From positions 1-35,961 of the forward strand of contig JAJRUN010000136.1 of assembly GCA_024277755.1 (NCBI GenBank): DNA of 35,961 bases, in the 5' to 3' direction. This DNA is from Gammaproteobacteria bacterium. GTDB lineage: Bacteria; Pseudomonadota; Gammaproteobacteria; Tenderiales; Tenderiaceae. This document shows positions 1 to 35,961 of this stretch, piece by piece; position 1 is the first letter of the stretch, and each line of letters opens with the position of its first letter. The translations under genes and the position numbers were made by a program. The notes under the pieces were generated by a model that saw nothing but the letters and a program-made list of their open reading frames with translations, did not search any database and was not told the DNA's origin.

Positions 1-345
1 CGGTGTTTTACAAGATCTACGAGACCATCTCCATTATTTACCCAAGCTGGCACCAAAAATATACTGGTGCTTAATTCAGGTATGGGAATTTCCCACTCTC
101 AACGGAGCTGGCATACCTCCTGCTCTCTTGAGCCGGTGTTCACCTTATACAGCGACATATCAGCCAAGTGGGAGGGAAGCATTTGGAACAATTTGCGCTC
201 CTCATCCCAATCCAGCGGATATGGTTGCGCCGCATCATTCACCGGCAGCATGGTGATTAACGGCACTGTTTCAAGCCATGTCAGGCCAAACTCATCTCGC
301 CAAGAACGTGAAGCTAAACGCGAAACTGCTCGTACAGTATTGTTC
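1..345 (-). pseudogene. Tyrosine recombinase (phage-type integrase) remnant, partial
   Basis: Read on the minus strand, about 345 to 1 encodes a stretch typical of tyrosine recombinases: NTVRAVSRLASRSWRDEFGL, then LTWLET, YPLDWDEERKLFQMLP and NTGSREQEVCQLR. The last segment is the core-binding-to-catalytic region containing the first catalytic Arg (TGSREQEVC). After QLR the frame hits TGA at 99-101, where the family normally has Trp (LRWEWE). The same frame then continues as EWEIPIPELSTSIFLVPAWV to the window edge, so a single TGG-to-TGA nonsense change is the likely lesion. The N-terminal end fades at about 345, where cytochrome c coding sequence begins on the other strand. No start codon or complete gene is visible. 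This is a dead fragment of an integrated element; the rest may lie left of the window. Confidence 0.75.
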
Positions 346-758
346 TCAGTGCCATGACTTGCCCAGGTATGCACTCGGCACAGGCCTGGCAGCCGGTCGT
401 TGAGCGTATGAAGCAGCGTATGCAGATGATGAGCGGTCGTAACATGATGGGCATGATGCCCGATATCAAAGCGCCCATGGATAGCGAACTAAAGGTGCTG
501 ATCGCCTATCTGAAAAAGTATGCTCAGAAGCCAATCGACAGATCCCAATACGAGGATCTAAATTCAACTACTGGCAGATCATTTGATGCAGTTTGTTCAC
601 AATGTCATGCTTTGCCCGATCCCAAACAACACACAGTCGAGGAATGGCCCGCTGTTGTTCAGCGCATGGTGAAAAACATGAGATTGATGGGTAAATCCGT
701 TCCTGATGAGGAAACCATTGAGACAATTCTTGGGTTTTTACAGAAACATGCTAAATAG
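320..758 (+). pseudogene. Diheme cytochrome c, 5'-truncated and frameshifted
   Basis: Two tandem cytochrome-c-like repeats are visible. The second is intact: CSQCHALPDPKQHTVEEWPA followed by VVQRMVKNMRLMG and a C-terminal helix. The first repeat has its heme motif (CSQCHDLP, 341-364) in a different frame from its continuation (GMHSAQAWQPVVERMKQRM, from 366), so the reading frame is broken just after the heme motif. An open frame from ATG 354 to 758 would give 134 residues but lacks both the first CxxCH and any signal peptide, so it could not be exported and matured as a c-type cytochrome. The 5' end is replaced by the integrase remnant. A sequencing error at the CCC run could explain the shift but not the lost 5' end. 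The intact downstream cytochrome starts 11 bases later and was probably in the same operon. Confidence 0.65.
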
Positions 759-769
759 AGAGAGAACCT

Positions 770-1249
770 ATGTCGATTAATATTCATACGCAAGGATGTA
801 AACGTTCGTTTGGATTAGTGCTTATTTCACTCATGCTGGTGGCAGGGTTGCTGAATAGTAACGCCACTGCTGGAGAGGCAAACCCACATGACACCAAACA
901 GGTCGAACAAGGGCGGTTGATCTACAAACAATTCTGCGCTGTATGTCATGGTGAAAATCTTGAAGGCCAAGCCAATTGGCGCAAGCGCAAATCCGATGGA
1001 AAGCTTCCGGCTCCACCTCACGATGAAACCGGGCATACCTGGCACCACTCCGATAATGTGCTGTTTGGGATTACCAAAAATGGGTTAGTGCCACCCCATG
1101 CGCCCGCCAACTACAAAAGTGACATGCCAGCCTGGGGCACCACGTTAAAAGACAGCGATATCTGGGCAGTGCTTGCCTACATTAAAAGCCGTTGGTCTAC
1201 GAAAACACGCGCAATACAGGCTGGAATTAATGTGAAAGCGGCTAAATAA
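770..1249 (+). CDS. Monoheme c-type cytochrome, periplasmic
   Basis: This 159-residue protein has a long signal peptide (hydrophobic GLVLISLMLVAGLL, probable cleavage near ATAGEA) and one heme-binding CAVCH motif with Cys56, Cys59 and His60. Met119 in KSDMPAWG is the likely second axial ligand, and the C-terminal helix DSDIWAVLAYIKSRW is typical of class I cytochromes c. It is a small periplasmic electron carrier; its partners are not known. The sequence between the heme and Met119 is rich in His (PPHDETGHTWHHSDN), which is common in cytochromes found next to metal-resistance loci. The start ATG is preceded by GAGAGAACCT. It sits 11 bases after a broken diheme cytochrome, suggesting a former two-cytochrome operon. 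No clear terminator follows. Confidence 0.85.
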   Translation: MSINIHTQGCKRSFGLVLISLMLVAGLLNSNATAGEANPHDTKQVEQGRLIYKQFCAVCHGENLEGQANWRKRKSDGKLPAPPHDETGHTWHHSDNVLFGITKNGLVPPHAPANYKSDMPAWGTTLKDSDIWAVLAYIKSRWSTKTRAIQAGINVKAAK

Positions 1250-1304
1250 AGCAATGATTGATAGCTGCGGCTTCGTAGGTTCTGTTATGAGTAAATGACT
1301 GGGT

Positions 1305-1808
1305 TCAGTTCTTCCTGTTCCACCACTTTAGCAACTTCGGATCACACACCTCGTGGCTGGCATAGTAGACCGCGCAGCGAAACACGTAGAGGACACAGCG
1401 ATCGATGGACTTTCCGTGAAAAGCACACAGTTTTTCGTACATCTGTTCCGGGCTCTGGTTGCTCAGATCGGCAACGTATTGGAAACCAAGCTCAGTTAAC
1501 ATTTGCGACAGACGCGGGCCGACGCCGGGGATAGTTTGTAATGCTTGTTTTGGTTTCGTCTTCTCCAGGTCTTCAACCTGCATAAGCAGAGAGAGGCGAT
1601 CATCTTTGGCCACCGCTCTCCAGTCGCGATCAGTAAGCGCGCCTTCGATTGCCCAAAGCAGATTCAAACTCGGCTGACAACCTGCTTGCTTAACGGCAAT
1701 GTAGGCCGCCACTGATCCCCGTGCTTTCAGTTGAATAACGGTATTGATGCCCGCCTTCGCCAGCATTTGGCTCGAAGCTTTACCCAGGTTTTTCAGTGTC
1801 TGAATCAC
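1305..1808 (-). CDS. TfoX C-terminal domain plus Cdd1 helix-hairpin-helix protein
   Basis: The 167-residue product has two recognisable parts. Residues about 1-75 (LKNLGKASSQMLAKAGI, LNLLWAIEGALTDRDW) match the TfoX C-terminal helical domain. Residues about 88-155 (IPGVGPRLSQMLTELGF, LCAFHGKSIDRCVLYVFRCA) match the Cdd1 family, a helix-hairpin-helix domain first noted at a pathogenicity locus. Helix-hairpin-helix folds usually bind DNA non-specifically; no enzymatic role can be read from the sequence. The start is GTG, with a strong GGAGG 13 bases upstream. That Shine-Dalgarno is better placed for an ATG opening a four-codon frame (ATG AAT TAC AAG TGA) whose stop overlaps the GTG. This may be translational coupling or a small frameshift at the true N-terminus. 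Confidence 0.75.
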   Translation of the reverse strand: MIQTLKNLGKASSQMLAKAGINTVIQLKARGSVAAYIAVKQAGCQPSLNLLWAIEGALTDRDWRAVAKDDRLSLLMQVEDLEKTKPKQALQTIPGVGPRLSQMLTELGFQYVADLSNQSPEQMYEKLCAFHGKSIDRCVLYVFRCAVYYASHEVCDPKLLKWWNRKN

Positions 1809-1899
1809 TTGTAATTCATGCCTCCTGTTCGGGATAGTATAGTCCTGCTTGTATGATAATTGGTTGATACCTGAAACAAGCGCTGCGGTATCAGTGGTA

Positions 1900-2142
1900 T
1901 CAATTACGCCTTGAGCAAGGTGGCGTCACATTAGCTATGCCGACACCGAAGAGTGTTTCAACACGCAGAAAAAATCCCTGTTCGCTGATGTGCGATTCTA
2001 TCTGTGATAAATCCTCTTTGCGGAAGCGTTGTAGATCATTTTCAGACAACTGATTCAACAAGCCCCGGAAGCCAGAATTCCATTGCATTCTCACATCGGA
2101 GATGTGGGGCGGGTTAATATTTGAGCCTCTATTTATCATCAT
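1900..2142 (-). pseudogene. Probable remnant of a SAM-dependent methyltransferase C-terminus
   Basis: The 330-base gap between the helix-hairpin-helix gene and tag holds an 80-residue open frame. Its centre (RMQWNSGFRGLLNQLSENDL, QRFRKEDLSQIESHI, GFFLRVETLFGVG) resembles the last 60 residues of class I SAM-dependent methyltransferases: a helix with LSE-DLQRFR followed by the final beta strand. The N-terminal residues (MMINRGSNINPPH) look unrelated and no SAM-binding motif is present. I read this as a leftover 3' fragment. It overlaps the last codon of tag by four bases, so a short independent coupled gene cannot be excluded. The family assignment is from memory and weak. Confidence 0.35.
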
Positions 2143-2747
2143 CCCGGTCGTTTAAAACGATTTCGTGCATCCTCAACGTTGCTTCTAATCGCGCAGCCTT
2201 CAACATGATCGTTGACCAACCCCATTGCCTGCATAAATGCATAGGCAGTTGTTGGTCCGACGAATTTCCAGCCGAGTTTTTTCAGGTTTTTAGACAGGGA
2301 AATTGATTCTGAGGATGTTGATGCGCTCTGTGGTTCTGTAAGCTGTTTTTCATCGGGTTCATAACGCCAGAAGAACGCTGCAAGTGAACCTTCCTGCTTG
2401 ACTAGCGCTTGTGCCCGTTGTGCGTTGTTGATAGTGGCCTCGATCTTGCCTTGATGGCGAACGATGCCTTTATCCTTGAGCAGACGATTGATGTCGCTCT
2501 GGGTGAAGCACGCGATCTTATCGAAATTGAAATCATAAAACGCTGTGCGAAAGTTATCGCGCTTGGCAAGGATGGTGCGCCAGCTCAGTCCGGATTGAAA
2601 GCTCTCCAGGCTCAGTTTCTCAAACAGGTGATAATCATCACTGACCGGGAAACCCCATTCGGTATCGTGGTAGTCGAGAAATTCGGGTGCGGCACCGCAC
2701 CAGCGGCAGCGTGATTTTCCATCGGGGCCTGTTATCGTTTCACTCAC
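2139..2747 (-). CDS. tag: DNA-3-methyladenine glycosylase I
   Basis: The enzyme excises N3-methyladenine from alkylated DNA (base excision repair, cytoplasm). The sequence carries the Tag signature: CRWCGAAPEFLDYHDTEWG near the N-terminus and NDHVEGC near the C-terminus. Together these give the Cys/His zinc-snap ligands (Cys and His at the N-terminus, His and Cys at the C-terminus). The central LSLESFQSGLSWRTILAKRD is the conserved substrate-pocket region, and GWKFVGPTTAYAFMQAMG is the helix-hairpin-helix-like segment. At 202 residues it is slightly longer than the roughly 190 usual; the extra is a Ser/Glu-rich linker (TEPQSASTSSESIS). The gene stands alone on the minus strand; AAGGAGC precedes the start at suitable spacing. 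Confidence 0.93.
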   Translation of the reverse strand: MSETITGPDGKSRCRWCGAAPEFLDYHDTEWGFPVSDDYHLFEKLSLESFQSGLSWRTILAKRDNFRTAFYDFNFDKIACFTQSDINRLLKDKGIVRHQGKIEATINNAQRAQALVKQEGSLAAFFWRYEPDEKQLTEPQSASTSSESISLSKNLKKLGWKFVGPTTAYAFMQAMGLVNDHVEGCAIRSNVEDARNRFKRPG

Positions 2748-2817
2748 TGGTTTGCTCCTTGTGTTGAAGTTTTTCCTATCACTGTTTTATTGAGTTGAAA
2801 AATAAACAACATGATTC

Positions 2818-3141
2818 TCACTCACTCAATAAATCAACCGATGCCTCTCCAGTATCTCGCTTAATCGTAAACAGCATTTCACAGTACTCAGCCTGGATGT
2901 CTGTTGGTGATGGGGCGTCGCTGCAACTGCAGCCGGCAATAATGCTGCTGTAGAATATGCCGGCTTTTACGCTGATGTTGTCTCTGGCCTCGCTTGTTCT
3001 CAGAATCACGCTGTCCTGTTTGTCATCAAGTGCGGTGTTGCTTAATGACAAGCCTTGTTGCAGTGGTAACTGCTTGCTGTTGAGTTGTGATATCTCTTTT
3101 CTAATGGTGCTGTTAAATTCTGTGCTGTCCCACTGCGTAAT
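2818..3141 (-). CDS. Conserved small Cys-containing protein of unknown function, non-canonical or lost start
   Basis: The frame encodes QWDSTEFNSTIRKEISQL, then LPLQQGLSLSNTALDD, SVKAGIFYSSIIAGCSCSDA and PSPTDIQAEYCEMLFTIKRD, ending DLLSE. It reads as one coherent alpha+beta domain of about 105 residues with GCSC and YC cysteines that could bind metal. I recognise this style of sequence only as a conserved hypothetical family. The oddity is the start: the frame runs straight back to the TAA that ends cusS (3148-3150) with no ATG or GTG. Only ATT at 3141 lies before the domain; the first TTG (3051) would delete the N-terminal 30 residues. It may use a rare start, be translated by coupling or readthrough from cusS, or be newly broken. 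Chosen limits assume ATT. Confidence 0.5.
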   Translation of the reverse strand: MTQWDSTEFNSTIRKEISQLNSKQLPLQQGLSLSNTALDDKQDSVILRTSEARDNISVKAGIFYSSIIAGCSCSDAPSPTDIQAEYCEMLFTIKRDTGEASVDLLSE

Positions 3142-3147
3142 TGGTTT

Positions 3148-4566
3148 TTAAACTGAATCATCATGGCGAGTTCTGCTGCTTTGTTTTATGACACCGGGCA
3201 GGCTGATTTTGAATGCTGTGCTGGTTTCATCTGAGCTGACTACAATCGTGCCGCCATGTGCCTCGACAATTGATTTAACAATGGCTAACCCCAGCCCTGC
3301 GCCCTCACCACTGCGTTGGCGTGATGGGTCGGTGCGATAAAAACGATCGAACAGTTTGGGTAGATGTTCGGCCGGGATGGCTGTGCCGGGGTTTTTAACG
3401 GTGATGTTTATTCTATTGTTCTCGGTGCTGAGCTGAACGGTGACGATGTTGTTTTGTGGTGTGTGACGAATGGCATTGGAAAGCAGGTTGCTGAGCGTCC
3501 GGCGCAGCATCAAACGGTCGCCCTGAACCTGAGCGTTGCCATCCAGCTTTAATGCAACACGATTCTCTTCCGCCCAGGCTTCGTAGTAGTCAAACAGGTT
3601 GCCTATTTCACTTTTCAGGTCGATAATTTCCGAACTGGAGGCGTGCTGGGCGTTGTCGGCTTTGGCCAAAAAGAGCATGTCGCCAATCATCTGCGCCATG
3701 CGTTCGTATTCTTCCATATTTGAATAGAGAATTTCCTGATATTCATCGGCATTGCGGGACTGAGACAGGGCAACCTGGGTCTGGGTCATGAGATTGGTGA
3801 CTGGGGTGCGCAGTTCGTGGGCGATGTCGGCAGAGAAATTGGTGAGGCGGTTGAAGGCCTCTTCCAAGCGCTGAAGCAGGGCATTGAATGAGGCGGCCAG
3901 GTCGGTGAGTTCGGCAGGAACCGCTTCAGGGGTGAGGCGGCTATTCAATTCGTTGGCGCTGATGCGGCTGATCTGGTCAACGATATTGTGCAGTGGCTTG
4001 TGGCCATGGCGCACAGCAATCCAGCCCATCACCCCCATGATCAAAATGCCGCCGACAACCATTAGCCACAGTGTGTGACGAAAGTGGCTGAGAAACTGAA
4101 GATGAAAGTCGATGGCGACGGCGATAATGATGGTGTAGGGGCCGTTGCTTCTGCCTGTGACCTGTTGAATCAGGACTCGGTAATGGTGTTTGTCGTTGCT
4201 CCACTGTTGTATGTTGCTGTGCGAGAGGTGATTGCTGTGGGGTAGCGGCACCTGAGACAGATCCACGTCGGAGCTGATATAGAGGGGGTTTCCTGAACCG
4301 TCACTAATATAGAGTAACGGGTTGTGGTGGCCGACCAGCATGTCATCAAAGCGTTGTTTGATGGCACCTAAGTTGTCATTGGTTTGCAGTGTGGCAAGTG
4401 ATTGTTTGACCGCCTGGGCAACCACATTGAGTTCTTTGCTGTCTTGCGCTTTAAAGTGTTCGTCGATTGAGCGCTCGATGATCCAGCCAAAGGCGAGGAA
4501 GACGACGGTGGCAACGGCGCAGAACAGTAAGGTCAGTCGCAGCGTCAGCGAGGTAGGGCGTGCCAT
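3148..4566 (-). CDS. cusS: Heavy-metal sensor histidine kinase (CusS type)
   Basis: An inner-membrane kinase of 472 residues. The first membrane segment spans residues about 11-30 and a periplasmic sensor domain about 31-162. The second segment is about 165-185, followed by a HAMP linker. The dimerisation/phosphoacceptor helix contains ADIAHELRTPVTN, with His250 as phosphoacceptor. The ATPase domain has an N box (LRRTLSNLLSNAIRHT), DRFYRTDPSRQ (F box) and GEGAGLGLAIVKSIVEAHGG (G box). The periplasmic part contains several His/Met residues that could bind Cu+ or Ag+. The gene starts immediately after the cusR stop (one base step), so the pair is one operon. The family phosphorylates its cognate response regulator when periplasmic copper or silver rises. 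Confidence 0.9.
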   Translation of the reverse strand: MARPTSLTLRLTLLFCAVATVVFLAFGWIIERSIDEHFKAQDSKELNVVAQAVKQSLATLQTNDNLGAIKQRFDDMLVGHHNPLLYISDGSGNPLYISSDVDLSQVPLPHSNHLSHSNIQQWSNDKHHYRVLIQQVTGRSNGPYTIIIAVAIDFHLQFLSHFRHTLWLMVVGGILIMGVMGWIAVRHGHKPLHNIVDQISRISANELNSRLTPEAVPAELTDLAASFNALLQRLEEAFNRLTNFSADIAHELRTPVTNLMTQTQVALSQSRNADEYQEILYSNMEEYERMAQMIGDMLFLAKADNAQHASSSEIIDLKSEIGNLFDYYEAWAEENRVALKLDGNAQVQGDRLMLRRTLSNLLSNAIRHTPQNNIVTVQLSTENNRINITVKNPGTAIPAEHLPKLFDRFYRTDPSRQRSGEGAGLGLAIVKSIVEAHGGTIVVSSDETSTAFKISLPGVIKQSSRTRHDDSV

Positions 4567-5253
4567 TTATCTATCTTCGTCCGGTAGGTCCAACATGTAG
4601 CCCATGCCGCGCACTGTTTGGATCAACTTGGGATCATAGCCATCGTCGATTTTTCCGCGCAGGCGGCGGATGGCAACATCAATGACGTTGGTGTCGCTGT
4701 CGAAGTTCATATCCCAGACCTGCGAGGCGATAAGCGAGCGGGGCAGCACTTCGCCCTGGCGGCGCACCAGCAGTTCCAGCAGGGCGAATTCTTTGGCGGT
4801 GAGATGGATACGCTTGCCGCCGCGGCTGGCGCGATGACGGGCCAGATCCAGCTCCAGATCGGCAATACTGAGGCTTAGCTCCGTGGCCGGATTGGCGCTG
4901 CGGCGCAATAAGGTGCGTACACGAGCCAGCAGTTCGGCAAAGACAAATGGTTTGACCAGATAGTCATCTGCGCCCAGCTCCAGCCCTTTTACCCGGTCGT
5001 CGATGCTGTCACGGGCGGTAAGGAATAACACTGGCACCTCTTTGCCTGCCTCACGCAGCGATTGCAAAATCCGCCAGCCATCTACATCCGGTAACATGAC
5101 ATCAAGAATCAGCAGGTCATAGTGTTCGGTCATTGCCAGATGGTGGCCGTCCAGCCCGTTGTGGCTCAGGTCGACAATAAAGCCCGCCTCAGTCAGACCT
5201 TGCTTGAGGTACTCACCTGTTTTAACTTCATCTTCGACAATCAAGAGTTTCAT
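4567..5253 (-). CDS. cusR: Heavy-metal response regulator (CusR type)
   Basis: An OmpR-family regulator of 228 residues. The receiver domain has the acidic pair in LLIVEDEV, the phosphoacceptor Asp51 in [14 protein letters not shown], the Thr in LFLTARDS and the Lys in YLVKPF. The C-terminal winged helix has [20 protein letters not shown] and [15 protein letters not shown]. This is the standard CusR/CopR layout and length. It is transcribed divergently from cusCBA. The 120-base gap between them contains a CusR-like palindrome (5321-5336) and a second inverted repeat (5299-5316), consistent with control of both directions. A matching site at 16555-16570 suggests a second target operon. Confidence 0.92.
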
Positions 5254-5298
5254 TGTTATTAACTTGTATATGGTTAATGTCAGCCTAGTTCATAACAA

Positions 5299-5316
5299 CT
5301 GTCATGAAGGTGACAG
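5299..5316. promoter_or_regulatory. Inverted repeat CTGTCA-N6-TGACAG between cusR and cusC
   Basis: The arms CTGTCA and TGACAG are perfect complements separated by TGAAGG. The repeat lies five bases from the CusR-like box and closer to cusR, so it may be a second regulator half-site pair governing cusR. Its sequence shares the TGACA core with the main box. Inference from position only. Confidence 0.4.
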
Positions 5317-5320
5317 CAAC

Positions 5321-5336
5321 ATGACAAAATTGTAAT
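5321..5336 (+). promoter_or_regulatory. CusR-like operator upstream of cusCBA
   Basis: ATGACAAAATTGTAAT is an imperfect palindrome. It matches the known E. coli CusR box core (ATGACAA-N2-TTGTCAT) at all but one arm position. It lies about 50 bases upstream of a TATTCT candidate -10 (5370-5375). The same module, including the downstream TGTAATGCA-N3-GTCAC, recurs at 16555. That makes an operator for the adjacent cusR product the most economical reading. Confidence 0.7.
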
Positions 5337-5407
5337 GCAAACGTCACCTTGGCGACAGTAACTCTTGCCTATTCTTGATCACCATAACCCTTCAGGGAAT
5401 GATTGCC

Positions 5408-6712
5408 ATGGTTTTTGTTTTTCGATTTCTACGTTTTAATTCACTTGCCCGTGTGTTGTTAGCAAGCGTGCTTATGTCAGGTGTGGGCGCTGTTCAGGCG
5501 GGAGAGCCGCTTACCTTGAATAAGGCGGTGGCTGAGGCGCTGATGGCTAACCCCGGGTTGGCGGCTATTGAGGCGCGGGCCAAGGCCTTGGCTGAGATAC
5601 CGGAACAAGCCGATGCATTGCCCGACCCTGTGCTGTCAGTCAATATTGCCAACCTGCCGCTGGACAGTTTCTCTTTTACTCAGGAAGGCATGACGCAGTT
5701 TCAAGTGGGAATTACACAGGCGTTGCCATATCCCGGCAAGCTGGCCTTGCGTTCACAGGCGGCAAGTCAAGAGGCGAGAGCCGCTGAGTCTGATCTGAAA
5801 GACAGGCAGCTGCAATTGGTGCGTGATGTCAAAACCGTGTGGTGGAATCTCTTTTATCTGGACCGGGCACTGGATGTGATTGCCCGTAATCAGGTGTTGC
5901 TAAAACAGTTTGTCAATGTCGCAGAGACGCGCTACACGGTGGGGCGTGGCTTGCAACAGGATATTCTGTTGGCTCAACTGGAGTTGGCCAAGTTGAGTGA
6001 CAGCCTGATTCGTGTGCTGAACATGCGTGACAACCAGGTGGCGCGTCTGAATGTGTTGATGGATCACCCGGCCACCGGTTCAATCGAGCTGCCGCAATCT
6101 ATCGATGAAACCTTGCAAACACTGGTGAGTGCCGAGCTGTTGCAGCAACGTGCCGTGGCATCACGTCCCAGTCTGATGGCGCAGACGGAACGTATGGGGG
6201 CGGCACGCAGCCGTGTTGATCTGGCAAAAAAGGATTATGCACCGGATTTTAAAGTGGGCGCGGTATACGGCCTGCGCAACGGTAGCAACCCTGATGGCAG
6301 TCGTCGTGCCGATTTGGGGTCTATCCGTTTCAGCATGAACCTTCCCCTTTACAGCGGCAGCAAACAGGATCGCGCTGTTGATCAGCGCAATGCCGAGTGG
6401 ATGCAGCAGAAATATCGTTTGCAGGATCAGCGTAACCAGGTGGCTTCACAAGTGCAACAAGCCATGATTGATTACCGGCGTGCCGGTGAGCAGGTACAGC
6501 TGTTTCAGCAGGAGATTATTCCCCAGGCGCGCCAGACGGTGGATGCCATGCTGGCAGGCTATCAGGTGGGCAAGGTCGATTTTCTTAATCTGGTGCGCAG
6601 TCAGACCACACTTTATAACTACGAAACCCAATATTGGAACGCCCTGAGTGCAGCCAATCAGGCACTGGCCCGATTGATTGCCGCAGTGGGTGAGGAGAAT
6701 GTTCATGAATAA
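5408..6712 (+). CDS. cusC: Outer-membrane efflux channel (TolC/CusC family)
   Basis: This is the outer-membrane channel of a tripartite metal efflux pump. After a signal peptide (LARVLLASVLMSGVGAVQAG) come the two TolC-family repeats of long helices (AVAEALMANPGLAAIEARAK, then MAQTERMGAARSRVDLAKKD and a second coiled-coil half to residue about 430). The beta-barrel strand FSFTQEGMTQFQVGITQALP is also visible. The frame opens at 5375 with TTG, but that codon coincides with the likely promoter -10. ATG 5408 has AGGGA about nine bases upstream and yields the signal peptide directly, so it is preferred (434 residues). The stop overlaps the cusB start by eight bases. It is first in the cusCBA operon. 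Confidence 0.88.
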   Translation: MVFVFRFLRFNSLARVLLASVLMSGVGAVQAGEPLTLNKAVAEALMANPGLAAIEARAKALAEIPEQADALPDPVLSVNIANLPLDSFSFTQEGMTQFQVGITQALPYPGKLALRSQAASQEARAAESDLKDRQLQLVRDVKTVWWNLFYLDRALDVIARNQVLLKQFVNVAETRYTVGRGLQQDILLAQLELAKLSDSLIRVLNMRDNQVARLNVLMDHPATGSIELPQSIDETLQTLVSAELLQQRAVASRPSLMAQTERMGAARSRVDLAKKDYAPDFKVGAVYGLRNGSNPDGSRRADLGSIRFSMNLPLYSGSKQDRAVDQRNAEWMQQKYRLQDQRNQVASQVQQAMIDYRRAGEQVQLFQQEIIPQARQTVDAMLAGYQVGKVDFLNLVRSQTTLYNYETQYWNALSAANQALARLIAAVGEENVHE

Positions 6713-8231
6713 AAATGTCGTTGTTGCGGTTGTTGCTGCTCTGGGAATCGGCTTTGCTGGCGGCTATGGTCTGTCGGGTTCAAATGCACCACAGCCAATG
6801 GCGGGGATGGATGGGCAGTCTGCTGAACGCAAGGTGCTGTTTTATCGCAATCCCATGAACCCCGCTATCACCTCGCCGGTGATGGCGCAGGACGAGATGG
6901 GTATGGACTACATCCCTGTTTATGCCGATGAGGGTAAACCGAAAGAGAAAGAGGTGCTCTTCTACCGCAACCCTATGAATCCTGCCATTACCTCGCCGGT
7001 GATGGCGCAGGACGATATGGGCATGGATTACATTCCGGTTTATGCCGATGGTGGCAGTGCTGATGAACCTGCCGGTACGGTGACGATTGATCCAGTGACG
7101 GTGCAGAACATTGGTGTGCGTACCGCAATAGCAGAAATGCGCACTTTGTCACGGGCATTGAAGGGCCTGGGTCGGGTCGATTTTAATGAAGAACGATTGG
7201 CGCGCCTGCATCCCAAAACCTCGGGCTGGATAGAGACCTTGATGATTGATGAAACGGGTAAAAAAGTCAGCAAAGACACGATTTTGCTCGGCATTTATTC
7301 GCCTGAATTAGTTGCCGCACAGCAAGAGTATTTAGTTGCGCTGGACAACTGGGAGGTGGTGCGCAACAGCAGCTCCAAGCAAATGAAACGTAGCTCCAAA
7401 ACTATTCTCGACAGTGCCCGCGAACGTTTGCAACTGTTTGACGTTGCCGAGCACCAGATAATGGAATTGGAAAAAACGCGCAAGACCAAAAAACAACTTC
7501 ATATTCATTCGCCTTTTGAGGGCCGGGTCATGCATATCGGTGCGCGCGAGGGACAATATATCACCCCCAAAGATGAAATCTATCTCATTGCTGATCTGAG
7601 TCGTATCTGGGTCAATGTGGATGTGTTTGAAGACGAATTGAGCTGGCTTAAAGTGGGTGACCGTGCCGAGATGCGGGTCAGGGCTGAGCCAGGTCGCAGC
7701 TATAGCGGAAAAATAAAATTTATTCATCCAATACTCAATCCCAAGAGCCGCACAGTGCAAGTGCGGCTGGAGTTCGATAATGCGGATCTATCACTCAAGC
7801 CGGGCATGTTTGCCAACGTTACCCTTTATGTCGATCCCCAGCCCAATGCGGTGGTGGTGCCCAGTGAAGCGATTATTCGTTCAGGCAGTCGTGAGCAGAT
7901 CTTTATTGTGCGTGAACCGGGAAAATTTGAGCCGCGTGAAGTGAGTCTTGGGCTGAGTGCAGAAGGGATGACCCAGATTTTGTCGGGTGTAAACGCAGGT
8001 GAAGAGGTGGTTACCTCCAGCCAGTTTCTGATCGATTCCGAATCCAAACTGCGAGAAGCAACAGCCAAGATGATGGAGGCGCTACAGGGCGGTGATGCGG
8101 CGGCCACCGACATGAGTGACATGGATATGTCGATGGATGATATGGACGACATGAGTGACATGGATATGTCGATGGATGATATGGACGACATGGGTGATAT
8201 GAATATGGAGGCGTCTGAACATGATCACTAG
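6705..8231 (+). CDS. cusB: Efflux periplasmic adaptor with two heavy-metal-binding domains (CusB)
   Basis: This is the membrane-fusion protein linking pump and channel. An N-terminal anchor (VVVAVVAALGIGFAGGYGLSG) precedes two near-identical heavy-metal-binding (HMBD) modules: FYRNPMNPAITSP followed by MGMDYIPVYAD at residues about 43-75 and 83-115. The core follows, with a lipoyl/barrel-sandwich part (GWIETLMIDETGKKV, IHSPFEGRVMHIGAREGQ), a helical hairpin and beta-barrel (KPGMFANVTLYV). The C-terminus carries an acidic Met-rich tail made of two exact 13-residue repeats (DMSDMDMSMDDMD) and a final EHDH. The tail and HMBDs suggest Cu+/Ag+ handling. ATG 6705 is chosen because it overlaps the cusC stop and has GAGGAG upstream. 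The cusA start overlaps its stop by 11 bases. Confidence 0.92.
   Translation: MNKNVVVAVVAALGIGFAGGYGLSGSNAPQPMAGMDGQSAERKVLFYRNPMNPAITSPVMAQDEMGMDYIPVYADEGKPKEKEVLFYRNPMNPAITSPVMAQDDMGMDYIPVYADGGSADEPAGTVTIDPVTVQNIGVRTAIAEMRTLSRALKGLGRVDFNEERLARLHPKTSGWIETLMIDETGKKVSKDTILLGIYSPELVAAQQEYLVALDNWEVVRNSSSKQMKRSSKTILDSARERLQLFDVAEHQIMELEKTRKTKKQLHIHSPFEGRVMHIGAREGQYITPKDEIYLIADLSRIWVNVDVFEDELSWLKVGDRAEMRVRAEPGRSYSGKIKFIHPILNPKSRTVQVRLEFDNADLSLKPGMFANVTLYVDPQPNAVVVPSEAIIRSGSREQIFIVREPGKFEPREVSLGLSAEGMTQILSGVNAGEEVVTSSQFLIDSESKLREATAKMMEALQGGDAAATDMSDMDMSMDDMDDMSDMDMSMDDMDDMGDMNMEASEHDH
6831..7050 (+). repeat. Tandem duplication of a 100-base HMBD-coding segment inside cusB
   Basis: Bases 6831-6930 and 6951-7050 encode almost the same 33 residues, separated by 20 bases. 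Long stretches are identical at DNA level (for example ACCTCGCCGGTGATGGCGCA in both), while other differences are mostly synonymous. This indicates an internal duplication kept under protein-level selection. Confidence 0.85.
8109..8186 (+). repeat. Two exact 39-base tandem repeats at the 3' end of cusB
   Basis: Units 8109-8147 and 8148-8186 are identical and each encodes DMSDMDMSMDDMD. A degenerate third start (GACATGGGTGATATG) follows. Exact identity suggests recent slippage, so the tail length is likely to vary among strains. Confidence 0.85.
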
Positions 8232-11200
8232 TATCATCGATGCCTCGTTGCGCAATCGATTTCTGATTATCATCGCTACCATCGTCATTATTGCCGGTGG
8301 TCTGTGGTCGATGAAAAATACGCCGCTGGATGCAATTCCTGATCTGTCTGATGTGCAGGTGATTGTCTTTACCGAATATCCGGGCCAGGCGCCGCAGGTG
8401 GTTGAAGATCAGGTTACTTACCCGCTCACCACGGCGATGCTAGCGGTGCCTAATGCCAAGGTGGTGCGTGGTTATTCATTTTTTGGTTACTCCTTTGTCT
8501 ACATTATTTTTGATGACGGCACCGATATGTACTGGGCCCGTTCGCGGGTGCTGGAATATTTAAATTACGTCAGCGGTCGTCTGCCTGATGGCTTAACACC
8601 GTCACTGGGGCCGGATGCCACTGGGGTGGGCTGGGTTTATGAATATGCCCTGGTGGATCGCACCGGCAACACTGATCTGGCGGAATTGCGTTCGATTCAG
8701 GATTGGTATTTGCGTTACCCCTTGCAGACCGTGGAAGGGGTATCTGAAGTGGCTTCCGTGGGTGGCTACGTCAAACAGTATCAGGTTGAAGTCGATCCCA
8801 ACGCACTGCTGGCCTACAATATCCCGTTATCGAAAATCAAACACGCCATCCAGCGATCCAATAATGATGTGGGTGGCAAACTGGTGGAAATGGCTGAGAC
8901 CGAATACATGGTGCGTGGCCTGGGCTACATCCAGTCGATTGATGATCTCAATGTCATCCCCGTGGGTGTGGATGACAACGGCATACCGATTCGTTTGCAG
9001 GATGTGGCGCATATTCATCTGGGGCCAGAGCTGCGTCGTGGTGTGGTGGAATTAAATGGTGAAGGTGAGGTGGCCGGTGGCGTGGTGATTATGCGCTACG
9101 GTGAAAACGCGATGGCGGTGATTGAAAAAATCCGCGCCAAGCTGGAAGAGCTGAAACCAGGTCTGCCTGAGGGGGTGGAGATTGTGCCGGTCTACGATCG
9201 TGGTGATCTGATCACCCGTGCCGTGGATAACCTTAAAGAAAAACTGATCGAAGAGATTATCGTCGTCAGCATTATCTGTATCCTGTTTTTGCTGCACGCC
9301 CGTTCCGCCCTGGTGGCGATTGTGTCACTGCCGATTGGAATTCTGCTCGCGTTTATCTTCATGAAATGGCAGGGCATTAACGCCAATATCATGTCGTTGG
9401 GGGGGATAGCCATTGCCATTGGCGCGATGGTGGACGGGGCGATTGTAATGATCGAAAATGCCCATAAACATCTGGAAAAAATGGTGGATGAAAAGGGGCG
9501 GGAGCTAACCTCGCCCGAGCGTTGGCGAGCCGTCACCAAGGCATCTCGAGAGGTTGGCCCGGCGCTGTTCTTTTCGTTGCTGATTATCACGGTTTCATTT
9601 CTGCCGGTGTTTACTCTGCAAGCGCAAGAAGGACGACTGTTTGCGCCTCTGGCGTTTACTAAAACCTATGCCATGGCGGCGGCGGCGATCTTGGCCATCA
9701 CATTGGTGCCAGTGCTGATGGGGTATTTTATTCGCGGCAAAATTCCGGCTGAAGCGAAAAACCCGGTCAATCGTTTTTTGCATTTTATTCATGTGCCGAG
9801 TTTGAATCTGGCCATTCGCTGGCGCTGGCTCACTTTGGGTCTGTCGTTGATTTTGTTGGCGGCTACTTTTTATCCGCTCAGCAAACTGGGCAGTGAATTC
9901 ATGCCACCGCTAAATGAGGGTGACATCCTTTATATGCCGACCACCTATCCCGGTATTTCTATCACCAAGGCCAAGGAGTTGTTGCAACAGACAGACAAGA
10001 TCATCAAGTCTTTCCCTGAGGTACACCATGTGTTTGGCAAAGTTGGTCGTGCTGAAACCGCCACTGATCCAGCACCACTGGCAATGCTGGAAACCACCAT
10101 TCGACTCAAGCCCAAAGACGCATGGCCTGATCCCGATAAATCCGTTAAAGAGTTGATGGATGAAATGGATGTGGCAATCAAGTTCCCTGGTTTATCTAAT
10201 GCCTGGACCATGCCGATCAAGACCCGTATCGATATGCTCTCTACCGGTATTAAAACCCCCATCGGTATCAAGGTCAGTGGCCCGGATTTGAATGTGCTGG
10301 AGAAAGTTGGCAGTGATATCGAGCAAGCCCTGCGACAGTTGCCGGACACACTCTCGGCCTTTGCCGATAAAGCGGCGGGGGGCTATTACCTCGACTTCGA
10401 TATCGATCGCGAAGAGGCTTCTCGTTATGGCCTGACCACCGGCGATGTGCAGGATGTGATTCAGACCGCCATTGGTGGCATGAACGTTACTCACACGGTT
10501 GAAGGGCTGGAACGCTACCCAATCAACCTGCGTTATCCGCGTGAACTGCGAGACAATCTCGACAGCCTCAAACGGGTATTGATCCCCACGCCGACGGGTG
10601 CACAGATACCGTTGTCGCTGGTGGCTGATCTGCAACTGCGTCGTGGACCACCGGGCATCAAGAGTGAAAACTCGCGCCCCAATGCCTGGATCTATGTCGA
10701 TATCAAAACATCGGATATTGGTGGCTACGTGGCAGAAGCGAAGAAAGTGGTGGCCAATCAGGTAGAAATCCCAGCGGGCTATAACCTGGTCTGGTCGGGT
10801 CAGTTTGAGTATATGGAACGAGCGGCTGAGCGTTTGCGCATCGTTGTACCTGCCACACTGCTGGTGATTTTTCTGCTGCTCTATTTAAACTTTCGCAACA
10901 TTACCGAGCCGTTGGTGGTGATGCTTTCAATTCCTTTTGGATTGATCGGTGGTTTTTGGCTGGTTTATCTGCTGGGCTTCAACCTTTCGGTTGCCGTGAT
11001 TGTTGGTTTTATTGCCCTGGCGGGGGTGGCGGCAGAGATTGGTGTGCTGGTGCTGACCTTTATCGATCAGGAAATTGCCAGGCGCCGCCATGACAGCGGC
11101 GGGCGTTTAAACACGGCTGAGATTATGGCGGCTGTGCATAAAGGCACCTCTGAACGTGTCCGTCCTATTGCCATGACAGCGGTTGCTATTATTGCTGGTT

Positions 11201-11370
11201 TGTTGCCCATTATGTGGAGCACCGGCACTGGCTCTGAAGTGATGCAACGTATTGCCGCACCGATGGTGGGAGGCATGGTGACGGTTACTTTTCTCTGTCT
11301 GTTGGTGTTGCCCGTTATTTACGGTGTGATATTGCAGCTGCAGGAAAAATTTAAACAGCAAGACTCGTAA
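8221..11370 (+). CDS. cusA: Heavy-metal RND efflux transporter, Cu+/Ag+ type (CusA)
   Basis: A proton-driven inner-membrane pump of 1049 residues, the full length for HME-RND proteins. It has 12 predicted membrane segments and two large periplasmic loops. The TM4 proton-relay motif GAMVDGAIVMIENAHKHLE contains Asp405, the same number as in E. coli CusA. The methionine triad that binds Cu+/Ag+ in CusA (Met573, 623 and 672 in E. coli) is matched by Met572 (LYMPTTYPG), Met622 (PLAMLETT) and Met672 (RIDMLSTG). That supports copper/silver rather than zinc/cobalt/cadmium specificity. The start ATG overlaps the cusB stop (ATGATCACTAG), indicating tight coupling. It exports metal from cytoplasm and periplasm through CusB and CusC. 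Confidence 0.95.
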   Translation: MITSIIDASLRNRFLIIIATIVIIAGGLWSMKNTPLDAIPDLSDVQVIVFTEYPGQAPQVVEDQVTYPLTTAMLAVPNAKVVRGYSFFGYSFVYIIFDDGTDMYWARSRVLEYLNYVSGRLPDGLTPSLGPDATGVGWVYEYALVDRTGNTDLAELRSIQDWYLRYPLQTVEGVSEVASVGGYVKQYQVEVDPNALLAYNIPLSKIKHAIQRSNNDVGGKLVEMAETEYMVRGLGYIQSIDDLNVIPVGVDDNGIPIRLQDVAHIHLGPELRRGVVELNGEGEVAGGVVIMRYGENAMAVIEKIRAKLEELKPGLPEGVEIVPVYDRGDLITRAVDNLKEKLIEEIIVVSIICILFLLHARSALVAIVSLPIGILLAFIFMKWQGINANIMSLGGIAIAIGAMVDGAIVMIENAHKHLEKMVDEKGRELTSPERWRAVTKASREVGPALFFSLLIITVSFLPVFTLQAQEGRLFAPLAFTKTYAMAAAAILAITLVPVLMGYFIRGKIPAEAKNPVNRFLHFIHVPSLNLAIRWRWLTLGLSLILLAATFYPLSKLGSEFMPPLNEGDILYMPTTYPGISITKAKELLQQTDKIIKSFPEVHHVFGKVGRAETATDPAPLAMLETTIRLKPKDAWPDPDKSVKELMDEMDVAIKFPGLSNAWTMPIKTRIDMLSTGIKTPIGIKVSGPDLNVLEKVGSDIEQALRQLPDTLSAFADKAAGGYYLDFDIDREEASRYGLTTGDVQDVIQTAIGGMNVTHTVEGLERYPINLRYPRELRDNLDSLKRVLIPTPTGAQIPLSLVADLQLRRGPPGIKSENSRPNAWIYVDIKTSDIGGYVAEAKKVVANQVEIPAGYNLVWSGQFEYMERAAERLRIVVPATLLVIFLLLYLNFRNITEPLVVMLSIPFGLIGGFWLVYLLGFNLSVAVIVGFIALAGVAAEIGVLVLTFIDQEIARRRHDSGGRLNTAEIMAAVHKGTSERVRPIAMTAVAIIAGLLPIMWSTGTGSEVMQRIAAPMVGGMVTVTFLCLLVLPVIYGVILQLQEKFKQQDS

Positions 11371-11409
11371 TTTTTAAACTTTCATGATTTTTAAACTAAG
11401 GAATAGACA

Positions 11410-11931
11410 ATGAAAAAAACTGCACAATCATTATCAGGCATTACTTTCGCAGCCTTGTTGGCAACTGCCGGGCCGCTATATGCATCCGGTGATCATGGCC
11501 ATGATGAGCATGGCGGTGAACACAAATCTGAAATGAAACATGACGGTCATGATGCCAAGCAGGGGCATGATGAACATAAGTCTCACGCTGGTCATGAATC
11601 AGACATGGATAAAATGTTTCTGGTCAAAAAAGCGGTTGATGGTTATAACGTGAGTTTTCACGTCATGAAAGCCAAGCCTGGAAAAGAGATGGGCGGCAGT
11701 CACAATTTTATGATCAAGATTGAAAAAGATGGCAAGGCACTCACTAATGTCACCATGAACACCAAGGTGAAACATCCCAACGGCAGCTCAGAAACTAAAA
11801 AGGCCATGAAGATGGGGGAATGGATGATGGCCGGCTATGACCTGGGGCATAAAGGTAAGCACAAGATGATGATTTTGTTTAAGACTGCGGATGGCAAAAA
11901 ACACAGAGCAGGCATCTATTATCCTAAATAG
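11410..11931 (+). CDS. His/Met-rich periplasmic protein, putative copper-binding accessory of the Cus operon
   Basis: A 173-residue exported protein with signal peptide (KTAQSLSGITFAALLATAGPLYAS). A disordered His/Asp/Glu-rich segment follows (residues about 27-67, including HGHDEHGGEHKSEMKHDGHD). The C-terminal domain of about 105 residues (FLVKKAVDGYNVSFHVMKAK to HRAGIYYPK) contains MKMGEWMMAGYDLGHKGKHK. The folded part resembles small beta-sandwich periplasmic domains of the YtkA/FixH kind, but I would not assign a named family. It is 40 bases downstream of cusA and ahead of the operon terminator, where other bacteria carry CusF-like chaperones. This is a CusF position with a different-looking protein. 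A metal-buffering or delivery role is inferred from context and composition. Confidence 0.7.
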   Translation: MKKTAQSLSGITFAALLATAGPLYASGDHGHDEHGGEHKSEMKHDGHDAKQGHDEHKSHAGHESDMDKMFLVKKAVDGYNVSFHVMKAKPGKEMGGSHNFMIKIEKDGKALTNVTMNTKVKHPNGSSETKKAMKMGEWMMAGYDLGHKGKHKMMILFKTADGKKHRAGIYYPK

Positions 11932-11947
11932 GATAAGGGCGTATGAG

Positions 11948-11979
11948 GCGGATAACCACGCGGGGAAGTGGTTATCCGC
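11948..11979 (+). terminator. Transcription terminator after the Cus operon
   Basis: A perfect 12-base stem (GCGGATAACCAC with GTGGTTATCCGC) closes an eight-base loop. It is followed after GCCTCG by TGTTATATTTT. It lies 17 bases after the stop of the last gene. The stem is strong; the U-tract is interrupted. Confidence 0.75.
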
Positions 11980-12031
11980 GCCTCGTGTTATATTTTCATG
12001 ACATGTTGGTGCAATCAATAGGTCGGATGAA

Positions 12032-12769
12032 TTGGGTGATGTAAGACAACAACCTAAGGGGCGGTATTTATATATAGATGTGTGGCGCGGTGTCGCCATT
12101 GTGATGATGATTGTTTTTCATTTTTTCTATGATCTTAATAATTTTCAGTATGTAGAAATAGATTTCAATCGCGAACCTTTTTGGCTCTATTTTCGTACTT
12201 TGATTGTTACCCTTTTTCTCTGTCTGGTGGGTATCAGCCTTCAGCTATCCACTGGTCACAGGCTTAATCTTCCGCGTTTTCTTCGTCGTTTTGGGTTGCT
12301 GATTGGGGCGGCTGCGCTCGTTAGTATTGGCACTTATTTAGTTTTACCAAACACGCCAATTTTTTTTGGGGTGCTTCACTTTATTGCACTGGCAAGCGTG
12401 CTGGGGCTGTTGTTCAGGCGGTTTTTCTGGATGAATCTGGTCTTGGGGCTGGGAATCATAATCGCCGGGATCCAATTTCAAGCGGGCTTGTTTGAGTCAC
12501 CATTGTGGTATTTGGTGGGTTTAATGCGTGACCGACCTTTTACAAGCGATTATGTGCCTTTATTCCCCTGGTTCGGTGTTGTTTTGATCGGAATGTTTTT
12601 GGCGTGTGTCATAAAAAAATACGGGCTGTTGAGTACCTCAGCTCAGGGGCGGAATAATATTGTAAATACGCTGGCCTGGGGGGGGAAGCATGGTTTGTTG
12701 ATTTATCTTCTTCACCAGCCTTTGTTATTTGGCGGCTTCTATCTGGTGGAATTTATCAGTACTTTTTAA
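12032..12769 (+). CDS. DUF1624 / heparan-alpha-glucosaminide N-acetyltransferase-like membrane protein
   Basis: The 245-residue protein opens with RYLYIDVWRGVAIVMMIVFH, the signature start of the DUF1624/HGSNAT catalytic family (polytopic acyltransferase-like proteins). It contains about six to seven hydrophobic segments. The conserved FHFFYDLNNF, LFPWFGVVLIGMF and the terminal GGKHGLLIYLLHQPLLFG are all present, and length is normal for the short bacterial members. The substrate is unknown. The start is a TTG with GGTCGGA upstream; an ATG nearby (12027) is in another frame and closes at once. It stands alone between the Cus terminator and the chemoreceptor and has no evident link to metal genes. 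Confidence 0.82.
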   Translation: MGDVRQQPKGRYLYIDVWRGVAIVMMIVFHFFYDLNNFQYVEIDFNREPFWLYFRTLIVTLFLCLVGISLQLSTGHRLNLPRFLRRFGLLIGAAALVSIGTYLVLPNTPIFFGVLHFIALASVLGLLFRRFFWMNLVLGLGIIIAGIQFQAGLFESPLWYLVGLMRDRPFTSDYVPLFPWFGVVLIGMFLACVIKKYGLLSTSAQGRNNIVNTLAWGGKHGLLIYLLHQPLLFGGFYLVEFISTF

Positions 12770-12912
12770 CGCCTGTCTTGACGACTTAAAATAAAGGTTT
12801 TCAAGGTGTTGAACTGTTTGGTTTGAGGCCAACGCCGGTATCTTTTTCCTTGTTTGTCTGCCTGTTTTTCAAAGCGCTGTCTCAAGTGAATATAGTGTAT
12901 TTAAAAGGCAGC

Positions 12913-12939
12913 TAAAGCAATTTCCTATGCCCCCGATAT
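12913..12939 (+). promoter_or_regulatory. Candidate sigma-28 (FliA) promoter of the chemoreceptor operon
   Basis: TAAA, a 15-base spacer and CCCGATAT lie about 65 bases before the chemoreceptor start. The sigma-28 consensus in enterobacteria is TAAA-N15-GCCGATAA, so the -35 core and six of eight -10 bases match at exact spacing. Chemoreceptor genes are classic sigma-28 targets, which supports the call. Confidence 0.55.
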
Positions 12940-13003
12940 AACGTTTGAGTAAGGGAATGTATTACTACATCCATGATCGGCGTGGATGTGAAAGGGGCTT
13001 TAC

Positions 13004-14623
13004 GTGAATATATTTTTAAATCTATCGATTCGCTTCAAAATATTGATAATTGTGGTGGCAGGCATTATCGGTCTGGCTGTGACGCTGGCCTTTAACTTCA
13101 ATGCAACCAGTAGTAATAAAGTCACCCTTGAAAAAGTCCGCGATATTTATTTTCCGACTCTTGAACGTCTGGATGCGGATCTGGTGCGTCTGGATAAAAT
13201 CAAAGATATCTATAGTGCCGCGGTCATTGAGGGGGAGGAAGACCTGCTCAAGGATGCTGCAGATCAAGCCAAGGCGTTGATACAGGCTTTGAATGAGGTC
13301 GCTAGGCTGGACAGTAAGGAGCAGGAGGTTGTAGCCAGACTTCAGCAGGCTTTCACTGTCTATACTGAAAATGCCAACACCCTCAGCCTTGGCATGATTA
13401 ACGAAACGCTTGATATGCAAACGGCTCAACCGGCTTTGGTTGCGATGAATGCACGCTGGGAGGCCTTGGAAAAAGAGTTACACGATTTTCGTGACCGCAG
13501 TTATCAACTCTTCACAGGTGCGATAGATGGGGCCAATGAGTCCTCTGCTGAGGCGCTGAGCCTGAGCGTCATTATTGGCTTTGTAACGGCGTTGATTCTT
13601 GCGATGACTGGATTTTTTATTGGTAATTCGATTAGCCGTAACATTACCACTGTAGTGAATTCACTTAATGAGATGGCCTCGGGAGATGGTGATCTGACTC
13701 AACGCCTCAAGAGTAACAGTAATGATGAAATCGGTGCGTTGGTAAAAGGCTTCAACACCTTTATCAGCAAGCTTCAAGAAGTGATCGCTGAAGTCACCGG
13801 CTCAACGGATCGGGTGGCTGAGGCTGCGGCAGGTATGAAGCGGGTCTCTGAAATGAGTGCTATGGGCATGAGTTCACAGCAGGAGGAGATTCAGTTAGTG
13901 GTCACGGCGATGGCTGAAATGACAGCTTCGGTGGATGAGGTTTCCGGTAGCGCCGGTCGGGCATCGGACACCGCTAATACTGCGAGTTCCGAGGCAATAG
14001 CTGGCAAGCAGGTGGTTGAGGAAAACATGCAGGCGATCAGACGTCTGGCTGCAGATGTCGAACATGCGTCAGGAGTGATACAGGAGCTGGATAGCCATAG
14101 TGAATCGATTGGCAAGGTGCTTAATGTTATTCGTGACATTGCTGAACAGACCAATTTATTGGCGCTCAATGCCGCTATTGAAGCGGCTCGCGCAGGTGAG
14201 CAAGGAAGAGGCTTTGCCGTGGTTGCTGATGAGGTGCGCACACTGGCCACGCGAACCCATGAATCAACACGCGAAATTAACGATATGATCTCGCGCCTTC
14301 AGAGTGGTACTCAAAGTGCCGTACAAACCATGACCAAGAGTCGTGAGCAGGCCCAGGTGAGCGTGGATCAGGCGGCGCGGGTGGGTGATTCGCTGGAGCG
14401 TATTGCTCAGGGCGTCGAGAATATCAGTGGCATGAATATCCTGATCGCCAGTGCGGCCGAGCAACAGACGGCTGCCGTGCGGGAGATCAATAATAATATC
14501 GTTAATTTGGGGCAGGTGGTCAGTCAGGTGACGGAAAGCGCCCATATTGCCGAAGGTGATAGCGAAAAACTGGCAGTGCTGGCTGAGCAGTTAAAGACGC
14601 AAGTGTCGGTGTTTAGGGTGTGA
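13004..14623 (+). CDS. Methyl-accepting chemotaxis protein
   Basis: A 539-residue transmembrane chemoreceptor. The first membrane helix spans residues about 11-30. A mostly helical periplasmic sensor of about 155 residues follows ([40 protein letters not shown]). The second helix is about 183-205, then a HAMP domain ([31 protein letters not shown]) and the cytoplasmic signalling hairpin. The invariant tip [20 protein letters not shown] followed by [15 protein letters not shown] is intact. No C-terminal NWETF tether is present. Start is GTG with AAGGGG upstream. The porin gene begins five to 44 bases later and a small periplasmic binding-like gene follows. The ligand may therefore be something taken up through that porin; this is inference. 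Confidence 0.95.
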
Positions 14624-14667
14624 GCTGAATGCGCGAATATAAAATAATTCAAGGAGAACAGTTGCAA

Positions 14668-15750
14668 ATGAAAAGTAAACTAACATCTATTGTCGGTATG
14701 GCTGTGTTCGGGGCAGTTCTAACCGCTCCGGCGTTGGCGACGGACTGGACCGAACGTACCAATATTTCCGGTTTCTACTCTTCTCGTTATAGCGTGACTG
14801 ATGAGGAGGCCTATTTTCATGGCGATAGAGACTCAGGTATCAACAATGAGGGAAGTTTTCAGGGCACCAAGCTGGGGTTGACGGTTACCTCACAGGTTAA
14901 TGATGACCTGAGTGTGGCAATGTTGCTGATGTCTGCAGACGGTCATGATGAATACAGTACCCATGTGGATTGGGCATTTGCCAGTTTCAGGTTGAGTGAT
15001 GAGTTCACCCTGCGTACCGGCAAGCTTAAGTTTCCGGTGGGTTTGGTTAACGAATATGTTGATGTGGGGGTGACCTATCCCTGGATTACTGCACCGCTGC
15101 TGCTTTATTCTGAGGAAGTTACTGGGGCGCAGGCAACCCGTGAAGCCTATACTGGCGCTAGTCTGTTATGGGAGGGTGAGGCCGGTGACTGGAGCCTGGG
15201 AGGGGACCTCTTTTTTGGTCAGGTAGATCTTGAAGGGATGAGTGTTAAGGGAACGCTGGGCGTTACGGCTCGTGCCAACTGGGATGATACGGTTGAACTT
15301 CAGGTCTCTACTTATGAGGGTGAAATGAACACAGACCCTGCCGGTGCCTTGGGGATGATGAATGAAAAAGCGCATTCGGCCACACTTTTGGGTGTCAAGG
15401 TTGACTGGAACGATATTGTCGCCTACGCAGAAACGGCCAAGGTAGAGATGGATGTGACCATGATGGGGGTAAATCCAGGTGATTCTGATTCATGGTATGT
15501 CACCTTGGGGTATCGAATGGGCAAGTTTTTGCCTCATATTACCCGCCAGGATTGGGAGCGGGATAATGGCGATAATCATCAGATTTCAACCTTGGGGCTT
15601 GCTTATAGTCTTAGCGATTCTTTGGTAATAAAGGTGGAACAAAGCCGTATAGACACAAATAATTTTGCGACTCAGCCGGGGTTGTACGAAAGTTCGCCTT
15701 CCAGCGGTTCTGTCAATATGACCAGCGTTGCTGTTGATGTCATTTTCTAA
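14668..15750 (+). CDS. Porin-like outer-membrane beta-barrel protein
   Basis: The product has a signal peptide (LTSIVGMAVFGAVLTAPALA) and about 335 mature residues of alternating aromatic/polar beta strands ending in the typical VNMTSVAVDVIF with terminal Phe. The segments FRLSDEFTLRTGKLKFPVGL and RTNISGFYSSRYS are like those of porins found with phosphate/phosphonate-type operons. The frame is open from 14629, but ATG 14668 has AAGGAGA ten bases upstream and begins the signal peptide, so it is preferred (360 residues). It follows the chemoreceptor closely and precedes a PstS-like small protein by 12 bases. Substrate is unknown. Confidence 0.8.
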   Translation: MKSKLTSIVGMAVFGAVLTAPALATDWTERTNISGFYSSRYSVTDEEAYFHGDRDSGINNEGSFQGTKLGLTVTSQVNDDLSVAMLLMSADGHDEYSTHVDWAFASFRLSDEFTLRTGKLKFPVGLVNEYVDVGVTYPWITAPLLLYSEEVTGAQATREAYTGASLLWEGEAGDWSLGGDLFFGQVDLEGMSVKGTLGVTARANWDDTVELQVSTYEGEMNTDPAGALGMMNEKAHSATLLGVKVDWNDIVAYAETAKVEMDVTMMGVNPGDSDSWYVTLGYRMGKFLPHITRQDWERDNGDNHQISTLGLAYSLSDSLVIKVEQSRIDTNNFATQPGLYESSPSSGSVNMTSVAVDVIF

Positions 15751-15762
15751 AGGAGCCGGGAT

Positions 15763-16209
15763 ATGTATCTTAAATTGATCAAATGGAATGTAACTCGGGT
15801 TGCGGTCTCTGTTATGTCACTTGTTTTTCTGCTGGCGGGACAGGCGTTTGCCGATGTGGCGGTGGTGGCCAATAAGGGAATTGGTGTCGATTCGATCACT
15901 GCCAAAGAGGCTAAAAAAGTTTGGCTGGGAAAAAGTAAATCATTGGCGGGAACAGGTGTGAAGTTGGCAGATTTATTGCCGGGTAATGCGTCGCGAGACC
16001 ACTTTTACTCCACCGTTGTCAAAAAGAGTGAAAAGAAGCTTAAGGCTTATTGGGCCAAGATTGTGTTTGCCGGAAAAGGCACGCCGCCAAAAGCCTTTGC
16101 TTCAGACGCTGAGGTAATCAGTTGGGTGGCATCAACGCCTGGGGCTGTTGGCTATGTGGATAGCGCAGCCGCGGATGACTCAGTGAAAGTATTGATGATC
16201 AGTAAATAG
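15763..16209 (+). CDS. Small periplasmic phosphate-binding-like (PstS-like) protein
   Basis: A 148-residue exported protein with signal peptide (VAVSVMSLVFLLAGQAFADV). A single lobe follows of the kind seen in short PstS-like proteins: GVDSITAKEAKKVWLGKSKS, RDHFYSTVVKKSEKKLKAYW and VISWVASTPGAVGYVDSAA. The last segment is characteristic of phosphate ABC transporter substrate-binding proteins, but the protein is half their size and no ABC transporter genes are nearby. It lies 12 bases after the porin with AGGAGCC as ribosome site. It may bind an oxyanion and present it to the chemoreceptor or porin; that role is inferred from the operon. Confidence 0.75.
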   Translation: MYLKLIKWNVTRVAVSVMSLVFLLAGQAFADVAVVANKGIGVDSITAKEAKKVWLGKSKSLAGTGVKLADLLPGNASRDHFYSTVVKKSEKKLKAYWAKIVFAGKGTPPKAFASDAEVISWVASTPGAVGYVDSAAADDSVKVLMISK

Positions 16210-16227
16210 AACTGAGAAACGCTGAAG

Positions 16228-16285
16228 ATGCAATTGGGCACAGAACAAAGTTTATGTCGTTGTCTGTGCCCCAATTGCATTTTTG
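16228..16285 (+). terminator. Terminator after the chemoreceptor-porin operon
   Basis: ATGCAATTGGG-CACAGA pairs with TCTGTGCCCCAATTGCAT across an 18-base loop with one bulged base, followed by TTTTTG. This is a long, classic hairpin plus U-run 18 bases after the stop. The rest of the 482-base gap up to 16691 holds only a weak hairpin near 16300, the CusR-like box and a promoter; the short open frame there is not convincing. Confidence 0.85.
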
Positions 16286-16554
16286 ATGCTATCACCTGAG
16301 CCGCTTTGCAACGGGCGGCTTCGAAGTAATTATCGATGTACGTTTTGAAATTATTACCGGTTGGTTAAAACGCTTCATCAGGCAAATTTTTATTGCCGAT
16401 ATCCAGCCAGTATTACGCTTGTATGGCTCCTCTCACCTCAGATACTTAGATTAATCACTAACCTAAAAAAGTCAGTTACTCGCCTAGTGCGTCTACTTTT
16501 TGTCCGATCTATATTCACGTTCAACTGTTTTTCCAGGATTAAGGTGATGCAAAC

Positions 16555-16608
16555 ATTACAAAACTGTAATGCATGTGTCACGCGATAGACAGAGACAAAC
16601 ACTAGACT
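16555..16608 (+). promoter_or_regulatory. CusR-like operator and promoter of the AhpD/YHS/PII operon
   Basis: ATTACA-AAAC-TGTAAT (16555-16570) is a palindrome with perfect six-base arms. Aligned with the cusC promoter site (5321-5336) it differs at two of 16 positions. Identity continues downstream: TGTAATGCA, three different bases, GTCAC, six different bases, GACAG. A candidate -10 (TAGACT, 16603-16608) falls within one base of the cusC -10 position in this alignment. Such spacing conservation over 50 bases points to the same activator. Confidence 0.7.
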
Positions 16609-16691
16609 TATACCTATACACGTTCATAGCGGCACTGAAGCGCAGCCGGTTTGCTTGGTTAGATAACAGCTAATGTATAGGAGGAGAGGTC

Positions 16692-17291
16692 ATGTCAATT
16701 ATCGCTACCCCCTCTGGGCATAAATTTCCGTGGTATGTGAAGCTTTTCTTTTGGAATCAGAAACGTAAATATGGTGCAATCCTGGAGCCGGCACGGTTGT
16801 GGGGGCGTTCCCCCAAGGTGTTTGCCACACTGGCATCGCTCTACGGTGCGTTTGATCGTAGTTCCTCGCCGCTTGAACCTGCTTTAAGAACATTGGTCAC
16901 TGTGCGGGTGTCACAGATCAATTGGTGTCCCTTTTGTGTCGACATCAATTCCGCCACGGCATTGAAGCGCGGCATTAGTGATGAAAAACTTAGCTGCCTG
17001 GCAGGTTATGCAGATAGCGATCTTTATAGCGATAAAGAAAAGGCGGCTCTCGCCTATGCCGAGGCCGTAACTTACAGCGATCGCCAAGTCAGCGATGAGA
17101 ACTTTGGTGCCTTGCGCAGCCATTTTAATGATGATGCCATCATCGAACTTACCGGGTTGATCGGCTTTCAAAATATGTCGAGCAAATTCAATGCCGCCCT
17201 GGGTGTTAAAGCGCAGGGGTTTTGTGCCATTGCACCGCAGCCTGTTATGGATAATTTAAAGGAAGAGGGACGTGATGATGCTGCCACTTAA
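16692..17291 (+). CDS. AhpD/carboxymuconolactone-decarboxylase family protein
   Basis: A 199-residue cytoplasmic helical protein. The AhpD core is clear: LEPALRTLVTVRVSQINWCP followed by FCVDINSATALKRG, with the redox pair Cys79-Pro-Phe-Cys82 and a conserved acidic/His-like relay position (DINS) as in alkylhydroperoxidase-like proteins. A second part (EKAALAYAEAVTYSDRQVSD, IIELTGLIGFQNMSSKFNAA) completes the fold. Members act as thiol peroxidases or reductases or have unknown substrates. Strong AGGAGGAG precedes ATG 16692. It is first in an operon driven by a CusR-like promoter and overlaps the next gene by 20 bases. A role in handling copper-induced oxidative or thiol stress is inferred. Confidence 0.85.
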   Translation: MSIIATPSGHKFPWYVKLFFWNQKRKYGAILEPARLWGRSPKVFATLASLYGAFDRSSSPLEPALRTLVTVRVSQINWCPFCVDINSATALKRGISDEKLSCLAGYADSDLYSDKEKAALAYAEAVTYSDRQVSDENFGALRSHFNDDAIIELTGLIGFQNMSSKFNAALGVKAQGFCAIAPQPVMDNLKEEGRDDAAT

Positions 17292-17766
17292 TGATAGCTG
17301 TCCTGTGTGTGGTATGCAGCCGGAAGTTGAAGTTGTTTCTGTTGAGCATCATAAAATGTATTTTTATTTCTGCTCTGAGCAGTGCAGAGAAACCTTTATC
17401 GCCCGTCCCAGCCTTTATGTTGCCAAAATAGGCAAACAACGAGACGTGATTTTGAAACGGCGAACCATGTATTTTTCAGAGTCGTTAGGGGCTGGTGTTG
17501 GTGATCTTCTCATCCCTTATTTAAAAGATTTGATGGGGGTGAAGGAGGTGACGGTTGAGGCTGAAAAAATAGAGATCTCTTATGATTTGTTACAGGTGAC
17601 TGAGAGGCAGATTGAAAAGGCGCTGGAGGATGTCGGTGTGCAACTTGGTGGCAGTTGGCTGGAGCGTTTGCGTCGTGGATGGGTGAACGATAGCGAAGAA
17701 ATAGAACTGGATAATCTGGCAGAACCGCCAGCACCGTGTTGTAACCGAACGCTGCCAAAAACCTGA
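17272..17766 (+). CDS. YHS-domain protein with a degenerate HMA-like second domain
   Basis: Residues about 8-46 form a YHS/TRASH metal-binding domain: DSCPVCGMQPEVEVVSVEHH followed by YFYFCSEQCRETFIARPSLY, with CxxCGM and CxxxC ligands. Residues about 62-120 (SLGAGVGDLLIPYLKDLMGV, KEVTVEAEKIEISYDLLQVT) have the beta-alpha-beta-beta pattern of a heavy-metal-associated (HMA) domain but lack its CxxC. The tail ends APCCNRTLPKT, providing another Cys pair. Three start codons in a row (GTG 17272, ATG 17275, ATG 17278) follow GGAAGAGGGA; spacing favours one of the ATGs. The gene overlaps the AhpD gene by 14 to 20 bases. A cytoplasmic metallochaperone-like role for copper is plausible. Confidence 0.8.
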   Translation: MMMLPLNDSCPVCGMQPEVEVVSVEHHKMYFYFCSEQCRETFIARPSLYVAKIGKQRDVILKRRTMYFSESLGAGVGDLLIPYLKDLMGVKEVTVEAEKIEISYDLLQVTERQIEKALEDVGVQLGGSWLERLRRGWVNDSEEIELDNLAEPPAPCCNRTLPKT

Positions 17767-17779
17767 CGGAGATAAAGAA

Positions 17780-18106
17780 ATGGACTACCGAAAAATAACC
17801 GCAATTATCCGCAGCGATGTGCTGGAGAAGGTTGAAAAAAAATTACAAGAGATCGGCGTTCAGGGCATTAGTGTGACCAAGGTAAAAGGCTATGGCGAAT
17901 ATGCGGATTTTTATTCTAAAGACTGGATGGTAAGCCATGCGCGGGTTGAGATATTCACCAGTGCGGCACAGGCCGACGTTATTGCCCTGGCCATTATGGA
18001 TACGGCGTATGAGGGATTGGAAGGTGATGGCATTGTTGCGGTGCTGCCGGTGGAAAAACTCTACCGGATACGAACAGGTTCTGAAGCAGCAATCGATGAA
18101 ATTTAA
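17780..18106 (+). CDS. PII-like signalling protein (metal-efflux-associated type)
   Basis: At 108 residues it has the PII fold pattern: first strand YRKITAIIRSDVLEKVEKKL, VQGISVTKVKGYGEY (matches GMTVTEVKGFG of GlnB), RVEIFTSAAQADVIALAIMD and a C-terminal VLPVEKLYRIRTGSEA matching VIRIRTGE of GlnB. The T-loop region is short and lacks the uridylylated Tyr51, so classic nitrogen signalling is unlikely. The B-loop GLEGDGIVAV corresponds to TGKIGDGKIFV. A PII group (PII-NG) linked to heavy-metal efflux genes has been described, and this fits that group. It lies 13 bases downstream of the YHS gene. Which nucleotide or metal it senses cannot be read from the sequence. Confidence 0.82.
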   Translation: MDYRKITAIIRSDVLEKVEKKLQEIGVQGISVTKVKGYGEYADFYSKDWMVSHARVEIFTSAAQADVIALAIMDTAYEGLEGDGIVAVLPVEKLYRIRTGSEAAIDEI

Positions 18107-18127
18107 CAAATAAATCAAGGAAAAAGT

Positions 18128-18745
18128 ATGCCTGAAATTATTCCCAATCTGCACCCGGTTTTTGTCCATTTTACGGTGGCATTGTTATCACTGGCTGTTG
18201 GACTTTTTATTATTACGCCATTTGTTAAGTCGCCACTCAAAGAACAATGGCAAACGGTTGCCCGATGGTCGTTGTGGTTTGGTGCGGCAATCACTATTTT
18301 CACTGGTTTTGCCGGGCTTGATGCCTATAACACGGTTGCCCACGACACCCCGTCTCATCTGGCAATGACGGATCATAAAAACTGGGCCATTGTCACCATT
18401 GTGTTGTTTTTGTTATTGGCTGGCTGGTCTATTGTTTTGGTGCGTAAGGGTAAAAAACTGGGGACGGCATTTGTAGTCTGCATGCTTGTTGCAGGGGGTG
18501 TATTGGCCTCAACCGCATGGAGTGGTGGTGAGGTGGTCTACCGCTACGGTTTGGGGGTGATGTCATTACCAAAGGCTGAAGGTGAAGGGCATAGTCATTC
18601 GCATGCGGGCGGTGGTGGTCATGGTGATGCCAGTAGTAGTGGGGGGGAAGGTCATGATGAGGCGATGAATGATATGGATATGGACTTCAGTGGTATGGAT
18701 GAGATGGCGAGTGAAAATGCGGATGGGCATGAGCATCAACATTAG
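18128..18745 (+). CDS. DUF2231 inner-membrane protein with His/Met/Asp-rich tail
   Basis: The 205-residue protein begins PNLHPVFVHFTVALLSLAVG, the hallmark of DUF2231. It has four hydrophobic segments (about 11-30, 46-65, 85-105, 112-130) with conserved His in LHPVFVHF and DHKNWA. The C-terminal 60 residues are hydrophilic and rich in His, Gly, Asp and Met (HSHSHAGGGGHGD, NDMDMDFSGMDEM, GHEHQH), resembling the Met/Asp tail of CusB. The family function is unknown; some members may bind heme or metal in the membrane. It follows the PII-like gene by 21 bases with AAGGAAAAAGT as ribosome site. The tail suggests periplasmic copper binding if exposed there. Confidence 0.85.
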   Translation: MPEIIPNLHPVFVHFTVALLSLAVGLFIITPFVKSPLKEQWQTVARWSLWFGAAITIFTGFAGLDAYNTVAHDTPSHLAMTDHKNWAIVTIVLFLLLAGWSIVLVRKGKKLGTAFVVCMLVAGGVLASTAWSGGEVVYRYGLGVMSLPKAEGEGHSHSHAGGGGHGDASSSGGEGHDEAMNDMDMDFSGMDEMASENADGHEHQH

Positions 18746-18848
18746 TCTTGAGAGTGATGCAAAGAATCCGATTGGTGGCAGTGTGGATGAACATCCGGCA
18801 ACCAATCTGGAAAATATGCTGACAGCGGGTGTTGATATGGCATTTTAG
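18723..18848 (+). CDS. Possible 41-residue acidic small protein
   Basis: The frame overlaps the end of the DUF2231 gene by 23 bases and encodes GMSINISLESDAKNPIGGSV followed by DEHPATNLENMLTAGVDMAF. It is soluble, acidic and has no recognised domain. An alternative start is ATG 18729. The ribosome site is weak, so expression would depend on coupling to the upstream gene. It may equally be non-coding. Confidence 0.3.
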   Translation: MGMSINISLESDAKNPIGGSVDEHPATNLENMLTAGVDMAF

Positions 18849-18920
18849 TTTTATTTTTAGGAATGGCTCGGGGCGGTCAGGATGACGTCCCAGGCTTGAT
18901 TGCAAAACAAAGGAGGGGGA

Positions 18921-19067
18921 ATGCCACACGAAATCATGAACACAATGCATGAAACGGCTATGCCGGGTAGCCATCACGGGTTGTTTTGGGCTGCAGTAGC
19001 AGCGGTGTTTGCGTCGTTGTTGCTTCTGGTTTGGTGGTTTGGAATTCGTGCTAAACGGACTAAATAG
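18921..19067 (+). CDS. Small single-pass membrane protein (48 residues)
   Basis: An ATG directly follows AGGAGGGGGA, one of the best ribosome sites in the window. The product has a Met/His-rich N-terminus (MPHEIMNTMHETAMPGSHHG), one transmembrane helix (LFWAAVAAVFASLLLLVWWF) and a basic end GIRAKRTK. The charge pattern predicts the N-terminus outside, so Met and His would face the periplasm. It lies between the DUF2231 and beta-propeller genes on the same strand. No homologue is recalled. A copper-related membrane accessory role is inferred from residues and context. Confidence 0.7.
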   Translation: MPHEIMNTMHETAMPGSHHGLFWAAVAAVFASLLLLVWWFGIRAKRTK

Positions 19068-19116
19068 ACGGGTCTGATTCGCGCTAAGAAAAATACTGAT
19101 ACAGAAAGGGGGGGGG

Positions 19117-20166
19117 ATGAACAAATCAGGGGTTATTTTCACATTACTTTTACTGTTGCCGTCGCTGTTGCTGGCCGCGCCATTGATGTATGTCCCGACC
19201 GGAAATACAAACAACATTGTGATCATTGATCTAAATACAGACAAGATCGTGGGTCGTATCGACGAGTTGGAAAATGCCCATGGCCTCTCCGGTAGCCCCA
19301 ATAGTGAGTATCTGGTTGCTGGAAGCATGAAACCAGCAGAAAGTTCTGTACCGCCAAGTTCAGGCAAACCGGCGGTGGTTAGCGACGCTGAACATGCAGC
19401 ACATCATGCCGGTGCTGATAAGGCAACCAGCAGAAATACAAGCTATCTTTCAATCGTGCACCCGAAACATGGCCATGTCATGCGTCGTATTGCGGTGCGT
19501 GGCCTCACTCATCATACGGCTGTATCCCCAGGTGGGCGGTTTGCAGCGGCAGTCCATTCCGGCGCTGGTGGGATCTCAGTCGTCGATTTGAAAACAAGTT
19601 CAGTGATTAAAATCATTGATACGGGGCTGTGGCCAAATTATGCCGTCTTTTCAAAAGACGGTGAATACCTTTATGTCTCCAACTCTGGTGCGAACAGTAT
19701 TAGTGAAATTGATACGGCTAATTGGAAAGTTGTGCGTGAATTAACAGTTGGAAAAGGCCCTGAACATATGGTGTTAGGAGTGCACGGGCAGAGGCTTTAT
19801 AGCGCCAATAAGGGGGATGCGACAGTATCTGTTATCGATCTTGGCAGTGGCCAGCCTGGCCAGGTGTATAAAGTGGGTGATAAACCACATGGAATCGATG
19901 TTTCCGATGACGGCCGCTGGTTGTTTGTTGCGAGTAAAAAGGCTGGGCTTGTGACGAAAATTAATCTCGTTAATGGGATTTCTAAAAATGTTGAACTGAA
20001 ACCTGCTCCTTATCATCTGGCTTATATCAACAACCTGGATAAGATTTATGTCTCCAGTCGCAAGGCTCCGAAAATATGGGTGCTTGATCCTGTTACGTTA
20101 GCAATAAAACAGACGATAGATTTGCCTCAAGGTGTGGCACATCAAATGGTGATTCGCAATGAATAG
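19117..20166 (+). CDS. YncE-like periplasmic beta-propeller protein
   Basis: A 349-residue exported protein with signal peptide (GVIFTLLLLLPSLLLAAPLM). It has six to seven YVTN-type beta-propeller blades: MYVPTGNTNNIVIIDLNTDK, YLYVSNSGANSISEIDTANW, RLYSANKGDATVSVIDLGSG, WLFVASKKAGLVTKINLVNG and IYVSSRKAPKIWVLDPVTLA. An insertion after blade 1 (residues about 70-105) contains DAEHAAHHAGADKATS, a possible metal site. Such propellers serve as scaffolds or, in copper and nitrous-oxide systems, as metal-binding proteins. There is no catalytic signature. Start ATG is preceded by a G-run (AAAGGGGGGGG). It is last in the CusR-box operon; no clear terminator was found in the following 248 bases. Confidence 0.82.
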   Translation: MNKSGVIFTLLLLLPSLLLAAPLMYVPTGNTNNIVIIDLNTDKIVGRIDELENAHGLSGSPNSEYLVAGSMKPAESSVPPSSGKPAVVSDAEHAAHHAGADKATSRNTSYLSIVHPKHGHVMRRIAVRGLTHHTAVSPGGRFAAAVHSGAGGISVVDLKTSSVIKIIDTGLWPNYAVFSKDGEYLYVSNSGANSISEIDTANWKVVRELTVGKGPEHMVLGVHGQRLYSANKGDATVSVIDLGSGQPGQVYKVGDKPHGIDVSDDGRWLFVASKKAGLVTKINLVNGISKNVELKPAPYHLAYINNLDKIYVSSRKAPKIWVLDPVTLAIKQTIDLPQGVAHQMVIRNE

Positions 20167-20344
20167 TGAGTTATTAGGGTTTCTCTAATGATTCATGAAT
20201 ACGCATATTGAGTTCAAATCTTCTGCTTTTGCGTTGCTGATCTTCGCAATAGTCGGCTGTTAAGTGCGGTCTGCGCCTTGAATCGACAGGTTTTGAATCT
20301 CAATTTGAGGCAGTCATAATTTTTTAGATGTGCCCATAAGTTTG

Positions 20345-20376
20345 TTGACTTGTGTGTAGCTCCTAGGATCTACACT
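20345..20376 (+). promoter_or_regulatory. MerR-type promoter and operator upstream of the MerR-family gene
   Basis: TTGACT (20345-20350) and TACACT (20371-20376) are separated by 20 bases, the over-long spacing typical of MerR-regulated promoters. The spacer holds a 22-base palindrome (20354-20375) with perfect arms GTGTAG and CTACAC and a central CCTAGG; only one base pair mismatches. It lies 40 bases before the regulator start, so regulator and copA are probably co-transcribed from it. Confidence 0.8.
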
Positions 20377-20414
20377 TGGTTTAAGCGATTAGAAATAACA
20401 GGCTGGCGAAGAGA

Positions 20415-20819
20415 ATGTTAACGGTTAGTGAGTTGTCAAGGGCGACGCAAGTGACACCCGATGCGATACGACATTATGTACGTTTTGGTTTGTTGGTGCC
20501 GTCACGTAATCCTGATAATGGTTACAGGTTATTTAACGGTCATGACATAAATAAAGTTAAATTTATTTGTCGTGCAAAAGGAATTGGTTTTTCGTTGCGT
20601 GATATTCAGATTATTTTCGACCACAGTAATGATGGCCAGTCACCTTGCCCGGCTGTGCGAGAGATGATTCAACATCGTATTAATGAAAACAGAAATAAAC
20701 TGGCGGAATTAAACAATTTGCAAAACAGAATGGATGCGGCATTGGCAAGGTGGGAAACAATGCCGGATGGTGAACTTGATAGTGAGGCGATTTGTCACTT
20801 GATTGAGGCCATTACCTGA
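20415..20819 (+). CDS. MerR-family heavy-metal-responsive regulator
   Basis: A 134-residue regulator. The N-terminal winged helix (LTVSELSRATQVTPDAIRHY, GLLVPSRNPDNGYRLF) binds the promoter. A dimerisation coiled coil (MIQHRINENRNKLAELNNLQ) follows, then a short metal-binding end. Candidate ligands are Cys78 (QSPCPAVREM), Cys127 and the adjacent His128 (AICHLIE). It does not have the CueR Cys-loop-Cys pattern (two Cys about eight apart near the C-terminus). Metal specificity is therefore uncertain despite the copper ATPase downstream, and relatives include Zn/Cd/Hg/Pb sensors. It is expected to twist the long-spacer promoter at 20345 when metal is bound. copA starts 68 bases downstream. Confidence 0.85.
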   Translation: MLTVSELSRATQVTPDAIRHYVRFGLLVPSRNPDNGYRLFNGHDINKVKFICRAKGIGFSLRDIQIIFDHSNDGQSPCPAVREMIQHRINENRNKLAELNNLQNRMDAALARWETMPDGELDSEAICHLIEAIT

Positions 20820-20887
20820 ATGTGAAAATTTGAGCAGGGAGGCGTCTCCTTGTCAGGGATAAAAGTTAAGAAAAAAGGGGCAATAAG

Positions 20888-23608
20888 ATGAATACCGATC
20901 CGGTTTGTGGCATGGATGTAGCGGCAGGTAAAGGTTATCAGGTAGATCATAATGGTCAGGTCTATCAATTTTGCAGTCAGGGTTGTCAGCGAAAGTTTAA
21001 GGCCAACCCTGCGCAATACGTGCAAACGGAATCACTCAAAGACCCTGTCTGTGGTATGGCGGTCACTGAAGCATCAACACACCATATAGAACATGAGGGC
21101 AAAAATATTTATTTTTGCAGTGCCGGTTGTTTTAAAAAGTTTTCTGCCGCTCCTGAGCAATACCTTTCGAAACAGTCGAGTGAGAAAAAAGGTGGTTATT
21201 GTTGCAGTAGCAAAAAGACTGAGGTAACCGAACCAAAGAAAAAGTCGCACAGTTGTTGCGGTGGAAAAGAGGCTTCAGCACCTGATGCTAAAGCTGAATC
21301 AGAGAGCTCTCCCCATAGCTGCTGCGGTGGCAAACAGCATGGCCATCATGGGGGAACAACACTCGCCAAGCCGGTGGATGAGTCGGCAATTTACACCTGC
21401 CCTATGCATCCCGAGATCGAACAACAAGGGCCGGGCAGTTGCCCTAAATGCGGCATGGCGTTGGAACCAAAGGGCGTTCCCCTTATTGCCATAAAAATGC
21501 AATATACCTGCCCCATGCATCCTGAAATTATTCAGGACCACCCAGGCTCCTGCCCTAAATGCGGTATGGCACTAGAGGCTACCACGGTAGAAGCGGAGGA
21601 TGATACGACCGAGCTGGATGACATGACGCGCCGTTTTAAGATTGGTGCACTGTTTGCCATTCCGGTCTTTTTCAGCGCTATGGCGGCTGAGTTCTGGCCA
21701 GAAGCGATGGCTGAATTGATCGACCCCAATTTGCGTCAGTGGATTGAGATGATCCTGTCGGCACCTGTAGTCATCTGGTGTGGCTGGATATTCTATGAGC
21801 GCGCTATTCAGTCGGTAGTTACACGTAACCTCAATATGTTCACTCTGATTGGACTGGGTGTGTCGGTGGCTTGGATCTATAGTTTAGTTGCCACGGTTTT
21901 TCCCGGTATTTTTCCGCCCGAGGTGTTTAACAAGGTCGGGGTTGTGCCTGCCTATTTTGAGGCGGCGGCAGTCATTACCGTACTGATATTGCTAGGCCAG
22001 GTGTTGGAGCTGCGGGCACGTAGCCAGACCAACGCCGCGATTAAACTGCTGCTGGGGCTGGCACCTAAAACCGCCCGTATCGTGCGCGAAGATGACACAG
22101 AAGAAGATATCCCTATGGAGCATGTGCAGGTGGGTGATACGTTGCGGGTGCGTCCCGGTGAAAAAATTCCCGTCGATGGCATCACCATTGATGGCGAAAG
22201 CAACGTTGATGAGTCGATGGTGACGGGCGAACCGTTACCCGTTGCCAAGCGGGCGGGTGAACGTCTGATCGGCGCTACGGTTAATGGCACCGGCGGTTTA
22301 TTGATGCGGGCTGAAAAGGTGGGTTCAGATACCTTGTTATCGCAGATCGTCAATATGGTCGCCGAAGCCCAGCGCTCCCGCGCCCCCATCCAGAGACTGG
22401 TCGATACGGTCTCCGGCTATTTTGTTCCGGTCGTGATCTTCGTTTCGATTATCACCTTTATTATCTGGAGTCTGTTGGGGCCGGAACCCGCTATTGCCTA
22501 TGCCGTCATCAACGCCGTGGCGGTGCTGATTATCGCCTGTCCCTGTGCGCTGGGATTGGCGACACCGATGTCGATCATGGTGGGCACGGGTAAAGGCGCG
22601 ATGATGGGTGTGTTGTTTAAGAATGCCGAAGCACTGGAGGTCTTACGCAAAGTAGACATTCTAGTGGTGGATAAAACCGGCACACTCACCGAAGGCAAAC
22701 CCAAGTTGGTTTCGGTTACGGTGACTGAGCGGTTTCAGGAAAACGATAACCTGCGCCTTGCCGCCACACTGGAGCGGGGCAGCGAACATCCGCTGGCTGA
22801 GGCCATTGTGCGGGGGGCTGAAGAGCGAGGCGTGGCGTTAACTCAAGCTGAAGATTTTCAATCTGTTACCGGCATGGGGGTAACAGGCGTTGTCGATGGT
22901 CGCCAGGTGGCGCTGGGTAATATCAAATTGCTAGAGAGCTTGAACATCGACGCGGGTGTTCTGCCACAACAAGCAGACCACCTGCGATCTGAAGGGCAGA
23001 CCGTGATGCTGTTGGCCATCGACGGCAAGGCGGCAGGATTGATTGGTGTGGCTGATCCCATCAAGGAGACCACCCCCGAAGCGATTCGTGATCTGCATGG
23101 CGAGGGTATCAAAATAGTGATGCTTACGGGTGACAGTCGCAAGACCGCTGAGGCGGTGGCCGCCAAGCTCGATATCGACCAAATCCATGCCGAAGTACTG
23201 CCGGAGCAGAAGGCCGAAGTGGTCAAACAGCTTCAGGCCGAAGGGCATATCGTCGCCATGGCCGGTGATGGCATCAATGACGCGCCAGCACTGGCTCAAG
23301 CCCATGTCGGTATTGCCATGGGAACGGGAACAGACGTTGCAATGGAGAGTGCGGGCGTTACCCTGGTTAAAGGTGATCTGCGTGGCATCGTCCGGGCCAG
23401 ACGCCTGAGCCGGGCCACCATGCGCAACATTCGTCAAAACCTCTTTTTTGCTTTTATCTACAACGCTGCGGGTGTGCCAATCGCCGCCGGGCTGCTCTAT
23501 CCTGCATTCGGGCTGTTGCTTTCTCCCATCTTTGCAGCGGCAGCGATGGGGTTCAGCTCAGTGTCGGTAATTAGCAATGCGCTGAGATTAAAAAGGGTGA
23601 AATTGTAA
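20888..23608 (+). CDS. copA: Cu+-exporting P1B-type ATPase with tandem YHS and HMBD domains
   Basis: A 906-residue pump. In order: two YHS domains ([15 protein letters not shown] at the start, [13 protein letters not shown] at about 53) and a Cys-rich linker with GGYCCSSKK and two [16 protein letters not shown] motifs. Two HMBD modules follow (YTCPMHPEI ... [11 protein letters not shown]), then eight membrane helices. Core motifs are complete: TGEP actuator, CPC ion site (Cys551-Pro-Cys553), phosphorylated Asp595 in [20 protein letters not shown] nucleotide-binding HP motif and [20 protein letters not shown] hinge. Helix 7 [13 protein letters not shown] and helix 8 [15 protein letters not shown] mark the Cu+ (P1B-1) subgroup. 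It lacks a canonical N-terminal HMA (MxCxxC) domain, which the YHS/HMBD array probably replaces. It exports Cu+ from the cytoplasm. Confidence 0.93.
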
Positions 23609-23624
23609 TTTTCTGTGTTACAGA

Positions 23625-23691
23625 CCGGCTAAAACCTCGATCTCCGAGGTGCCGGTCAAGTGCTTGCTTTGGAGGTCGAGGTTTTAGCCGG
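23625..23691. terminator. Long inverted repeat between copA and the methyltransferase gene
   Basis: CCGGCTAAAACCTCGA (23625-23640) is perfectly complementary to 23676-23691. After one mismatch there are four more pairs inside, with about 35 bases between the main arms. No U-run follows, so it may be a processing, stability or attenuation element or a bidirectional terminator rather than a simple intrinsic terminator. No second copy was seen in the window. Confidence 0.5.
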
Positions 23692-23722
23692 CCTGTCTAA
23701 GTCAACAAAGGGGAATTCAGTT

Positions 23723-24397
23723 ATGCATGGTGGAGAAGAGTACGCTTACGGTATGTGGGCTGTCGCCGCCTTTAACGTTGGCCTGTTTCTATTTTTTATC
23801 CTGAGTTTTATCAAGCCAAGAGGTGGTCAAGAGTGGCGCAGCATGAGCGTGGTTGTTGCTTTTCTGGTGGCACTGTTTAGCGAGATGTACGGTTTTCCGC
23901 TGACCATCTATCTGCTCACCGGTTGGTTGGGCGATGCTTATCCCGCTCTGCAACCCTTTAACCATAAATTGGGACACCTCTGGGTGGTGGTATTCGGGGG
24001 GTCAGACTTGGCTTGGGCCGTTGTGATGGGCTTGAGTCTGGTGCTGATGCTCATGGGTTACACACTGCTCTCAAAAGGTTGGACACAGATTCACGCCGCT
24101 CGAGGTGGTCTAGTATCCGATGGCATTTATGCCTACGCTCGCCATCCGCAATATACCGGGCTATTCCTGCTTATCATCGGTTTTCTAGTGCAGTGGCCAA
24201 CGTTACTCTCTGTATTAATGGCCCCCATTATGCTTTATGCCTATGTTCATCTGGCCAAGGTTGAAGAGCGGCGTGCCGTGGCTGAGTTTGGTGAAACATA
24301 TAACGAATACGTACGCAAAACACCGGCCTTTTTCCCGCCGCGATATCAATGGAAAGAATTTTTATCCGTGGAGGTTCACAGCGAAGGGAGGTCGTAA
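23723..24397 (+). CDS. Isoprenylcysteine carboxyl methyltransferase-like membrane protein
   Basis: A polytopic protein of about 224 residues. It has hydrophobic helices from FNVGLFLFFILSFI onward, and its C-terminal half has the signature of the ICMT/PEMT/NnrU-like methyltransferase group: GIYAYARHPQYTGLFLLIIG, VEERRAVAEFGETYNEYVRK and TPAFFPPRY. The RHPQY motif and the paired Glu region form the SAM-binding site in this family. Bacterial members often sit in metal-resistance loci, and their substrates are mostly unknown. The frame is open from 23660, but ATG 23723 has AAAGGGGAATTC upstream and avoids translating through the inverted repeat. It is followed at 31 bases by a small YHS membrane protein. 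Confidence 0.85.
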   Translation: MHGGEEYAYGMWAVAAFNVGLFLFFILSFIKPRGGQEWRSMSVVVAFLVALFSEMYGFPLTIYLLTGWLGDAYPALQPFNHKLGHLWVVVFGGSDLAWAVVMGLSLVLMLMGYTLLSKGWTQIHAARGGLVSDGIYAYARHPQYTGLFLLIIGFLVQWPTLLSVLMAPIMLYAYVHLAKVEERRAVAEFGETYNEYVRKTPAFFPPRYQWKEFLSVEVHSEGRS

Positions 24398-24428
24398 CAC
24401 AAATCAATATTCAAACAGGAGGTGATAT

Positions 24429-24716
24429 ATGGAAGGCCTGGGTTCACTTTTATTCTTTGCCATTTTCTTTTACATCATGATGCGCTATGGCTGTGGTGCC
24501 CATATGATGCATGGCCATGGCAAGGGACATCATGGTCATGGCATAGCCAAAAAGTATATTGACCCCGTCTGTGAAAAGGACGTGGAGACTGAGAAGGGGT
24601 ATGGCAGGATGTATCAGGGGATGCTCTATCGTTTTTGCAGCAAAAGTTGTCTCGATAAATTTGACGTTGATCCTGAACGCTACTCCAGCATAGAAATCAA
24701 CAAACCGCAAGGTTAG
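24429..24716 (+). CDS. Small membrane-anchored YHS-domain protein
   Basis: A 95-residue protein with one N-terminal membrane helix (LGSLLFFAIFFYIMMRYG), a His-rich linker (CGAHMMHGHGKGHHGHG) and a YHS domain (YIDPVCEKDVETEKGYGRMY, LYRFCSKSCLDKFDVDPERY). The metal ligands are Cys in DPVC and CSKSC; the usual CGM is altered to CEK. ATG follows CAGGAGGTGATAT, a near-perfect ribosome site. It ends the copA gene group. It probably holds or relays copper at the membrane face; the side is uncertain. It resembles the YHS modules of CopA and of the 17272 gene. Confidence 0.85.
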   Translation: MEGLGSLLFFAIFFYIMMRYGCGAHMMHGHGKGHHGHGIAKKYIDPVCEKDVETEKGYGRMYQGMLYRFCSKSCLDKFDVDPERYSSIEINKPQG

Positions 24717-24730
24717 CGCCTAAAAGGACT

Positions 24731-24759
24731 CCTGGCAGCTGCAAGTTCCAGGTGCCAGG
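24731..24759. terminator. Weak hairpin after the YHS gene
   Basis: CCTGGCA and TGCCAGG form a seven-base stem over a 15-base loop, 15 bases after the stop. No U-run is present. The rest of 24717-24858 shows nothing recognisable. Confidence 0.3.
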
Positions 24760-24858
24760 TTCAATGGTTTGATCAGCACTTCTCAGGCGCTTGGCGATCT
24801 TCGTGTTGTGTGTCGAAAAGGTCTTGCGGAAGCAAGGCCGTCAACTTATCAATATTAT

Positions 24859-25080
24859 TCACAAGTGTTCGGCTCCTTTTCTAATGGAGTCGACCATGTC
24901 CTGTAATTTGTCAGCTGTGTGTTCTCCCTCTTCCAGTACTGCTGTGCTGATGGCTGACTCGATCATCAAGGCCAGTTCATCAAAGTGTTTGTCACCAACA
25001 TGATCACGGCCACTCTTGCTTAATTTTTTTTTAAATGTATCAACCAGGCGCTCGGCATGGGAAAGGTGTTTGTGTGTCAT
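24859..25080 (-). CDS. Small conserved-looking helical protein of unknown function
   Basis: A 73-residue, wholly helical, charged protein (AERLVDTFKKKLSKSGRDHV, GDKHFDELALMIESAISTAV, TADKLQDMVDSIRKGAEHL). It has no signal peptide or membrane segment. ATG is preceded by AAGAGG at eight bases. It lies on the minus strand, 46 bases downstream of ppk2 and probably in the same transcript. I recall similar short proteins as hypotheticals only; no function is assigned. Confidence 0.6.
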   Translation of the reverse strand: MTHKHLSHAERLVDTFKKKLSKSGRDHVGDKHFDELALMIESAISTAVLEEGEHTADKLQDMVDSIRKGAEHL

Positions 25081-25126
25081 TTGTGTAGCCTCTTATTTAA
25101 TCGTTATTTTGGTTCAAATGAATGCC

Positions 25127-26032
25127 TTAACGTAAACTGCAATATTCATCTTTTTCGAAAACATCCTTGGCTGAACCAACAATGAGGGGGTCTGGTGTTA
25201 AGATGATGTCTTCATTTTTGTTGGGGTAGTCCAGCTGGTCGAGAATAAAACGCATGGCATTGATGCGGGCGCGTTTTTTATCATCTGACTTAACCACTGT
25301 CCAAGGTGAGTCAGCGGTGTCGGTGTAGAAAAACATCGCTTCTTTGGCTTCAGTATAGTCATCCCATTTGTCCAGTGATGCCAAATCAATTGGGCTTAAC
25401 TTCCATTGTTTTAATGGATCAACACGGCGTTTTTGAAAGCGGCGAAACTGTTCTTCACGACTGACAGAAAACCATAGTTTGTAGAGTGATATGCCACTGC
25501 GAACCAGCATCCGTTCAAGGTCAGCTGCCTGGCGCATGAATTCCAAATATTCTTTCGGGGTGCAGAAGTTCATCACTCGCTCGACACCCGCACGGTTATA
25601 CCAGGAGCGATCAAGCAAGACGATTTCACCGGCGGTGGGCAGGTGTTTGATATAACGCTGAAAGTACCATTGCCCTTTTTCCGTTTCGGTTGGTTTTTCC
25701 AGGGCAATCACACGCGCACCACGCGGGTTTAGGTGCTCCATAAAACGTTTGATTGCGCCGCCCTTGCCTGCTGCATCACGGCCTTCAAAGAGAATGACTA
25801 TTCGCTGCCCTGTTTCTTTGACCCAGCTCTGCATTTTTAGCAGTTCAACCTGAAGTTCATGTTTGCGCTTTTCATATTCAACGCGGCTGATTTTGTTTTT
25901 ATATGGATAGGTGCCGTTTTTAAAGATGTCTTTTCTGGAAAGCGGCGGGGTGTTTTCTATCGTGTTTTTTATTGCGCTGTCAGTGTTTAAAACGGTTTTT
26001 GTGGGCACTGCATGAATGGCTTGTTCTGTCAT
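25127..26032 (-). CDS. ppk2: Polyphosphate kinase 2
   Basis: A cytoplasmic enzyme of 301 residues that transfers phosphate between polyphosphate and nucleoside diphosphates. The PPK2 signatures are present: Walker A VILFEGRDAAGKGGAIKRFM, the lid region PRGARVIALEKPTETEKGQW, and Walker B IVLLDRSWYNRAGVERVMNF. The single-domain length fits class I PPK2 with an N-terminal extension of about 40 residues. A downstream motif (QFRRFQKRRVDPLKQWKLSP) is also typical. Polyphosphate can chelate metals, so its position next to the copper island may be relevant, but no shared regulation is visible. Confidence 0.93.
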   Translation of the reverse strand: MTEQAIHAVPTKTVLNTDSAIKNTIENTPPLSRKDIFKNGTYPYKNKISRVEYEKRKHELQVELLKMQSWVKETGQRIVILFEGRDAAGKGGAIKRFMEHLNPRGARVIALEKPTETEKGQWYFQRYIKHLPTAGEIVLLDRSWYNRAGVERVMNFCTPKEYLEFMRQAADLERMLVRSGISLYKLWFSVSREEQFRRFQKRRVDPLKQWKLSPIDLASLDKWDDYTEAKEAMFFYTDTADSPWTVVKSDDKKRARINAMRFILDQLDYPNKNEDIILTPDPLIVGSAKDVFEKDEYCSLR

Positions 26033-26168
26033 AATGACCTCGTTAAGTTTTAGCTATGAAAATACAAATCTATCTTCTGATCATAGTCTTATATCGGCTG
26101 TGTTTCAGTATTGGAAGAGGCTAATTTTCGATTTATTTTCAGTTGAAAATCACATTAATAACGAGGGT

Positions 26169-26194
26169 TGTAAATGAGAAAAATCTCATTTACA
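26169..26194. promoter_or_regulatory. 26-base palindrome between ppk2 and tdh
   Basis: TGTAAATGAGA (26169-26179) and TCTCATTTACA (26184-26194) are perfect 11-base complements around AAAA. This sits about 137 bases upstream of ppk2 and 310 upstream of tdh. The outer TGTAAA/TTTACA resembles TyrR-class half-sites but at a different spacing. It could be an operator or a hairpin. The remainder of the 470-base gap (26033-26502) is AT-rich with no gene or convincing promoter seen. Confidence 0.45.
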
Positions 26195-26502
26195 TGAGTG
26201 TGGATTGATGGGTTTGATGTGGAGGTCTAGAAAATGCCAGTCTGAGTCTTTTTAGCCGGTTTATATGCACTGACCGGGAATGGTTTTGAGCAGTTCTTCT
26301 GAATCTGGCTAGTTGTGAAATCACATTTTTTGAGATACGAAAAGTTATCTGTCAGATCTTGATGGTTGTGGTGGGGCTTTTTGGCTGTCTAGGCAGTGTT
26401 AACAGGTCATGGATAAAATATGGAATATACTGTTCGGCTGATAGTGTTTGTATAGATATTCTTGGGGAACTGTTTTGTCAATATTGAGGTGTTGCTGGTG
26501 TT

Positions 26503-27549
26503 ATGAAGATGATGAAGGCTTTAGTTAAAAAACATGCCAAGGAAGGTCTGTGGCTGGAAGACGTACCTGTGCCGAAGGTTGGTAATAATGATGTTCTGAT
26601 CAAAATTCAGAAAACGGCTATTTGTGGCACGGATGTCCACATCTATAACTGGGATGAATGGGCGCAGAAAACTATCCCTGTGCCGATGACCATTGGTCAT
26701 GAGTTTGCTGGCGTGATCGTCGATATGGGTACCAATGTCACCGAGCTGAATATTGGTGATGTGGTTTCCGGTGAGGGCCATATTGTTTGCGAACGTTGTC
26801 GTAACTGCCTGGCTGGCAGGCGTCATCTTTGTCCAAATACTATTGGTGTTGGTGTTAATCGTAATGGTAGTTTTGCCGAGTATGTTGCTATTCCGGCCAA
26901 GAATGTGTTTCGGCCAAATATTGAAATTCCAACGGATGTGCTGGCTTGTTTTGACCCGTATGGCAATGCAGTGCACACGGCGCTTTCTTTTAATATGGTT
27001 GGTGAGGATGTGCTGATTACCGGCGCCGGTCCGATTGGTATTATGGCCGCGATGGTTGCGGCGCATTGCGGTGCGCGAAATATTGTTATTACCGATATCA
27101 ATGATTACAGGTTGAATCTGGTAAAGAATATCGTGCCTAAAGTCCATCCCTTCAATGTCAGCAAAGATGTCATCACTGAAGATTTCATGCGTAGCCTGGG
27201 GATTCTTGAAGGCTTTGATGTCTGCCTGGAAATGTCTGGTTCACCAGAGGCGTTTCGAGATGCCCTTGGCAGGATGATTAACGGTGGCAGTATTGCCATG
27301 CTTGGCATCATGCCGGATGGTACGGGTATTGACTGGACGCAGGTTGTTTTTAAAGGTTTGTTCATCAAAGGTATTTATGGCCGTGAGATATTTGAGACCT
27401 GGTATAAAGGTGTGATGATGGTGCAAAGCGGTTTGCCATTGGCTAAGATCATCACTCACCGCTACCATTACACCGAGTTCCAGAAAGGCTTTGATGTTAT
27501 GCGTTCTGGGCAGTCTGGCAAGGTGGTTCTCAATTGGGAAGACATTTAA
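26503..27549 (+). CDS. tdh: L-threonine 3-dehydrogenase
   Basis: A zinc-dependent medium-chain dehydrogenase that oxidises threonine to 2-amino-3-ketobutyrate with NAD+. The catalytic zinc region [16 protein letters not shown] and GHEFAGVIV is intact. The structural zinc loop has four Cys ([15 protein letters not shown]), and the NAD-binding fold contains [21 protein letters not shown]-terminal motifs ([32 protein letters not shown]) match E. coli Tdh closely. The frame has starts at 26503, 26509 and 26512; alignment with E. coli Tdh favours 26512 (MKALVKK), while GAGGTG suits 26503. kbl follows in 19 bases, forming the usual threonine-degradation operon. Confidence 0.95.
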
Positions 27550-27568
27550 AAAACAACGAAGGCTGGTT

Positions 27569-28762
27569 ATGAGTTTCAAAAATGCAAAAACAGGTTTGGC
27601 GCAAGAGTTGGCAGAAATCAAGGCTGCTGGTTTATGGAAAAACGAACGTGTCATCGTCTCTGAGCAGAAGAATGATATTACCCTCGTAGATGGTAGCGAG
27701 GTGATTAATATGTGTGCCAATAACTATCTTGGCCTGGCCAATAGCCCCGATGTGATTCAGGCCGCAAAAGACAGTTATGAGCAGTGGGGATTTGGACTCG
27801 CTTCGGTGCGTTTTATTTGTGGTACTCAAGCGATTCACAAAACCCTTGAAGATAAAGTCACGGGCTTTCTTGGTATGGAAGATACGATTCTTTATGCCGC
27901 GTGTTTTGATGCCAATACCGGGCTGTTCGAAACAATTCTAAACAAAGATGATGCGATTATTTCTGACGAGCTGAATCACGCCTCCATTATTGATGGTGTG
28001 CGCCTGTGTAAGGCGGCACGCTTTCGTTATAAAAACAATGATATGGAAGACCTCGAAGCTAAGCTTAAAGAGGCAAAGGCAGGTGGTGCGCGTCGCCTCC
28101 TGATTACCACCGACGGTGTATTTTCCATGGATGGAACGATTGCACAGCTAGATAAGATTTGTGATCTTGCCGATAAATATGATGCCATGGTTCATCATGA
28201 TGATTGCCATGCGGTTGGTTTTATGGGTAAGACCGGGCGTGGCATTCATGAATATTGTGGTGTGATGGATAGGGTCGATATTATTACTGGAACATTTGGT
28301 AAGGCGCTGGGGGGGGCTTCTGGTGGTTACACGTCCGGGCGTAAAGAAATCATTGACATGCTGCGTCAGCGTTCACGCCCCTATCTGTTTTCAAATACTG
28401 TTGCACCAGCGATTTGCGCGGCAGCAATTAAGGTTTTGGATATGCTTTCAGGATCGACAGCCCTGCGTGACCAGCTGGAAGAAAATACACGTTATTTTCG
28501 CCAAGGCATGCAAGAGGCTGGTTTTGCAATCAGTCCTGGTGAGCATCCGATTGTGCCGGTGATGCTGGGTGATGCGGTGCTGGCCCAGAAGATGTCACAA
28601 AAGCTATTGGATCGTGGTGTCTACGCGATTGGGTTTTTCTTTCCGGTAGTCGCCAAAGGCAAGGCCAGAATCCGTACCCAGATTTCGGCAGCGCATACAA
28701 AACAGGATTTGGATAAGGCGATAGCGGCATTTGCAGCGGTTTATGCTGAACTGACGGATTAA
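27569..28762 (+). CDS. kbl: 2-amino-3-ketobutyrate CoA ligase (glycine C-acetyltransferase)
   Basis: A PLP-dependent enzyme of 397 residues that cleaves 2-amino-3-ketobutyrate with CoA to glycine and acetyl-CoA, completing threonine breakdown after Tdh. Landmarks are [73 protein letters not shown] and the PLP-lysine motif [17 protein letters not shown]. Length equals E. coli Kbl to within one residue when ATG 27569 is used; GAAGG lies eight bases before it. The open frame extends upstream into tdh but that part is not coding for Kbl. Confidence 0.95.
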
Positions 28763-28795
28763 CCGACGCTTGTGTTAACGCCGGGCTTGCTGCGG

Positions 28796-29890
28796 CTAGG
28801 CCTCTTTGGCTGATGCCGTTTTAGCTTTAAGCTCCAGGCCTGCCTTTTTGAAATGCTGGTGCATGTTGATGATTGCGTTTTCTGTGCTGTTCCAGTCGAT
28901 GCAGGCATCGGTGACTGAGACGCCGTAGTCAAGATCATCAAGGTTTTTGGGAATGGCCTGATTGCCACCATTAAGATTGCTTTCAATCATGATGCCTTTG
29001 ATCGAAGTGTTGCCATCGAGAATCTGTTGGTTGATGTCGTCCATCACCAGCAGTTGCCTCTCTGGGTCTTTAAGTGAGTTGGCATGGCTGCAATCCACCA
29101 TGATGCTCTTAGGCAGATCGAGGTGCTCAAGGTGACGTTCACACTGGGCAATGTGTTTGGCATCGTAGTTTGGCCCGCTGCTGCCACCACGCAAGACTAC
29201 GTGTGTGTATGGATTGCCCTTGGTGCGAACCACGGCAACACGCCCAGCGGCATTGATGCTGACAAAATTGTTTTCATGGGCTGCCGCACGCATGGCGTTG
29301 ATGGCAACATCAAGATCGCCATTGGTGCCATTTTTAAAACCAACCGTGGATGAAAAACCACTGGCCATCTTTCTATGGGTTTGTGACTCGGTTGTCCGCG
29401 CACCGATCGCCGTCCAGGAAAACAGATCCTGAACGTATTGGGGGGTAACCAGATCCAGCGCTTCACCGGCGGTGGGCAGGCCGATCTCAGCAATATCCAG
29501 TAACAGCTGGCGTGCCAGTCGCAGTCCTTCTTCTATTTTATAGCTGTTGTCCAGGTGTGGGTCATTGACCAGGCCCTGCCAGCCGACATTGGTGCGGGGC
29601 TTTTCAAAGTAGACTCGCATGACCAAATACAGGCTGTCCTGCACCTGATCAGCCAGCTGTTTGAGTTTTTTGGCATATTCCCGGGCTGCCTTAACATCGT
29701 GTATCGAGCAAGGGCCAACCACCACAAAACGACGTGGATCACTGCCATCTAGGATGTTTTTGATGGTTTGCTGACCATTTAAAACCGTGTCGATAGCTTT
29801 TTGGCTGAGTGGATATTCACTTTTGAGTTGATCAGGGTGAATGATCTCAGTCTCTGAGTGGATATGCAGATTTTCTATACGTAAATCCAT
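28796..29890 (-). CDS. aroG: 3-deoxy-7-phosphoheptulonate (DAHP) synthase, type I AroG/F/H
   Basis: This enzyme catalyses the first step of the shikimate pathway: phosphoenolpyruvate plus erythrose 4-phosphate gives DAHP. The 364 residues contain VVVGPCSIHDVKAAREYAKK with metal ligand Cys61 (same number as E. coli AroG), VMRVYFEKPRTNVGWQGLVN, SWTAIGARTTESQTHRKMAS, GFKNGTNGDLDVAINAMRAA, VDCSHANSLKDPERQ and GVSVTDACIDW. Which aromatic amino acid inhibits it cannot be decided, so the isozyme letter is uncertain. It is convergent with kbl (34-base gap) and divergent from the DHH gene. The 191-base intergenic region holds TAGAAT-like -10 elements on both strands. Confidence 0.92.
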   Translation of the reverse strand: MDLRIENLHIHSETEIIHPDQLKSEYPLSQKAIDTVLNGQQTIKNILDGSDPRRFVVVGPCSIHDVKAAREYAKKLKQLADQVQDSLYLVMRVYFEKPRTNVGWQGLVNDPHLDNSYKIEEGLRLARQLLLDIAEIGLPTAGEALDLVTPQYVQDLFSWTAIGARTTESQTHRKMASGFSSTVGFKNGTNGDLDVAINAMRAAAHENNFVSINAAGRVAVVRTKGNPYTHVVLRGGSSGPNYDAKHIAQCERHLEHLDLPKSIMVDCSHANSLKDPERQLLVMDDINQQILDGNTSIKGIMIESNLNGGNQAIPKNLDDLDYGVSVTDACIDWNSTENAIINMHQHFKKAGLELKAKTASAKEA

Positions 29891-30081
29891 AAAATGCCCG
29901 GATGTTCAATTTAAAGCGGCGCATTCTAACATGTTGGCCATATCAGGGGCGTCTGAAATTCGGGCTAAATCGCTGGAAGGGCGATGAGGGTATTTAAAGT
30001 AACGCGGCGTCGTTTTTGTTTTATATGCTTTAGAATGTGCGGCTCTTGCTGAAAGTAAACAACATTGGGGATGGTAGGTAG

Positions 30082-31038
30082 ATGCGGTTTGATGTCTTTA
30101 ACGGTGATGCAGACGGCCTGTGTGCATTACAGCAGTTTCGTTTGGCTTTTCCGGCTGAGAGCCAGTTGGTCACTGGGGTTAAGCGTGATATTGCCTTGCT
30201 TAAAAAGGTGAATGCCAGCTCCGGTGATGAGGTCAATGTCTTTGATATCTCACTGGATAAAAATCGTCAGCCATTAACGTCGCTGTTGGCGCAAGGTGTC
30301 GAGGTTAAATATTTTGACCATCATTTTGCCGGTGATATTCCTGAATCAGACCACTTGAATGCCAATATTGATACGACCCCGGACATCTGCACCAGCTTGA
30401 TTGTGGACCAGTTTATTGGTGGTAAATATCGAGCCTGGGCAGTGGTGGGGGCCTTTGGCGATAATTTTGATGACCGCGCCTGCCAGGTAGCCGAAGGCCT
30501 GGGGATGAGCGAAGAGCAGCTGGGGCTGTTGAGAGAGCTAGGCATCTATCTTAACTATAACGGCTATGGAGCTACGGTTGAAGATTTGCATTTTGCCCCG
30601 GCGGAGCTTTCGCAGCGAATGGCTGATTTTGAAGATCCATTGCAGTTTATTCGCCAGGATGCAGCTGTGTTTGAAACCTTGCGGAATGGCTCGCTAGAGG
30701 ATTTTGCCAAGGCAGAGGCCTGCCCCCCTGCTATCGCCGATGACAAGGTGGCCGTTTACCTGTTTCCGGCTGAATCGTGGGCGCGGCGTGTTTCGGGTGT
30801 GTTTGGCAATCAACTGGCTACGGCCAACCTCGGTCGTGCCCATGCCTTGTTGACTGAACTGCCCCAGGGTGGCTATGTGGTGAGTGTGCGGGCACCAATG
30901 AATAATAAGTTCGGTGCGGATGATCTGTGCCGCCAGTTTCCAACCGGCGGCGGTCGCAAGGCGGCGGCGGGGATCAATGAGCTGCCCGCGACCATGTACG
31001 ATGAATTTGTTGCCGCCTTTAAAGCAATCTATGCTTGA
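30082..31038 (+). CDS. DHH-family phosphoesterase
   Basis: A 318-residue protein with the DHH metal-dependent phosphoesterase motifs: DVFNGDADGLCALQQF (Asp9, Asp11), NVFDISLDKN, YFDHHFAG (Asp79-His80-His81) and GAFGDNFDDRA. The C-terminal DHHA1-like substrate-binding part ends with PTGGGRKAAAGINELPATM. Family members include RecJ, oligoribonuclease NrnA and cyclic-dinucleotide phosphodiesterases. This short form lacks nucleic-acid-binding additions, and its substrate is unknown. ATG is preceded by GATGGTAGGTAG. A UspA gene follows in 30 bases and may be co-transcribed. Confidence 0.88.
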   Translation: MRFDVFNGDADGLCALQQFRLAFPAESQLVTGVKRDIALLKKVNASSGDEVNVFDISLDKNRQPLTSLLAQGVEVKYFDHHFAGDIPESDHLNANIDTTPDICTSLIVDQFIGGKYRAWAVVGAFGDNFDDRACQVAEGLGMSEEQLGLLRELGIYLNYNGYGATVEDLHFAPAELSQRMADFEDPLQFIRQDAAVFETLRNGSLEDFAKAEACPPAIADDKVAVYLFPAESWARRVSGVFGNQLATANLGRAHALLTELPQGGYVVSVRAPMNNKFGADDLCRQFPTGGGRKAAAGINELPATMYDEFVAAFKAIYA

Positions 31039-31068
31039 CAGTAGTGATTGAAATTTAGGGGGTAGGCG

Positions 31069-31521
31069 ATGTCGACACGATATTCACACATCCTGCTGGC
31101 GACTGACTTGTTGCAGGTGAGCAATGCAGTTACCGAGAAGGCAAAACAGTTAGCCGATTTAAATCAGGCCAAACTCAGTCTGATTCATGTGGTTGAGAAT
31201 CTGCCGATCTACTTTGGCAACGAGCTGGTGATACCCGAGACCCTGGAGATTGAACACCAATTGCTGGTGCAGGCCAGACAGAAAATGGCAGCACTGCGTC
31301 AATTGCTGGTGATTGCTGAGGCAGATGCCCATGTCGAAGTGGGGGTGACCAAGCTTGAAATTATTGGCTTTGCCCGGCAAAACAGCGTCGATTTAATTGT
31401 ATTGGGCAGCCATAGCCGCCATGGTTTGGAACATCTGCTGGGGTCAACCGCCAGGGCGGTTGTCAATGTCGCTCCGTGTGACGTGTTAGCGGTGCGTTTT
31501 AAACGCGGGGGCTCGGAGTAA
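31069..31521 (+). CDS. Universal stress protein (UspA family)
   Basis: A 150-residue cytoplasmic protein of the Usp fold. It starts YSHILLATDLLQVSNAVTEK with the conserved Asp. It ends with DLIVLGSHSRHGLEHLLGST and ARAVVNVAPCDVLAVR, which contains the ATP-binding G-x2-G-x9-G(S/T)-like motif of this family. Members respond to starvation and stress by unknown mechanisms. Start ATG has GGGGGTAGGCG upstream. A bidirectional terminator follows 20 bases after the stop. Confidence 0.9.
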   Translation: MSTRYSHILLATDLLQVSNAVTEKAKQLADLNQAKLSLIHVVENLPIYFGNELVIPETLEIEHQLLVQARQKMAALRQLLVIAEADAHVEVGVTKLEIIGFARQNSVDLIVLGSHSRHGLEHLLGSTARAVVNVAPCDVLAVRFKRGGSE

Positions 31522-31540
31522 GCCGGGAGCTTGAAAGCAT

Positions 31541-31576
31541 AAACAAGGCCAGGGTTGATGAACTCTGGCCTTGTTT
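31541..31576. terminator. Bidirectional terminator between usp and the small minus-strand gene
   Basis: AAACAAGGCCAG (31541-31552) and CTGGCCTTGTTT (31565-31576) are perfect 12-base complements over a 12-base loop. The A-tract and T-tract ends make it work in both directions for convergent genes. Confidence 0.85.
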
Positions 31577-31593
31577 GTCTCTGTTGTCTGGTT

Positions 31594-31875
31594 TTAATCG
31601 GTCAGTTTTTCCAGCAGCGCGTCTTTATCCTGGGTTTGTGCCATAGCCGTGCGAATTTTGTTGAAGGCCTCAGCCGCTGCTTGCGGATGTTTGGCGTAGC
31701 CGATGATGGGATCATATTTATAACCTGCCGCCTTCATTGCCTGGTTTTTGTAGCTGGTGCCATCGGTTCCGCCACCACCGATGTTGGTGAGTAGCTGTTC
31801 GAGTTTGACGTGGGTGGCGACAACGCCGGGTCTGAAACTGGTGAAATCATCGGCGACTATTTGATCGAATTCCAT
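31594..31875 (-). CDS. Small hypothetical protein
   Basis: A 93-residue soluble protein (MEFDQIVADDFTSFRPGVVA, THVKLEQLLTNIGGGGTDGT, YKYDPIIGYAKHPQAAAEAF, TAMAQTQDKDALLEKLTD). It has no signal peptide, membrane segment or known motif. The gene has a good ribosome site (AGGAGC at six bases before ATG) and its own terminator at 31541-31576, so it is very likely real. Function is unknown. It is a single-gene unit on the minus strand between two plus-strand genes. Confidence 0.7.
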   Translation of the reverse strand: MEFDQIVADDFTSFRPGVVATHVKLEQLLTNIGGGGTDGTSYKNQAMKAAGYKYDPIIGYAKHPQAAAEAFNKIRTAMAQTQDKDALLEKLTD

Positions 31876-32073
31876 GAATGCTCCTTGTCGGTGTTTGAAT
31901 TTAGTTTGTTGTTACTGTTTCGTCAGCTGAGTGGTGGACTTAAGGGGTTTTGAAACAGAAGTGGTGGACGCTATGAAAACAAGGCTTTAGCCGTTTCAGG
32001 CGCGGCCGTTATCGATGACGATAGGGGATGGAATGTGGCGCATTTTTTGCCCAGGCTTTGTGAGGGAGCGAAC

Positions 32074-32571
32074 TTGCTTAAAAAAACTTTATTAATGTTG
32101 TCGCTGGTATCGGTTTTAATTGGGCCGATGCTGTATCTGTCTATTGTCGACAAGATGGGGGGTGGGGCGATGCCGTCGTTTAAAATGCCTAATTTCGGTT
32201 TGCCCGATTGGCTGGAGTCAGGCAGTAAACAGATCAAGGGGGTTGCTAGCGATGTGGCTGATAACGGCGAGCCGGTGATATATAAGTGGAAAGATGCTGC
32301 GGGCGTTTGGCAATTCACCAATGAGCCTCCTGTGGGTATAGCGGGGGTGGAGACGGTGCAAATCAAGTCGAATTCCAGTCTTCAGGCCTTTATCCCCCCT
32401 GCAGAGCCTGAGAAGGATGCAGCAAAGGCCGAGACAAAACCGAATGAGTCGGTGGCGTTGGATCTGATGCCGACACCGGGGCGGGTGAAAAAACTGATCG
32501 ATGATGCCCAGAATGTGCAGACTATTCTTGATGACCGGCTCAAACGGATGGATTCCATGTCTGCTGAGTAG
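32074..32571 (+). CDS. DUF4124 domain-containing envelope protein
   Basis: The product has an N-terminal hydrophobic anchor or signal (LKKTLLMLSLVSVLIGPMLY). A DUF4124 motif (PVIYKWKDAAGVWQFTNEPP) follows at about residues 68-90, then a low-complexity Pro/Glu/Ala linker and a C-terminal helix (RVKKLIDDAQNVQTILDDRL). DUF4124 proteins are common, poorly characterised envelope proteins of gammaproteobacteria. The frame is open from 32035, but TTG 32074 has GTGAGGGAG about eight bases upstream and starts the hydrophobic segment directly. The gene appears monocistronic. Confidence 0.78.
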   Translation: MLKKTLLMLSLVSVLIGPMLYLSIVDKMGGGAMPSFKMPNFGLPDWLESGSKQIKGVASDVADNGEPVIYKWKDAAGVWQFTNEPPVGIAGVETVQIKSNSSLQAFIPPAEPEKDAAKAETKPNESVALDLMPTPGRVKKLIDDAQNVQTILDDRLKRMDSMSAE

Positions 32572-32749
32572 TGATGGTGGCCTTGTTTTAGGGAGCTGCT
32601 GTGATGGTTGACTAAGGGTGGTTCAGGCTGTTTTTCCGATTATCCAATATGCGGCTTTATTCCTGGGTTTCAAATTAAGCGCTCTTCTCTGAAAATGCTA
32701 AACTCTGCTCACTTTTGATAAATATAGATTTAGTGACAACGGGGCAAGC

Positions 32750-33496
32750 ATGGCAGGACATAGTAAGTGGGCCAATATTCGCCATCGCAAAGGCGCGCAA
32801 GACGCTAAGCGAGGTAAAGTTTTTAGCAAGCTGATCCGCGAAATTACTGTGGCCGCCAAGATGGGTGGTGGCGACCCGGCGGCTAATCCGCGCCTGCGTG
32901 CCGCCATCGACAAAGCACTGAGCCAGAATATGACCCGCGATACCATTGACCGCGCTGTCAAGCGAGGTTCTGGTGATACAGAGGGTGAAAACTACGAAGA
33001 ATTGCGCTACGAAGGTTATGGCCCAGCCTCTGTGGCGGTGATGGTGGAATGTCTGACCGATAATAAAAACCGGACTGTTGCCGAGGTGCGTCATGCCTTT
33101 TCCAAATGTGGCGGTAATCTGGGCACCGATGGGTCGGTTTCTTATCTGTTTTCCAAGCAGGGCATTCTTTGCTATGCCGCGGGTGCGGACGAAGATCAAA
33201 TTATGGAACTCGCTTTGGAGTTAGGGGCCGAGGATGTGGTGAGTCATGACGATGGCTCTATCGACGTTATCACCACGCCAGAGGGCTTTGTCGATGTCAA
33301 AGAGGCGATGATTGTCGCCGGGCTGGAACCCGAAAGCGCGGACACCACCATGACCGCCAGCACCTCGGTTGAGCTGGGCCTGGATGATGCGCAGAAGGTG
33401 ATGGGTCTGATTGATATGCTGGAAGACCTGGATGACGTGCAAAATGTCTATACCAACGCCGATTTCTCTGATGAGGTGATGGAACAGCTTGGTTGA
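32750..33496 (+). CDS. yebC: YebC/PmpR family protein
   Basis: A 248-residue protein starting [20 protein letters not shown], the invariant YebC signature, with full family length. Further landmarks are [40 protein letters not shown] and the acidic C-terminal third. The family is annotated as transcriptional regulators, and members (including mitochondrial TACO1) are implicated in translation of proline-rich stretches. It is the usual neighbour of ruvC, here 18 bases upstream. TAAACT (about 32698) is a possible -10. Confidence 0.95.
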
Positions 33497-33514
33497 TTTT
33501 GTGGAACAGTTTTA

Positions 33515-34027
33515 ATGGCACTGCGCATCCTTGGTATAGACCCTGGTTCCCGTATTACCGGTTTTGGTGTGATCGAAATTGTGCAGGGGCAGGCTGTTTA
33601 TGTCACCAGTGGCTGTATTCGGGTGCAAGGTAAGGCCTTGCCCGAGCGACTCAAGTCTATTTTTGACAGCGTGAGCGAGATTGTGGCTGATTTTCAGCCA
33701 GATCAGATGGCGATTGAAAAGGTGTTTGTCAAAAATAATATTGATTCTGCGCTTAAGTTGGGTCAGGCCCGTGGTGCAGCCATTTGTGCCAGCATGACCC
33801 GTGAGTTGGAGGTGTTTGAGTACACGCCAACGCAGATAAAAAAGGCTGTGGTAGGTAAGGGGCATGCCGACAAAGCGCAGATGCAGTTTATGGTACGGGC
33901 AATTTTGAAGTTGCCAGGGTTGCCGCAGGAAGATGCCGCTGACGCCCTGGCCTGCGCCCTGTGTCATCGACACAACAGTGAAGCCCTGGGTCAGGTTAAA
34001 AATCAGTTGCAAGAGGTGAATTCATGA
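33515..34027 (+). CDS. ruvC: Crossover junction endodeoxyribonuclease RuvC
   Basis: The Holliday-junction resolvase, 170 residues (E. coli 173). Catalytic acidic residues are in [16 protein letters not shown] (Asp7), [11 protein letters not shown] (Glu) and [15 protein letters not shown] (two Asp). It nicks junctions processed by RuvAB. The stop overlaps the ruvA start by four bases (ATGA). Confidence 0.96.
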
Positions 34028-34623
34028 TTGGTCGTCTGCGTGGGAAATTGATCGTTAAGCGTGCGCCGCAGTTGTTGGTGGATGTGAATGGGGTGGGTTA
34101 CGAAGTTGAGGCGCCCATGAGCACCTTTTATAACCTGCCGGAACCCGGCGACGAGGTGCTGTTGTACACGCATATGGTAGTGCGTGAAGATGCCCAGCTG
34201 TTATATGGTTTTGGTTCTGAGGCGGAGCGTAGTTTCTTTCGTGGTTTGATCAAAATCAATGGTGTTGGTGCCAAGATGGGGCTGGCGATTTTGTCCGGCA
34301 TGTCGGCGGATGCCTTTGCTCGTTGTATCAGTGAAAGCGATGTGGCCAGTCTGGTGCGTTTGCCAGGTGTAGGCAAAAAGACTGCCGAGCGATTGATTGT
34401 CGAGATGAAGGACAAGCTCGATAAGATCACTGGGGCCAGTTTGCCGCAGAACTCCATGACGCCCGTTGTGACTGTTAATGACCCCGTTAGTGATGCAGAG
34501 GGTGCGCTGGTGTCGCTGGGTTATAAACCCAGTGAGGCCAGCCGCATGGTGCGGGCTGTGAAAGGTGATGGTCTGGCGAGTGAAGATATCATTCGTCAGG
34601 CCCTGAAAGGCGCGGCAGCGTAG
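34024..34623 (+). CDS. ruvA: Holliday junction branch migration protein RuvA
   Basis: A 199-residue protein with the N-terminal OB domain ([40 protein letters not shown]) and tandem helix-hairpin-helix motifs ([40 protein letters not shown]). The C-terminal UBA-like domain ([20 protein letters not shown]) contacts RuvB. It binds four-way junctions as tetramers. It lies between ruvC and ruvB in the standard order; ruvB starts 18 bases later. Confidence 0.96.
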
Positions 34624-34641
34624 GCTCGGGAAATAGAAAAA

Positions 34642-35694
34642 ATGATTGAAACCGATCGATTGATCAGTGCTGTTGTCCCCACGAAAGAAGAAGAGGCCAT
34701 TGACCGCGCCATTCGGCCGAAAAAACTGGCCGATTACGTTGGTCAGCCCGCTGTGTGCGAACAGATGGAGGTCTTTATTGAGGCCGCCAGAAAGCGTGGT
34801 GAGGCACTGGATCACACCTTAATCTTTGGCCCGCCGGGCTTGGGTAAAACCACCTTGGCCAATATCATCGCCAACGAGATGGGGGTGGCGATGAAACACA
34901 CCTCGGGCCCGGTGTTGGAACGCCCGGGTGATTTGGCCGCCCTGCTGACCAATCTGGAACCGCACGACGTATTGTTTGTTGACGAAATTCATCGGCTTAG
35001 CCCAGTAGTTGAAGAGGTGCTTTATCCGGCCATGGAAGACTACCAGCTTGATATTATGATTGGCGAAGGCCCGGCTGCACGTTCGATCAAACTTGATTTA
35101 CCGCCTTTTACGCTGGTGGGGGCAACCACCCGCGCCGGTTCACTGACCTCACCTCTGCGCGATCGTTTTGGCATCGTGCAGCGGCTGGAATTTTATAACA
35201 CGGTTGATTTGACCTCCATCGTCAAACGCTCCTGCCAGATTCTGAATGTTGAAATTGAAGCGAAAGGCGCCACGGAGATTGCCCGTCGTTCGCGTGGTAC
35301 TCCGCGTATCGCCAATCGTCTGTTGCGGCGGGTGCGTGATTTTGCCGAGGTTAAGGCTGACGGCCGGATTACCGTAGCGGTGGCCGCCGGGGCGCTGGAT
35401 CTGCTAAATGTTGATGGTCACGGCTTTGATGTCATGGACAGGAAGCTTTTGCAGGCGATTCTGGAGAAGTTTGACGGTGGCCCGGTGGGGGTTGACAGTC
35501 TGGCGGCGGCGATTGGTGAGGAGCGTGGCACCATTGAAGATGTGCTCGAACCCTATTTGATCCAGCAGGGTTTTATGATGCGTACCCTGCGCGGCCGGGT
35601 TGTGACGTGCAAGGCCTACGAACATTTTGGTTTGGCACCGCCTGCGGTGGCCGACCAGGAACATCGGGATGCCATGAATCTGCTAGACGAATAA
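34642..35694 (+). CDS. ruvB: Holliday junction branch migration ATPase RuvB
   Basis: A hexameric AAA+ motor of 350 residues. It begins [20 protein letters not shown] and [11 protein letters not shown]. Walker A is [20 protein letters not shown] and Walker B is [16 protein letters not shown]. Sensor 1 and the arginine finger lie in [19 protein letters not shown]. The C-terminal winged helix ends [23 protein letters not shown]. All parts are intact. It drives branch migration with RuvA. Confidence 0.97.
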
Positions 35695-35791
35695 TTTACA
35701 AAAAAAGACAGTTGCTTGTATTACAATGGCGGCAACTTTTTTGGCGTGGACGCTGTCTCTTCATAGAGCTGTCGTTGAATTAATATCGAAC

Positions 35792-35961
35792 ATGGATACA
35801 TTTCACTGGCCTGTCAGGGTCTACTACGAAGATACGGATAGCGGTGGGGTGGTCTATTACGCCAACTACCTGCGCTTTATGGAACGCGCCCGTACCGAGT
35901 GGTTGCGTAGCCTGGGGGTGGAACAGGACCGGCTGATTGAGCAAGAAGGGCTGTTGTTTGC
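35792..35961 (+). CDS. ybgC: YbgC-type acyl-CoA thioesterase, 3' truncated by window end
   Basis: The visible 56 residues ([56 protein letters not shown]) carry the hotdog-fold catalytic motif [16 protein letters not shown]. That motif is diagnostic of YbgC/4-hydroxybenzoyl-CoA-thioesterase-like proteins. It normally heads the tol-pal operon, which would be expected to continue right of the window. A TACAAT at 35722 may be its promoter -10. Confidence 0.92.

Follow-up and report, generated by a model that had tools for sequence, protein, structure and literature searches.

The window analysed here is the whole 35,961-nt stretch of contig JAJRUN010000136.1 (assembly GCA_024277755.1), from a Gammaproteobacteria bacterium of the Tenderiales (Tenderiaceae). 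Positions 16692-20166 carry co-directional genes on the forward strand for an AhpD-like protein (16692..17291), a protein with YHS and HMA-like parts (17275..17766), a PII-like signal protein (17780..18106), a DUF2231 membrane protein (18128..18745), a 48-aa single-pass membrane peptide (18921..19067) and a periplasmic beta-propeller (19117..20166). A sequence-only reading had described six or seven genes joined by overlaps or short gaps, with products spanning cytoplasm, membrane and periplasm. Open reading frames, together with Pfam scores above cut-off for CMD, P-II, DUF2231 and the YNCE-type propeller, confirmed the named genes and their common direction, and the spread over three compartments was borne out. 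Six genes stand; the putative seventh, a 39-aa ORF at 18729, had no homologue in the loci searched and is therefore probably no gene. The AhpD and YHS-HMA reading frames overlap, and short gaps follow between YHS-HMA and PII (13 nt), PII and DUF2231 (21 nt) and the membrane peptide and propeller (49 nt), so that the description fails at one junction only, where 175 nt separate DUF2231 from the 48-aa peptide gene.

Operon boundaries and copper pump genes in the window

A terminator-like hairpin followed by a T-run (about 16229..16283, forward strand) is predicted to close an upstream porin/PstS-like unit. Folding of positions 16215-16295 gave a minimum free energy of -32.5 kcal/mol (z-score -5.55), and this strong predicted terminator would set the operon apart from the genes before it. 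Downstream, a conserved MerR-type promoter (TTGACT, 20-bp spacer with dyad, TACACT; 20344..20375, forward strand) lies between the propeller gene and merR, so the operon stops before merR. From this promoter begins a separate unit on the same strand, comprising a MerR-family regulator (20415..20819; Cys52, Cys78 and Cys127), itself a conserved neighbour, and a CopA-type P1B ATPase (20888..23608), which carries two YHS motifs at its N-terminus, a pair of CPMHP metal-binding motifs and no MxCxxC. An Rfam scan of the window returned no RNA element.

Profile models also identified a cusR-cusS two-component system near the operon (3148..5253, reverse strand) and the efflux pump genes cusC, cusB and cusA (5375..11370, forward strand), followed by a gene for a His/Met-rich secreted protein (11410..11931, forward strand) that comes after cusA in relatives as well. 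The Cu(+)/Ag(+) kinase model matched CusS above its cut-off; CusR scored above the cut-off of the heavy-metal regulator subfamily and below the CusR equivalog (375 vs 420 bits).

Cytoplasmic and membrane proteins of the operon

The product of the first gene was placed in the AhpD/CMD family by Pfam CMD and orthologue alignment, and carries a CPFC (CxxC) motif. In AhpD, a catalytic histidine is expected after CxxC; here the motif continues as CPFCVDIN, with asparagine at that position in six of six AhpD orthologues. From its family and neighbourhood, the protein probably handles thiol damage.

The YHS-HMA gene is the core gene of the island. Its YHS domain fell below the Pfam gathering cut-off (20.9 vs 30.3 bits); the TRASH-like cysteine pattern C-x20-C-x3-C is present, and C12, C33 and C37 were invariant in 27 sequences. 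The HMA-like part proposed earlier was confirmed by a predicted beta-alpha-beta-beta-alpha-beta fold (pLDDT 86) that matched CopZ/CopA metal-binding domains with a TM-score of up to 0.86 on the target. Unlike in CopZ/HMA copper chaperones, however, the HMA part is fused to a YHS motif at the N-terminus and to a helix at the C-terminus, and lacks the MxCxxC metal loop: the protein's cysteines are at 9, 12, 33, 37, 155 and 156, the last two in a C-terminal CCN, and none is in the HMA part. Replacement of CopZ by this protein is unsupported, because the genome retains short HMA ORFs. A copper response of YHS domains is described for a different protein (PMC4626032), and a literature search for YHS with CopA found nothing on point. 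The YHS cysteines of this cytoplasmic protein probably bind Cu(I), and the protein's partner is probably the adjacent CopA, whose N-terminus has YHS rather than CxxC metal-binding domains.

The DUF2231 protein is a four-helix membrane protein whose C-terminal tail is rich in His, Met and acidic residues; its model, a four-helix bundle, had no significant match in the PDB, and a search of the available literature for DUF2231 with copper found no paper. The 48-aa peptide, with homologues in two other loci (L032 and L033), has a Met/His-rich N-terminus. By the positive-inside rule, both the DUF2231 tail and this Met/His-rich end are predicted to face the periplasm, so the predicted metal ligands of the operon are mostly periplasmic.

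The PII-like protein matched the P-II domain at 60.7 bits (cut-off 25) and, relative to the two GlnB/K proteins of its own genome, has a seven-residue deletion that shortens the T-loop and has lost the equivalents of Gln39 and Lys90. It fits the PII-NG type, a PII-like group linked to heavy-metal RND pumps as summarised in PMC7726332 (citing Sant'Anna et al. 2009); the link between a PII protein and a metal pump is therefore not new. The likeness lies in PII fold, shortened T-loop and RND and copper gene neighbours, and the gene differs here in also standing between YHS-HMA and DUF2231. From family and neighbourhood, its target is probably the RND pump. The sequence-only reading went further, with a system that senses or buffers copper in the cytoplasm and a PII protein that binds CusA or CopA to tune export. 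Consistent with this, another PII-NG gene lies directly behind a second cusCBA in the same genome, PII-NG genes adjoin copper genes on Burkholderiaceae plasmids, and in Geobacter cobalt induces a PII-NG gene together with its RND pump (PMC7726332). Nevertheless, PII is kept in only 6 of 37 YHS-HMA loci, the canonical PII ligand residues are lost and the predicted metal ligands lie mostly on the other side of the membrane, making it unlikely, at perhaps one chance in four, that this is what the operon does.

A putative seven-histidine hub in the periplasmic propeller

The last gene encodes a seven-bladed YVTN-type propeller of 349 aa in which seven predicted hub positions are conserved as histidine (H55, H132, H133, H217, H258, H300 and H342). 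Across 30 homologues, these occupy the inner-strand position of six of the seven blades, paired in blade 2 and missing from blade 3; each position is His in 29-30 of the 30, at a spacing of ~42 residues. H147 is also conserved, and a His-rich insertion contributes H93, H96 and H97. The hub histidines were absent from the earlier description of the locus, and we rate them its most notable feature.

This sequence layout, with one blade empty and one bearing a doublet, is that of the seven CuZ-type hub histidines of lactonase-type (clade III) NosZ (NF052460), likewise a YVTN propeller, in which the blades carry H, HH, none, H, H, H and H. The propeller profile matched a genuine L-NosZ (E 1.4e-9) and also NosZ, with HH, PHG, PLH and GH motifs aligned. 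YVTN repeats make the register ambiguous, and both alignments allow more than one blade register. In contrast to lactonase-type NosZ, the protein stops after the propeller, without a C-terminal CuA cupredoxin domain, and is found in copper-resistance loci. Its scores stay well short of all curated full-length family cut-offs, including those of L-NosZ (NF052460; 56.8 vs 700 bits), NosZ (19.6 vs 625 bits), YncE (60.8 vs 400) and the PQQ-associated propeller (108.9 vs 287). AztD, a zinc metallochaperone encoded in a metal operon, is likewise a periplasmic propeller and has a His-rich tract (PMC6689063), but our protein scored 20.7 bits against its cut-off of 400 and has copper rather than zinc neighbours. 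A literature search for YncE or beta-propellers with copper found nothing on point.

CopA, CusA, PcoA or PcoB was encoded within 1.5 kb of the propeller gene in 15 of 29 genome loci. The gene is also present on plasmids of marine Alphaproteobacteria, and a P-type ATPase lay within about 4 kb of it on all six plasmids inspected. Ruegeria pomeroyi DSS-3 has a homologue of the propeller. The propeller probably binds copper, the metal being assigned from these neighbouring genes; silver or other soft metals could be bound instead. We tentatively propose, at somewhat less than even odds, that it founds an uncharacterised periplasmic copper family of gamma- and alphaproteobacterial copper-resistance loci, holding polynuclear copper in a NosZ-type seven-His hub without CuA and serving to store copper, pass it on or oxidise Cu(I).

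YVTN propellers are, however, common scaffolds, and this one could be a metal-free structural or protein-binding module whose hub histidines contribute to packing or bind some other ligand, as its best NCBIfam match (the PQQ-associated propeller) and closest solved relative (a surface-layer protein) might suggest. That relative has no His at the hub positions in the printed alignments and, given the near-invariant, evenly spaced ring and the linkage to copper ATPases, we consider a scaffold improbable, at about one chance in five. Still less probable is that the propeller is a NosZ-type or thiocyanate dehydrogenase-type redox enzyme recruited to copper loci, such as a cuprous oxidase or an oxidoreductase of nitrogen or sulfur compounds. 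The histidine layout equals that aligned in L-NosZ, and the PDB search returned weak matches to NosZ and to thiocyanate dehydrogenase, a copper propeller enzyme; yet the latter is much longer, and the match spans only about two blades (E about 1e-3). Lack of a CuA domain, an operon without a clear electron-transfer partner and surroundings devoted to copper efflux also argue against an enzyme.

CusR-type boxes and a probable accessory operon

The promoter region of the operon contains a perfect CusR-type box, ATTACA-N4-TGTAAT (16555-16570; ATTACAAAACTGTAAT), which with a GTCA half-site extends over 16555..16580 on the forward strand. Between cusR and cusC lies a second site on the same strand (5321..5346), whose box (5321-5336) has one mismatch, and these two are the sole CusR-type sites in the incomplete genome; the proposal of a shared CusR-like promoter thus holds. 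Neither 60 simulated windows nor control genome sequence totalling 400 kb contained a perfect box. The motif is closer to Pseudomonas CusR/CopR sites than to the E. coli site (PMC11195947). In relatives, such a box precedes cusR/cusC and also the YHS-HMA gene, and stands before the first gene even where that gene differs. We therefore predict that the operon belongs to the CusR regulon together with cusCBA, CusR binding being inferred from the boxes. The arrangement resembles CusRS-CusCFBA in its box between cusR and cusC, its cusCBA genes and its neighbouring CopA-type ATPase, and departs from it by having another CusR-box operon, whose six genes are uncharacterised or repurposed.

CopA, CusA, PcoA or CusRS was present at 25 of 37 YHS-HMA loci, compared with one of 20 control windows of 20 kb (p = 3e-6), which were drawn from other parts of the contigs in related and survey genomes. 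This supports the association with copper/silver genes; the other 12 loci had no copper gene within the available stretch, some being short contigs. Co-occurrence in other genomes was thus conserved as a neighbourhood but not as a complete set: among the loci compared, all six genes occur together only in this window, and each relative keeps a mosaic of some components. AhpD lies directly upstream of YHS-HMA in a distant family also (L109 and L110), whereas in L023 only fragments of AhpD and PII remain, so both are dispensable. Such mosaicism could reflect unrelated genes that gathered on a metal-resistance island and do not act jointly, but the recurring order, the overlaps and short gaps and the common CusR box make this the least probable reading.

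Taken as a whole, the locus is best explained, with somewhat better than even confidence, as an operon under CusR control that is accessory to a copper/silver efflux island, and the sequence-only interpretation is partly supported. Through CusS-CusR, a rise in periplasmic copper or silver is predicted to induce the accessory operon alongside cusCBA. The exported propeller would then bind copper in its hub histidine cluster; together, the propeller, the tail of DUF2231 and the Met/His-rich end of the membrane peptide may trap copper on the periplasmic face of the inner membrane.

The Cus copper/silver response thereby gains an uncharacterised conserved accessory operon, and several protein families of unknown function gain testable roles. 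Plasmid carriage in marine Alphaproteobacteria makes the propeller amenable to study in cultivable hosts. The propeller suggests a candidate uncharacterised mode of copper binding outside the cell membrane; if its histidine ring does bind copper, NosZ-like hub sites exist beyond nitrous-oxide and thiocyanate metabolism, and simpler propellers of this kind could bear on the origin of the CuZ site.

Operon layout and boundaries

The six genes at 16692-20166 probably make up a CusR-linked copper/silver accessory operon, a reading that starts from their gene content, their upstream box and their co-occurrence with copper genes. As the sequence-only reading had proposed, all six run in one direction, encoding in order AhpD-like, YHS-HMA, PII-like and DUF2231 proteins, then a membrane peptide of 48 aa and lastly the propeller. 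The overlaps or short gaps also claimed hold for the 17-nt overlap between the AhpD and YHS-HMA genes and for most of the gaps that follow (13, 21, 175 and 49 nt, in order), but not for the 175 nt before the peptide gene. A homologue search with a 39-aa ORF at 18729 found none in the loci covered, and the ORF was discounted as a gene.

A strong terminator-like hairpin is predicted 5′ of the operon, between it and the porin/PstS-like unit. Downstream, merR-copA (20415-23608) is preceded by a MerR-type promoter (TTGACC, 20-bp spacer, TACACT-like) kept in seven relatives; this predicted promoter would make the MerR and CopA genes conserved neighbours of the operon, outside its transcription unit. 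MerR itself (20415-20819) carries Cys52, Cys78 and Cys127 and scores between the models for ZntR, CueR and MerR, reaching none of their cut-offs. Genes for a DUF1624-like membrane protein, a chemoreceptor, a porin and a PstS-like protein (12032-16209) lie between cusA with its His/Met protein and the operon, and some are again found next to it in relatives (L033, L041 and L104).

CusR-type box and conserved neighbourhood

The perfect palindrome ATTACAAAACTGTAAT at 16555, 137 nt upstream of AhpD, resembles the Pseudomonas CusR/CopR palindrome (PMC11195947), and a second copy, with one mismatch, occupies the stretch between cusR and cusC. Perfect boxes were found neither in Markov-simulated windows nor in 400 kb of control sequence, and the extended pattern occurs at only two places in the organism's own genome (2.65 Mb, 85% complete), the operon and cusR/cusC. 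Among relatives the box is again found ahead of cusR/cusC, and also ahead of YHS-HMA where that is the first gene; in L059 a single site sits between the two, which are divergent. The CusR-like promoter suggested earlier is thus borne out by the box, which CusR would be expected to bind.

The gene-neighbourhood survey proposed as a check found YHS-HMA homologues in 35/369 genomes of the class sample, and conserved co-occurrence with copper genes: CopA, CusA, PcoA or CusRS accompanied 25/37 YHS-HMA loci and 1/20 control windows (p = 3e-6, assuming independent loci, a few of which share a genome or genus). DUF2231 was present at 11 and MerR at 13 of the 37 loci, each against 0 of 20 controls. 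Content is mosaic, e.g. cusCBA, His/Met protein, AhpD, YHS-HMA, DUF2231 and CopA in L110; YHS-HMA, PII, DUF2231, propeller, two merR and copA in L024; and YHS-HMA, PII, DUF2231, TM peptide, merR and copA in L032. Among the loci compared, only the window holds all six genes together. In L023, YHS-HMA and DUF2231 are intact, with AhpD and PII present only as short fragments (10077-10169 and 10720-10863), reflecting either decay or an assembly fault. In L125 (9739-11033), YHS-HMA and PII adjoin a shortened propeller, with no other copper genes in the stretch examined.

PII-like, YHS-HMA and membrane proteins

Set against two canonical PII proteins encoded in the same genome, the PII-like protein has a T-loop seven residues shorter and has lost the equivalents of Gln39 and Lys90, ligand residues of canonical PII. 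A 67% identical paralogue (L031, own genome, contig C40, 5984-6313) begins where the cusA gene of a second cusCBA operon ends, and homologues lie within copper gene clusters on Burkholderiaceae plasmids. In its RND/copper gene setting, T-loop and altered ligand residues the protein matches the PII-NG group, which is reported to cluster with metal RND genes (PMC7726332); the PII link to such genes is therefore already known.

The predicted YHS-HMA model (pLDDT 86) contains an HMA domain that matches CopZ and CopA domains at a TM-score of up to 0.86 on the target, but lacks the MxCxxC loop; its N-terminal C12, C33 and C37 do not vary across 27 sequences. A YHS domain serves as a probable copper sensor in a mycobacterial cyclase (PMC4626032). 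Since the neighbouring CopA (20888-23608) carries PVCGM (YHS) and CPMHP motifs, two of each, and no MxCxxC, a YHS-based partnership between it and the YHS-HMA protein is plausible. This CopA has tandem YHS and CPMHP-type N-terminal domains, with two Cys-rich linkers (CCGGK) in place of HMA CxxC domains.

DUF2231 is predicted to form a four-helix bundle with a disordered 60-residue tail (8 His, 5 Met), which the positively charged loops 1 and 3 would place in the periplasm; a number of His close to the membrane never vary. L032 and L033 retain the TM peptide, whose N-terminus is rich in Met and His and whose C-terminus is basic, so that here too the N-terminus would lie in the periplasm.

Propeller histidines

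Conservation in the propeller (19117-20166) was assessed first in ten orthologues and afterwards across 30 aligned homologues from the class. H55, H132, H133, H217, H258 and H300 are conserved in 30/30 and H342 in 29/30 (one gap), as are N174 (30/30) and H147 (29/30); a His-rich insertion occurs in only 17/30. The seven putative hub histidines (H55, H132, H133, H217, H258, H300 and H342) fall at the starts of the inner strands, one per blade with a doublet in blade 2 and none in blade 3, spaced 41-42.5 residues apart from blade 2 onward. In the printed alignment, the closest solved YVTN propeller has none of them.

In NosZ, seven His bind CuZ, one blade being empty and one giving two (PMC11573801). 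Profile alignment with NosZ (E 1.5e-5) pairs THH-DTHHP, PHG-PHG, PYH-PLH and AHQ-GHL. Against a genuine lactonase-type NosZ (786 bits) the comparison gives E 1.4e-9, and its candidate ligands, with roles assigned by alignment to NosZ, follow the identical blade order (H, HH, none, H, H, H, H). The seven-fold repeat makes the rotational register ambiguous, and the profile alignment itself runs one blade off this blade-by-blade reading. The propeller lacks the CuA domain of NosZ and is therefore not a NosZ.

CopA, CusA, PcoA or PcoB occur in 15/29 propeller genome loci within 1.5 kb flanks, and on six marine alphaproteobacterial plasmids the propeller gene and a P-type ATPase gene are no more than about 4 kb apart. 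Those plasmid homologues, annotated only 'YncE family' or 'lactonase-like', directly adjoin copper-translocating ATPases or lie within about 4 kb of them.

PII-NG with RND pumps, CusRS-CusCBA and YHS-type CopA are known; the operon as a unit and a hub-His propeller in copper loci are apparently undescribed in the literature searched. We infer the operon's metal, mechanism and PII targets. The wider propeller family merits its own study.
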